A stretch of DNA of 45,987 nucleotides, from IMG/VR virus record IMGVR_UViG_3300034105_001039, positions 1 through 45,987 of that record. The stretch is one strand, 5' to 3'. The notes under the pieces are model-generated. The model had not been told where the DNA came from. It did no database searches and was given only the letters and a program-made list of their open reading frames with translations. This document shows, one piece after another, positions 1-45,987 of this stretch. Numbering within the stretch: position 1 is the stretch's first letter; every line of letters begins with the position of its first letter. Made by a program: the position numbers and the translations under genes. This stretch comes from a virus.

Positions 1-630
1 AGTTTTCAGTTTCCCCATGTAATTTACATTATGGGAAATCATGAATTCTACAACGGCAAATTTTACGCAGGTATTGATTACATGCGGGATGAAATTGCCA
101 AGTACCCTAACATTACTATGTTAGAGCAAGACATGAAGATTATTGATGATGTTGTATTTGTTGGTGGAACACTTTGGACTAACATGAACAATCGTGATCC
201 ACTGACCATGCATGCCATTGAAGGTATGATGAACGACTTCCGTATCATCCGTAATGACAAAAGAAACTATGCAGCCATGAGTGCGCTAGACGTTGCTATC
301 CGCCACGACAAAACCTTAGGCTACATCAAGCATATTGTCCAAGAACATAAAGATAAGAAGTGCGTTGTAGTTGGGCATCACAGTCCAAGTTTCAAGAGTT
401 GTCACCCAACCTATGCTCATGAAACTTTAATGAATGGTGGCTACCATAGTGACTTGAGTGAGTTTATCATGGATCATCCACAAATTAAATTGTGGACACA
501 CGGGCACACCCATCATCCGTTTGATTATGTGATTGGTGAGACACGTATTGTATGTAATCCCCGTGGTTACGAAAACGATGGATACAGCGAAGACACTGGC
601 TGGGATCCCACTAAAATTTTAGAGGTGTAA
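1..630 (+). CDS. Metallophosphoesterase (calcineurin-like), 5' truncated by window edge
   Basis: The frame is open from base 1, reading SFQFPHVIYIMGNHEFY, so the ATG at 31 lies inside the conserved GNHE motif and is not the start. About 209 residues are visible and the N-terminus with the first metal-binding motif (usually DxH) is outside the window. Visible family motifs, in order, are GNHE, then VVVGHHSPS, then THGHTHHPFDY near the C-terminus. These supply the Asn/His ligands of the two-metal centre of calcineurin-like phosphoesterases, which hydrolyse phosphomono- or diesters. Such enzymes are common in large phages, but the substrate (nucleotide, RNA 2',3'-cyclic phosphate, protein) cannot be told from sequence. 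The stop is followed two bases later by the next ATG, so it is co-transcribed with the small genes downstream. The family call is firm and the role is open. Confidence 0.88.
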   Translation, partial: SFQFPHVIYIMGNHEFYNGKFYAGIDYMRDEIAKYPNITMLEQDMKIIDDVVFVGGTLWTNMNNRDPLTMHAIEGMMNDFRIIRNDKRNYAAMSALDVAIRHDKTLGYIKHIVQEHKDKKCVVVGHHSPSFKSCHPTYAHETLMNGGYHSDLSEFIMDHPQIKLWTHGHTHHPFDYVIGETRIVCNPRGYENDGYSEDTGWDPTKILEV

Positions 631-631
631 A

Positions 632-778
632 ATGGAAGAAAATATAAACATTGTAGAAGTTGTACGGACTACTGCTAAAAATATGTACGAGATGTTGATG
701 CAGTTGGCGGGCCATATTGAAGCACTAGAAACTGAAAATTCGGAACTTAAGGCAAAGTTATCAGATGACTTTAAATGA
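632..778 (+). CDS. Small hypothetical protein, 48 aa, probable coiled coil
   Basis: The ATG at 632 follows the previous stop by one base and the upstream AGAGGTG can serve as the ribosome binding site. The product (MEENINIVEVV...LSDDFK) has leucine and methionine spacing in its second half (LMQLAGHIEALETENSELKAKL region) consistent with a short coiled coil. The TGA at 776 lies inside the next gene, whose ATG is at 765, giving a 14-base overlap typical of translationally coupled phage genes. No family was recognised. It could be a small oligomerising accessory protein, but nothing in the sequence shows a function. Confidence 0.6.
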   Translation: MEENINIVEVVRTTAKNMYEMLMQLAGHIEALETENSELKAKLSDDFK

Positions 779-1079
779 AAAAGATTTAGCCATGTTTAAA
801 AAATGGCTTCGTGGACATTTGAAACAAGGTCCAGTTATTGTAATATTCACAAAGAAAGACGGTACTGAACGAGTGATGGAGTGTACAACTGCTCCGTCAC
901 TTGTTCCTGTTGTAGCTGAACCAGTACACTATACTAACACAGATAATCCTATTGATTTTCCTGCTCCTAAAAAGGAAAGAAAGATCAATGAGGATATTAT
1001 ACCCGTGTACGATCTTGAAAGTTTAGCATGGAAAAGTTTTAGATGGGATTCAATTAAACAAGTGAGCTTTAAGCTATGA
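765..1079 (+). CDS. Hypothetical protein, 104 aa
   Basis: Not recognised. The protein begins with a basic segment (MTLNEKDLAMFKKWLRGHLKQG), followed by a beta-strand-rich patch (PVIVIFTKKDGTERVMECTT) and a polar C-terminal half. The pattern VIVIFTKKDGTERVM followed later by PVYDLESLAWKSFRWDSIKQV resembles small phage proteins of the WYL/SH3-like beta type that read like Tfx or 'DUF2693' proteins, but this is a weak impression. It overlaps both neighbours (14 bases upstream, 4 bases ATGA downstream), so it belongs to the same transcriptional unit as the phosphoesterase. Confidence 0.7.
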   Translation: MTLNEKDLAMFKKWLRGHLKQGPVIVIFTKKDGTERVMECTTAPSLVPVVAEPVHYTNTDNPIDFPAPKKERKINEDIIPVYDLESLAWKSFRWDSIKQVSFKL

Positions 1080-1303
1080 AACAATATGTAGAAGAAACCT
1101 GTGAAGTCATATGTGAAGATAACGGCAGAAAGTTTGTTGCAGATATATTAAATTTTAGAGCAGGTCAAAATATTACAATTAGTTTGGAAAAAAGCATTAG
1201 AATTGAGCTTAAATGGAATCGCAGAGTATATGAAGGGTTTTTCGGTGGTAAAAGTTTTGTCACAGATGGACCAGTTATTCGTAATGTAAGACAAGGAAGA
1301 TAA
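1076..1303 (+). CDS. Hypothetical protein, 75 aa
   Basis: The ATG overlaps the preceding stop (ATGA at 1076-1079), so translation is probably coupled. The product is small, basic and beta-rich (CEVICEDNGRKFVADILNFRAGQNITISLEK) with no signal peptide, membrane segment or recognised motif. The regular alternation of hydrophobic and polar residues suggests a small beta-barrel, which is inference only. It ends two bases before the next ATG. Confidence 0.65.
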   Translation: MKQYVEETCEVICEDNGRKFVADILNFRAGQNITISLEKSIRIELKWNRRVYEGFFGGKSFVTDGPVIRNVRQGR

Positions 1304-1304
1304 T

Positions 1305-1751
1305 ATGAAAATCGGACTAAGCTATAGTCGTTGCGTGAGAGATATTGTTGACGGCAAAGTAGATATTGCTGATGTGCTAGTATTGATTACTCGCACAGAT
1401 TTTGATCCGCACGACGATGAACAGTGGCAAGGTATCTGGCAAGGTTATGCTGGTGGATCAGACGCGGCTGTAATGCGAGGATTCTTTGGAGGCAGTAATC
1501 CAGAATGGTATGGCTACAAAGACGAAGATGAAGATCGGTTCCGGTCAGTAAGTATCGAACTTTGGGAAACTGGTCGATTGCACCAGCCACGTAAGTTTGG
1601 CGCACACCCTAGTCGCCGTCCAGAAATTTGGTTAGAAGCTGTATTACCTAGCGAGGAACTAGAAAAGAACCCTGCTGCTAAAAAAGCATGGAACAAGTTC
1701 CAAACGGTTGCCGGTCTTACTAATGTAGAACTAGACGACAAATATCAATAA
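1305..1751 (+). CDS. Hypothetical acidic protein, 148 aa
   Basis: Good AAGGAAGATA ribosome binding site just before ATG 1305. The protein is soluble and rich in Asp/Glu and Trp (PHDDEQWQGIWQGYAGG, then SIELWETGRLHQPRKFG). It has no transmembrane segment or catalytic motif that I recognise. It is the last gene of the first block: the next gene is preceded by its own strong sigma70-type promoter at 1789-1817. No function is assigned. Confidence 0.72.
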   Translation: MKIGLSYSRCVRDIVDGKVDIADVLVLITRTDFDPHDDEQWQGIWQGYAGGSDAAVMRGFFGGSNPEWYGYKDEDEDRFRSVSIELWETGRLHQPRKFGAHPSRRPEIWLEAVLPSEELEKNPAAKKAWNKFQTVAGLTNVELDDKYQ

Positions 1752-1769
1752 TTTGAGCAATGACTCAAA
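1752..1769. promoter_or_regulatory. Inverted repeat upstream of the AAA operon promoter
   Basis: TTTGAG-caatga-CTCAAA forms a 6-bp perfect inverted repeat about 20 bases upstream of the -35 box at 1789. A closely related sequence (TTTGGACTCAATGAGTTCAAA) occurs upstream of the rIIA promoter at 3631-3651. No U-tract follows, so it does not look like a terminator. A repressor or activator site shared by the two early promoters is the favoured reading. Confidence 0.4.
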
Positions 1770-1788
1770 ACTAATATGTAACAAGGCA

Positions 1789-1817
1789 TTGACACTAGTT
1801 GATGCTGTTGTTATAAT
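1789..1817 (+). promoter_or_regulatory. Consensus sigma70 promoter for the AAA/macro operon
   Basis: TTGACA (1789-1794), a 17-base spacer, then TATAAT (1812-1817): a perfect match to the bacterial housekeeping promoter with ideal spacing. Initiation near 1824 would give a leader of about 25 bases ending at ATG 1850. This marks the start of an early operon read by unmodified host RNA polymerase. Confidence 0.9.
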
Positions 1818-1849
1818 AACACACTAAGCAACACATTAAGGCAATTAAA

Positions 1850-2941
1850 ATGTCATATTTTTTGAAGTCGGGTAACACATTCCGAGTTTCTAGCAAAGAA
1901 GCCATGGATCTTCACGATACATTGCCAGCAGGTAATTACGTGGTTAAAGAGATGCCAATGGACGGCCCTCTATACCTAGAACACATTGAGTCATTTGAAA
2001 TCAAGGGCAAACGTTACGGCGACCTTGACAAGAACACTGACCGTATCTTAAACACATTCATGGATCGTAGCTCGTCTACTGGCGTCATGCTAGCGGGTGA
2101 AAAGGGTTCCGGTAAATCATTGCTGGCTAAGAACTTGGCCATCGAAGCTGCAAAGCGTATGGACATTCCTTGTATTGTTATCAATGCTCCGTGGGTAGGC
2201 GACAAGTTTAATGCCTTCATGCAGATGATTGAACAACCATGCATGGTCTTGTTTGATGAGTTCGAAAAGGTCTACGATAGTGATGACCAAGAAAAAGCAT
2301 TGACCTTGTTAGATGGAGTATTCCCTAGCAAGAAGTTATTTGTATTGACCTGTAACGACAAGTGGCGTGTAGACCAACACATGCGTAACCGTCCTGGACG
2401 TTTGTTCTACATGTTAGACTACAAGGGCCTCGACGCTAACTTTATTATGGAGTATTGTGCTGACAACTTGAAAGCAACACTTCAGCACTATGCTGACAAG
2501 TTGTGTCAGATTGCTAGTTTGTTCAGCCAATTCAACTTTGACATGTTAAAGGCAACTGTTGAAGAAATGAATCGTTACAATGAAGCACCGGAAGATGCAC
2601 TCCGTATGCTGAACGTTAAGCCAGAGTTTGATTCCGGTAACAAGTTCACTATGAAGGTTATCCGTAACGGTGAAGAAGTTAAAGCCGTTGACATGGAGAG
2701 CACCGAATGGAAGGGCAATCCATTGCAAGGCCATGTTCAAGTACATCTCAAAGAGTACGAGGACACTAAAGATGAAGACGGCGACTTTGACTGGAACTGG
2801 GGTTCAATTCGATTCACCCCCTCGGAGTTGAAGAAGATTGACAGCCAAACTGGCAAGTTTGTATTTGCCAATATAGACGGTGTTCAGCTTGTTTTGAGCA
2901 AGGTCAAAGAACAGCACTTTTCATACTACGATGCTTTTTAA
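1850..2941 (+). CDS. AAA+ family ATPase
   Basis: This 363-aa protein has a clear Walker A (GEKGSGKS, about residues 83-90) and Walker B (CMVLFDEFEK, about 131-140). A sensor-1-like stretch follows (LFVLTCND) and then a candidate arginine-finger/sensor region (RNRPGRLFY). AAA+ proteins use ATP hydrolysis to remodel protein or nucleic-acid partners. The C-terminal third, after about residue 260, is outside the ATPase core and ends in a beta-rich acidic region (KDEDGDFDWNWGS) that may be the partner-binding part. It is the first gene behind the consensus promoter at 1789-1817 and its stop abuts the macro-domain gene, with ATG immediately following. The ATPase class is firm. Whether it acts in replication, as a chaperone, or against host defence is not shown. 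It does not resemble the T4 clamp loader or the UvsW or Dda helicases. Confidence 0.88.
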   Translation: MSYFLKSGNTFRVSSKEAMDLHDTLPAGNYVVKEMPMDGPLYLEHIESFEIKGKRYGDLDKNTDRILNTFMDRSSSTGVMLAGEKGSGKSLLAKNLAIEAAKRMDIPCIVINAPWVGDKFNAFMQMIEQPCMVLFDEFEKVYDSDDQEKALTLLDGVFPSKKLFVLTCNDKWRVDQHMRNRPGRLFYMLDYKGLDANFIMEYCADNLKATLQHYADKLCQIASLFSQFNFDMLKATVEEMNRYNEAPEDALRMLNVKPEFDSGNKFTMKVIRNGEEVKAVDMESTEWKGNPLQGHVQVHLKEYEDTKDEDGDFDWNWGSIRFTPSELKKIDSQTGKFVFANIDGVQLVLSKVKEQHFSYYDAF

Positions 2942-3409
2942 ATGGACTACACATTGAAACACGCAAAAGGTAATCTACTGGACTTAGCAGAGGCAGGCGA
3001 GTTTGATATTATCGTACAAGGTTGTAATTGCTTCAATACTATGGGCGGCGGCATTGCCCGTGAGATTCGAAAACGCTACCCAATGGCGGCACTAGTTGAT
3101 AACGAAACTGAAAAAGGTGACTACCGCAAGTTGGGCAATTATACCACAGCCTTTACAGGTAAGTTTTTGGTTGTCAACGCCTATACTCAGTATGATATGA
3201 GTCAAGGTACTGATGTATTTGAATACACAGCATTTGAAATGGTTCTACGAAAATTGATTCATGCGTACGGTGATAAACGAATTGGCTTGCCCTATATTGG
3301 TATGGGACTTGCTGGGGGTGATTCGAAATGGATTATACCGATGATTGAAGAATTTGCCAAACGAGTTGCCGAAAAAGATGGCACAGTTACTTTGGTAGAG
3401 TTTGGTTAA
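2942..3409 (+). CDS. Macro-domain protein (ADP-ribose binding/hydrolase-like)
   Basis: The 155-aa product begins with LKHAKGNLLDL, then IIVQGCNCFNTMGGGIAREI (about residues 24-43), which is the diagnostic macro-domain signature: the Asn cluster and GGGIA loop contact the distal ribose and phosphates. The second loop is IGLPYIGMGLAGGDS. This pattern is closest to the Poa1p/Appr-1''-p processing group. Family members bind ADP-ribose or remove it from proteins, nucleic acids or ADP-ribose-1''-phosphate. It starts right after the stop of the AAA ATPase gene, so the two are co-translated early. Plausible roles are recycling by-products of tRNA/RNA repair, or reversing host ADP-ribosylation defences such as DarT-type DNA modification. 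The latter is inference. Confidence 0.88.
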   Translation: MDYTLKHAKGNLLDLAEAGEFDIIVQGCNCFNTMGGGIAREIRKRYPMAALVDNETEKGDYRKLGNYTTAFTGKFLVVNAYTQYDMSQGTDVFEYTAFEMVLRKLIHAYGDKRIGLPYIGMGLAGGDSKWIIPMIEEFAKRVAEKDGTVTLVEFG

Positions 3410-3423
3410 AAAGAAAGAAGAAA

Positions 3424-3624
3424 ATGAGTGATCCATTAGAAGAAGCAGCTGCGGTGACAGAAATGTTGTTGGCTGAAAGTTTACGTATGCGAGCCAAAGT
3501 ACCAGAAAAGACCGGTGTGTGTTTGGCTTGCGAAGAACCTGTTGACGGCGCATTCTGCTCAAAAGAATGCAGAGAAGACTACGAACGAATGGAAAGAATT
3601 AACACTATTCGAGGTAAAAAATAA
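3424..3624 (+). CDS. Small Cys-cluster (zinc-ribbon-like) protein, 66 aa
   Basis: Residues about 33-50 contain CLACEEPVDGAFCSKEC, a CxxC...CxxxC cluster like the short zinc ribbons often annotated in phages as DUF2116-type or FYVE/TRASH-like. The N-terminal half is helical and acidic (SDPLEEAAAVTEMLLAESLRM). Four cysteines could bind one zinc ion. The weak AGAAG ribosome binding site and 14-base spacing place it as third gene in the AAA/macro operon. A nucleic-acid or protein adaptor role is possible. No function is known to me. Confidence 0.72.
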   Translation: MSDPLEEAAAVTEMLLAESLRMRAKVPEKTGVCLACEEPVDGAFCSKECREDYERMERINTIRGKK

Positions 3625-3630
3625 TTGGTA

Positions 3631-3667
3631 TTTGGACTCAATGAGTTCAAAATTTGGACTCATTGAC
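3631..3667. promoter_or_regulatory. Repeated operator-like element upstream of rIIA promoter
   Basis: TTTGGACTC-aat-GAGTTCAAA (3631-3651) is an inverted repeat with one mismatch. TTTGGACTCA then recurs at 3653-3662, exactly 22 bases (two helical turns) after its first copy. The element lies directly upstream of the -35 box at 3670 and resembles the inverted repeat at 1752-1769 near the other early promoter. It could bind a regulator on one DNA face. Confidence 0.45.
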
Positions 3668-3669
3668 AG

Positions 3670-3698
3670 TTGACTAGATCTCTAGAAGTTGCTATAAT
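3670..3698 (+). promoter_or_regulatory. Sigma70 promoter for rIIA-rIIB
   Basis: TTGACT (3670-3675), a 17-base spacer, TATAAT (3693-3698). One mismatch in the -35 box. Expected start near 3705, leader about 30 bases to ATG 3735. A second TTGACA at 3663-3668 is 24 bases from the -10 and is too far to be used with it. Confidence 0.87.
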
Positions 3699-3734
3699 AC
3701 ATACATAGCGAAACACACACAGAAAGGTTTTTAG

Positions 3735-5903
3735 ATGATTATTAACAACAGTCCGCAAAACGAAGCAGTTTTGAGTAACGTTGGTGAGATTGGCGAGTTC
3801 CGTATTCGCAACTCAGCTAAAGCGTTTAGTATTTTGAGCTCGGGCCTGTATGCCAACAAGGTCCGTGCTATCATTCGTGAATTGAGCTGTAATGCCGTAG
3901 ACAGTCATGTTGCCGCTGGCAAACAAGACACACCGTTTGATGTACATCTTCCGAACAGTTTGGAACCTTGGTTTAGTATTCGTGACTACGGTACTGGCTT
4001 GAGCCATGCACAAGTTACTAATATCTATACAACCTATTTTGAATCTACTAAAACAGACAGCAACGACTATATTGGTGCGTTAGGTTTGGGTTCAAAATCT
4101 CCTTTTAGTTATACAGATAACTTTACTGTAACCGCTATCAAAGACGGCATCAAAGGTATCTATACTGCGTTCATTAACGAATCAGGTGTACCTAGTATTG
4201 CCAAGATGATGGACGAATCTAGTGATGAACCGTCGGGTGTTGAAGTTAAGTTCTCAGTTAACGACCGCTACGACTTTGACAAATTCCGTCAAGAAGCTCG
4301 ACAGGTTTATACTTACTTTAAATTGCGTCCTGTTATTTCAGGCAACTCCGACTTTACGTTTGTTAATGTAGAGTACGAAACTGAAAATATTATTCCAGGA
4401 GTGCATTGCTACAAAAGTGCCAGCCGTAGTGTTGCCATTATGGGTAATATTGCCTATCCAATCGATGTGCCTGCAGCAGACACTAACCTAGGTGAATTGC
4501 GTGGCTTGTTGAACGGCGGATTAGAATTGCACTTTGCTATCGGTGAGCTGGACTTCCAAGCATCGCGTGAAGGCTTGTCATATATTCCTAGCACTATTGA
4601 AAGTATCAAACGAAAGTTAGAAGCCGTTAATGCACAGTTAGCCGTTCATATTGCTACAGAAGCAGATGCTATTGCTAATTTGTGGGAACGTGCAGACTTT
4701 CTTGCTAAAAAGAGAAGCAACGGACTTTGGTCTGCCGCTGTTAACAAGTATGCCATCGACACTAAATTGGCTACATTAGACACTGGTCGGTACGGTAATG
4801 CAGCTGTATTTAAATTAGGAGTTGAAGATCTTGCTAACAAATTTAATATTGCACTCAAAGGTATCCAGCGTACTCGAGGTAGCAAAACGTGTACTACACT
4901 TAAACCTAGTACAGACTACGATAACAAAAAGGACGTCAACGGACAGTGGGTCTACATTAATATGTGGAGTATCACTTGTGACGTGAATGCACATTTTGTT
5001 ATTAACGATACTAAGATTGGTGCTACAGAACGTGCTAAGTTTCACTATCGCAATCAAAAGGATCAGGCAATTCACAGTCAAAATGTGTTTGTGTTGGAGC
5101 CAGCTGATCGCACCAAGGAAATGAAAGTCAAAGCGTTCTTTAAGGCAATTTGTAATCCGCCTGTTAAAAATATTTTCAAGGCTAGTACATTAGAAAAGAA
5201 AGTACGTGCTGATAGTGGTTTAGGTAAGAACGTCACTATCATGTGTTTGCAAGAACGTGGCAACGGTGGTTACTATCGTGAGAAAGAAATGGTGTGGCGT
5301 GATGCTGGTAAGAGCGACAGCTTTGATACAGCTACTACGTACTATTACCTGCCACTGAGTGGCTTTGAAGTTATCAGCAAGTGCGGTATGAGTAATGTCA
5401 AGGAGTTTTACAACGATTTGAAAGAGTGCGGTTTGACTGGTTTGAAGACTACTATTTACGGTGTGCGTAAAGGTGATATCGACGTTATTAAAACTAAAAC
5501 AAATTGGATTAATATCGAAGACCATATTGCTAAAGAATTGGCTAAGCCAATCGATAACAAACTTGTAATGAGTTTGGTAATGCAGGCTGTTGACAGTTTC
5601 AACTTGTTGTCGTATAATAGCAATATTGTAAATGCTGTGACTAATCCTGTTAGCCCATACACTAAATTAGTAACACAATTTAAGGGGTTCGAAAAGATTC
5701 GCTACAGCGAACTAAGTTTAAAGCGACTGTGCCAACGTTACGCTACTGGTGTAACTTTTAACCCAGAAGCACAAGTCCAAAAGTTTGTTGATGAATGTGC
5801 AACCATTAGCAAACGTTATCCGTTACTGCAGTTCTTGCGTTCTGCTCCTAACGAAGATGTTGCCGAATACGTTAATTTGATTGACACACAGAAAGGTATT
5901 TAA
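3735..5903 (+). CDS. rIIA: rIIA-like protein (GHKL-fold ATPase)
   Basis: The 722-aa length is close to that of T4 RIIA (about 725). The N-terminal third shows GHKL/HSP90-type ATP-binding motifs: N-box RELSCNAVD (about 49-57), G1 box RDYGTGLS (about 83-90) and lid/G2 GALGLGSKSPF (about 114-124). The rest is poorly conserved, as is usual in this family. In T4, RIIA and RIIB are membrane-associated early proteins needed for growth in RexAB lysogens, and they affect lysis timing and recombination. The next gene is an rIIB homologue, which makes the assignment strong. Preceded by a near-consensus sigma70 promoter and an AGAAAGG ribosome binding site. How the phage uses the pair here is not visible. 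Confidence 0.9.
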   Translation: MIINNSPQNEAVLSNVGEIGEFRIRNSAKAFSILSSGLYANKVRAIIRELSCNAVDSHVAAGKQDTPFDVHLPNSLEPWFSIRDYGTGLSHAQVTNIYTTYFESTKTDSNDYIGALGLGSKSPFSYTDNFTVTAIKDGIKGIYTAFINESGVPSIAKMMDESSDEPSGVEVKFSVNDRYDFDKFRQEARQVYTYFKLRPVISGNSDFTFVNVEYETENIIPGVHCYKSASRSVAIMGNIAYPIDVPAADTNLGELRGLLNGGLELHFAIGELDFQASREGLSYIPSTIESIKRKLEAVNAQLAVHIATEADAIANLWERADFLAKKRSNGLWSAAVNKYAIDTKLATLDTGRYGNAAVFKLGVEDLANKFNIALKGIQRTRGSKTCTTLKPSTDYDNKKDVNGQWVYINMWSITCDVNAHFVINDTKIGATERAKFHYRNQKDQAIHSQNVFVLEPADRTKEMKVKAFFKAICNPPVKNIFKASTLEKKVRADSGLGKNVTIMCLQERGNGGYYREKEMVWRDAGKSDSFDTATTYYYLPLSGFEVISKCGMSNVKEFYNDLKECGLTGLKTTIYGVRKGDIDVIKTKTNWINIEDHIAKELAKPIDNKLVMSLVMQAVDSFNLLSYNSNIVNAVTNPVSPYTKLVTQFKGFEKIRYSELSLKRLCQRYATGVTFNPEAQVQKFVDECATISKRYPLLQFLRSAPNEDVAEYVNLIDTQKGI

Positions 5904-5904
5904 A

Positions 5905-6894
5905 ATGGCTTATCCATATTTGATTCAAGGCTCTAACATTGTTGTTGTAATTGGCAACAAGAGCCACACGATTAGCAAGACCAATATTACCTATAACAAG
6001 GTACTAGAGGCAATTAAGACAGGTGACTGGGATTCTATTCCAGACATTATCGAACCTAAGAAGGTTGTGTTGAACTACGGACAAGGCAATGTGTCTATCC
6101 AAGGTGAAACCCTATTTTGGAAGGGCAAAGAACTCAACACTGGCCTGTCAGTACGTATGATTCAAATGTTGCAAGAAGGCTTTCCAATTGAACCCATGGT
6201 CAACTTTATGGAGAACTTGTACAAGAATCCTAGCAAGCGGGCTGTTACTGAACTGTACGGCTTCTTGGAAAAGAGCAACTTGCCAATTACTCCGGACGGG
6301 CACTTCTTGGCTTACAAGAAAGTCCGTGCTAACTATTTTGACGTACACTCTGGTACAATGGATAACTCCGTTGGTAAGGTTGTTGAAATGGAACGACATG
6401 ATGTTGACGACAACAAGGACAATACTTGTTCGTCGGGCCTGCACTTTTGCTCAATGAGCTATTTGACTAGCTTCGGCGGCGAACGTACAGTTATTGTTAA
6501 GATCAACCCAGCAGATGTTGTAAGCATTCCAAGTGACTACAATGATGCCAAGGGTCGTACATGCCGTTATGAAGTTATTGGTGAATTAGATGTTGAACCT
6601 GAACAAGCATTTACTCGTCCAGTTCAAACTAGTGCTGTTAGTAGCAAGCCTGTACATACAGAACCAAAGCTAGGTAACAGTGCGTTTTATGCAGGTTACT
6701 CTGCAGGTTTTCAAGGTAGCTACAATGCCACTGATGACTTCTACGGCAAAGATCGTTTGAACTATCGCGAAGGTTTTGAAAAGGGTACTGATGACAGATT
6801 GTACGGCGGCAATGAACGTTACCGTTACACTAGCGCAACCGTTCAATCAGGCGCATGGAAGTCCGGCGCCTGGCCTTTTCCAAATAAAGGTTAA
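5905..6894 (+). CDS. rIIB: rIIB-like protein
   Basis: I chose the ATG at 5905, one base after the rIIA stop, with AGAAAGG upstream. The frame is open further back to a TTG at 5881 but that would only overlap rIIA. The product is 329 aa. It carries the typical RIIB central block: PITPDGHFLAYKKVR, then DVHSGTMDNSVGKVVEM and CSSGLHFCSMSYL (about residues 130-195). The C-terminal quarter (AFYAGYSAGFQGSYN and after) is rich in Gly/Tyr and has no clear match. Partner of the adjacent rIIA in a membrane-associated early complex by analogy with T4. Confidence 0.9.
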   Translation: MAYPYLIQGSNIVVVIGNKSHTISKTNITYNKVLEAIKTGDWDSIPDIIEPKKVVLNYGQGNVSIQGETLFWKGKELNTGLSVRMIQMLQEGFPIEPMVNFMENLYKNPSKRAVTELYGFLEKSNLPITPDGHFLAYKKVRANYFDVHSGTMDNSVGKVVEMERHDVDDNKDNTCSSGLHFCSMSYLTSFGGERTVIVKINPADVVSIPSDYNDAKGRTCRYEVIGELDVEPEQAFTRPVQTSAVSSKPVHTEPKLGNSAFYAGYSAGFQGSYNATDDFYGKDRLNYREGFEKGTDDRLYGGNERYRYTSATVQSGAWKSGAWPFPNKG

Positions 6895-6899
6895 TCTAA

Positions 6900-7040
6900 A
6901 TGGAAGATCCACGCTGTTGCGGCTCCGGTGCTTGTATCATTAACAATGAAGGCGAGTGTTGGTGCGGACAGCGTTGGGATGGTGAAAAGATGTGTTTCCC
7001 TGTTTTAGAAACTCCCAATAAAGAAGACGACGATGTTTGA
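6900..7040 (+). CDS. Small cysteine-rich protein, 46 aa
   Basis: ATG 6900 lies five bases after the rIIB stop, with AAAGG upstream. In 46 residues there are six Cys, arranged as CC-x4-C-x7-C-x-C-x8-C (MEDPRCCGSGACIINNEG, then ECWCGQRWDGEKMC). This could bind zinc or form disulphides. The density of Gly/Cys/Trp with an acidic tail (NKEDDDV) is very unlike a chance reading frame, and the TGA overlaps the next ATG by eight bases. Function unknown. Confidence 0.68.
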   Translation: MEDPRCCGSGACIINNEGECWCGQRWDGEKMCFPVLETPNKEDDDV

Positions 7041-7284
7041 TTGGTTTAAAAAATCTGAATACAGTAACGTAGTTCCTTTTCCGGAACCTAAAGTAGTTCC
7101 CCCGCCTGCTCCTAAAGAAAAGGATCCATCTATCCATTACACTATCGGGCACACAGACGACAATCGAATAGCTTTTAGAATAGGTTATAGTACACTGACT
7201 ATGAATCATGTTGGGGTACAACAGCTTATCGATCAGCTAGAGCTTTACAAAAATCAATTATATATAGAGGAAGATAATGCCTAA
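7033..7284 (+). CDS. Hypothetical protein, 83 aa
   Basis: Starts inside the end of the Cys-rich gene and ends inside the clpP start (eight-base overlaps on both sides), so all three are translationally linked. An N-terminal aromatic/basic start (MFDWFKKSEYS) is followed by a Pro-rich linker (PFPEPKVVPPPAPKEKD). A predicted alpha/beta C-terminal part follows, including a helix (VGVQQLIDQLELYKNQLYIEE). No family recognised. The Pro-rich linker suggests two small modules. Confidence 0.68.
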   Translation: MFDWFKKSEYSNVVPFPEPKVVPPPAPKEKDPSIHYTIGHTDDNRIAFRIGYSTLTMNHVGVQQLIDQLELYKNQLYIEEDNA

Positions 7285-7897
7285 TCTAGTACCAATGGTC
7301 ATTGAGACCGAAGCAAAAGGTGAACGTGCCTATGACATTTATAGCCGGTTGCTCAAGGACCGTGTTGTTATGCTAGATACGGATGTTAACGAGCATACGT
7401 CCAGCTTGTTAGTGGCACAGTTGCTTTTTTTAGAGAGTCAAGGTAATGAAGACATTAACTTGTTTATCAATAGCCCTGGGGGCTCCGTTACTGCTGGCCT
7501 TGCTATTTACGATACCATGCAGTTTATTAGACCCGACGTCGCCACATACGTTATGGGACAAGCCTGTAGTATGGGCTCATTCCTTGCTCAAGCCGGCGCA
7601 CCTGGAAAGCGTTTTGTCCTGCCCGAAGCCCGTACAATGATTCACCGTGTTAGTTCTGGTACTCCCGGAACCCGCGGTACTGTACACGTTCAGGAACTGG
7701 AGTTTGAAGACGCACGACGTAGTTTTGAAGAATCTAAGCGTATTAACGAACGCCTAACTGAACTGTATGTCAAGCATAATACCGCTGGAAAAACCTATGC
7801 TCAACTTTATGAAGCTATGAAATTTGATACGTTTTTGAGTGCTGCAGAAGCTGTAGAGTACGGATTGGCTGATAAAGTTATTGAAAAACGCCCATAA
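7277..7897 (+). CDS. clpP: ClpP-like serine protease (peptidase S14)
   Basis: 206 aa, the normal ClpP length. The catalytic Ser98 sits in GQACSMGSFLAQAG, His123 in ARTMIHRV, and Asp184 in MKFDTFLSAAEAVEYGL, all in the canonical order. FINSPGGSVTAGLAIYDTM (about 63-81) is the family's substrate-binding strand. ClpP forms a double-ring barrel that degrades polypeptides fed by AAA+ unfoldases. A phage ClpP could replace or divert the host's degradation machine, or serve in capsid maturation. Its position next to early genes rather than capsid genes favours the first. The visible motifs are intact, so it should be active. Confidence 0.93.
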   Translation: MPNLVPMVIETEAKGERAYDIYSRLLKDRVVMLDTDVNEHTSSLLVAQLLFLESQGNEDINLFINSPGGSVTAGLAIYDTMQFIRPDVATYVMGQACSMGSFLAQAGAPGKRFVLPEARTMIHRVSSGTPGTRGTVHVQELEFEDARRSFEESKRINERLTELYVKHNTAGKTYAQLYEAMKFDTFLSAAEAVEYGLADKVIEKRP

Positions 7898-7920
7898 AGT
7901 GCGTAGATAATGGTTACCCG

Positions 7921-7957
7921 TAGTACACTATAAATACTATTGTCTAGGAGTGTACTA
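7921..7957 (+). promoter_or_regulatory. Hairpin that can hide the ribosome binding site of gene 7957
   Basis: TAGTACACT (7921-7929) and AGTGTACTA (7949-7957) are perfect 9-bp complements. The right arm overlaps the AGGAG Shine-Dalgarno (7946-7950) and the A of the start codon. The late promoter TATAAATA (7929-7936) lies at the left arm/loop junction, so RNA started there would lack the left arm. Only read-through RNA could fold the blocking hairpin, as is known for T4 gene e. Confidence 0.65.
7929..7936 (+). promoter_or_regulatory. T4-type late promoter TATAAATA
   Basis: Exact match to the T4 late promoter consensus. It is 20 bases before ATG 7957, with AGGAG in between. Expected transcription start is about 6 bases past the element, near 7942. 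Confidence 0.7.
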
Positions 7958-8685
7958 TGGCCCGTCAGGCTTTTAATTGGTCCGCATTGGATCGAAACAT
8001 GTTGTACTCAATGCTTTACGAACTCAAATCTGAGATCGTAGATAAACGTCTGACCATAAGCGAAATTACCAAACATATGAGCAAACATATAAAAGCTCAC
8101 TTGCCTGTTAGGGTAGTTAGCAGCAGATATAAACCTGTCAAAAACGGCGAACTCTGGGTAGGTGGTGCATATTATAGTGACCTTGATAGGACTGGTAAAA
8201 AACGATTTATTGAAATCGAACTGGCATTTCCTACCAATACTAACACTATGAAAACTAGTTCCTACCGATGGGACCGTATCTGTGTACTATTTGCAGATAC
8301 CATGTTGCACGAAATTATCCATACTCGTCAATATAGAGCCCGCAATTTTAAAGATATTCCGGGGTACGAAAGTACAGCCTACTATGCCAAAGATCGTAAA
8401 GAGCAAGAGTATTATGGCGATAGAGACGAGATGGGCGCCCACAGTTTCAATCTAGCGCAAGACATGATTGATAAATTTGGGTTCGATACTCGAGCTATTA
8501 AAGAATATTTGGACAGCCCAGTACCAAAACGTATTCGTCCAAACGGCTGGGGACGCTTTATGAAATCATTTGAGTACAATCATGCCCATCCAAAAGTATG
8601 CCAAATGAAGCGTAAGATCATGACTCAGCTAGAAAATGCCCATAACGGTAAACCATTTAAAACATCAAATCACTTGACATATTAG
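7957..8685 (+). CDS. Putative zinc metallopeptidase (HEIIH motif)
   Basis: 242 aa. Residues about 118-122 are HEIIH, the zincin HExxH motif, in the context TMLHEIIHTRQYR. About 30 residues later comes EQEYYGDRDEMGAHSFNLA, where E158 (or D155/D157) could be the third zinc ligand as in gluzincins/SprT-like folds. No signal peptide or membrane segment is seen. The lysine-rich C-terminus (PKVCQMKRKIMTQLE) is basic. The gene has late-gene signals (TATAAATA) and a hairpin over its ribosome binding site, while the flanking genes are early. Possible roles are a virion or head-maturation protease or a lysis factor. I know no characterised member with this sequence. Confidence 0.75.
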   Translation: MARQAFNWSALDRNMLYSMLYELKSEIVDKRLTISEITKHMSKHIKAHLPVRVVSSRYKPVKNGELWVGGAYYSDLDRTGKKRFIEIELAFPTNTNTMKTSSYRWDRICVLFADTMLHEIIHTRQYRARNFKDIPGYESTAYYAKDRKEQEYYGDRDEMGAHSFNLAQDMIDKFGFDTRAIKEYLDSPVPKRIRPNGWGRFMKSFEYNHAHPKVCQMKRKIMTQLENAHNGKPFKTSNHLTY

Positions 8686-8702
8686 TCTCTAGGCTGTATA
8701 AT
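8674..8702 (+). promoter_or_regulatory. Consensus sigma70 promoter for DNA ligase
   Basis: TTGACA (8674-8679), 17-base spacer, TATAAT (8697-8702). It overlaps the end of the metallopeptidase gene, so ligase can be made early without reading through it. Confidence 0.88.
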
Positions 8703-8735
8703 AAACAATTATACAGTTAATTATCGGAGTCAAAC

Positions 8736-10049
8736 ATGAGTCATTGTGCTAATCATATTTGGTCGCTGGAAATCCATCCTTCTCGCCTTAATAAAGAAGC
8801 TATTATTGAAGCTATTGCCAAAGAAGGAAATGACGAGTTCTTTCATGGGTGTCAGTTGGCACTAGATCCTATGGTTACATTTGGTATTAAACAAGTAAAG
8901 GAAAAACATGATCAAGACGGCCCTGGGCTACCTTGGAATACTTTTGTTAGCATCATTGGCGGTTTTCGTAATCGTACAGTCACCGGGAATGCTGCAAGAG
9001 ATACACTTGAGGAAATGATGGCATTGGCCACTAAGGCCGAATGGAATGGTTGGTATCGACGTATCCTTATTAAAGATTTACGTTGCGGTACTAGTGAAAA
9101 AACAATTAACAAGGTTGTAGAAAAAGATTATGCCGCTTATGCTATACCTATCTTCAGTTGTCAGCTTGCTCATGATAGTGCTAATCACGAAACGAAGGTC
9201 ACGGGTGAGAAAATTCTCGAAGTTAAGCTGGATGGGGTTCGAGTTATTACTATTGTATATCCTGATGGGCATGTCGATCAGTTTAGCCGTAATGGAAAAG
9301 AATTAGTGAACTTTCCACATGTCAAAGATCAAATCTCTGCAGTAGTTAAACAAGATCCGCCGCCTTATCCTGTAGTACTAGATGGTGAGATCATGAGTGG
9401 TACTTTCCAAGATTTGATGAAACAGATTCATCGCAAGAGCAGTGCCAAAGCTAATGATGCGGTACTCAACTTGTTTGACTTTATTCCGCTTGCTGACTTT
9501 GAAAAAGGCGAATGGGATAAATCTCAAACAACTCGTAGTATGATGCTCAAAGCATGGTTTGAAAAGAATGAAGCGGCCTTGCCTAACGTAACAGTCGTAG
9601 CACAAGAACTAGTTGACTTAGATTCAGATGCAGGGCAGACACGTTACAAGGAAATTAATGCGTTAGCTATTGCTGGTGGATACGAAGGAATTATGCTTAA
9701 AGATCCCGAAGCAGATTATAAGTGTAAACGCTCAGTGGCGTGGCTCAAATTAAAGCCATTCATTGAGGTAAGTCTAACTGTAGTTTCTACAGAAGAAGGC
9801 ACTGGTCGTAATGTAGGAAAAATGGGTGCATTAGTGTGCGAAGGTGTTGATGACGGTAAGGATATTCGTGTCAATGTTGGTAGTGGCTTTTCTGATCAAC
9901 AACGAGACGACTTTTGGAATTGCAGAGTTGATGGTCAAATTGTAGAAGTTCGTGCTGATGCTATTACTCAGAATCAAGATGGTACATACAGTCTGCGATT
10001 CCCACGCTTTAAATCATTCCGGGGGTTTGAACTAGGAGAGAAAATATGA
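8736..10049 (+). CDS. ATP-dependent DNA ligase
   Basis: 437 aa, single-subunit phage-size ligase. Nucleotidyltransferase motifs in order: motif I EVKLDGVR with the adenylated Lys about 164, Ia SRNGKE (about 184-189), III LDGEIM (about 215-220), IV EGIMLK (about 316-321), V WLKLKP (about 335-340). An OB-fold C-terminus follows (GKDIRVNVGSGF). It seals nicks with ATP during replication and repair, the role of T4 gp30. The N-terminal domain (about 1-155) is helical as in T4-type ligases. Preceded by its own consensus promoter and a CGGAG ribosome binding site. The stop overlaps the next ATG (ATGA). Confidence 0.95.
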   Translation: MSHCANHIWSLEIHPSRLNKEAIIEAIAKEGNDEFFHGCQLALDPMVTFGIKQVKEKHDQDGPGLPWNTFVSIIGGFRNRTVTGNAARDTLEEMMALATKAEWNGWYRRILIKDLRCGTSEKTINKVVEKDYAAYAIPIFSCQLAHDSANHETKVTGEKILEVKLDGVRVITIVYPDGHVDQFSRNGKELVNFPHVKDQISAVVKQDPPPYPVVLDGEIMSGTFQDLMKQIHRKSSAKANDAVLNLFDFIPLADFEKGEWDKSQTTRSMMLKAWFEKNEAALPNVTVVAQELVDLDSDAGQTRYKEINALAIAGGYEGIMLKDPEADYKCKRSVAWLKLKPFIEVSLTVVSTEEGTGRNVGKMGALVCEGVDDGKDIRVNVGSGFSDQQRDDFWNCRVDGQIVEVRADAITQNQDGTYSLRFPRFKSFRGFELGEKI

Positions 10050-10216
10050 TTGGCAGTCATTGGAAAGATAAAAACAATAATAAATTTGTAGTGTTACATG
10101 AGGTTGTTGTAGATGGACATGTTTGGGTACATTATAGAGATGCGTTAGGAGATCCTCCTACTGAGCATAGTTGTTATAAAATAAGTTTTTTAGAGCAGTT
10201 CACGCAGGTAGATTAA
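10046..10216 (+). CDS. Small hypothetical protein, 56 aa
   Basis: ATG 10046 overlaps the ligase stop (ATGA), with AGGAGAG 5 bases upstream. The product, MIGSHWKDKNNNKFVVLHEVVV...FTQVD, has the look of a small beta-barrel: alternating hydrophobics, then VDGHVWVHYRDALGDPPTEHSCYKI as separate strands. Phages carry many such small 'WxDxxGxxFxVL...VHYR' proteins without known function. The TAA stop overlaps the late promoter core for the next gene. Confidence 0.68.
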   Translation: MIGSHWKDKNNNKFVVLHEVVVDGHVWVHYRDALGDPPTEHSCYKISFLEQFTQVD

Positions 10217-10219
10217 ATA
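10212..10219 (+). promoter_or_regulatory. Late promoter-like ATTAAATA
   Basis: ATTAAATA is followed after 21 bases, which include AGGAG, by ATG 10241. Same spacing and core as the other TAAATA elements in this window. Confidence 0.5.
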
Positions 10220-10240
10220 TATTTTCAAAAGGAGTAATTT

Positions 10241-10927
10241 ATGTTTGGAACAAATTATACAGGTGGGATGTCATATCGTTCCGCCACTGAGATTAACTCG
10301 GCAATGGGCAGAGTTTATGGTAACATGAGTCTAGCGGTGCTGACCAGTATGGTTGTCAGTTACTTAGTAGGCACGTCACCCGAATTACTGGCATTCTTTT
10401 TTACTGGTGTTTTAAAGTGGATTGTGATTTTTGCACCACTAGTGGCAATCCTTGCCTATAGTTTTGTCAGTGACAATTGGTCACGTAGTGGTCTACAGTT
10501 ATTCCTACACGGTTTTGCCGCATTAATGGGATTGAGTTTTGCCACTATATTTGCCGTATTCACTATGGGAAGTATTGTAAGTGCATTTATGGGTGCGGCA
10601 GTACTATTCGGAGTAATGAGTGGCTATGGATACTTTACTAAAAAGGACCTTAGTGGAGTTGGGCAATTTATGATCATTGGATTGATTGCCATTATCATTG
10701 CCAGCATCATTAATATCTTCATTGGTAGTACTGTGATGCAAATGGTGATTAGTGCCCTGGCAATTATTATCTTCCTCGGCTTAACTGCCTACGACACACA
10801 GCGTATTCGCGAAATGGTCAGTATAGAAACAGATGGGCGTGAAGAAGTTCGCGGCGCTTTGACTTTGTACATGGACTTCATTAACTTGTTTATTAACCTA
10901 TTACAGCTATTCGGCGATAGAAAATAA
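10241..10927 (+). CDS. Bax inhibitor-1/YccA family membrane protein
   Basis: 228 aa with about seven hydrophobic membrane segments starting near residue 30 (LAVLTSMVVSYLVG), then LKWIVIFAPLVAILAYSF, and so on to a C-terminal helix. The C-terminal signature is typical of the BI-1/UPF0005 family: FLGLTAYDTQRIREM followed by GALTLYMDFINLFINL. In this family, conserved Asp residues form a pH-sensitive pore switch, and bacterial members (YccA, YbhL, BsYetJ) affect calcium leak or the FtsH protease. YccA is an FtsH inhibitor-like substrate in E. coli. A phage copy could protect membrane proteins from FtsH or alter membrane ion flow before lysis; both are inference. AGGAG ribosome binding site and a TAAATA element upstream suggest late expression. 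Confidence 0.9.
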   Translation: MFGTNYTGGMSYRSATEINSAMGRVYGNMSLAVLTSMVVSYLVGTSPELLAFFFTGVLKWIVIFAPLVAILAYSFVSDNWSRSGLQLFLHGFAALMGLSFATIFAVFTMGSIVSAFMGAAVLFGVMSGYGYFTKKDLSGVGQFMIIGLIAIIIASIINIFIGSTVMQMVISALAIIIFLGLTAYDTQRIREMVSIETDGREEVRGALTLYMDFINLFINLLQLFGDRK

Positions 10928-10928
10928 A

Positions 10929-11771
10929 ATGGCACAACACTCACGATATTGGTCATGCACACCTTTTGCAGACTGGCTTCGCGGCACTAAAAAGCTCAGC
11001 GCAGGTACAGCCGAAGAGTGGGACGAGTGGACTACTGCGGCCCAAATGAAGCATAACTTTCGCTACTGGTTAGCTGAAGAAGCCCTTGGTCACATCCAGG
11101 ATTTTGTAACATGGCCTATTAGAAAGATTTACGATGCGAAATACTATATTAATAACCGTTGGGTTACTAGGACTCATGCTCTTACTGCTCATCCTAGGGA
11201 TATCAAGCCTGGTACTTGGTCAGATGTTGGGAACCGTTTTCTCCCATGTCTTTTTAATGAACTAGTTGACTTTGTGGAAATTGAATCAGCATGGAGTCAC
11301 ATTGCTTGGGGTAGTGCAGAAGATAAAGCAAAGTACAAGGCACCGTTCTGGGCTAGTGGTTGGTTCCGTTGGCGTACTTGGCGTTGTCCGCAGGCAGGTC
11401 TTGATCACTTAGATTGGGCAATGACCTTAACTAATACCGACTGGTGTAAGCCCGAAGATCCTAACTATGGTAAGCCTACTGATCAAGCACTTCGAGCCAA
11501 AGAACTCAAAGAGCTATACCTATGGTGGACTGTGACCTATCGCAATAGACCCGATCCATATGATGCTAGTGGGTGGACTGAGTACTGTGAAGCAAGTCGG
11601 CTAGCCAATGGTGGTAAGCTGAGTTGGATGAGTGCTGACAAGACTCCCGAACTTAAAAAGCAGAGTGACAAGGCTCACAAACTGCTACGGAAGATTGAAG
11701 AAGCCTACGAAAAAGAAGATGAAGCTATGACGATTCGATTGATTAAAGCTAGGAATAGTCTATGGACTTGA
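10929..11771 (+). CDS. Hypothetical Trp-rich protein, 280 aa
   Basis: Follows the BI-1-like gene by one base, probably co-translated. Very rich in Trp (RYWSCTPFADWLRG, then FWASGWFRWRTWRC). The central HIAWGSAEDKAKYKAPFW segment is followed by a helical, charged C-terminus (SDKAHKLLRKIEEAYEKEDE). No signal peptide or clear membrane segment is seen. I recognise no domain. The end overlaps the next gene by 10 bases. Confidence 0.75.
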   Translation: MAQHSRYWSCTPFADWLRGTKKLSAGTAEEWDEWTTAAQMKHNFRYWLAEEALGHIQDFVTWPIRKIYDAKYYINNRWVTRTHALTAHPRDIKPGTWSDVGNRFLPCLFNELVDFVEIESAWSHIAWGSAEDKAKYKAPFWASGWFRWRTWRCPQAGLDHLDWAMTLTNTDWCKPEDPNYGKPTDQALRAKELKELYLWWTVTYRNRPDPYDASGWTEYCEASRLANGGKLSWMSADKTPELKKQSDKAHKLLRKIEEAYEKEDEAMTIRLIKARNSLWT

Positions 11772-12121
11772 CATTACAAATTCCCGCAGAAGGTATAATG
11801 AAAACAAACGATTGGGGAGACTCAAAAGTTTATCGAATTGCCTGCGGGTGCGGTGACGAGGATCATAATCATAATATGTGGGTAGAAGCAGATGATCATG
11901 CTATCGTTGTTACTATCTATACAACTGGCAAGACCAATTGGTGGAGTAAAACTCGCTGGTATCATATTTGGACTCTACTTACTAAGGGCTATATCGATAC
12001 TGAGTCAAGTGTACATTTAACTCGTCAACAGGCTGTTAACTACGCCAATACGTTAACCAGTGCCATAGAAGATGTAGAACAATTTAGAAAAGATCGCCAA
12101 ACGGTGTCAACTAAGCTGTAA
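11762..12121 (+). CDS. Hypothetical protein, 119 aa
   Basis: The start at 11762 overlaps the previous gene. A second ATG at 11798 (preceded by GAAGG) would give a 107-aa form, MKTNDWGDSKVYRIACGCG, and is at least as good. ACGCGDEDHNHNMWVEADDH holds two Cys and several His/Asp that could bind a metal. The rest alternates beta strands with a C-terminal helix (ALTSAIEDVEQFRKDRQ). No family recognised. Confidence 0.68.
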   Translation: MDLTLQIPAEGIMKTNDWGDSKVYRIACGCGDEDHNHNMWVEADDHAIVVTIYTTGKTNWWSKTRWYHIWTLLTKGYIDTESSVHLTRQQAVNYANTLTSAIEDVEQFRKDRQTVSTKL

Positions 12122-12137
12122 GCTAAGGCGTTATATA

Positions 12138-12163
12138 TATGTAGGGATAACAATTCTTACATA
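12138..12163 (+). other. Stem-loop in leader of gene 12181
   Basis: TATGTAGG and CTTACATA pair (one G-U) around a 10-base loop, 18 bases before ATG 12181. It lacks a U-tract, so it may be a 5' RNA stabiliser or operator rather than a terminator. A TATATATA stretch just before it could be a weak promoter. Confidence 0.3.
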
Positions 12164-12180
12164 ACCAAAAAGGAAATATT

Positions 12181-12384
12181 ATGAAATTGATCGCAACTTT
12201 AATCGCAACAATGTTTGCCGCAACTGTATTCGCTGCTGAGCCAGCCAAGGCACCATCAACTCCTGCTTCAGCACCGGCTAAAGCTGAAGTTAAGAAGGAC
12301 GAGAAAAAGCCTGCAAAAAGTGACGCTGCAAAGAAAGACGCACCTAAAGCAGACGCAAAAGCCGCTACTACTCCAGCAAAGTAA
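12181..12384 (+). CDS. Small exported Ala/Lys/Pro-rich protein, 67 aa
   Basis: A clean Sec signal peptide is visible (MKLIATLIATMFAATVFAA, cleavage after AxA near residue 19), followed by a low-complexity mature part of Ala, Lys, Pro and Asp (APAKAEVKKDEKKPAKSDA). AAGGAAA ribosome binding site upstream. Similar small Ala/Lys-rich periplasmic proteins occur in proteobacteria, so a host origin is possible. It is followed by a strong terminator at 12401. A related exported protein lies at 12607, so this is a pair. A role at the envelope (buffering, coating, or lysis aid) is possible but not shown. Confidence 0.8.
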   Translation: MKLIATLIATMFAATVFAAEPAKAPSTPASAPAKAEVKKDEKKPAKSDAAKKDAPKADAKAATTPAK

Positions 12385-12385
12385 G

Positions 12386-12559
12386 TTTGACCTAGACGAC
12401 AGTGACCTCATAATAGACGATGAGGTCACTTTTGGTCGTAATCGAAAAGCTGGCGAGTTTGGTAAGATAGTTGATGAAGAACTATCGGACTATATAAAGT
12501 TTCGATTATGGCTAGCTAGACAACGTGCTATGGCGGCATACAGAGAAAAGTGGGCATGA
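12386..12559 (+). pseudogene. Protein-like reading frame without a start codon (57 codons)
   Basis: The frame +1 to the preceding gene reads FDLDDSDLIIDDEVTFGRNR, then GEFGKIVDEELSDYIKFR and LWLARQRAMAAYREKW before a TGA. Its composition looks like a real helical protein end. There is no ATG, GTG or TTG in frame after 12384. The open frame continues upstream only through the signal-peptide gene in an unlikely Leu/Gln/Arg-rich reading. It may be a decayed gene whose front was replaced by the exported-protein gene, or be reached by frameshifting or a rare start. Confidence 0.4.
12401..12433 (+). terminator. Intrinsic terminator after gene 12181
   Basis: AGTGACCTCAT (12401-12411) and ATGAGGTCACT (12420-12430) form an 11-bp perfect stem with an 8-base loop, followed by TTT. 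The U-tract is short. It lies inside the startless reading frame 12386-12559. Confidence 0.6.
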
Positions 12560-12575
12560 CTCACTTTTCTTTTTT
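12544..12575 (+). terminator. Intrinsic terminator before late gene 12607
   Basis: AGAAAAGTG (12544-12552) pairs with CACTTTTCT (12562-12570), followed by TTTTT. It separates the upstream unit from the late promoter at 12577. Confidence 0.75.
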
Positions 12576-12576
12576 G

Positions 12577-12584
12577 GATAAATA
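12577..12584 (+). promoter_or_regulatory. Late promoter-like GATAAATA
   Basis: Lies directly after a terminator U-tract, 22 bases before ATG 12607 with AAGGAG in between. Confidence 0.6.
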
Positions 12585-12606
12585 TTTGATTAGCAAGGAG
12601 ATATTA

Positions 12607-12849
12607 ATGAAACTAATTACAGCTCTAATTTTAACATTAAGTTTTGGATTGGCTTATGCCAATGATAATAAAACTATCGACGCTAACGGGAAAAAAATCG
12701 AAGCCCGTGTGCCAAAATCAGCAAAGATTGATTGTAAAGATAAAGCTAATGCAGAAAAAACTGAGTGCAAAAAGGCAAGTAAAGAAATGCCAAAAGTTGA
12801 GAAACCAAAAGAAACAGCACCAGCAGACGCTAAACCAGCTAAAAAGTAA
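12607..12849 (+). CDS. Small exported Lys-rich protein, 80 aa
   Basis: I chose ATG 12607 rather than an upstream in-frame GTG at 12550, because AAGGAG precedes it and the protein then begins with a Sec signal peptide (MKLITALILTLSFGLAYA, cleavage near residue 18). The mature part contains two Cys (IDCKDKANAEKTECKKA) that could form a disulphide, then a Pro/Lys/Ala tail (KETAPADAKPAKK). The signal peptide and tail resemble gene 12181, so the two may be diverged duplicates. It has its own late-type promoter and terminator, i.e. a single-gene late unit. Function unknown. Confidence 0.82.
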   Translation: MKLITALILTLSFGLAYANDNKTIDANGKKIEARVPKSAKIDCKDKANAEKTECKKASKEMPKVEKPKETAPADAKPAKK

Positions 12850-12857
12850 TAATTTGG

Positions 12858-12900
12858 CCCACCCCGCTGATGTCATAGACTTACGGGTGGGTTTTCTTTT
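12858..12900 (+). terminator. Intrinsic terminator after gene 12607
   Basis: CCCACCC (12858-12864) pairs with GGGTGGG (12885-12891), followed by TTTTCTTTT. GC-rich stem with a clear U-tract, the strongest terminator in this part. Confidence 0.8.
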
Positions 12901-12913
12901 GGCTATTTAATGC

Positions 12914-12942
12914 TTGACTTTTATGTGAGATGACTATATAAT
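12914..12942 (+). promoter_or_regulatory. Sigma70 promoter for gene 12974
   Basis: TTGACT (12914-12919), 17-base spacer, TATAAT (12937-12942), immediately after the terminator at 12858-12900. Leader about 25 bases. Confidence 0.87.
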
Positions 12943-12973
12943 AGTTGTATTGTTAAACACAACGGAGTGAAAA

Positions 12974-14185
12974 ATGGCAACAGTAGCAGGCGTAAAAATT
13001 AAACCCAAGGCAAAAAAAGAATCTAAGCGTATCACCAGTGTTACTATTCGCCAGAATGCGAAGAAGGATCACAGTCCAGTTTGGGAAGGCACTGAAACGC
13101 TTGACGCCGCACAATTTTTACGTCACTGGCATCGTGCTATGGATTACTATCGCCTCGACGGTGATAGCAAATCATTCAAACCTGCTGTTCTTAAATGGAT
13201 GGCTACTATTGGTTGCACGAAAGAAGACATTGCTGCATTTAAGAAAACCAAAGACAATCGATGCTCCACTACTATGGGGTCTATTGCTAGTTGCTTACTG
13301 AGAGGTATGCCAGCTGTACGTGAGGATTTCAACGATGGTCGCGATACGGCAAAGTGGTTACTTGCAGCCATTAGTAAAGTAGTTGAAGAAGGCAAAAACG
13401 ATATCGATGCAGATGAAGTTATAGAAGTTAAGTCTACAGTAGTGCAACCAACGATTCAAGAACGGGTACGTGATGCTGCAATGCGTATGACTGAAGAGAT
13501 TGAAGAAGCTATCGATAGCTTCCAAACAGATCCAGAAAACTTTGATCCAAAGGCATTTAAGATGCTTAACTTGCTCAAAGGTAAAGAAGTTAAGGCAGCT
13601 CATGCACGTTTAATTAAAGGTTACTATGAACGCGATTTAGCTGAACTTACAGAACTTGCTAGCGGCAATGCAGATGAGCAATTGAAAGAAGGCTACAGCC
13701 ATCGTTCAAAGAAGCAGATTAAGAACTTGATTGCGTTCTATCAAGAAATTATGAGTGCTTGTGATATGCTTGCACAAGAAGCTAAGGTCAATCGTGCGCC
13801 ACGTGCTAAGAAGTCAGTACCTGCTGAAAAGTTGGTTGCTAAATTGAAGTTCATGAAGACTAATGAGCCTCTCAAACTAGTAAGTGTTAATCCAGTTGAT
13901 ATCATCGGTGCAGGTGAACTGTGGATCTATAACACTAAGAGTCGTAAGCTAGGCAAGTATGTGGCCGCTGAGTTCCAGACGCTCGGTGTCAAAGGTACTA
14001 GTCTTACCGGGTTTGATGAGCATAAAAGTATCTGCAAGACACTCCGTAAGCCGGAAGATAAATTGAAAGAGTTTAAGGCAGCTGGCAAGATTGCACTGCG
14101 TAAATTCTTAGACGATATTAATGCAACTGATACTAAAATGAACGGTCGCATTAACGAAGAAATTATTTTGCTCAAAGTAGCCTGA
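12974..14185 (+). CDS. Hypothetical protein, 403 aa
   Basis: A strong early-type promoter and GGAGTG ribosome binding site precede it. The N-terminus is very basic (AGVKIKPKAKKESKRITSV). The middle is helical and acidic (MRMTEEIEEAIDSFQ), and a basic Ala/Pro/Lys linker (KVNRAPRAKKSVPAEK) separates a C-terminal globular part (GAGELWIYNTKSRKLG, then GTSLTGFDEHKSI). The helical core plus basic ends suggest binding to nucleic acid, which is inference. I do not recognise a family. As a single-gene early unit beside replication and repair genes, a DNA-metabolism role would fit. Confidence 0.8.
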   Translation: MATVAGVKIKPKAKKESKRITSVTIRQNAKKDHSPVWEGTETLDAAQFLRHWHRAMDYYRLDGDSKSFKPAVLKWMATIGCTKEDIAAFKKTKDNRCSTTMGSIASCLLRGMPAVREDFNDGRDTAKWLLAAISKVVEEGKNDIDADEVIEVKSTVVQPTIQERVRDAAMRMTEEIEEAIDSFQTDPENFDPKAFKMLNLLKGKEVKAAHARLIKGYYERDLAELTELASGNADEQLKEGYSHRSKKQIKNLIAFYQEIMSACDMLAQEAKVNRAPRAKKSVPAEKLVAKLKFMKTNEPLKLVSVNPVDIIGAGELWIYNTKSRKLGKYVAAEFQTLGVKGTSLTGFDEHKSICKTLRKPEDKLKEFKAAGKIALRKFLDDINATDTKMNGRINEEIILLKVA

Positions 14186-14187
14186 GC

Positions 14188-14197
14188 TAAGTACTTA
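14188..14197. other. Perfect 10-bp palindrome in the gap before QueD
   Basis: TAAGTACTTA reads the same on both strands, just after the stop of the 403-aa gene. The rest of the 14186-14278 gap holds a TATATAAA stretch but no convincing -35 box and no terminator U-tract. A small regulator site is possible; chance is also possible in AT-rich DNA. Confidence 0.25.
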
Positions 14198-14278
14198 CAA
14201 GCGGACTTTAACGTCATTCATCCCGCTATATAAACTCTGCATGTCGTCAAACTTGCTACCTTACAAAGGAGACTAGAG

Positions 14279-14785
14279 ATGGCAAATCTTCAACCCGTAC
14301 AATACAAGTACACAAGCACAAAAGAATATCACGACTCATTCCCATGCGCCTACAGGCAATGGCGAGCTGATAGTCACTGTAATTTAATTCACGGTTACAG
14401 TTTTAACATGAAGTTCTACTTCGGCACTAACGACCTAGACGCTCGCAACTGGGCGGCTGACTACGGTGGCCTAAAAGAACTCAAAGGTATTTTAGAAAGT
14501 CAGTTTGATCATACACTGTTAGTAGCAGAAGATGATCCGGAGTTAGACTTTTATAAAGAAATGGAAAAGCGTAAGTTAGCCAAGCTGACTATACTACCCA
14601 AACTCGGGTGCGAAGGATTGGCAGATCAACTGTACAAATACGTTAATGGAGTTTATATTCCGGATATGTGGGGTGACGGTGAAAGCAAACGCTTATGGTG
14701 CTATCGCGTAGAAGTTAGAGAAACACAAAGCAATATGGCTTTCCGAGAAGGTCATCGCGAATGGAATGAAGACCTTTTTGCTTAA
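14279..14785 (+). CDS. QueD/6-pyruvoyl-tetrahydropterin synthase-like protein
   Basis: 168 aa with the T-fold pattern of this family: SFPCAYRQW (about 20-28), CNLIHGYSF (about 34-42), LESQFDHTLLVAEDDPEL (near 74-91) and a C-terminal RVEVRETQSN with the conserved Glu. QueD makes 6-carboxy-tetrahydropterin in the 7-deazaguanine (queuosine) pathway, and some phages use that pathway to modify DNA. The canonical zinc triad is His in FxxAH plus both His of HGH. Here I see Tyr25 at the first and Tyr40 at the third position, with only His38 kept. Activity may thus differ. AAAGGAG precedes the ATG. No queC, queE, folE or transglycosylase gene is visible in this window. Confidence 0.82.
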   Translation: MANLQPVQYKYTSTKEYHDSFPCAYRQWRADSHCNLIHGYSFNMKFYFGTNDLDARNWAADYGGLKELKGILESQFDHTLLVAEDDPELDFYKEMEKRKLAKLTILPKLGCEGLADQLYKYVNGVYIPDMWGDGESKRLWCYRVEVRETQSNMAFREGHREWNEDLFA

Positions 14786-14795
14786 TCCAAACTAG

Positions 14796-14824
14796 TTGAC
14801 CTAAATAGACATACGTGTTATAAT
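14796..14824 (+). promoter_or_regulatory. Sigma70 promoter for uvdE
   Basis: TTGACC (14796-14801), 17-base spacer, TATAAT (14819-14824). The -10 box lies in the loop of a large inverted repeat (14803-14839). Confidence 0.82.
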
Positions 14825-14843
14825 CATGTATGTCTATTTTTTT
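14803..14843 (+). terminator. 12-bp perfect inverted repeat around the uvdE -10 box; terminator or operator
   Basis: AAATAGACATAC (14803-14814) and GTATGTCTATTT (14828-14839) pair perfectly around a 13-base loop that contains TATAAT. A run of eight T (14836-14843) begins within the last bases of the right arm. For RNA coming from queD this is a plausible intrinsic terminator. For RNA polymerase starting here it is a palindromic operator spanning the spacer, -10 and start site. Confidence 0.7.
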
Positions 14844-14854
14844 GATTGCATATA

Positions 14855-15880
14855 ATGATTAAACGTATTGGATTTGCTTGTAAGTGGATTGATGATCCCA
14901 GTCAGGTCAACGGTATTAAGCCAAAAGATCCTGCTAAAATCTATAATACTGGTTCAACTACTGTTGCTTGGTTAAATAGACAAAGCAAGGATGTAGCTGT
15001 TGAGAAGTTGTGGACTCTAATGAAAAACAACATCGAATCTACTCGTTTGCTAGTCGAACGTGTAGGAGCACTAGATGAAATTTTTAGAATGGTACGACTC
15101 AGCAGCGATATACTTCCTGTATATACTCAGCGTGACTGGAGCTGGTTTTGGCGGGATAGCGATGTTAGAACCTATGCAGAAAGAGAATTTAGAAAAGTGG
15201 GAGATTTGGCTCGCCAGATGGGTGTTAGGCTTAGTTTTCATCCTGGCCAATTTACTGTGTTGGCTAGCGATAACTCGGATATCGTAGATCGTTCAATAGA
15301 GGAGTTTGAATATCATGCAGATATGGTCAGGTTCATGGGCTACGGTAAATCATTTCAGGACTTTAAAATCAATGTCCACATCTCGGGTCGAGCCGGTCCC
15401 CAAGGTATTCGCTCTGCCCACACGAGACTTACCCCCGAAGCAAGAAATTGCATCACAATTGAAAACGAAGAAAACTCCTGGGGTTTAGATGATTGCCTTA
15501 GTATTTCTGATATTATCCCTATTGTGCTTGATGTACATCATCATTGGATTAGGGAAGGAGAATACATCCAAAGTACTGACCGGCGAGTGCGGTCGGTTGT
15601 GGACAGTTGGCGTGGTGTGCGTCCTACTATGCATTACTCCCTATCTAGAGAAGATTATCTTGTCGGACACGATGCAGACATTATGCCAAATTATCAAGCT
15701 CTGTTAGAGTCCGGTCATAAAAAACAAAAACTTAGGGCTCATAGTGATTTTTATTGGAATCATGAAACAAATAAATGGGCTCTATCCTTTTTAGATCAGT
15801 TTGATATTATGTGCGAATCAAAAGGTAAAAATTTAGCTAGTCGAGAACTGCTTAAATATATAGACTATGACACAAATTAA
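14855..15880 (+). CDS. uvsE: UV damage endonuclease (UvdE/UvsE family)
   Basis: The frame is open back to a TTG at 14846, but ATG 14855 gives the usual MIKRIGFACKW start and 341 aa. Neither start has a good Shine-Dalgarno. Family motifs are all present: RLSSDILPVYTQ, RLSFHPGQFTVLAS, INVHISGRAG, TIENEENSWGL, VLDVHHHWI, MHYSLSRED and RAHSDFYWN. The His/Glu/Asp residues in these build the three-metal centre of a TIM barrel that nicks DNA 5' to UV photoproducts. It starts an alternative excision repair pathway, playing the part that DenV plays in T4. Promoter at 14796-14824. Its last bases overlap the 2OG oxygenase gene by 14. Confidence 0.93.
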   Translation: MIKRIGFACKWIDDPSQVNGIKPKDPAKIYNTGSTTVAWLNRQSKDVAVEKLWTLMKNNIESTRLLVERVGALDEIFRMVRLSSDILPVYTQRDWSWFWRDSDVRTYAEREFRKVGDLARQMGVRLSFHPGQFTVLASDNSDIVDRSIEEFEYHADMVRFMGYGKSFQDFKINVHISGRAGPQGIRSAHTRLTPEARNCITIENEENSWGLDDCLSISDIIPIVLDVHHHWIREGEYIQSTDRRVRSVVDSWRGVRPTMHYSLSREDYLVGHDADIMPNYQALLESGHKKQKLRAHSDFYWNHETNKWALSFLDQFDIMCESKGKNLASRELLKYIDYDTN

Positions 15881-16682
15881 AACTAGAACACTTGAACATG
15901 AATTTCCAAAAGAGCTAGAACCATACAAGGGTTTAATTTATTGCCCTTTAGATTTGCCAGAGCCTCCTGAGGTTGATTTAGACCAACTAATTGATTATCT
16001 AGCCATGCGGGATCAAAGAGACAAAGGTACTCCTGCTGGATCAGTAAATGGAGCTGCTGGAGTAATTCCGCTTGATAGTCCGTATTTACGATACACCGCC
16101 AGCTGGAGTAAAGAAAAGGATAGATATCCTTGGAGATTAATTCACATACTGAGATCAGATTTAGAAGACGGTGGCCAAGAATACTTTAACGAATTTAAAG
16201 AATTATTTCCACAAATAGCTGATTATGTTTTAAAATTACCTGTAGAAAAAATATTCACATTTAGTCTGCTAAATCAAAAACCCGACACAGATGTTGGAGC
16301 ACACAGTGATCCAGATTTATGGTTTGGAATAAGATTTTATCTTGTAAACAGGAGCCCGGCAAAATTATTCTTTAAAAAGGCACTAGCACCTACACAAAAA
16401 AGATTAATGAATTTAGTGCAAACACCCGAGGGCATTAGACAAATACCGTGGGATCAAGTGATACAAGATGAAAAAGTTTATGCACAGTATCCACAAAGTA
16501 GGTTTCCGTTTCATTTAACCTGCACTCATGCTGTACACGGAGTTGATACAGTTCCGGTCGATGACGAAGCATCAAGAGTTACTGGATTTGTAATTTGTAA
16601 GGTTAACCCTGTAGAGTATGCTAAACTGTTAGAAAGAAGTTTAGAAAAATACGGGGACTATGCCGTATGGTGGGACAGATAA
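15867..16682 (+). CDS. Aspartyl/asparaginyl hydroxylase-like 2OG-Fe(II) oxygenase
   Basis: 271 aa. The metal-binding facial triad is visible as HSD (H146, D148 in DVGAHSDPDLW) and a distal His in CTHAVHGVD (about H224). FGIRFYLVNRSPAKLFF lies between as the conserved strand, and R237 or R156 is a candidate for binding 2-oxoglutarate. This is the double-stranded beta-helix pattern of the Asp/Asn beta-hydroxylase (AspH) family, which hydroxylates protein side chains using Fe(II), O2 and 2-oxoglutarate. The N-terminal 120 residues are a separate helical part. The ATG lies inside the end of uvsE, so both are on one early transcript. The substrate is unknown. The stop lies in the terminator at 16678-16704. 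Confidence 0.82.
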   Translation: MTQIKTRTLEHEFPKELEPYKGLIYCPLDLPEPPEVDLDQLIDYLAMRDQRDKGTPAGSVNGAAGVIPLDSPYLRYTASWSKEKDRYPWRLIHILRSDLEDGGQEYFNEFKELFPQIADYVLKLPVEKIFTFSLLNQKPDTDVGAHSDPDLWFGIRFYLVNRSPAKLFFKKALAPTQKRLMNLVQTPEGIRQIPWDQVIQDEKVYAQYPQSRFPFHLTCTHAVHGVDTVPVDDEASRVTGFVICKVNPVEYAKLLERSLEKYGDYAVWWDR

Positions 16683-16704
16683 AAGGGCACAAAGCCCTTT
16701 TATC
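16678..16704. terminator. Bidirectional intrinsic terminator
   Basis: GATAAAAGGGC (16678-16688) and GCCCTTTTATC (16694-16704) form an 11-bp perfect stem with a 5-base loop. A/T-rich tracts on both sides give a U-run in either direction. It holds the stop codons of both converging genes, 15867-16682 (+) and 16703-16948 (-). Confidence 0.9.
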
Positions 16705-16948
16705 ATTTTGTTTTACGTGGCTTTTTTACAGCTGGTCTTGGGCCGCTTGCCTTCTTAGCACGTGGCTTCTTAGATGGGGCAGCTTCAGCTACTGGAGCTG
16801 GCTCAGCAATAGTTACGACCGGTGCTTCTACTACAGTTACAGCTGGCACTTCAATAACTGGAGATACGGGGGTATCAATCTTATAAGGTACCTCTGGGGC
16901 AGCTTCGGGCTTTTTGCCTGTAAAAAACTCTTTAATTGCGTTGAACAT
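16703..16948 (-). CDS. Small Pro/Val/Ala-rich protein with basic tail, 81 aa
   Basis: The minus-strand gene is supported by a near-perfect AAGGAGGA ribosome binding site before its ATG, a TATAAATA late promoter 20 bases upstream, and a shared terminator at its end. The product has three parts: an amphipathic start (MFNAIKEFFTGKK), a Pro/Val/Ala/Glu stretch (IEVPAVTVVEAPVVTIAEPA), and a Lys/Arg/Pro tail (SKKPRAKKASGPRPAVKKPR) like histone H1 or bacterial HMG/H1-like tails. It may coat DNA or bind anionic surfaces. As a strong single-gene late unit it should be abundant. No family recognised beyond composition. Confidence 0.82.
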   Translation of the reverse strand: MFNAIKEFFTGKKPEAAPEVPYKIDTPVSPVIEVPAVTVVEAPVVTIAEPAPVAEAAPSKKPRAKKASGPRPAVKKPRKTK

Positions 16949-16968
16949 AATGTTCCTCCTTGAGCTTT

Positions 16969-16976
16969 TATTTATA
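16969..16976 (-). promoter_or_regulatory. Late promoter TATAAATA (minus strand)
   Basis: Exact T4 late consensus on the minus strand, 20 bases before the ATG of the basic protein gene, with AAGGAGGA between. It touches the plus-strand element at 16977. Confidence 0.72.
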
Positions 16977-16984
16977 GCTAAATA
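16977..16984 (+). promoter_or_regulatory. Late promoter-like GCTAAATA (plus strand)
   Basis: Back-to-back with the minus-strand element. It ends only four bases before the SOD ATG, so RNA started at the usual distance would be leaderless. Confidence 0.45.
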
Positions 16985-16988
16985 CAGT

Positions 16989-17549
16989 ATGCATCAAGAA
17001 ATATTAAAATGGCAACAGATTGTAGAAGGTAAAACAGAAACACTTTCTTTAGAATCACTACCTTACGGCAAAAGTGACCTAGCACCGTCCATTAGTAAAA
17101 ATACCATTGATTATCACTATGCTGAACTGGCACAGGGCTATGTAACACGTTTCAACAAGGGTGAAGGCGATAAGGACTTCAATCGAGCGGGTGCGTTTTT
17201 GCACAATACTCTGTTCCCGCAATACCAAAAACCCACTACTAAGAATGTTCCAACCGGACCTTCATCGGAATTTATTGTAAAACATTTTAAAACTTACGAT
17301 AAATTTAAAGAAGAATTTACCAAAGTAGCCATGGCCATACAGGGTAGTGGATGGGCATACTTGGCTAAGAACGGCAAAATAAAAACCATTGTAAACCACG
17401 AAATAAAAGAAGATATTGTATTATTAATCGACTGGTGGGAACATGCGTGGGCTCTTGACTATCAAAGTAACAAGGCCAAGTACTTAGAAAATCAATGGAA
17501 GATTATCAACTGGAATGTGATCAGTTCTAGAGTTGGTCTAGGGTCTTAA
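16989..17549 (+). CDS. Superoxide dismutase, Fe/Mn family
   Basis: From ATG 16989 the product is 186 aa. The frame is open upstream, but only through the divergent promoter. Family landmarks are LPYGKSDLAPSIS near the N-terminus, DYHYAELAQGYV, FNRAGAFLHNTLF, GSGWAYLAKNGK and the hallmark DWWEHAWALDYQ. The four metal ligands are all present: H43, H72, D148 and H152. The enzyme converts superoxide to peroxide and oxygen. No export signal is seen, so it should act in the cytoplasm. It has no Shine-Dalgarno upstream. Phage-borne SODs are unusual; this one sits near an Fe-S carrier and an iron oxygenase, suggesting redox control during infection. Confidence 0.92.
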   Translation: MHQEILKWQQIVEGKTETLSLESLPYGKSDLAPSISKNTIDYHYAELAQGYVTRFNKGEGDKDFNRAGAFLHNTLFPQYQKPTTKNVPTGPSSEFIVKHFKTYDKFKEEFTKVAMAIQGSGWAYLAKNGKIKTIVNHEIKEDIVLLIDWWEHAWALDYQSNKAKYLENQWKIINWNVISSRVGLGS

Positions 17550-17859
17550 GACTACTCACTGGCATATCCCAAATTTTTCTTGCTTCAACCCCCTTGCTCT
17601 GAGCAAATTTCTTAACATCACAATCACCACACACGTGATAAAAGTTGTTGTTTAATCGTTTGGGATCAATGTTGCCTTTATCCCTGTTGAATATTCCTTT
17701 GCAACAGTCACATCTAAAAACAATCACAGTCTTTTTACGATAATAAACATGCACCTTACCGTGCTTGCTGGTACGATAGTGCTGGGTTAGTCGAAATTCT
17801 GATCCAATATACATAACTGTATTTACATTAAGGTTATAAAAACTTTCGATAAATATCAT
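17527..17859 (-). CDS. Cys-rich protein (zinc-binding-like), minus strand
   Basis: 110 aa from the first ATG (17859), or 95 aa from the ATG at 17814 ([14 protein letters not shown]), which I favour because a TAAATA element ends five bases before it. Neither start has a Shine-Dalgarno. [18 protein letters not shown] followed by FYHVCGDCD gives CxCC...CxxC, a likely zinc site like those of HNH-type or small treble-clef proteins. The N-terminal half is a beta-rich basic segment ([17 protein letters not shown]). The C-terminus ([18 protein letters not shown]) overlaps the SOD 3' end by 23 bases on the opposite strand. I see no HNH catalytic triad. Function unknown, possibly nucleic-acid binding. 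Confidence 0.72.
17820..17827 (-). promoter_or_regulatory. Late promoter-like TGTAAATA (minus strand)
   Basis: Five bases upstream of the internal ATG (17814) of the Cys-rich gene. Arrangement TAAATACAGTTATG is nearly identical to TAAATACAGTATG at the SOD start. Confidence 0.4.
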
Positions 17860-17864
17860 ATCGA
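17846..17864 (+). promoter_or_regulatory. Late promoter GATAAATA inside a short inverted repeat
   Basis: GATAAATA (17848-17855) lies 18 bases before ATG 17874. TCGATA (17846-17851) and TATCGA (17859-17864) pair, and the right arm abuts the GAGGG ribosome binding site, a smaller version of the arrangement at 7921-7957. Confidence 0.5.
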
Positions 17865-17873
17865 GGGTTAAAA

Positions 17874-18227
17874 ATGATCACAATTTCACAATCAGCAAGA
17901 ACAAAAATTAAAGATTTACTATGCGAAGAAGGCAATCCAAAACTAGCATTACGCACCTTTGTGCAAGGTGGTGGCTGTAGCGGAATGAGCTACGGGTTTA
18001 CATTTGACGAAGAAATCAACGAAGACGACTTTGAAATTCCATTAGACGAATTTCGAGTGCTGGTAGACAGCATGAGTATGCAGTATCTTACAGGTGCAGA
18101 AATAGACTATAAAGAAGACCTAAATGGAAGTACATTTAGTATAAACAATCCAAATGCACAAACCAGTTGCGGGTGCGGAAGTAGCTTTTCGGTTGCAGAT
18201 GATCATTTTGACCACCTAGGGGAATAA
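17874..18227 (+). CDS. A-type Fe-S cluster carrier (IscA/ErpA/HesB-like)
   Basis: 117 aa, the usual length. The three conserved Cys are present: C35 in [14 protein letters not shown], and C99 and C101 in [11 protein letters not shown]. These bind iron or a 2Fe-2S/4Fe-4S cluster for delivery to apo-proteins. The start [16 protein letters not shown] matches the family N-terminus. GAGGG ribosome binding site and a TAAATA late element upstream. It directly precedes, by one base, the giant structural gene, so it is translated with the tail cassette. Related proteins are known in cyanophages and other T4-like phages. It might mature host or phage Fe-S enzymes, or supply a virion component. Confidence 0.93.
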
Positions 18228-18228
18228 T

Positions 18229-21200
18229 ATGGCAAGACAGAACGTTGACATTGGCGTACAAGGTAATGACGGTACGGGTGATAGTATTCGTGAATCGTTC
18301 CGTAAAGTAAACGATAACTTTATACAGTTATTTTCAATTTTTGGAGCTGGCGATACTATTAGTTTTAAAGACCTCGACGACACCCCAAATACCTATGGGG
18401 TTGATCAGGTAATTGTATCCAATTCAGACGGTGATGGATTACTGGCTAAAGACCTAGTAGGCGGCGAGGGTATCGCTGTTGACCACAGTGATGAAAACGA
18501 AATACGTATTATCAGCACTGGTGGTAAAGTAGGTAATGATATCAAACCTCAACTAGGCGGACATTTAAACGGACAGTTATTTTCAATTGGAAATCTTGCA
18601 GAGCCTACAGATGAAACCGCAGATTCTTTTAATTCGCTACACGATACTGATATAACGGCTGATCAATTGGTTATTACCAAAGGGTTTGCTGATCAACGAT
18701 ACTTGCAGGCTAGCGGTGGCCCGGGTACTGGAAGCCAGATTCGAGTAAGAGATGAGCCATTAACTGTCAATGAGTATACTATTGAGATTGATGCATGGAA
18801 TAGTGGATACGCTCAAATACCAGATCACGGATTTAACAGTGGTTCAAATGGTATTTCTTTTGTATATAACATCACAGGCACGGCACCGGCTACAGGATTA
18901 ACCTCAGGTACTACATACTATCTACGATATCTCGATAAAAATAGATTATCAGTACACGAAACTAGAGAAGACGCAATTAGCGGTGATGCAAGAATTATAG
19001 TTAACGATCCAGTAGTTGTTCCCTCTACAGCACCGGGTATTGAAACATTCGTTGATGCTAGTTTTGATCCAGAACTATCCGGAAATTGGGTTAGTAACGA
19101 AGCACTACCCCGCAAGTCAATTGTTCGTAGACAAGGCGATACAATGGACGGCACTTTATATCTGTCAGACCATCCAGGAGAATTTGCAGGTCAAGGTAGT
19201 CCAAACGGTCCAGATGACCTACAAGCTGCCACGAAATTCTATGTAGATAGTTCTAGTTTTGCATCGCAGACAAATCTATTTGTGGCAACTTCAGGTAAGG
19301 ATGATCAGGATGAAGTTCCGGAAGATAAGAGAGGTAGAGCATTTGCTTATGCTTATGCCACTGTCAACGCTGCGTGTGTACGAGCAGAAGAAATAATTAA
19401 TAATTCACAAAGAGAACCCGGTCCTTATAGACAAGTATTAACCTACGATGGCGGTACAAACAACTGTTATCTAAATACTGTTGCAGTCGGCCTTGGCAGT
19501 ACTAGAACACTAAACGTATATTCTACAGTACTAGGCGTTGATCAAACCAAAGATGCAGCCAATAAAGATCTACGAGAAGGCAGTATTATTAGGGGATTAC
19601 GCAGCGGAGCTACAGGATTAGTTCTGTCTTACGACGGAATCGTAGTCCCTAACAGCGTCTATCAAATTGAACTATTACACAACAGAACTGATCTAGTCTA
19701 TTTTCAAAGCGATTATTCGTATGCATCAGAGCGATTGGAACTTAATAGAAATTTTATAGTATACGAAGTTACTGAATTTATCAAAGCAAAATATCCTAGT
19801 TTAGAATTTGATCAAGTTAAGTCTCGTCGAGATACTGGATTGATTGTAGATGCATTAGTATACGACATCAAGTATGGCGGAAATATTAAAAGTATCAAGG
19901 CAGCTCGAGCATTTTGGAACGGGTTAGTATCGGCGCTATCAGTAACTGAAAGAGCACCATGCATTGACGGTATCAACTACATTAATTTACTTGCACAAAG
20001 TATCATTGATAATTCATTAATACCCACAGTAACATTACCTGACACATTCTTAGTGCGCAAGCGATCTGTACAAGTACAAAATGTATCAGGCACAGTAGGT
20101 GAAGCAGGATCCGACACATTAATTTTACAATTAGTGTCTAGCATAAGTGAAATTGTCGAATACGGTGTCGACGGTAATTCTACATTGTTAGAGTTTATTC
20201 CAGGTGAAACATTGGAGTTTGGTCAGCCTGTTCCTGAAACTCAAATTACTATTCGAGTTGAAACTGGTGTTTATTACGAACAGTATCCAATTAAAGTGCC
20301 TACTAACGTATCAATTAAAGGTGATGAGTTTAGACGAGTAATTATTCGCCCAGCGCCTGGTATTAGTACAAGTAAATGGGCTAACATGTTTTTCTATAGG
20401 GACGATGAGTTTGACGGATTGGTTAGATCATACGATCTAACAGGGGTTAGCAGTTCGGGAACTACTGTTACTGTATCCGATACTGTAGGATTAGAATCAG
20501 ATATGTTTGTATTTGTAACTAGCGGCACTGGATCAATTCCAGAAGACACTAAGATATTAGCTGTCACTGGTGCTAATACGTTTACAATCAGTCACGTGCC
20601 CACCGTGGCCCTATCCGGAGCAACAATTAGAGTTCTAAATAATTCTGGACTAGCACCAGTAGGCAATAATTTTGGTTATCATTATCTTTCAAACCCTGCC
20701 TTGTCTACTAGCGCACCCAAAGATAACAAGCACATGGACGTATTCTTGTTAAACGACGGAACTATCCTACGTAACATTACAGGACAAGGCCACGGCGGAT
20801 TCATGTGTGTGCTTGATCCAGAAGGACAGATCCAGACTAAATCACCATACTTCCAAACAAACACTAGTCTCAGCGGCAGTATTAATAGACAGCGATTTGC
20901 TGGAGGTCAATACATTGACGGATTTGCTGGAAATCTTCCTGCAACTATCGTAGGAAAGATATCCACTACTGAATTACAACTAGGTGGTTTAACTGTTAGA
21001 CAACCGCTAATTCCTACCAGCTTTGTAATAAATGGCACTAGATATCAAATTAACGAGGTTAATAACTATAATAAGCCTGCAGGCACCTGTACTGTAACAT
21101 TAGATCTATCAACACCGTATATACCAGCATGGACGTCAGTAATTGACATAGTAATAGAGACAGCTGGCAATAGATCAATGTTGTCCAATGACTTTACACA

Positions 21201-24200
21201 GGTCAACGATTTAGGTTACGGAATTGTAGCAACTAACAATGCGGTAACAGAATTAGTTAGTATGTTTACCTATTATAATTATACCAGTTACTTTGCCAAC
21301 AATGGCGGACAACTAAGATCAACTACTGGCTCAAGCTGTAACGGTATCTACGGATTACGTGCTGTAGGATTCGATCCTAACGAAGTTCCTGACGATGTTG
21401 TATTAGGTGACGATATTGTACAGGTAATGAAAATTTACAAAAGAGATACTCTAGCAGCTAAGAATATCACAGGTGACATTAGTATCTATGTTGATCATTA
21501 CAAATTTATACCGTATAATGTTTCCGAATTAGAAATTGACTACACTCCTAACAGAGTTAGTATTATACCAGATAATTTAACAGCAGGATTAACTAATATT
21601 ACTGTGGCTAACCCCGGAATAGGGTATGCTCCAGGCGATGAATTTGAAGCCGTGGGCGGAACACTTTATGACGCATCAAGTACTAAGACCACAATTCGAG
21701 TAACAGCAATTACAGGTGGCGGTCTAACTGGGCCTATCGACACTGTTGAGATTATTGATGTTGGTACTTATCGAGGCGGCATTAGTCCAGTGGGTGCCGG
21801 AATTGGTGGAACTTTTACAACCAATACCTTAACTGGAGCTGGCTCAGGCGCAATTATAGATGCTAGTTATCTTGGCACTATTGTTACCTACACTGTCAAC
21901 ACTATTGAAAAACTTGTAGATGTTACCAATGGTGTAGGAGTGGTACCAGGTGGTACTACTGTCAGCGTTAACGTGTTAAAATTAAATCTAGCAACTTCTC
22001 AAACTGGTACTAGCGGTGAAGGTGTAAATTTACTAGCATCGTTAAATGATGGTCAAACTATAATTGTTCGTGGACGCAGACAATTTAGATTTGAAGGCGT
22101 TGCCGACACTAGTCCAACTCGTCCAAGTACGTCTATTACTTTTTCCGACACCTACGAAGATTATACCAGTTATAATAGTATTACCTATTCAACTACCAGC
22201 ATCAACGGTACGTTGCCTGCAAACGAAGCAATTATAGAGTTCAATACTGGGTTCGATACTGTGCTGATGCAGACCAATCCAGTCAGCATGAGTGGTGGCT
22301 ACGGTTCCACTCCGGGCGATATTAAAATAGCTATCATCGCATTATCACCGCAGAGTGCAAACAGATTAGATTTTGGAAATATGATATTTGGCTGGGCTGG
22401 ACGAATTCATCGAGTAACAAACTATGTAGCAGCAGCTGGTCCAATACCGGCACACATTGAATTTGCCACAATAGCCTATGGTGACGGCAGTGTTATTTCA
22501 GCGCCAGGAGTTGGACTTGCTTCAGCTATACCCATTGTAAGAACCACTGTTCTAAGAGCAGGGTTGATAGAAAATAGCCCAGCTGCTATTACTGTGAATA
22601 TTAGTACATGTCGAGCCAGTGGCCACGACTTCTTAGATATCGGAACTGGCGGCTATAACACCACTAACTATCCAAATAATGTATTTGGTGGGCCTACTTT
22701 ACAGCCAGCTGGTATTGCACAAGAAGTAGTCGAAGCCAACGGCGGTCGAGTCTATTATATGAGTACTGATCAAAACGGTGTATTCCGTGTAGGTCAATAT
22801 TTTTCTGTGGATCAAGGAACTGGTACTGTAAGTTTTTCAGCTAGTATTGCACTGAGTGATTTAGATGGCCTAGGTTTTAAACGTGGCGGCTCTGTTGTAA
22901 AAGAATTCTCAACTGATACTACCATGGCAGATAATGATCCTGCTAGTGCTACAACGGAATATGCCGTTAGAGAATATATAGGTAAGCGTTTAGGTATTGA
23001 TCATGATGGTAACTTTATAGCTGACGGATTAAGAATACCAGCTGCCAGCGGATTCTTACCAGTAAACATAGTAGGTGCAAGCAATCCTACAATGGCGGCT
23101 ACACTTAACATGGATGGTAACTTTATTATCAGTGTACACGATCCAGTAGACAGTGGTGATGCTGTAAATAAATCATGGCTAGATAGTGAGATAGCAGCTG
23201 TTGATTCTTTATATAAATTAAAAGATGTTAACTTAATGACCCCTAGTGCAGGAGATATTGCTGCATTTACAGGAGCAGGTAGCCATGTAATTAGTACTAG
23301 CCTAAGTGGTGACATTGGAGGCACATTTACCAGTGCCAATGTATCTACATTGACTGCAAATTATGCGTCATCGGGCGCTATTAGTACTGTCACTGTATTA
23401 GACATAACTGGATTTCCAAGTTCTGGATTTATAAAAATTAATAGCGAAGTATTTTCATATTCCGGAACTACTCCTGTATCAAATAGATTTGACGGAGTAG
23501 TGAGAGAGAAATTCTTAACTGTTGGACAAGCACACAGTATTGGTAATACAGTTACGGGCTTAGACAATAGCAGTATTAATTTACAAATACAACCAGATGT
23601 GATTGTCAACGCAGACGTTAATTCAGCAGCGGCCATTGATCAAAGTAAACTGGCAATGACCATTGCCACTACTAGGACAAGTGCTCCAACTGGCACTGCC
23701 GCTGCTAAACAGGCGGCAAGTGGTCTAGCTAGTTTTGACGAAGATAACTTTGAAATTACAGATGGATTTGTTGGTATTAAAAATGGTGGTGTTGCCTATG
23801 CTGAGTTAGCTGACATTGCCAATGGAAAGATTCTTGGTAACTTTACTGGCGCTGCAACTTATCCTAGAGAAGTTAGCACTACTGACATTGTGCAAGACGG
23901 TATAGATACATTGTTCAGCAGTATAGATGCCAAAGCCAATGTTATGACTCGTCGATACAATAGTCTAATACCGGGTGCAGGCGGAACTGGATTTAGTATT
24001 AATCCAGGTTCGGTGGCTGCTTCGGGTAGTGGAACAGTTACAAATGTTCCAGTAACTTCTGTATCAGGTGGCGGCAATGGCGCACAGGTAACTGTTGGCT
24101 ATGCTGGCGGTGCATATACTGGTATTATTGTAACTTACGGAGGCACTAACTATGCTGAAGGCGATCAGTTGATCATTAAAGGTTCGTTACTAACTGGTGT

Positions 24201-25017
24201 AGACACTACAAATGATCTACTGTTTACTGTGGATACAGCTGGAACTAATATTGATACTGAAGTTTACTTAGGAATTGCAACAGTAAGTCAGACAGCAGAA
24301 GCAGACAGTATTGTAAGAACTGATGGTCTACGTAACCTAGGTAACACTGCTAACAAATTTAATAATGTATATGCTGCTACCTTTATTGGAGCATTAACTG
24401 GTAATGCCAGTTCTGCTACCAACGCTACTAATTTAGTTGGATCAACTATAGGCAGTATACCTTATCAAAGTGCTGCAAATATCACAACCTTGCTAACTCC
24501 AGGCGACTCTGGTAGATATTTAAAATCGCAAGGTATTGGACTGCCGCCAGTATGGAATGACATTGTGATTCCAGACGGTGATGCTAACACGTTGACTGGT
24601 ACTACATTAGCAAGTACTGTGGTAAATTCTAGTTTAACCAGTGTTGGTACACTAACTGGGCTAACGGTCAATGGATTAGTTGCCGTTAGTGTTGACAACA
24701 CTGTTGCTGCTACAGGAAATAGTCAGGTAACAGCTACAATATTAGAAGCAAACATTAATATTGTAACTACAGGCACTGCAGGTACTCCGGGGGTTAGATT
24801 ACCGGATGCAGTTGCAGGATACAAAATTGTTATTAGAAATAACACCGCTGCTCCTATACTGGTGTATCCAGGAGTTGATGCTATAATTGCCGACGGCGGA
24901 CAAAATGATCCAGGAGCAGAATTACCCATTGGTGCAGCACTTGAATACTTCTGTACCGAAAGTGCGGTTGCAACTGTTGGCGGCCAATGGTATACACTCA
25001 ACGCTACATACGGTTAA
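18229..25017 (+). CDS. Giant virion structural protein (fibre/baseplate-associated), 2262 aa
   Basis: The first about 40 residues (MARQNVDIGVQGNDGTGDSI, then RESFRKVNDNF) form a motif shared with the proteins at 25032 and 35978 and probably anchor them to the virion. From about residue 353 comes SGKDDQDEVPEDKRGRAFAY and later RDTGLIVDALVYDIKYGGN, blocks common in large structural proteins of T4-like cyanophages. VETGVYYEQYPIKVPTNVS (about 675) suggests a beta-helix. The second half is Gly/Thr/Ser/Asn-rich beta repeat, including YAEGDQLIIKGSLLTG and a C-terminal IVIRNNTAAPILVYPGVDA module like those ending many fibres. No catalytic motif seen. It opens the late tail cassette behind iscA. Role: tail fibre or baseplate periphery, inferred. 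Confidence 0.85.
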   Translation: MARQNVDIGVQGNDGTGDSIRESFRKVNDNFIQLFSIFGAGDTISFKDLDDTPNTYGVDQVIVSNSDGDGLLAKDLVGGEGIAVDHSDENEIRIISTGGKVGNDIKPQLGGHLNGQLFSIGNLAEPTDETADSFNSLHDTDITADQLVITKGFADQRYLQASGGPGTGSQIRVRDEPLTVNEYTIEIDAWNSGYAQIPDHGFNSGSNGISFVYNITGTAPATGLTSGTTYYLRYLDKNRLSVHETREDAISGDARIIVNDPVVVPSTAPGIETFVDASFDPELSGNWVSNEALPRKSIVRRQGDTMDGTLYLSDHPGEFAGQGSPNGPDDLQAATKFYVDSSSFASQTNLFVATSGKDDQDEVPEDKRGRAFAYAYATVNAACVRAEEIINNSQREPGPYRQVLTYDGGTNNCYLNTVAVGLGSTRTLNVYSTVLGVDQTKDAANKDLREGSIIRGLRSGATGLVLSYDGIVVPNSVYQIELLHNRTDLVYFQSDYSYASERLELNRNFIVYEVTEFIKAKYPSLEFDQVKSRRDTGLIVDALVYDIKYGGNIKSIKAARAFWNGLVSALSVTERAPCIDGINYINLLAQSIIDNSLIPTVTLPDTFLVRKRSVQVQNVSGTVGEAGSDTLILQLVSSISEIVEYGVDGNSTLLEFIPGETLEFGQPVPETQITIRVETGVYYEQYPIKVPTNVSIKGDEFRRVIIRPAPGISTSKWANMFFYRDDEFDGLVRSYDLTGVSSSGTTVTVSDTVGLESDMFVFVTSGTGSIPEDTKILAVTGANTFTISHVPTVALSGATIRVLNNSGLAPVGNNFGYHYLSNPALSTSAPKDNKHMDVFLLNDGTILRNITGQGHGGFMCVLDPEGQIQTKSPYFQTNTSLSGSINRQRFAGGQYIDGFAGNLPATIVGKISTTELQLGGLTVRQPLIPTSFVINGTRYQINEVNNYNKPAGTCTVTLDLSTPYIPAWTSVIDIVIETAGNRSMLSNDFTQVNDLGYGIVATNNAVTELVSMFTYYNYTSYFANNGGQLRSTTGSSCNGIYGLRAVGFDPNEVPDDVVLGDDIVQVMKIYKRDTLAAKNITGDISIYVDHYKFIPYNVSELEIDYTPNRVSIIPDNLTAGLTNITVANPGIGYAPGDEFEAVGGTLYDASSTKTTIRVTAITGGGLTGPIDTVEIIDVGTYRGGISPVGAGIGGTFTTNTLTGAGSGAIIDASYLGTIVTYTVNTIEKLVDVTNGVGVVPGGTTVSVNVLKLNLATSQTGTSGEGVNLLASLNDGQTIIVRGRRQFRFEGVADTSPTRPSTSITFSDTYEDYTSYNSITYSTTSINGTLPANEAIIEFNTGFDTVLMQTNPVSMSGGYGSTPGDIKIAIIALSPQSANRLDFGNMIFGWAGRIHRVTNYVAAAGPIPAHIEFATIAYGDGSVISAPGVGLASAIPIVRTTVLRAGLIENSPAAITVNISTCRASGHDFLDIGTGGYNTTNYPNNVFGGPTLQPAGIAQEVVEANGGRVYYMSTDQNGVFRVGQYFSVDQGTGTVSFSASIALSDLDGLGFKRGGSVVKEFSTDTTMADNDPASATTEYAVREYIGKRLGIDHDGNFIADGLRIPAASGFLPVNIVGASNPTMAATLNMDGNFIISVHDPVDSGDAVNKSWLDSEIAAVDSLYKLKDVNLMTPSAGDIAAFTGAGSHVISTSLSGDIGGTFTSANVSTLTANYASSGAISTVTVLDITGFPSSGFIKINSEVFSYSGTTPVSNRFDGVVREKFLTVGQAHSIGNTVTGLDNSSINLQIQPDVIVNADVNSAAAIDQSKLAMTIATTRTSAPTGTAAAKQAASGLASFDEDNFEITDGFVGIKNGGVAYAELADIANGKILGNFTGAATYPREVSTTDIVQDGIDTLFSSIDAKANVMTRRYNSLIPGAGGTGFSINPGSVAASGSGTVTNVPVTSVSGGGNGAQVTVGYAGGAYTGIIVTYGGTNYAEGDQLIIKGSLLTGVDTTNDLLFTVDTAGTNIDTEVYLGIATVSQTAEADSIVRTDGLRNLGNTANKFNNVYAATFIGALTGNASSATNATNLVGSTIGSIPYQSAANITTLLTPGDSGRYLKSQGIGLPPVWNDIVIPDGDANTLTGTTLASTVVNSSLTSVGTLTGLTVNGLVAVSVDNTVAATGNSQVTATILEANINIVTTGTAGTPGVRLPDAVAGYKIVIRNNTAAPILVYPGVDAIIADGGQNDPGAELPIGAALEYFCTESAVATVGGQWYTLNATYG

Positions 25018-25031
25018 AATAGGAGCAACCA

Positions 25032-28000
25032 ATGGCAAAACAATTAATCAATTTAGGTCAAGCAGATAGGGGCAACGGCGATCCGTTACGCACAGCTTTT
25101 GACAAAGTAAACGATAACTTTACTGAACTGTATAGCAGTGTAATTGCATCCGGAGTAGCTAGTACGTCAGCAAGCCCACCCTTATCGCCTAGCGTAGGTG
25201 ACTTATGGTGGGACACAAATGATGGTAATCTATATGTTTATTATTCAAGTGCTTGGGCAAGTGCAAATTCAGGAACACAAGGGCCGCAAGGTACTATTGG
25301 ACCGCAAGGTACTATTGGGCCTGCTGGCCCTAGGGGACTTAAGGGCGATACAGGAGACATTGGGCCTCGCGGTTATACAGGAGAAACTGGTTCGCAAGGT
25401 AATATCGGTCCACGTGGTGTTAAAGGCGATACAGGAGAAACTGGAATACAGGGACCTGCAGGTCTTGATGGTGCCGATGGCGCACAAGGACCACAAGGTG
25501 TTCGTGGTATCAAAGGAGATGATGGCGCACAAGGACCACAAGGTATTCGTGGACTTAAAGGTGATGATGGCGCACAAGGACCACAAGGGCTACGTGGTCT
25601 AAGAGGAGATACTGGTGCTCAAGGTATACAAGGCATACAGGGAGTACAAGGACCTACAGGGTCAGCTGGCACAAATGGAACGAATGGAACCAATGGAACC
25701 AACGGAACTAATGGCGCACAAGGACTAAAAGGCGATCAAGGCGATCCAGGAACACAAGTACAGTTTTCTTTAACTGCACCAAATCCACTTACAGAAGGTA
25801 ATGTCTGGTGGAACATGAATGACGGCAACCTGTATGTTCACTACAACAATCAGTGGGTCAGTGCTGTTAGTATTACTGGTCTTAATTCAACTAACGAACT
25901 GGTCAACGGTACAAAAACAGTTAGCCTTGGTACTGATGGTGCGTTAACATTGCCAGACTCGGCAACTGTAGCAGTTGGTGATATCGGTGTGTTGCAAGAT
26001 TTAGAACTCGCCTATGATACTAGTAGAGAACAGTTGAACGCGGCATTTGCGGCAGACAGCTATGAAGGCGATGGCTCTCCAGCAGGACCAAACTCTTACA
26101 ATGCATTGCTATTATCTACTGATCCTGCTATACGACCAGAATGGATACCGCTTGCTCAATCAGTACGAACCGCATGGTTGGCATTAGGGTCAGCACTAGA
26201 ACCAATCTACTTAGATATTCAAGTAGCAGGATATACTTGGAATTTTAGTAATGCTGGCGATTTATCTGTTCCCGGAAACAAAGCCATTAAGGGATTTGAC
26301 AACCTACAACTAAACGTAGATGGTGGTGGTGGGAAAACCGCAGTCGTTGAGATTGATGGCTACAATAGTAAGGTACTGATAAAAACCACAACCCCTGGTG
26401 CTGGCATATCTGACGACGCTTGGACTTTTGGTGACGCTGGTGAATTAACATTACCAGTGGGCGGTGTTATTCAAACGTTAACAACTCCAGAAGTTGGTAC
26501 TAGACTTACCGATATTCCAGGATGGATTCGTGCAGACATCAACGCTAAGACAGCTGGGTTCTGGATGGATACTACTCCACAAAGTTTGAAAGACGCCATG
26601 GATGCCACAGGCCTAGTTGACTGGCAATTTAATCCTGACGGCTCTGCCGATTACTACACAGTACTTGCCGCTGAATATGTAGAAGGCAACACAATTTTAG
26701 AATTAACATTTGATGCTAACCTTCCTCTAGAATCAGCACCATATTCAGTTACAAGTCCAAGTTATTCAACAAGAACAAGTAGCAACATCAGTATACTTGC
26801 CAATGAGAATGAGTGGACCTTTGACACAGATGGTCAGTTAACTGTTCCTGGAGCAATTCGTAAAGATGGTTCGTTATATTTGAATAGTGGCGGCGACACA
26901 AATTCCGCAACAGTTTTAGTGGACGGTCAAAACGGTAGTATAATTTTAAGAACTAATGACGGAACTAGTTTTAAGAGTTGGGCACTTTATGTTGACGGTG
27001 AGACCGTGTTCCCAAATAGATTAAATTTTTCAGATGGTTCTAATTACCACAACAGCAGACTAACAGGTGCTGTTGACAGTGACTTAGCGTTAGAAGTCAA
27101 ACATATAACCGCAGTTTCTGCTGTTGAGTCAGTGGGTGATGCTATAGGTGGAATGTTTAGTACAGACATAACAACTGACGATGACATTACAGTAGTTGGA
27201 GCTGGTTGGCAATTAAATGCTGGCACCGAACTTGCTCCAGAGTGGATACCAGTGTTTGAAGGCATTGAGAGCAATCCAGGTGTATACAACATTCTTATAG
27301 CACAAATAGATTTACCGGCAGGATTTGAGTTTGTACAGGGATCTACATATACCTTTAGAAATCCCACACCAGTATCAAAAGTATGGACTATCAACAGTCA
27401 AAACGGTACACTGATAGCACCGGGCAATGCAATCCTAAGCAATGAAACAGCACCGTTAGGTGGTGGTGCAACTTATAGAGACTTCAGCATTGAACTACCT
27501 ACACCAGATGAGTCGAATGAAAAACGTTGGACGTTTAGCAATGATGGTGCATTGACATTCCCAGATAGCACAGTTCAAACTACGGCATGGACTGGCAGTG
27601 TAAATAGTTTAGTCAACGGTGTTCACACAGCGACTCTTGATAATTACGGACACTTAGTATTATCTCAAGGCAATATAGAGGGTACTACCGGTGTTGGGAT
27701 TTGGGCCAATGATCCTGCCCAACCAGATTATCCAGTCGTATGGGCATTTGACAACATCGAAGAGGGCACCGGCAATCCAACTCATAGAAAGGGTATTATA
27801 CAACTGCCCTTTCTACAGCTGATTGAATCGTGGCATAATAATATACGTCTAACTAATCCAGGCCTCAGTAGCATTACAATGTCTGGCGATGTTGTTATTC
27901 GCGCAAAACAGCAGGCGGACGGTGACTATAAGACTTGGGGATTTGGCACGGATGGTACATTAACACTACCAGGTGGTAGTGCCATAGGTTATACACCTTC

Positions 28001-28802
28001 TGTCAGTACCGATATCACAGTCAATAATAAAAAATGGGCGTTTGATGTAAACGGCACATTAACAGTACCAGGTAATATTAGCGCCGAAGTAGGCAAAAAT
28101 CTAAGCATTAAAACTAAATCAGTTACTGATATAGCAATCGAATTCGCTGGGTCAGGATACCCTTCATTAGGTGGACTATTTGCCACTACAGGCGGCAGCG
28201 GTACAGGAATGACAGTACAGGTGTATGGCCCCAGCGGCAGTCTTGAGGCTGTAAGTATAGGCAATCCAGGATCAGGATACCTAGACGGCGATGTTGTTGA
28301 TGTAGTAGGAGGTAACGGTACTGTTAGAGTCCGTATAACTCAAGGCAATTGGACCTTTGGTACAGATGGTGGTTTAACATTCTTAGATAATACTGTACAA
28401 ACTACGGCATACCCAGGTATTACTAATACCCACGAGAATTCTAATACTATTGCTGTAGGCGACAATATTGCGGTCAGAGATCATCTAGCAGTAAGAGTAA
28501 CTAATAATAACGATACATTAGACGTGGAAATAAAGTATAGCAATCCGGATGTCCAAGCAGTGATAAGTGTTTTTACTATGTATCCTGTGGCTGCAAATCT
28601 ATATACAGGAAGAACTGTAAAATCAGCAAATAATACAACCTGGGATCTTGTTGGCAATTTTCCAATGGCCGGTGATAGTCTTGGATTTACACTTACAGAC
28701 CACAGCTTCTTCAAGATTTATAAGGTTACTTTAGTGGCACATATGATGCCAGGTGTTGAGGCCGCAGGCGAAGCATTATGCGTTATCGAAGAATTGAAAT
28801 AA
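25032..28802 (+). CDS. Collagen-like tail fibre protein, 1256 aa
   Basis: AGGAG precedes the ATG. Order of parts: anchor motif (LINLGQADRGNGDPLRTAF, then DKVNDNF; about 3-33); a DLWWDTNDGNLYVYY module (about 57-80); a collagen-type Gly-x-y region (about 82-241) with GPQG, KGDTG and (NGT)n repeats; a second NVWWNMNDGNLYVHY module (about 257-280). A long beta part follows, carrying at least seven repeats of the form W-x-F-x3-G-x-L-T-[LVF]-P or -D (e.g. WTFGDAGELTLP, WTFDTDGQLTVP, WGFGTDGTLTLPGG). The C-terminal end (VTLVAHMMPGVEAAGEALCVI) resembles a trimerising or receptor-binding tip. Probably a homotrimeric fibre shaft with triple helix. Receptor unknown. Confidence 0.88.
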   Translation: MAKQLINLGQADRGNGDPLRTAFDKVNDNFTELYSSVIASGVASTSASPPLSPSVGDLWWDTNDGNLYVYYSSAWASANSGTQGPQGTIGPQGTIGPAGPRGLKGDTGDIGPRGYTGETGSQGNIGPRGVKGDTGETGIQGPAGLDGADGAQGPQGVRGIKGDDGAQGPQGIRGLKGDDGAQGPQGLRGLRGDTGAQGIQGIQGVQGPTGSAGTNGTNGTNGTNGTNGAQGLKGDQGDPGTQVQFSLTAPNPLTEGNVWWNMNDGNLYVHYNNQWVSAVSITGLNSTNELVNGTKTVSLGTDGALTLPDSATVAVGDIGVLQDLELAYDTSREQLNAAFAADSYEGDGSPAGPNSYNALLLSTDPAIRPEWIPLAQSVRTAWLALGSALEPIYLDIQVAGYTWNFSNAGDLSVPGNKAIKGFDNLQLNVDGGGGKTAVVEIDGYNSKVLIKTTTPGAGISDDAWTFGDAGELTLPVGGVIQTLTTPEVGTRLTDIPGWIRADINAKTAGFWMDTTPQSLKDAMDATGLVDWQFNPDGSADYYTVLAAEYVEGNTILELTFDANLPLESAPYSVTSPSYSTRTSSNISILANENEWTFDTDGQLTVPGAIRKDGSLYLNSGGDTNSATVLVDGQNGSIILRTNDGTSFKSWALYVDGETVFPNRLNFSDGSNYHNSRLTGAVDSDLALEVKHITAVSAVESVGDAIGGMFSTDITTDDDITVVGAGWQLNAGTELAPEWIPVFEGIESNPGVYNILIAQIDLPAGFEFVQGSTYTFRNPTPVSKVWTINSQNGTLIAPGNAILSNETAPLGGGATYRDFSIELPTPDESNEKRWTFSNDGALTFPDSTVQTTAWTGSVNSLVNGVHTATLDNYGHLVLSQGNIEGTTGVGIWANDPAQPDYPVVWAFDNIEEGTGNPTHRKGIIQLPFLQLIESWHNNIRLTNPGLSSITMSGDVVIRAKQQADGDYKTWGFGTDGTLTLPGGSAIGYTPSVSTDITVNNKKWAFDVNGTLTVPGNISAEVGKNLSIKTKSVTDIAIEFAGSGYPSLGGLFATTGGSGTGMTVQVYGPSGSLEAVSIGNPGSGYLDGDVVDVVGGNGTVRVRITQGNWTFGTDGGLTFLDNTVQTTAYPGITNTHENSNTIAVGDNIAVRDHLAVRVTNNNDTLDVEIKYSNPDVQAVISVFTMYPVAANLYTGRTVKSANNTTWDLVGNFPMAGDSLGFTLTDHSFFKIYKVTLVAHMMPGVEAAGEALCVIEELK
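25476..25610 (+). repeat. 45-bp tandem repeat, three units (collagen-like coding)
   Basis: GATGGCGCACAAGGACCACA recurs at 25476, 25521 and 25566, exactly 45 bases apart. Each unit encodes DGAQGPQGxRGxKGD or a close variant. The near-identity at DNA level implies recent duplication and a possible site for length changes by recombination. Confidence 0.85.
25673..25714 (+). repeat. 9-bp repeats encoding (NGT)n
   Basis: Four to five near-identical copies of AATGGAACN encode NGTNGTNGTNGTNG in the last part of the collagen-like region. A short array prone to copy-number change. Confidence 0.75.
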
Positions 28803-28803
28803 G

Positions 28804-28811
28804 ATTAAATA
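28804..28811 (+). promoter_or_regulatory. Late promoter-like ATTAAATA
   Basis: Lies just after the stop of the collagen-like fibre gene and 20 bases before ATG 28832, with a weak AGGA between. Confidence 0.5.
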
Positions 28812-28831
28812 CACGAATAGGATAAAATATT

Positions 28832-31800
28832 ATGACAGCGATTACATTTCCAACAGATCCAGCTAACAATGAATTATATACAGCACCTAATGGGACTGTT
28901 TATATCTGGGACGGTGAAAAGTGGGTGGTTAACTCTACCATATACACTGGCCCAGCACTTGAAAATCTATCCCAGGATCGTGTTGCACCCATGTTTGTCA
29001 ATGGCGTCAACACTGGGATTACATTCGCATACAACGCAACTACAAACGTAATGACTACAAGTGTTGCTGATAGTGACAGATTAGTTAACGGTGCTCACAC
29101 AGTGAGCCTTGGTGCAAATGGTGTACTAACATTGCCAAATGGTAGTATTATCAATGGTAGTACTATTAGAGGTGTTGCCGGTACTGGAGAATTAAACTAT
29201 ACAGGTATTACCATTGGTCCTAACAGTAATGATGCTGAAAAGACATGGATGTGGGTCGATCATGCTAATGCATATATTAGTACTGATAACTCTGCAAACA
29301 CATGGACATTTAACGATGCTGGTGCGTTAACATTCCCCCAAGGCACCACAATTGCCACCGCTGACGGAACAGATGCATTTATCATAGACGGTGCTGTTGA
29401 CAAAGATATTCAAATATATACCTACAGTGGTCCTACTCCTACTGCTCACGGTTGGACGTTTGGCGCAGATGGTGATTTAACATTACCGGTAGGCGGCGAT
29501 ATTAAAGACAGCGCAGGTAACTCTGTATTAGGAGGCGGCGAAGGATTGCCCACAGTCACAGTACCAGCAGAGACTGGCACAGACTACAAGGGACTACAAG
29601 TTTCCTACGGTGGTTTCCATACTAACACCGGTCAAAGTAGCACACGAAATGTTACCAAAGTGGTCATACACAAACCAGCGGCCACAACTACCACTATCAC
29701 AGATGACAGTGACGATGATTTCTTCCAAGTGTCAGGTGTAGGCTCTAGTGATATACTGGCAATGTTTGTCATCATAGGCGATGTCAACGGAGAGAAACCA
29801 CTTAGCGACATTACAGCATTTGCCGAAGAAGTTATAGATACTGTGATCTTGTTTGAAGGGACAGAAGGCGAATTCCGCACAGTGGATCAAATGAAGGCAG
29901 CATTTGACGCTGCCTACGCAGACCTAGTCACAGCAGTGGGCGGCGTAGCCACTAACTTTGAATTCTTTGAAAATAATATAAACGTACTCAATGCTGGCCC
30001 AACTACAGTTAGAGAAGGTAGTGGTGCGATATTTGAGATTCAAGACTTAGGCGATGGCACTTACAACAGTTCTGATGTGATAAGTGGTGGCATTAACTAT
30101 CTACCAGGACACAAGATCAAGATTTTAGGTAGTGCATTAGGTGGCGTTGACGGTGTTAACGACTGTATCATAACTGTAACCAGCGTTGATTCAGAAGGGA
30201 TATCGGGGCGGAGTGTAGAAGGCGTAGCAGCGGGTACTGAATTTCTTACTTACGGACCAGTCACTGGCACCAACTATAATGTAGGTAGCGGATTTAGCGT
30301 GGCCGTTGTATACAAATATGAAACTTATGTCGGCATAAGCAGTTACGGAACTAACTATGTAGTAGGTGATGTGATAACCTTGCTGGGAGCCAACATTACT
30401 GGCGGTACAACACCAGCCAACAACATTACTATAACAGTTAACAGCATTGGAGGCCTCGGCGAAGCATATGGCAGTACCAGTTCAGGAACTGCTCCAGTAG
30501 TATGGAGAAACAACAATATCAGCGATGGTGGAGAAGATGAATACGACAGCGGCAACTATATCAACAGTTCATACCTAAATGAGATTGCCTATAACGGTGG
30601 AAATACTGTAGTCGACGGTGCAGCAGCATTTGGCACAGGATCATCATATAGTTTTGTTTACCGAGACAGTATATTTGGATTGTTTGTTACCGGCAACTCA
30701 AGTACTACTATTGGTACTAGTGGTAGCGGTCCAGACTCTGGCAGCGCAATAATCAGCGGTAATATCTATGGACCAAACATAGCCGCTCAGACTTTTGACA
30801 ATGCGGTGTCACATATCAACATCATAGGTGATCCATACGCAGGTCCGTTGATAACATTTACTAGAACCGACTACGGTGACGAAATTGACGAGATCAGCGA
30901 AGGACTACACATCACTAAAGACGATCAAGGTTGGCTGTATAACGCATTAGAAGATGAAGAGCACGGTACTAATACTCCCACAGGCAGTTTATGGAACAAC
31001 GACGGCTGGGATGATTTCAGCAATGTTGAGTCAAGAACATACAGACCATTAGAAAGCATCTGGGGCGGAAACTTTGCCAACATACCAGGCGCCAAGATGA
31101 TTATGCTTGATACCACCACTGACAAATATTGGGCCATAGAGTTTTTAAGTTGGACCAATAACAATCAAGGTGGCGGTGCTAGTTATACTCGTCAAGAGTT
31201 GGATCTAGATAGCCTAGTGAACGGTATCAGATTCTCTGACGGTACACGACTAACTTCTGCAGAAGGTATAGGCCGTGTTAAACTTCGTTCGCCAGGCGAA
31301 CGCAGAATTGAAGAAGTATATGGCTACAAGCAAGTTAGTGTGACTTCGAGAACAACAGACGACACAGTTACAACTACAGTATTCAGTAATAATTCAAATA
31401 ATACTGGTTATGTTGGTCTCAGTGCTGTAGGTGCAGCACGTGATGCTCTTATAGCATTAGCGAGCGGCAATGTTTATTATCGTGTACAGGTTTCGTTAAA
31501 CGAAGACGATTGGGCTACTGGAAGGGCCACCAGCTGGGGCAACGATAATGTAACCATTTACTTTGACAACGGCGTTAGATTGGCTGTTGCCCAAGGTGAC
31601 ACAGTTTACTATAGAATCCTTACAGGCGGTGCGCCGGTGACTTGGTGGGATAAAGACGACTTACCTAGTGGCAGTAGCAACTTCCGAGGTGCCGTTATCA
31701 AATATCACGCTTACACCGGTGATGCTACTTGGATAGGAACCATACACATAGTAGATGACGATGGTGAAGAACATATTACTCACACCGAAGTACAAAGTGG

Positions 31801-31942
31801 CGGCGAGGATGGTGAAAATGATGACCTGTGGTTTGTGCCCAACGAAGGCGAAATTCAGTATCGTCGATTAGATGGTGACAATCATACATTAAAAATACAG
31901 TGGACCGCTACAGTGTTCTACGGTTCAGAATATTACGATTAA
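28832..31942 (+). CDS. Tail fibre/adhesin protein, 1036 aa
   Basis: The N-terminus TFPTDPANNELYTAPNGTVY, then IWDGEKWVV is a small module often found at the head of marine phage fibres. It is followed by SLGANGVLTLPNGSI and WTFGADGDLTLPVGG repeats shared with the neighbouring fibres. The middle has two G-x-x-Y-x-x-G repeats (GGINYLPGHKIKILGSALGG near residue 425, YGTNYVVGDVITLLGANITG near 515). The C-terminal about 230 residues, from GRVKLRSPGERRIEEVYGY, are a distinct aromatic, acidic module (VYYRILTGGAPVTWWDKDD, then TLKIQWTATVFYGSEYYD). This could be the receptor- or sugar-binding tip, which is inference. No enzyme motif. Confidence 0.82.
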   Translation: MTAITFPTDPANNELYTAPNGTVYIWDGEKWVVNSTIYTGPALENLSQDRVAPMFVNGVNTGITFAYNATTNVMTTSVADSDRLVNGAHTVSLGANGVLTLPNGSIINGSTIRGVAGTGELNYTGITIGPNSNDAEKTWMWVDHANAYISTDNSANTWTFNDAGALTFPQGTTIATADGTDAFIIDGAVDKDIQIYTYSGPTPTAHGWTFGADGDLTLPVGGDIKDSAGNSVLGGGEGLPTVTVPAETGTDYKGLQVSYGGFHTNTGQSSTRNVTKVVIHKPAATTTTITDDSDDDFFQVSGVGSSDILAMFVIIGDVNGEKPLSDITAFAEEVIDTVILFEGTEGEFRTVDQMKAAFDAAYADLVTAVGGVATNFEFFENNINVLNAGPTTVREGSGAIFEIQDLGDGTYNSSDVISGGINYLPGHKIKILGSALGGVDGVNDCIITVTSVDSEGISGRSVEGVAAGTEFLTYGPVTGTNYNVGSGFSVAVVYKYETYVGISSYGTNYVVGDVITLLGANITGGTTPANNITITVNSIGGLGEAYGSTSSGTAPVVWRNNNISDGGEDEYDSGNYINSSYLNEIAYNGGNTVVDGAAAFGTGSSYSFVYRDSIFGLFVTGNSSTTIGTSGSGPDSGSAIISGNIYGPNIAAQTFDNAVSHINIIGDPYAGPLITFTRTDYGDEIDEISEGLHITKDDQGWLYNALEDEEHGTNTPTGSLWNNDGWDDFSNVESRTYRPLESIWGGNFANIPGAKMIMLDTTTDKYWAIEFLSWTNNNQGGGASYTRQELDLDSLVNGIRFSDGTRLTSAEGIGRVKLRSPGERRIEEVYGYKQVSVTSRTTDDTVTTTVFSNNSNNTGYVGLSAVGAARDALIALASGNVYYRVQVSLNEDDWATGRATSWGNDNVTIYFDNGVRLAVAQGDTVYYRILTGGAPVTWWDKDDLPSGSSNFRGAVIKYHAYTGDATWIGTIHIVDDDGEEHITHTEVQSGGEDGENDDLWFVPNEGEIQYRRLDGDNHTLKIQWTATVFYGSEYYD

Positions 31943-31957
31943 TCAAGGGCGAATAAA

Positions 31958-34900
31958 ATGACAACAGTACGCAAAATAGTAACAAGTAAGATTGAAGGCG
32001 ACAACGCCAACAACAACAGTAGTAGTGAAATTCGCCCTCGCGGTGAACTTGGGGTTTATGAAAATACCGATAATGGCAACTTAGAACTTTTGATGTTTGA
32101 CGGTGTTAGACAAAACATAAGAAGTAAAGTATTAAGCAAAGGTATATTCTACGGCGGAAATGCCGACAGCGGTGACGGCGAAGGCCGCGATACTATCAAA
32201 CTGATCCCAGACGCTGTTCTATACCGCGGTAACGATGAATTTGAAGGTGACTACGGCGACCATCGATATCTCGTCATAGATCCTACTGGCCCCAATCACA
32301 TACACATTCGTGCTGGTGGTACAATAGATCAAAGTAGTGCTAATCTAATCTTGGGCGGTGAAAAGAATAGTGTTATAGTTAGCGACGATGATAAGTCAGT
32401 GACCATTACCGCCGAGAATACTCTAGGATCAAAAACTTGGATGTTTGATCAAGCTGGCCACATTACATTCCCTGACAACACAGTACAGACCACTGCCTAC
32501 ACTGGCAACAACCTTAATGTGTGGGTACAAGATTTTGAAACCGCAGCAGGAGCACCTGCCGATGTACCAGAGATGGCAGCGAGTGTTGAATATTTGGCTA
32601 ATGGTGACATTGTTGCCTTAATCAATCATGATACTATCGCTAGCGGTCGATTCAATAGTGTGGCAAGATTTGATTCTCTTGGCACAAAGATTTGGAGTAT
32701 GGCCTTTCAAGGTGCCCCAACAACTGACGGCTGGGGCATGGCAGTGGACAATGTTAATGGATTTATCTACGTTGCAGGTGTTGCCGATGATACAGAATCT
32801 GAAACTGCTATTTTAACTAAACTTAGTCAACTAGATGGCAATGTAGTATGGAGCAAGAAGTATACTGTTGGTGACGATAACACTAACTCAGTAGTTGATG
32901 TGGCATCAGATGGTAGTCCTATTGTAGTTGGTTATGCCGATAACGGCACAGACAGTCAAATAGTCACAAGTAAAATCAACGCTGACACTGGAGCAATCAC
33001 TTGGTCAAGAGCATTAAATGGACAAGGTGGTGAACTGGCCTATGGCATGGCTGTTGGTCCAACCAATGAAGTAGTCACTGTAGGCTACATGGATCAACTG
33101 GGTCTCGTCGATGCGGTGGCCACCCTGTATACTGTGCCAGCAAGCAATCCCAACTGGACACAGGGTGCTAGTTCAGTAGGTTTGATTGACTTCAGAGTTG
33201 ATTTTACTGATGGTGTTCCAACATTTACTAACATTGTTGATCCCCAAGGCGGCTGGACAGTAGATGGAACTATTGGCACAATCAACGGCTCTGCATTTGG
33301 TGGAGTAACAGGTGTAGACGACATGGTTGTTAAAGTTGGCTCACTGGCTGCTAACGAGTATGACGATCGTATGTTAGTTGTTAAGTACGATAGCGAGGGC
33401 GCAATACAGTGGCAACGAGCCATACAAGTTGACGCAGGATTCGCCTGTAAGGGAGCAGATGCTGATATAGACAGTGAAGGCAACATCTATGTTTGCGGAA
33501 ACTATGTCTATGAAGGACCTCAACTGTTTGATGATGACAATGCCATGATCATCATCAAGTTTAACAGCCTAGGTGTTAAACAATGGACACGTAAGGTAGT
33601 AGGCGATTGTGATGATTTTGCTAACAGTATTGTAGTTGGTCCTGACGATTGTCTATACCTATCGGCAATAACTGGCAATAACAATACTAGCGACTACAGC
33701 ATGGTCATTGCCAAGTATAATCTAGACGGTACTGTGGTATGGCAGAGATTGTTGGACAACACAACCACTTGGACATTTAGTGGTGGCGTTTGGTTCGGTC
33801 CACAAGGAGGTGGCAGTAATCTGGCAATTAAATCAGGTTATGTAGCAGTAGGCGGCGGCTACGGTGATCCGTTTGGTACAGTTAGCCACGCTATTGTGGC
33901 ACAGTTTTCCGATGACGGAACAGTGTTCGCTGCGGGCGACTATGACTTTAAGGCTGCTACATTTAGCGGACTATTGGATGAGTCTGCCAGCAACATTGTA
34001 GTGGTCAACGCTGCCAAAGCAGACAGCAACTATGCCAGTGCGTTTACCATAACTGATTTTGATCCAGACTTTGATCTTACCAGTGACCTAGTCGGTACAC
34101 TGTACACACAAGGTAGCATTGGCACTATCAACAGCATAGACAACGGCCAATACTCAGTTGGTATAGACAACAACGGTGTTGTCACTATGAGTACTAGCCG
34201 TGGCACATTAGAGTTCGGCGCACTACCAGAACCGGGCGGCACGACTCACTTCCACGTTATGAAAGGCACTGGTCAAAATAGCATGGACTTGTACTTTGGT
34301 GATGACTTCAACTATGTTCTTCAACGCTCTGACGCATATCAAGGAAGTGCTGCATACGGTGTTGAGATTGGTGCTAACGACAATGATGGTGGTGCTCAGC
34401 ATGTATGGAGATTTGGCACAGATGGTACTACAACATTCCCCCAAAACACCATTAAAAACGTAGACGATACATCTATAAAAATAGGAAATCCACTAGTAAG
34501 TGGTGTCGTTGTAGCCACTGTAGATGAGCTTGTACCACCGGGTGGCGTTTGGCGTTTGTTTATTGACTCCAATATATACCCTGCCTTGGGTACAACTGTT
34601 CATATAGGCGGTACTGTGACCACAGCATGGGGAACGCCAATAATTGCTACAATCACAGATATCCAAGAAGATACCAACACCGACAGGTGGATAATTCTTG
34701 TTGCCCAAGATATTACCGCAGGATTTGATGATGGACCAAAAACAGTTTCATTTGCGGAATCGTACAAGACTTGGACCTTTGGCACAGATGGTACACTAAC
34801 ATTACCAAAAAATAGCAGTGTAGGAGAAGTTACACCCGCTACAGGTGCCGCGGCGCATGTAATAGTAATACAAAGTGCTTCTAGTATTTTAAATACATCT

Positions 34901-35911
34901 TTTGCCTCATTACCGCCAGCACCCATATCCAACTATGCTGTTCCTGGAACTGATATTGTAGTCAATGTCACTTGGAATACAAATGGCGAAGACTATCATG
35001 CTCCAGCATTTGTAGTGGTCAACGGTGGCTCTGGTCACACAGGCGGTGGCGAATCTGGTGGCGGTGATGTACTAACTGTTCCTTATGCTGACATGGGAAT
35101 ATCGGGCGGTGGCAACTGGACTTGGTATGTGGCTGACATTGCCAGTGATGTTGTATTGACAGCAGGACTTGAAAGTTGGACATTTGGTGGAGATGGTAGT
35201 TTAACATTCCCAGACGCCACAGTACAGACTACTGCCTACCCTGGTGTTACCACTGTGGCCAAGAATGGTCCAGTAGCTGAAGATGTAGGCAAAGGTGAAG
35301 CCGCAACAGTCACCATATCACCTAGCAACAATATTAACCTAAACGTAGGCACAGTACTTGGTGTAGTATTTGGTACAGGATTTACACTTGACATCACAGT
35401 GGCAGCTAACGGCGACATTAGTGCTGTGGTTACTGATAGTGCTGTTAATCTCAGCGTTGGCGATTATGGAACAGTATTAGGTGGTGGATCACTAGGTGGA
35501 ACAATGGGAGTTGATGACACTACATTTACTGTGGCCACATTGACCAACGTTATCGCAGCCACTGCTATAGATGTAACTAAGACTATCAACAAACTGTCAG
35601 AAGGTGTTTATACTCTAGCTGATGGTGTTGAAGGACAAATCATGTATCTAGTTCCTACAGAAGGTGGAGTTGATATAGGTGACTCAGCCAACGTAGTAAT
35701 CAATATACCAGGAAAATCTAGAACCAGTGGTAGATATACCGGACAACAATATATCTCTATTGGTGGGAATTTCAATGTATTCTATCCATTCAAGACGATT
35801 GCTACGCCTGATGTTACAGGAGCCGCTGATGTTTATGTAGACACAAACGTTTGTACTTTGATATTTACAGATGACGCCTGGCAAGCACAGGGCGGATCTT
35901 GGGCTGTTTAA
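31958..35911 (+). CDS. Fibre/adhesin with predicted beta-propeller, 1317 aa
   Basis: The N-terminal part (KIVTSKIEGDN, RPRGELGVYENTDNGNLELL) and WMFDQAGHITFPDNTVQTTA match the fibre repeat style. From about residue 195 to 640 there are repeated blades of type NGFIYVAGVADDTESETAIL, then TKLSQLDGNVVWSKKYTVG. Further ones include GNIYVCGNYVYEG, KFNSLGVKQWTRKVVGD and DCLYLSAITGNNNTSDYSMV, i.e. the 'G-x-x-Y-V-x-G...G-x-x-x-W-x-[RK]' pattern of SBBP/PQQ-like beta-propellers. After it more W-x-F-x-x-D-G repeats follow (WRFGTDGTTTFP, WTFGTDGTLTLP, WTFGGDGSLTFP). The C-terminus (TPDVTGAADVYVDTNVCTLI) resembles a fibre tip. A propeller inside a phage fibre could bind a sugar or protein receptor. Confidence 0.83.
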   Translation: MTTVRKIVTSKIEGDNANNNSSSEIRPRGELGVYENTDNGNLELLMFDGVRQNIRSKVLSKGIFYGGNADSGDGEGRDTIKLIPDAVLYRGNDEFEGDYGDHRYLVIDPTGPNHIHIRAGGTIDQSSANLILGGEKNSVIVSDDDKSVTITAENTLGSKTWMFDQAGHITFPDNTVQTTAYTGNNLNVWVQDFETAAGAPADVPEMAASVEYLANGDIVALINHDTIASGRFNSVARFDSLGTKIWSMAFQGAPTTDGWGMAVDNVNGFIYVAGVADDTESETAILTKLSQLDGNVVWSKKYTVGDDNTNSVVDVASDGSPIVVGYADNGTDSQIVTSKINADTGAITWSRALNGQGGELAYGMAVGPTNEVVTVGYMDQLGLVDAVATLYTVPASNPNWTQGASSVGLIDFRVDFTDGVPTFTNIVDPQGGWTVDGTIGTINGSAFGGVTGVDDMVVKVGSLAANEYDDRMLVVKYDSEGAIQWQRAIQVDAGFACKGADADIDSEGNIYVCGNYVYEGPQLFDDDNAMIIIKFNSLGVKQWTRKVVGDCDDFANSIVVGPDDCLYLSAITGNNNTSDYSMVIAKYNLDGTVVWQRLLDNTTTWTFSGGVWFGPQGGGSNLAIKSGYVAVGGGYGDPFGTVSHAIVAQFSDDGTVFAAGDYDFKAATFSGLLDESASNIVVVNAAKADSNYASAFTITDFDPDFDLTSDLVGTLYTQGSIGTINSIDNGQYSVGIDNNGVVTMSTSRGTLEFGALPEPGGTTHFHVMKGTGQNSMDLYFGDDFNYVLQRSDAYQGSAAYGVEIGANDNDGGAQHVWRFGTDGTTTFPQNTIKNVDDTSIKIGNPLVSGVVVATVDELVPPGGVWRLFIDSNIYPALGTTVHIGGTVTTAWGTPIIATITDIQEDTNTDRWIILVAQDITAGFDDGPKTVSFAESYKTWTFGTDGTLTLPKNSSVGEVTPATGAAAHVIVIQSASSILNTSFASLPPAPISNYAVPGTDIVVNVTWNTNGEDYHAPAFVVVNGGSGHTGGGESGGGDVLTVPYADMGISGGGNWTWYVADIASDVVLTAGLESWTFGGDGSLTFPDATVQTTAYPGVTTVAKNGPVAEDVGKGEAATVTISPSNNINLNVGTVLGVVFGTGFTLDITVAANGDISAVVTDSAVNLSVGDYGTVLGGGSLGGTMGVDDTTFTVATLTNVIAATAIDVTKTINKLSEGVYTLADGVEGQIMYLVPTEGGVDIGDSANVVINIPGKSRTSGRYTGQQYISIGGNFNVFYPFKTIATPDVTGAADVYVDTNVCTLIFTDDAWQAQGGSWAV

Positions 35912-35922
35912 CGTATATTAAA

Positions 35923-35956
35923 TTAGCTAGGTTTGGCAAAACTGCAAACCGGCTAA
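35923..35956 (+). other. Stem-loop overlapping a late promoter
   Basis: TTAGC-ta-GGTTTG (35923-35935) pairs with CAAACC-g-GCTAA (35945-35956), 11 base pairs with small bulges, in the gap after the beta-propeller fibre gene. It lacks a U-tract. Its right arm contains the first half of the GCTAAATA element. Confidence 0.55.
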
Positions 35957-35959
35957 ATA
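35952..35959 (+). promoter_or_regulatory. Late promoter-like GCTAAATA
   Basis: 18 bases before ATG 35978 with AGAGAGCG between. Same octamer as at the SOD promoter. Confidence 0.55.
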
Positions 35960-35977
35960 TACTAAAGAGAGCGAAAT

Positions 35978-37357
35978 ATGAGCATACTTCAAGTTAATCT
36001 AGGACAATACGCAAACGACGGTACCGGAGATGATCTGCGCACGGCCTTTGAAAAAGCCAACGCTAATTTCTCCGATATAGATCTAACTCGTGTTATAAGC
36101 GCAGATAATCTAGGTTCGGGCGCTGGTATTTTTAAAGAAAAAGTAGGCAATAACTTAAAGTTACGATCTATTAAGCAAGGTTTAAACGTAACAGTTGTAG
36201 AAACAGCCAACGAAATTACCATAGCTACCCCAGATAGTATTAATGAATTAAACGAAGATACTACACCAACACTGGGCGGAAATTTAAATTTAAACGGATA
36301 CAATGTTGTCGGACTGGGTAATATCGACATAGAAGGTAATGTGCTTGCCAACAATTTTGTAGGCGCATTAAACGGCAATATCTATGTTGAAGATGCAGCA
36401 ATATCAATAACTGCGCTTAATACTGATAATAGCGACTACGAACCCATTAGTTTAAATGCTATCACTATTAATGGAAATAATAACCTAGTTCCCGGAACTA
36501 CTTATATTTCAACGTTACCCGGAGATAGTCTAGGTATCCTTTCTGAAGTAGATTTAGAATTAACAGCCGTATCAGGCGAGATTAGAGTAACAGGCAGTAT
36601 TGTTAGCCAAGACACTATCACAGCCACTACATTTATTGGTAATGTTATTGGTAATGTAAACGGTATTATTAGTAGGATTGATAATCACAGTATACGAGCA
36701 TTGGGTGACGTTGCAGACGCATTGCCGTCAAACGGGCAAGTATTAACATGGAACGGTACTTTTTGGGTTCCCGATACAATTCCAGGAACAGGCCCAAATA
36801 CAGAAGATTACGACTTTGGTCAAATAGGAGTTGCTGTAACTAGTCCTTTGCAACTATTATTGCAATCATCATCAATCGACTTTGGAACATTTGTTTCATC
36901 AAGCAATGTATTACTGGATCTTGGACGCTTTGTATCAGACAGCAATCCGTATTATTCATTGTCAAGAAGTTCAGCATCAGTAGTAGAAGGACTGAGTGTT
37001 TCAATTACATTGACTACATTAAATGTAGAAGACGATACTATTGTACCATATACTATTACAGGTGTAACTCCAGCTGATATCGAAGGCATGAGCCTAACAG
37101 GTGTGTTTACCATTGTTGATAATACAGCTAGTCTAGTAATCGACACTACATTAGACCTATTAGAAGAAACTAATGAATTACTAATACTAACATTAGATGA
37201 TGTTCCTGACGTGTTTGTTTCTGTAACTATTATAGACTCTGTCAGTACAGTAGACGGTGGTAGTCCGGGTACGCCAGCATTTACTACAATCAGCGACGGT
37301 GGTAGTCCAAGCACTACACTTTTTGAAATTACATATGACGGTGGAACACCTGACTAA
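35978..37357 (+). CDS. Fibre-associated structural protein, 459 aa
   Basis: The N-terminus (LQVNLGQYANDGTGDDLRTA, then FEKANANFSDI) is the third copy of the putative virion anchor motif. VEDTxP-type module: NELNEDTTPTLGGNLNLNGY (about 88-107), a short repeat common in phage fibres that also occurs in the next protein. In the middle GDVADALPSNGQVLTWNGTFW is another fibre module. The second half (RSSASVVEGLSVSITLTTLN, then DDTIVPYTITGV) looks like a Calx-beta or Ig-like strand sandwich, ending in GGSPG repeats. Late promoter element upstream. Probable accessory fibre or collar protein. Confidence 0.8.
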   Translation: MSILQVNLGQYANDGTGDDLRTAFEKANANFSDIDLTRVISADNLGSGAGIFKEKVGNNLKLRSIKQGLNVTVVETANEITIATPDSINELNEDTTPTLGGNLNLNGYNVVGLGNIDIEGNVLANNFVGALNGNIYVEDAAISITALNTDNSDYEPISLNAITINGNNNLVPGTTYISTLPGDSLGILSEVDLELTAVSGEIRVTGSIVSQDTITATTFIGNVIGNVNGIISRIDNHSIRALGDVADALPSNGQVLTWNGTFWVPDTIPGTGPNTEDYDFGQIGVAVTSPLQLLLQSSSIDFGTFVSSSNVLLDLGRFVSDSNPYYSLSRSSASVVEGLSVSITLTTLNVEDDTIVPYTITGVTPADIEGMSLTGVFTIVDNTASLVIDTTLDLLEETNELLILTLDDVPDVFVSVTIIDSVSTVDGGSPGTPAFTTISDGGSPSTTLFEITYDGGTPD

Positions 37358-37384
37358 ACCAAATTATAGAGGAATTTTTTAATC

Positions 37385-39025
37385 ATGACTGTAAAAATAC
37401 AAGTTAGACGAGGTACATCAGTACAATGGTCAACATCGAACCCAATATTAAGTGCTGGCGAGCCAGGATACGATACCACTGAACGTCAAATTAAGATTGG
37501 TGACGGCACTACAGCTTGGAACAGTTTACCTTACACCAGTGCATACGTTAACATTAACGATCTAGAAGATGTTGTTATTACTGGTCCTTCTACGGGACAA
37601 GTGCTAAAGTATGATGGCAGTAATTGGGTTAACGGAACAGATGCTGGATTAACCTATGCGATTTCAGCAGAAACAGCAACCGGCGGCACTAATTTAAGAC
37701 TAACTCCTAGTACGGGTAGTGCTGATGATGTTAAGTTAGCAGCAGGTACAAACGTTACGGTTACAAGAACTGATGCTAGCACAATTACTATTGCCAGTTC
37801 AGCTTCAGGATTATTAAATGTTGTAGAAGATACTAGTCCGCAACTAGGTGGAAATCTTGATGTTAACGGACATAGCATTGTTGGCGATATTATTTCTAGT
37901 ACAACAAATACATACGACCTTGGTAGCTCAACAGTAAAATTTAATGATTTGTTTTTACACGGATCTATCAATGTCGGTAGCACTTCATCAATTACCACTG
38001 CAGGAAATAATTTACAGTTAGTAACACCCGGTGGCTTTGTTGAATTGCCAGCAGGATCTACAGTCGGTGGAGTAAGTATTGGAGCATTAAATATTCAAGG
38101 TACAGTAGCTGACTATACCGCATTACTAACTATTACAGGGCAACAAACAGGTGATAGTTACGTAGTTACATCACCTGCGCCTTCGCACTTATGGACATGG
38201 GACAGTACGCAATGGGTCGATCTCGGTGAGTTTCAAGGCCCAGCAGGTGCTGACGGAGCAGATGGTGCAGACGGAACAGATGGTGTTGGTATTACCAGTA
38301 TTATTAGAACTAACGGTGATGGGTCTGCTGGATCTTTAGATACTTACACTATAACCTATACCGATTTAACTACTTCAACATTCGATGTTCAAAATGGTGC
38401 AGACGGAACAGATGGTGCAGACGGAACAGATGGTAGCAATGGTACTAACGGAGAAGGTGTTCCTACAGGTGGTACAACTGGACAGTATCTACGTAAGACT
38501 AGCGGTACAGACTACGCAACAGCATGGGATACAGTAACCTTAAGTGATTTAGGTATTAGCGACGGCACTAACGGGCAAGTACTTACAACCAACGGGTCTG
38601 GCACATTTACATTTACCACTGTTAGTGGTGGTGGTGGTACTGGATTAGGAACAAGGGCGCCGGCAGCAGTTACTAGTGGTTCAATTGCAAATAACGCTTC
38701 GTGGACTGGTAGCATTACAGGATTTAAAACTTATGCACTTCTTAAAATTCAAACCAGTGCTGCAGCTTGGGTAAGATTGTATACAGACTCAGCATCACTA
38801 ACAGCTGATGGTACAAGATTACAAGGCAGTGATCCTCTTCCAGGAGCAGGAGTAATTGCAGAAGTAATTACAACATCAGCACAAACAATTTTAATTAGTC
38901 CGGGAACTATTGGATTCAATGCTGAATCTAGCCCAACTACTGCTATACCAATTGCTGTGACAAATTTAAGTGGAGCTACTGGGACTATTACAGTCACGTT
39001 AACAATACTACAACTAGAGGCATAA
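37385..39025 (+). CDS. Tail fibre protein with Mtd_N-like N-terminus, 546 aa
   Basis: Begins VKIQVRRGTSVQWSTSNPIL, then LSAGEPGYDTTERQIKIGDG and TTAWNSLPY, the pattern of the Major tropism determinant N-terminal domain that attaches fibres to virions. Then come DLEDVVITGPSTGQVLKYDG, EDTSPQLGGNLDVNGHSIVG, a short collagen-like stretch (GPAGADGADGADGTDGVG near 285 and again near 340) and TGQYLRKTSGTDYATAWDTV. A C-terminal about 130-residue head (NASWTGSITGFKTYALLKIQ onward) is a jelly-roll-like tip. It is followed by the subtilase gene with only one base between. No diversity-generating variable repeat or reverse transcriptase is visible. Confidence 0.85.
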   Translation: MTVKIQVRRGTSVQWSTSNPILSAGEPGYDTTERQIKIGDGTTAWNSLPYTSAYVNINDLEDVVITGPSTGQVLKYDGSNWVNGTDAGLTYAISAETATGGTNLRLTPSTGSADDVKLAAGTNVTVTRTDASTITIASSASGLLNVVEDTSPQLGGNLDVNGHSIVGDIISSTTNTYDLGSSTVKFNDLFLHGSINVGSTSSITTAGNNLQLVTPGGFVELPAGSTVGGVSIGALNIQGTVADYTALLTITGQQTGDSYVVTSPAPSHLWTWDSTQWVDLGEFQGPAGADGADGADGTDGVGITSIIRTNGDGSAGSLDTYTITYTDLTTSTFDVQNGADGTDGADGTDGSNGTNGEGVPTGGTTGQYLRKTSGTDYATAWDTVTLSDLGISDGTNGQVLTTNGSGTFTFTTVSGGGGTGLGTRAPAAVTSGSIANNASWTGSITGFKTYALLKIQTSAAAWVRLYTDSASLTADGTRLQGSDPLPGAGVIAEVITTSAQTILISPGTIGFNAESSPTTAIPIAVTNLSGATGTITVTLTILQLEA

Positions 39026-39026
39026 T

Positions 39027-41606
39027 ATGCCAACAATTTTTAGAGAATATATTGTTACTCTCAAAAATAAAGATGACTTAGAACGTTTTTACTTTGAGAT
39101 GGAAAATACAGGTTCTGGAGGGCAAATTCCAGAACGTGCTGTACAATGTGCTAATCGAAGACCAATTAGTAGAAATACACACTACTATCTTACGCCCGAC
39201 GAAGTTGATCAACTTAAAAACGACCCGCGGGTCCAGTCAATAAGTACACCTTCGGCTAAACTAGGAATTAAAACCAAATTACACAGTCAAACAGCTGCGT
39301 GGAGTCGAGGTAATAATTCTATTGTTGGACAAAAAAATTGGGGATTATATCGATCTACATTGAGTGATAACATATCAGGGTGGGGATCAGAAAGCGGTGC
39401 TAGTAGCCAAACAGCCACTATCAATATAACAGGCTCAGGTAAAAATGTAGATGTTGTAGTAGTTGACGACATTGCTTACGCAGCACATAGTGAGTTTGAC
39501 GGTAGATTAATTCAGTATGATTGGTTTGCAAATCATAATGCAGCTGTATGGCCCGCCAATACTGATTCAACTTATAATTATGATAACTATACTGGTGTTA
39601 ACAATCATGCTACACACGTAGCTGCAACAATAGCAGGTAACACACAAGGTTGGGCTCGAGACGCCAACATTTATAATTTTAGACACGACACTGGGGGATT
39701 TACAAGCAACGATGGTGATTCTAGTCCTGGAGGCAATGTCGATCCACTTGTGCCCTCAAGCACTGGCTTTACTCCGTCTCAATATGTTATTGACTATATT
39801 AGAGCGTGGCACAATTCAAAATCAGTTAACCCTGCTACTGGTGTTGTTAACCCAACTATTGTAAATAACAGCTGGGGGCTAGGCACAAAGGTTAACGTAA
39901 CAAATACAACCAACGGCCTCGGCAATTCAAGATTTAGTAAAATAAGATACCGCGGTGCAGATATCACAGCAGAACAGCTATTAGAACCTGTAGTAGATAC
40001 AGGGTTTAGTGCAGTATGTACTACTACAGTACTAGCATCAGCATTGGCTAATATTAGCAACGGCGGTAATCAAATAGTAACCACTAGCAGTTCGCCTGGG
40101 AGTTGCAGCGTTGGTAGTATAAGCAAAGTCATAGGCGGCCGTACTGGTCTCGCTAATGCAGGTGTGCCTACATTTATAAGCCCGGATGGTGTAAACGACT
40201 ACGACGATTCCGTTTGGCAAATTACATTCCCATTCCAAGTTACGTTCTTTGGTCAAAACTACGGAACTGGAACAAGTGGTAATAATCAATATCTATTTGT
40301 CAATACTAACAGTCTTGTTACATTTGGCGGTTATGGAAATCCGTATACTGTAGATATTGGACCTGGATCCCCTAGTGCTAGAAAAATTTGTATTTCAGCA
40401 GGTGATCGAAGTTGTCAAAGTCTGTGGACTGGTACTACCGGTACTACACCTAATAGAACATTTAGAGTAAGATGGGAAGGGCACGATGCAGCTAACGGCG
40501 GAGTACTAGGTGCTCCAACTATGCTATGGGAAATGACTTTCTATGAAGCTACCGCTAATAAGAATAGAATTGACCTGCATATAGATCAAAACTCTGCATA
40601 CAGAGCTGAGTTTACCCTAGCCCAGTTACAAGATTACGGCATTATGCAAAGCGGCGAGCTAGCACCATATAGAGATGCTGCGCTAGATGCTGATATAACC
40701 GATGCTATAGCAGACGGTATTATATTCGTAGGCTCGGCAGGCAATGGCGGATTTAAAGTTGATACACCCGGTGGTGCCGACTATGATAATTATTTTGTAG
40801 ATAATGGTGCACCATTCTATTACCATAGAGGCTCAACACCTGCAAATTCTAGAGGTACAGCAGATGCAAATCTAAATATGATATCTGTAGGCGCTGTTGC
40901 AAGCACGTCAGAAGAAAGTAAGGGACAAAATAGCAATACTGGTCCAGGTGTTGATATATACGCTCCCGGATATAATATTATGAGCGGAGTATACGATGGT
41001 GCCGGTGCTACTGGAACTAGTTGGATTGGAAACGATCCAGTGAACGACGGATCTTCTATTATAATTGATCTAGTTTCAGTATCTAGAAATACCAACGTTG
41101 CCACAGTTACAACTACTTCTGCGCACGGATTACAGACTAACGACTTAGTATCAATAGCGTGTACTAGTCAAACAACATTTAATGCATCGATGACTGATAT
41201 TGTACGTACAGGTGCAACAACATTTACGTATGCTAACACAGGATTAGACTTATCTACTACCGCAGACACTGGAACAATTACAGCAGGATATCTATATCAA
41301 AAGTATAGCGGAACTAGTATGAGTTCCGCTCAAGTAGCTGGGGTGTTGGCTATTGCATTAGAAACATACCCGACGCTGACGCAAGCAGAAGCTAAGTCGT
41401 ATATTTTAAATTACAGTAAAGTTGATAAGATGTATGAAACATTGGGCGGTTTTAACGACACTACTTCATTGCAAGGCGGAGAAAATAAATTTTTATTTTA
41501 TAATAAAGAACGTCAAGATTCAGGAAATACATTTCCTAAAACCAATTATAAAATACGACCAACATCGGGTAATGTATTTCCAAGACCTAAAATACGCAGA
41601 CGATAA
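39027..41606 (+). CDS. Subtilisin-family serine protease (S8), virion-associated, 859 aa
   Basis: Catalytic triad in order: Asp147 in VDVVVVDDIAY, His194 in NNHATHVAATIAGN, and Ser in YSGTSMSSAQVAGV near residue 764. The oxyanion Asn is in VGSAGNGGF. Residues 1-80 (REYIVTLKNKDDL to LKNDPRVQSIS) resemble an I9-type propeptide. A large insert (about 330-540) lies between His and Ser. The HATH in place of HGTH and DD in place of DTG are variants. The C-terminus ends FPRPKIRRR, like the next gene's end. No signal peptide. Lying among fibre genes, it is probably a particle-borne protease acting on the host surface or on fibre maturation; both are inference. Confidence 0.9.
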   Translation: MPTIFREYIVTLKNKDDLERFYFEMENTGSGGQIPERAVQCANRRPISRNTHYYLTPDEVDQLKNDPRVQSISTPSAKLGIKTKLHSQTAAWSRGNNSIVGQKNWGLYRSTLSDNISGWGSESGASSQTATINITGSGKNVDVVVVDDIAYAAHSEFDGRLIQYDWFANHNAAVWPANTDSTYNYDNYTGVNNHATHVAATIAGNTQGWARDANIYNFRHDTGGFTSNDGDSSPGGNVDPLVPSSTGFTPSQYVIDYIRAWHNSKSVNPATGVVNPTIVNNSWGLGTKVNVTNTTNGLGNSRFSKIRYRGADITAEQLLEPVVDTGFSAVCTTTVLASALANISNGGNQIVTTSSSPGSCSVGSISKVIGGRTGLANAGVPTFISPDGVNDYDDSVWQITFPFQVTFFGQNYGTGTSGNNQYLFVNTNSLVTFGGYGNPYTVDIGPGSPSARKICISAGDRSCQSLWTGTTGTTPNRTFRVRWEGHDAANGGVLGAPTMLWEMTFYEATANKNRIDLHIDQNSAYRAEFTLAQLQDYGIMQSGELAPYRDAALDADITDAIADGIIFVGSAGNGGFKVDTPGGADYDNYFVDNGAPFYYHRGSTPANSRGTADANLNMISVGAVASTSEESKGQNSNTGPGVDIYAPGYNIMSGVYDGAGATGTSWIGNDPVNDGSSIIIDLVSVSRNTNVATVTTTSAHGLQTNDLVSIACTSQTTFNASMTDIVRTGATTFTYANTGLDLSTTADTGTITAGYLYQKYSGTSMSSAQVAGVLAIALETYPTLTQAEAKSYILNYSKVDKMYETLGGFNDTTSLQGGENKFLFYNKERQDSGNTFPKTNYKIRPTSGNVFPRPKIRRR

Positions 41607-41615
41607 GGACTATAC

Positions 41616-44249
41616 ATGTCTGATTCAATTAGCAAGTATGTACAAACAAAAGAATACTCAGTAATTTTAAAAAATTATGAAGATTTAGATTCTTTCTATG
41701 CCGAAATGGCAGACTATGGGAGATACAGCGGTAGCTCCGCACCTGAAAGAATAGTAGCCTGCACCGAGCTTAAACCATTGAGTCGAGCTACTTGGTACAT
41801 GTTAACTGAATGGGAAGCAGAAGAATTAAAATCTGATCCTAGAGTAGAATCAGTTTCAATACATCCTCGGTATATCGGTGGTAAGGCAGGAACCTATGCC
41901 ACTACTGTGCAAACATCAAGTAACTGGAATAAATCCGGAAGTACCAGTAACGTCATGCTTAACTGGGCACTGCTGCGATGCACCGAAGGAGTGAATAGAG
42001 TGGGTTGGGGCAGTGACAGTACTGCTAATGCAACTGGAACTGTTAGAATAACTTCTACAGGTAAAAATGTTGATTGTGTTATTGTAGATGCAGGAAATCC
42101 AGATACTGCACATCCTGAATTTGCTGTCAATGCCAACGGCACCGGTGGTAGTCGTATGGTTAGTTATAACTGGTTTCAACATAACCCAGAAGTAACGGGC
42201 GGCGCTGCCGGAACATATAATAACCCTACAAACAGCCATAGTGTACACTGTTCAGGAACAGTTGCCGGTAATACACAGGGCTGGGCTAGAGATGCTAACA
42301 TTTACAACATTTATTATGATGCAGGCAATCCGGGAAATTTTAGCTACGTATTTGATTACGTTAGAGCATTCCATCGAAACAAATCAATAAACGCCGCAAC
42401 TGGAAGAAAAAATCCTACTATTACAAATAACAGTTGGGGACAGAGTATTTTTCCAAGCGAGTGGTCATTCAGCGATATTACAGCGGTGACTTACAGAGGA
42501 ACACGTTATACGCCACCCGCAGGTGGCACTATAACCTATACTGGCTATAGCGGAATTTGTAGTACAACTACTAGACTAGCTACGTTATTAGGATTTGAAA
42601 ATTTTGGTAATAGAATAACTACTACTGGATCAATTGCTCCGATAGGCGGCAGTTTTATTGCTAAACCGCCTTCGTGGACTCAAGAAGGATCACAAATTTA
42701 TCTAACAACATTCACAGAGCCCGATGCTAGTTATACAGCTACTATCCAAGGTCCAGCTGTGATTGATTTGATCTGTAATGTTGCTATAGAATGCTTTACT
42801 GGAACTGCAACAATAACTAACGGAATTAATATAACACAAGGTGCAACTGTAGTAGCTGCGCTTACTGACGGACCATTTACTGATGTTACTGTAGAGACAA
42901 ATATTAGGCGCACTGTAACTCTTGCAGATACCGCAGAGTATACTATAGAATTTACATCAGATATTGATGTGTCATTATCGGGTATTCATACAGTCGGTGT
43001 TGCTATGAGTGTAACTATCAAGGCTGAGGCAACTCCAGCTAGTGCCAATGTAACAGAAATTGCTAATGCATTAGTAGGTGGAACTGGACTAACGTCATCA
43101 ACTACACCTACTAGTGGGGGTGAAGATGACGGCTATTGGCAATTAGAGTTACCATTTAATATAGAATTTTTAGGCGTTAGCTATGCAACAGTATACGTTG
43201 GAACAAATCATTATCTTACATTCGGTGGTGGATCAGTTGCCTATAGCAACTTGGGACCAACTACACCAAACTTTCCAAAGATCATGTGGTCGTGTGCAGA
43301 TAATTCAGTGCAACGAATTTATTACGGCTCAACTGGCACTACCCCCAATAGAAAATATTATATTAGAGTAGAAGGTAACGCAGCTACAAGCGGAACTCTT
43401 GGTAGTCCTTTTATGGTTAACGAGTATACATTTTACGAAAGCAACCCTTCTCAAATAGATTTGCAATTAGGAGCCAACAATAGAAAAACTTCAGTTGGTG
43501 GTGGATTTACTACAGAACAATTAAATTCATGGGGATTCATAGCAGGACAACGAATACCGTTAAGAGTTCCGGCATGCGATAGCGATGTAATTGATGCAAT
43601 GAACGAAGGGGTTATATTTGTAGGAGCTGCAGGTAACGGTCTATGGAAGCATGATGTTCCAGGCGGAATTGACTGGGACAATACTTTTGAAATGGCCAAT
43701 AGGTATCCTGCTAGTGTGGCTAATCCTTATTATATTTGTCGCGGAACTAGTCCAACGGCTAATGATACAGGTATGCCAAATATCTGCGTAGGGGCAACTG
43801 ACGTTACCAGTGTTGACCAAAAAAGCTATTATAGCGATTGTGGTCCAGGTGTAGATATATGGGCTCCAGGTACTAGTATTCTTAGTTCCTACCTTGGGGG
43901 TGTTAGCGACAGCAGAAATGCTAGTTATCAGCTAGGAAAGATTAGTGGTACTAGCATGGCAAGTCCGCAGGTATGCGGAGTAATAGCCTGTGCGTTAGAG
44001 CAGAATCCACACTGGAATCAATCCCAAGCCAAGGCTTATATAACGGGCATTGCTACTCAAGGACAACTTACAGCAACTAGCGGCGGACCAGCTGATATTC
44101 GAGATCTGCAAGGGGGTCCGAATTTACACCTATACTATAAAAAAGAAAGACCCATAGATGGACAAACAATTCCTCAATTAACGCAAGGTGCTCGTCCTAG
44201 CGTAGGAATGGCGTGGCCTAGACCTAAAATATACAGATTTGGTCGTTAA
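41616..44249 (+). CDS. Second subtilisin-family serine protease (S8), 877 aa
   Basis: Tandem paralogue of the preceding gene, AAGGA ribosome binding site. Triad: Asp158 in NVDCVIVDAGN, His208 in SHSVHCSGTVAGN, Ser in ISGTSMASPQVCGV near residue 785. Oxyanion Asn in VGAAGNGLW. The N-terminal 85 residues match the first protease in layout (EYSVILKNYEDLDSFYAEM, then LKSDPRVESVS), as does GNTQGWARDANIYN after the His. The C-terminus ends WPRPKIYRFGR. An insert of about 300 residues holds a beta-sandwich-like part (ATITNGINITQGATVVAAL). The divergence is great, so the duplication is not recent. Probably they act as different-specificity partners. Confidence 0.9.
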   Translation: MSDSISKYVQTKEYSVILKNYEDLDSFYAEMADYGRYSGSSAPERIVACTELKPLSRATWYMLTEWEAEELKSDPRVESVSIHPRYIGGKAGTYATTVQTSSNWNKSGSTSNVMLNWALLRCTEGVNRVGWGSDSTANATGTVRITSTGKNVDCVIVDAGNPDTAHPEFAVNANGTGGSRMVSYNWFQHNPEVTGGAAGTYNNPTNSHSVHCSGTVAGNTQGWARDANIYNIYYDAGNPGNFSYVFDYVRAFHRNKSINAATGRKNPTITNNSWGQSIFPSEWSFSDITAVTYRGTRYTPPAGGTITYTGYSGICSTTTRLATLLGFENFGNRITTTGSIAPIGGSFIAKPPSWTQEGSQIYLTTFTEPDASYTATIQGPAVIDLICNVAIECFTGTATITNGINITQGATVVAALTDGPFTDVTVETNIRRTVTLADTAEYTIEFTSDIDVSLSGIHTVGVAMSVTIKAEATPASANVTEIANALVGGTGLTSSTTPTSGGEDDGYWQLELPFNIEFLGVSYATVYVGTNHYLTFGGGSVAYSNLGPTTPNFPKIMWSCADNSVQRIYYGSTGTTPNRKYYIRVEGNAATSGTLGSPFMVNEYTFYESNPSQIDLQLGANNRKTSVGGGFTTEQLNSWGFIAGQRIPLRVPACDSDVIDAMNEGVIFVGAAGNGLWKHDVPGGIDWDNTFEMANRYPASVANPYYICRGTSPTANDTGMPNICVGATDVTSVDQKSYYSDCGPGVDIWAPGTSILSSYLGGVSDSRNASYQLGKISGTSMASPQVCGVIACALEQNPHWNQSQAKAYITGIATQGQLTATSGGPADIRDLQGGPNLHLYYKKERPIDGQTIPQLTQGARPSVGMAWPRPKIYRFGR

Positions 44250-44266
44250 ATTCTGTTTTGTTTTTC

Positions 44267-44274
44267 GGTAAATA
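44267..44274 (+). promoter_or_regulatory. Late promoter-like GGTAAATA
   Basis: 17 bases before ATG 44292, with CGGAGC between. Follows the stop of the second protease gene and a T-rich stretch. Confidence 0.5.
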
Positions 44275-44291
44275 CATAAAACGGAGCAGAA

Positions 44292-45987
44292 ATGGCATTA
44301 TCTGTATGGACACAAAATTCGGGCTATAGTCTAGGAACACTTAGCGAAAGACAAACAGTAAATATTTCGTTACCTGTTATAGCTAGTTACGGACTCACGT
44401 TTCGATTAATATCAGGAAAACTGCCTCAGGGATTACGTGTTTCTGGTAGCAGTATTATAGGTACTCCATTTGAAGTACCGAGAACTACAGAATTTAAATT
44501 TGTTATTAGAGCTAGTAACAGTACTGATTTATCTGACAGAACATTTTCATTAACTGTAGTTGGTTCCGACGAACCGCAGTGGTTAAGCCCCGGAGGTTTG
44601 CTACCAGTAGGAACTAATAACGCATATTATATACTAGATAGTAGTTTTATTGATTTTCAATTAAGTGCTAAAGATACCGATACTACCACAGGACAAAAAT
44701 TAGAATTTTTTATTGCCAGTGATGACGGCGAACTTCCGCCTGGATTAATTTTAACTACTACTGGAAGAATTACAGGATTTGTACAACCGTTGTTGGCAAT
44801 ACCGTTAAAGTCGGGCAATGGAAATTACGATAAGAGCTTGTATGATGATATTGCCTATGACTTTGGGTATAGATCTAGTAACGGATACGACACCTACGTC
44901 TACGATTTAACAGTATACGATTTCAGTGTGCCAACAGCTAGACCTCGTAAATTAAATCGAAACTACGAATTCATTGCTACCATTACAGACGGCGATACAG
45001 TTACTAAACGAAAATTTAGAATATTTGTTGTAGGGGATGATTTCTTCCGTGCGGATAATGTTATAACGTCAGCAGGCACAGGAGCATACACAGCAGATAT
45101 TACCTATGTGCGAGCTCCGATATTTACAACTGCCAACTACCTAGGACTTCGCAGAGCCAATAACTATCAAACATTTAAAATTGATGTCTACGAAGGATTT
45201 AGTGATCTAGGGCCAATTGTGTATGCGTTTGCTGAAGTTAACGCACTTATAAGCGGAGTATGTATACGAGAACTATCTAGCGATAATAGATTAGGACTAC
45301 CTAACATACGAATTGAGCGTGCCAGCGCAGTTCCACAAATTGGGTATAAGATAACATTTAACGGTGAACTTGAAGGCGCTACTGAACAGATATACACTAT
45401 AACCGGTGTCGATATACTAGGCGGTGATACTTATAGAATATCAGTTAACGTTCCTCTTGAATTAACTATACCTAACGGATCGGCCATCTACATAGGTACA
45501 GATAGTATATTGCCGCCAGGAATGGAGTTTGATACTACATCAAGTGAAGTGTTTGGTACTGTTCCTTATCAACCAGCTATTACACGTACCTATTCGTTTA
45601 CCATTAAGGCCATTAGGTTTGGTCAAGGAACCGAAACATCAATTAGTAGACGTGTGTTTACAGTTGATATTCTAGGCGAAATTGAAAGCGTAATGACTTG
45701 GATAACACCTACCAACTTAGGTACTATTGACACCGGCTACGTAAGTACGCTAAGTGTTGTAGCTGCTAGTACATTGTCGACATCAGCTGTTTTATATACG
45801 CTCGAAGATGGTAAATTGCCATCCGGGTTAACATTAAATTTAGACGGCGAAATTGTTGGCAAGGTTAATCAGTTAAGTAGTGAATTTCATTATAACAGCT
45901 ACTGGAAGCCCAACAAATATTATATTGTAAACGACATTGTTAAACAGAACAATATTAAAGGTATTAAGTCTCTTACTAGGAGAAAAA
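44292..45987 (+). CDS. Large virion protein with Ig-like (He_PIG-type) repeats, 3' truncated
   Basis: ATG 44292 with GGAGC upstream; the frame stays open to the window end, giving 565 codons without a stop. The start is MALSVWTQNSGYSLGTLSER. Repeats of the type [KE]LPxGLxLxxxGxIxGxP are seen: KLPQGLRVSGSSIIGTPFE (about 51-69), ELPPGLILTTTGRITGF (about 149-165), and KLPSGLTLNLDGEIVGK (near 510). These mark putative Ig (He_PIG/cadherin-like) domains, common in surface and structural proteins. Between them lie FKFVIRASNSTDLSDRTFSL and YDLTVYDFSVPTARPRKLN. Probably a long tail or baseplate protein. The C-terminal half is outside the window. Confidence 0.85.
   Translation, partial: MALSVWTQNSGYSLGTLSERQTVNISLPVIASYGLTFRLISGKLPQGLRVSGSSIIGTPFEVPRTTEFKFVIRASNSTDLSDRTFSLTVVGSDEPQWLSPGGLLPVGTNNAYYILDSSFIDFQLSAKDTDTTTGQKLEFFIASDDGELPPGLILTTTGRITGFVQPLLAIPLKSGNGNYDKSLYDDIAYDFGYRSSNGYDTYVYDLTVYDFSVPTARPRKLNRNYEFIATITDGDTVTKRKFRIFVVGDDFFRADNVITSAGTGAYTADITYVRAPIFTTANYLGLRRANNYQTFKIDVYEGFSDLGPIVYAFAEVNALISGVCIRELSSDNRLGLPNIRIERASAVPQIGYKITFNGELEGATEQIYTITGVDILGGDTYRISVNVPLELTIPNGSAIYIGTDSILPPGMEFDTTSSEVFGTVPYQPAITRTYSFTIKAIRFGQGTETSISRRVFTVDILGEIESVMTWITPTNLGTIDTGYVSTLSVVAASTLSTSAVLYTLEDGKLPSGLTLNLDGEIVGKVNQLSSEFHYNSYWKPNKYYIVNDIVKQNNIKGIKSLTRRK

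Follow-up and report, generated by a model that had tools for sequence, protein, structure and literature searches.

The leader and its neighbourhood

The window analysed here is the whole 45,987-nt stretch, which comes from a T4-related group of uncultured phages, and all coordinates refer to its + strand. A putative zinc metallopeptidase gene lies between a clpP-like gene and a DNA ligase gene, with rIIA, rIIB and clpP upstream on the same strand. The features needed below are as follows:

3670-3698, +, sigma-70 promoter TTGACT-17-TATAAT before rIIA, a possible source of read-through
5590-5618, +, sigma-70 promoter, perfect match, within rIIA towards its 3′ end, a possible source of read-through
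7277-7897, +, clpP-like gene (PF00574, 3e-61), upstream neighbour in the early cassette
7895-7911, +, conserved block TAAAGTRCGYANATAAY, upstream of the hairpin
7918-7929, +, hairpin left arm (perfect core 7921-7929), found solely in RNA that starts upstream
7929-7936, +, late promoter box TATAAATA, T4-type, predicted to occupy -13 to -6
7942, +, predicted late transcript start, placed by box spacing
7946-7950, +, Shine-Dalgarno AGGAG, of which the right arm takes in the final two bases
7949-7960, +, hairpin right arm (perfect core 7949-7957), covering the start codon
7957-8685, +, putative zinc metallopeptidase gene, 242 aa, HExxH
8674-8702, +, sigma-70 promoter TTGACA-17-TATAAT, perfect, serving the DNA ligase gene (8736-10049)

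Between the upstream promoters and the metallopeptidase gene, a terminator scan returned one weak match only, within clpP. The clpP stop codon lies 20 nt 5′ of the left arm, a gap from which a ribosome ending clpP probably would not open the hairpin.

The HExxH residues H118, E119 and H122 are invariant across 36 homologues. The protein had no match in Pfam, PHROG or the PDB sequences, none in two fold searches (models with pLDDT 73 and 85) and none in a search of 50,697 phage records; since no known family or fold matched, "metallopeptidase" is a motif-based guess. A weak match to the DNA-protein-crosslink repair protease 6mdx (E 0.25) came from the poorer model, was absent with the better one and was discarded. 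In the literature beyond the T4 reviews, we found no description of the gene or of its leader.

Around this locus, the -10 box of the ligase promoter sits within a perfect inverted repeat of its own, CTGTATAAT/ATTATACAG (8694-8716); a similar repeat is present in contigs G001 and G005 and not clearly so in G012 and G019. The window also carries a set of host-like genes (10241-17549 and 39027-41603), namely a Bax1-I family membrane protein, a QueD-like synthase, UvdE, an Fe/Mn superoxide dismutase and, among the tail genes, a large subtilase-domain protein.

Late promoter signals

Late boxes of T4 lie at -13 to -6 (PMC1524935), and it is by this spacing that the start in the window was placed at 7942. 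The late promoter is credible because TAAATA is the most enriched hexamer 5′ of predicted genes (108 occurrences vs 8.3 expected, a 13-fold enrichment, over nine contigs and 922 genes), with a peak at -30 to -22 from start codons. The full box TATAAATA occurs twice in the window, where 5.0 copies were expected, and both copies are 28 nt 5′ of a start codon. TATAAT peaks at about -36 from starts in contigs of the phage group, mostly with a TTGACA-like sequence 17 nt upstream. Judged by these signals, the group has two predicted promoter classes, TTGACA-17-TATAAT and TAAATA, which is the layout expected of a T4-like phage. Homologues of the late sigma factor gp55, the sliding clamp gp45 and the prohead protease gp21 were not found in 19 related fragments of 46-111 kb, which are incomplete and all surround one locus; the T4 control was positive. 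A capsid search in the related fragments gave no match either.

Folding of the leader RNA

The hairpin sequence, 7918-7960, reads CCGTAGTACACTATAAATACTATTGTCTAGGAGTGTACTATGG. Its cores TAGTACACT (7921-7929) and AGTGTACTA (7949-7957) are exact inverse complements, giving 9 bp around a 19-nt loop, and in RNAfold the stem grows to 12 bp (7918-7929 with 7949-7960, one G-U pair). The first-pass annotation had proposed a perfect 9-bp inverted repeat that straddles TATAAATA and the predicted start, which is what we find. It had also counted AGGAG and the ATG among what the repeat straddles, and here the picture is more nuanced: only the end of the Shine-Dalgarno sequence (7949-7950) falls in the 9-bp arm, its first three bases sitting at the loop base, and the ATG (7957-7959) is fully paired only in the 12-bp stem. 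Its expectation that a long RNA would fold and that an RNA started near 7942 would be open agrees with our predictions: the fold of 7915-7965 beats 198 of 200 shuffles (z -2.9), and no stable structure is predicted for RNA 7942-7980.

Opening the initiation region is predicted to cost 12.6 kcal/mol in the long RNA and 5.9 in the late RNA of the window; T4 gene e, as a control under the same treatment, gave 16.2 and 2.0 kcal/mol, which predicts a weaker switch in the window than in T4 e. As only two Shine-Dalgarno bases lie in the perfect stem, repression in the window may also be partial. Across relatives, the median long-minus-late opening cost was 10.1 kcal/mol for 69 hairpin leaders vs 1.8 for 72 other late-box genes.

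A bare 9-bp repeat is not rare in 46 kb. With loops of 3-25 nt, the window holds 22 perfect 9-bp repeats (overlapping positions counted separately), and shuffled windows (n = 30) hold a mean of 4.7, ranging from 1 to 15. The case therefore rests on placement and evolution. Rfam had no match at the leader.

Evolution of the arms

We collected relatives from IMG/VR, 80 of them close, plus a further set at 45-55% identity. The 113 loci gave 75 distinct leaders; counts below include related sequences and ignore kinship. In 66 of the 75, pairing of the left arm with the initiation region reaches p ≤ 0.01 when tested with shuffled left arms; the mean energy was -18.6 kcal/mol with own arms and -10.2 with arms swapped between 14 representatives. 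Within the canonical class, 95.3% of cells are paired in the true register and 18-56% in slid registers. Double changes occur in the same class: TAGTAAACT/AGTTTACTA in L186, with C-G replaced by A-U in L186 and L187, and TAGTATACT/AGTATACTA in L181 and L202, with C-G replaced by U-A. Together with the pairing of 66 of the 75 leaders and the preference described next, these support compensatory evolution of the arms.

That preference lies in the cells of the nine-pair core that are not Watson-Crick: over 32 distinct canonical arm pairs, 32 are G-U and 4 are A-C, which fits one strand of RNA and not the symmetry of DNA. This bears on the possibility that the repeat is a DNA operator at which a dimeric protein represses or activates the late promoter enclosed by its two halves. 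In its favour, the repeat is a perfect palindrome centred on a promoter, and I-TevI is a repressor of its own late promoter by way of an operator that overlaps it (PMC2988022). However, apart from the 32:4 ratio, arms switch among relatives to unrelated sequences and even to other registers, and copies of the gene that have moved retain the promoter and lose the repeat. We regard an operator as very unlikely.

The unrelated arms are of several kinds. In the L020 group they are GGTACAC-CCTAGTA with TACTAGG-A-GTGTACC and in the L030 group ACTCCTAGTATA with TATACTAGGAGT, and in both the start is likewise closed. Further unrelated stems occur in L184, L193 and L176, in L207 at p 0.018 and, more weakly, in L079 (p 0.034). 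Even where the arms are wholly different, the right arm still holds the initiation region and the late box lies in or beside the loop.

Could the repeat be a product of chance, and the conservation of its left arm a sign of extended promoter sequence upstream of TATAAATA? Nine-base repeats do occur at several sites of the window and the canonical left arm is almost constant, but other late boxes of the group lack this upstream sequence, and the alternative leaders keep the box while their different left arms still match their own right arms. We also looked for TAGTACAC upstream of many late boxes lacking a matching right arm, and did not see it. Chance is therefore an extremely improbable explanation.

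Conservation of a stem alone does not discriminate between a timing hairpin and another RNA element, such as one for processing or stability, or a site for a translational repressor protein, to which late-promoter timing would be secondary. Such a role might also find room for the conserved block TAAAGTRCGYANATAAY. On the other hand, the loop is variable outside the box, and the placement of initiation region and box outlasts complete replacement of the arms; we consider another RNA role very unlikely.

The TAAAGTRCGYANATAAY block stops some 45 nt short of the start codon and is found at up to 3 mismatches in 57 of the 75 leaders. It persists when the upstream gene differs, is missing from moved copies and, in the L012-L018 clade, gives way to an intrinsic terminator, CCCGTAAAACACGGGTTTTTT. 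The end of the block that resembles a -10 box often reads ATATAAC, which matches sigma-70 poorly. As a shared promoter or general motif the block was rejected, its exact matches in the contigs examined being only at the metallopeptidase leader.

Dependence on gene neighbourhood

We scored a hairpin as present at p ≤ 0.02 or at an energy of -13 kcal/mol or lower. Of the 68 distinct leaders with clpP upstream or ligase downstream, 67 have it; the lone exception, L079, forms a stem of its own (p 0.034). Of the six where the gene has been relocated, one has it (Fisher p 2e-6, kinship ignored). Moved copies, that is L048/L063/L078 (behind an opposite-strand gene), L033, L177 and L190, keep the late box. 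The sole hairpin outside the cassette, in L071, has its left partner at the end of the upstream gene, where translating ribosomes may open the pairing. One further leader without a hairpin, L203, lies on a short contig with neither neighbour found and was left unscored for neighbourhood. From these counts, the hairpin tracks the early cassette and not the gene or its promoter.

The first-pass annotation had held that homologues keeping the promoter and losing the repeat would refute a switch. Formally, L033, L048/L063/L078, L177, L190 and L203 are such homologues; however, all but L203 lie outside the clpP-ligase cassette, so they fit the switch model and do not refute it. Two sets of relatives do count against the model. 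In L010, L016, L068, L077 and L201 a reverse-strand gene of about 240-340 codons lies between clpP and the leader and the hairpin stays, and in the clade L012-L018 it is kept despite the upstream terminator.

A probable translational timing switch and its T4 precedents

In T4, hairpins of this type precede late genes that also lie on long polycistronic RNAs, the precedents being e, soc, 49, I-TevI and kin (PMC3014915, PMC2988022); the predicted setting of the metallopeptidase gene matches this. By analogy, read-through RNA from the upstream early promoters would carry both arms and fold; with the start codon and the last Shine-Dalgarno bases hidden, no metallopeptidase would be made from early polycistronic RNA. 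At late times, polymerase recruited to TATAAATA would start near 7942, inside the loop; the resulting RNA would be without the left arm, its ribosome-binding site would be open and the protein could be made.

In our view the leader is highly likely to be a switch for the timing of translation, like that of T4 gene e. What we observed to this end is the repeat, the box, pairing that is both conserved and re-invented, and dependence on neighbourhood; from these we infer that the late promoter is used, that early RNA reads through and that translation is repressed. The proposal of a T4 lysozyme-style switch is thus upheld by anatomy, the T4 gene e control, compensatory evolution and neighbourhood; the two promoter classes of the group and the unrelated hairpins on tail-fibre genes behind an early gene, described below, also speak for it. 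The leader shares three features with T4 e-type hairpins, and no feature tested speaks against membership: in RNA begun upstream a stable predicted stem covers the ribosome-binding site, the start codon or both; the predicted start at 7942 is downstream of the left arm and would yield RNA that lacks it; and the pairing is kept up in evolution. As for a T4-type late promoter, a TATAAATA-like box stands at a fixed short distance from many start codons. As far as sequence can tell, the likeness is well supported.

As in T4 gene e, TATAAATA is in the loop region, with the left arm upstream and the right arm over Shine-Dalgarno and start, and the long RNA is predicted to be closed and the late RNA open. 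Unlike in T4 gene e, the product is a putative zincin and not a lysozyme, the arm sequence is different, and the right arm covers only the end of the Shine-Dalgarno sequence, whereas that of T4 covers all of it. Alike in genomic setting are I-TevI, I-TevII, I-TevIII, segB and Aeh1 mobE, each a late gene lying within an early or middle transcription unit, with the ribosome site closed in the long RNA and a late promoter inside (PMC2988022). These are homing endonucleases, whereas the gene here, which sits between clpP and ligase, is a conserved gene of phages and not known to be mobile. The T4 soc and gene 49 leaders likewise sequester the initiation region in the long RNA (PMC3014915), in front of other genes. 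The metallopeptidase leader is very probably the known T4 mechanism (e, soc, 49, I-TevI) on a different gene.

The first-pass annotation had gone on to suggest that early expression of the protease is harmful. This was only a guess and it does not follow, because deletion of the comparable I-TevI hairpin left the viability of T4 unreduced (PMC2988022, PMC3014915).

If correct, this reading carries a mechanism known from T4 textbooks over to a group of uncultured phages and a new gene. The relatives amount to a natural experiment, with about 75 distinct co-changed arm variants, unrelated versions and relocated hairpin-free copies, and it is now testable whether such hairpins arise from the place of a late gene in an early operon and not from the gene's own sequence. 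The layout may also offer a simple signature for spotting late genes hidden in the early regions of metagenomic phages.

Other predicted starts inside hairpins

In contigs G005, G016 and G021, a long gene, tail-fibre-like or unassigned (the family-library scan left out the G005 protein), comes straight after the early phrog_11903 gene and has its late box within a strong hairpin whose sequence is unrelated to that of the metallopeptidase leader. Such late boxes in strong unrelated hairpins, before long genes directly behind phrog_11903, lie at L115:9374-9403, L137:10411-10440 and L145:19786-19815, the genes being tail-fibre-like in L115 and L137. In G012 and G020, an intrinsic terminator lies between phrog_11903 and the next gene; the arm pairing is weaker, and longer-range folding still closes the start. 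We tentatively suggest, at slightly less than even chances, a general and repeatedly re-invented rule within this phage group: a late gene entering an early unit would gain an unrelated start-closing hairpin and give it up when it moves out. Independent instances would be the metallopeptidase gene and the tail-fibre genes behind phrog_11903.

A weaker version of the metallopeptidase layout precedes the Fe-S carrier-like gene (PF01521) of the window, where GATAAATA stands between CTTTCGAT and ATCGAGGG (17848-17876; p 0.005, and p 0.015 in G001). In contig G009 (6881-7477 and 21270-21437; L119, L120), late boxes lie in the loops of terminator-like hairpins, GCCTC...GAGGCTTTTT, whose right arm contains a Shine-Dalgarno-like GGAGG. 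Finally, the sigma-70 -10 box (TATAAT) of the UvdE-like gene in the window lies in the loop of a hairpin resembling an intrinsic terminator, AAATAGACATAC...GTATGTCTATTTTTTT (14803-14840), with a similar layout in contigs G001 and G019. RNA arriving from upstream would terminate there and RNA started inside would not, which would make this hairpin an analogue at the level of transcription.
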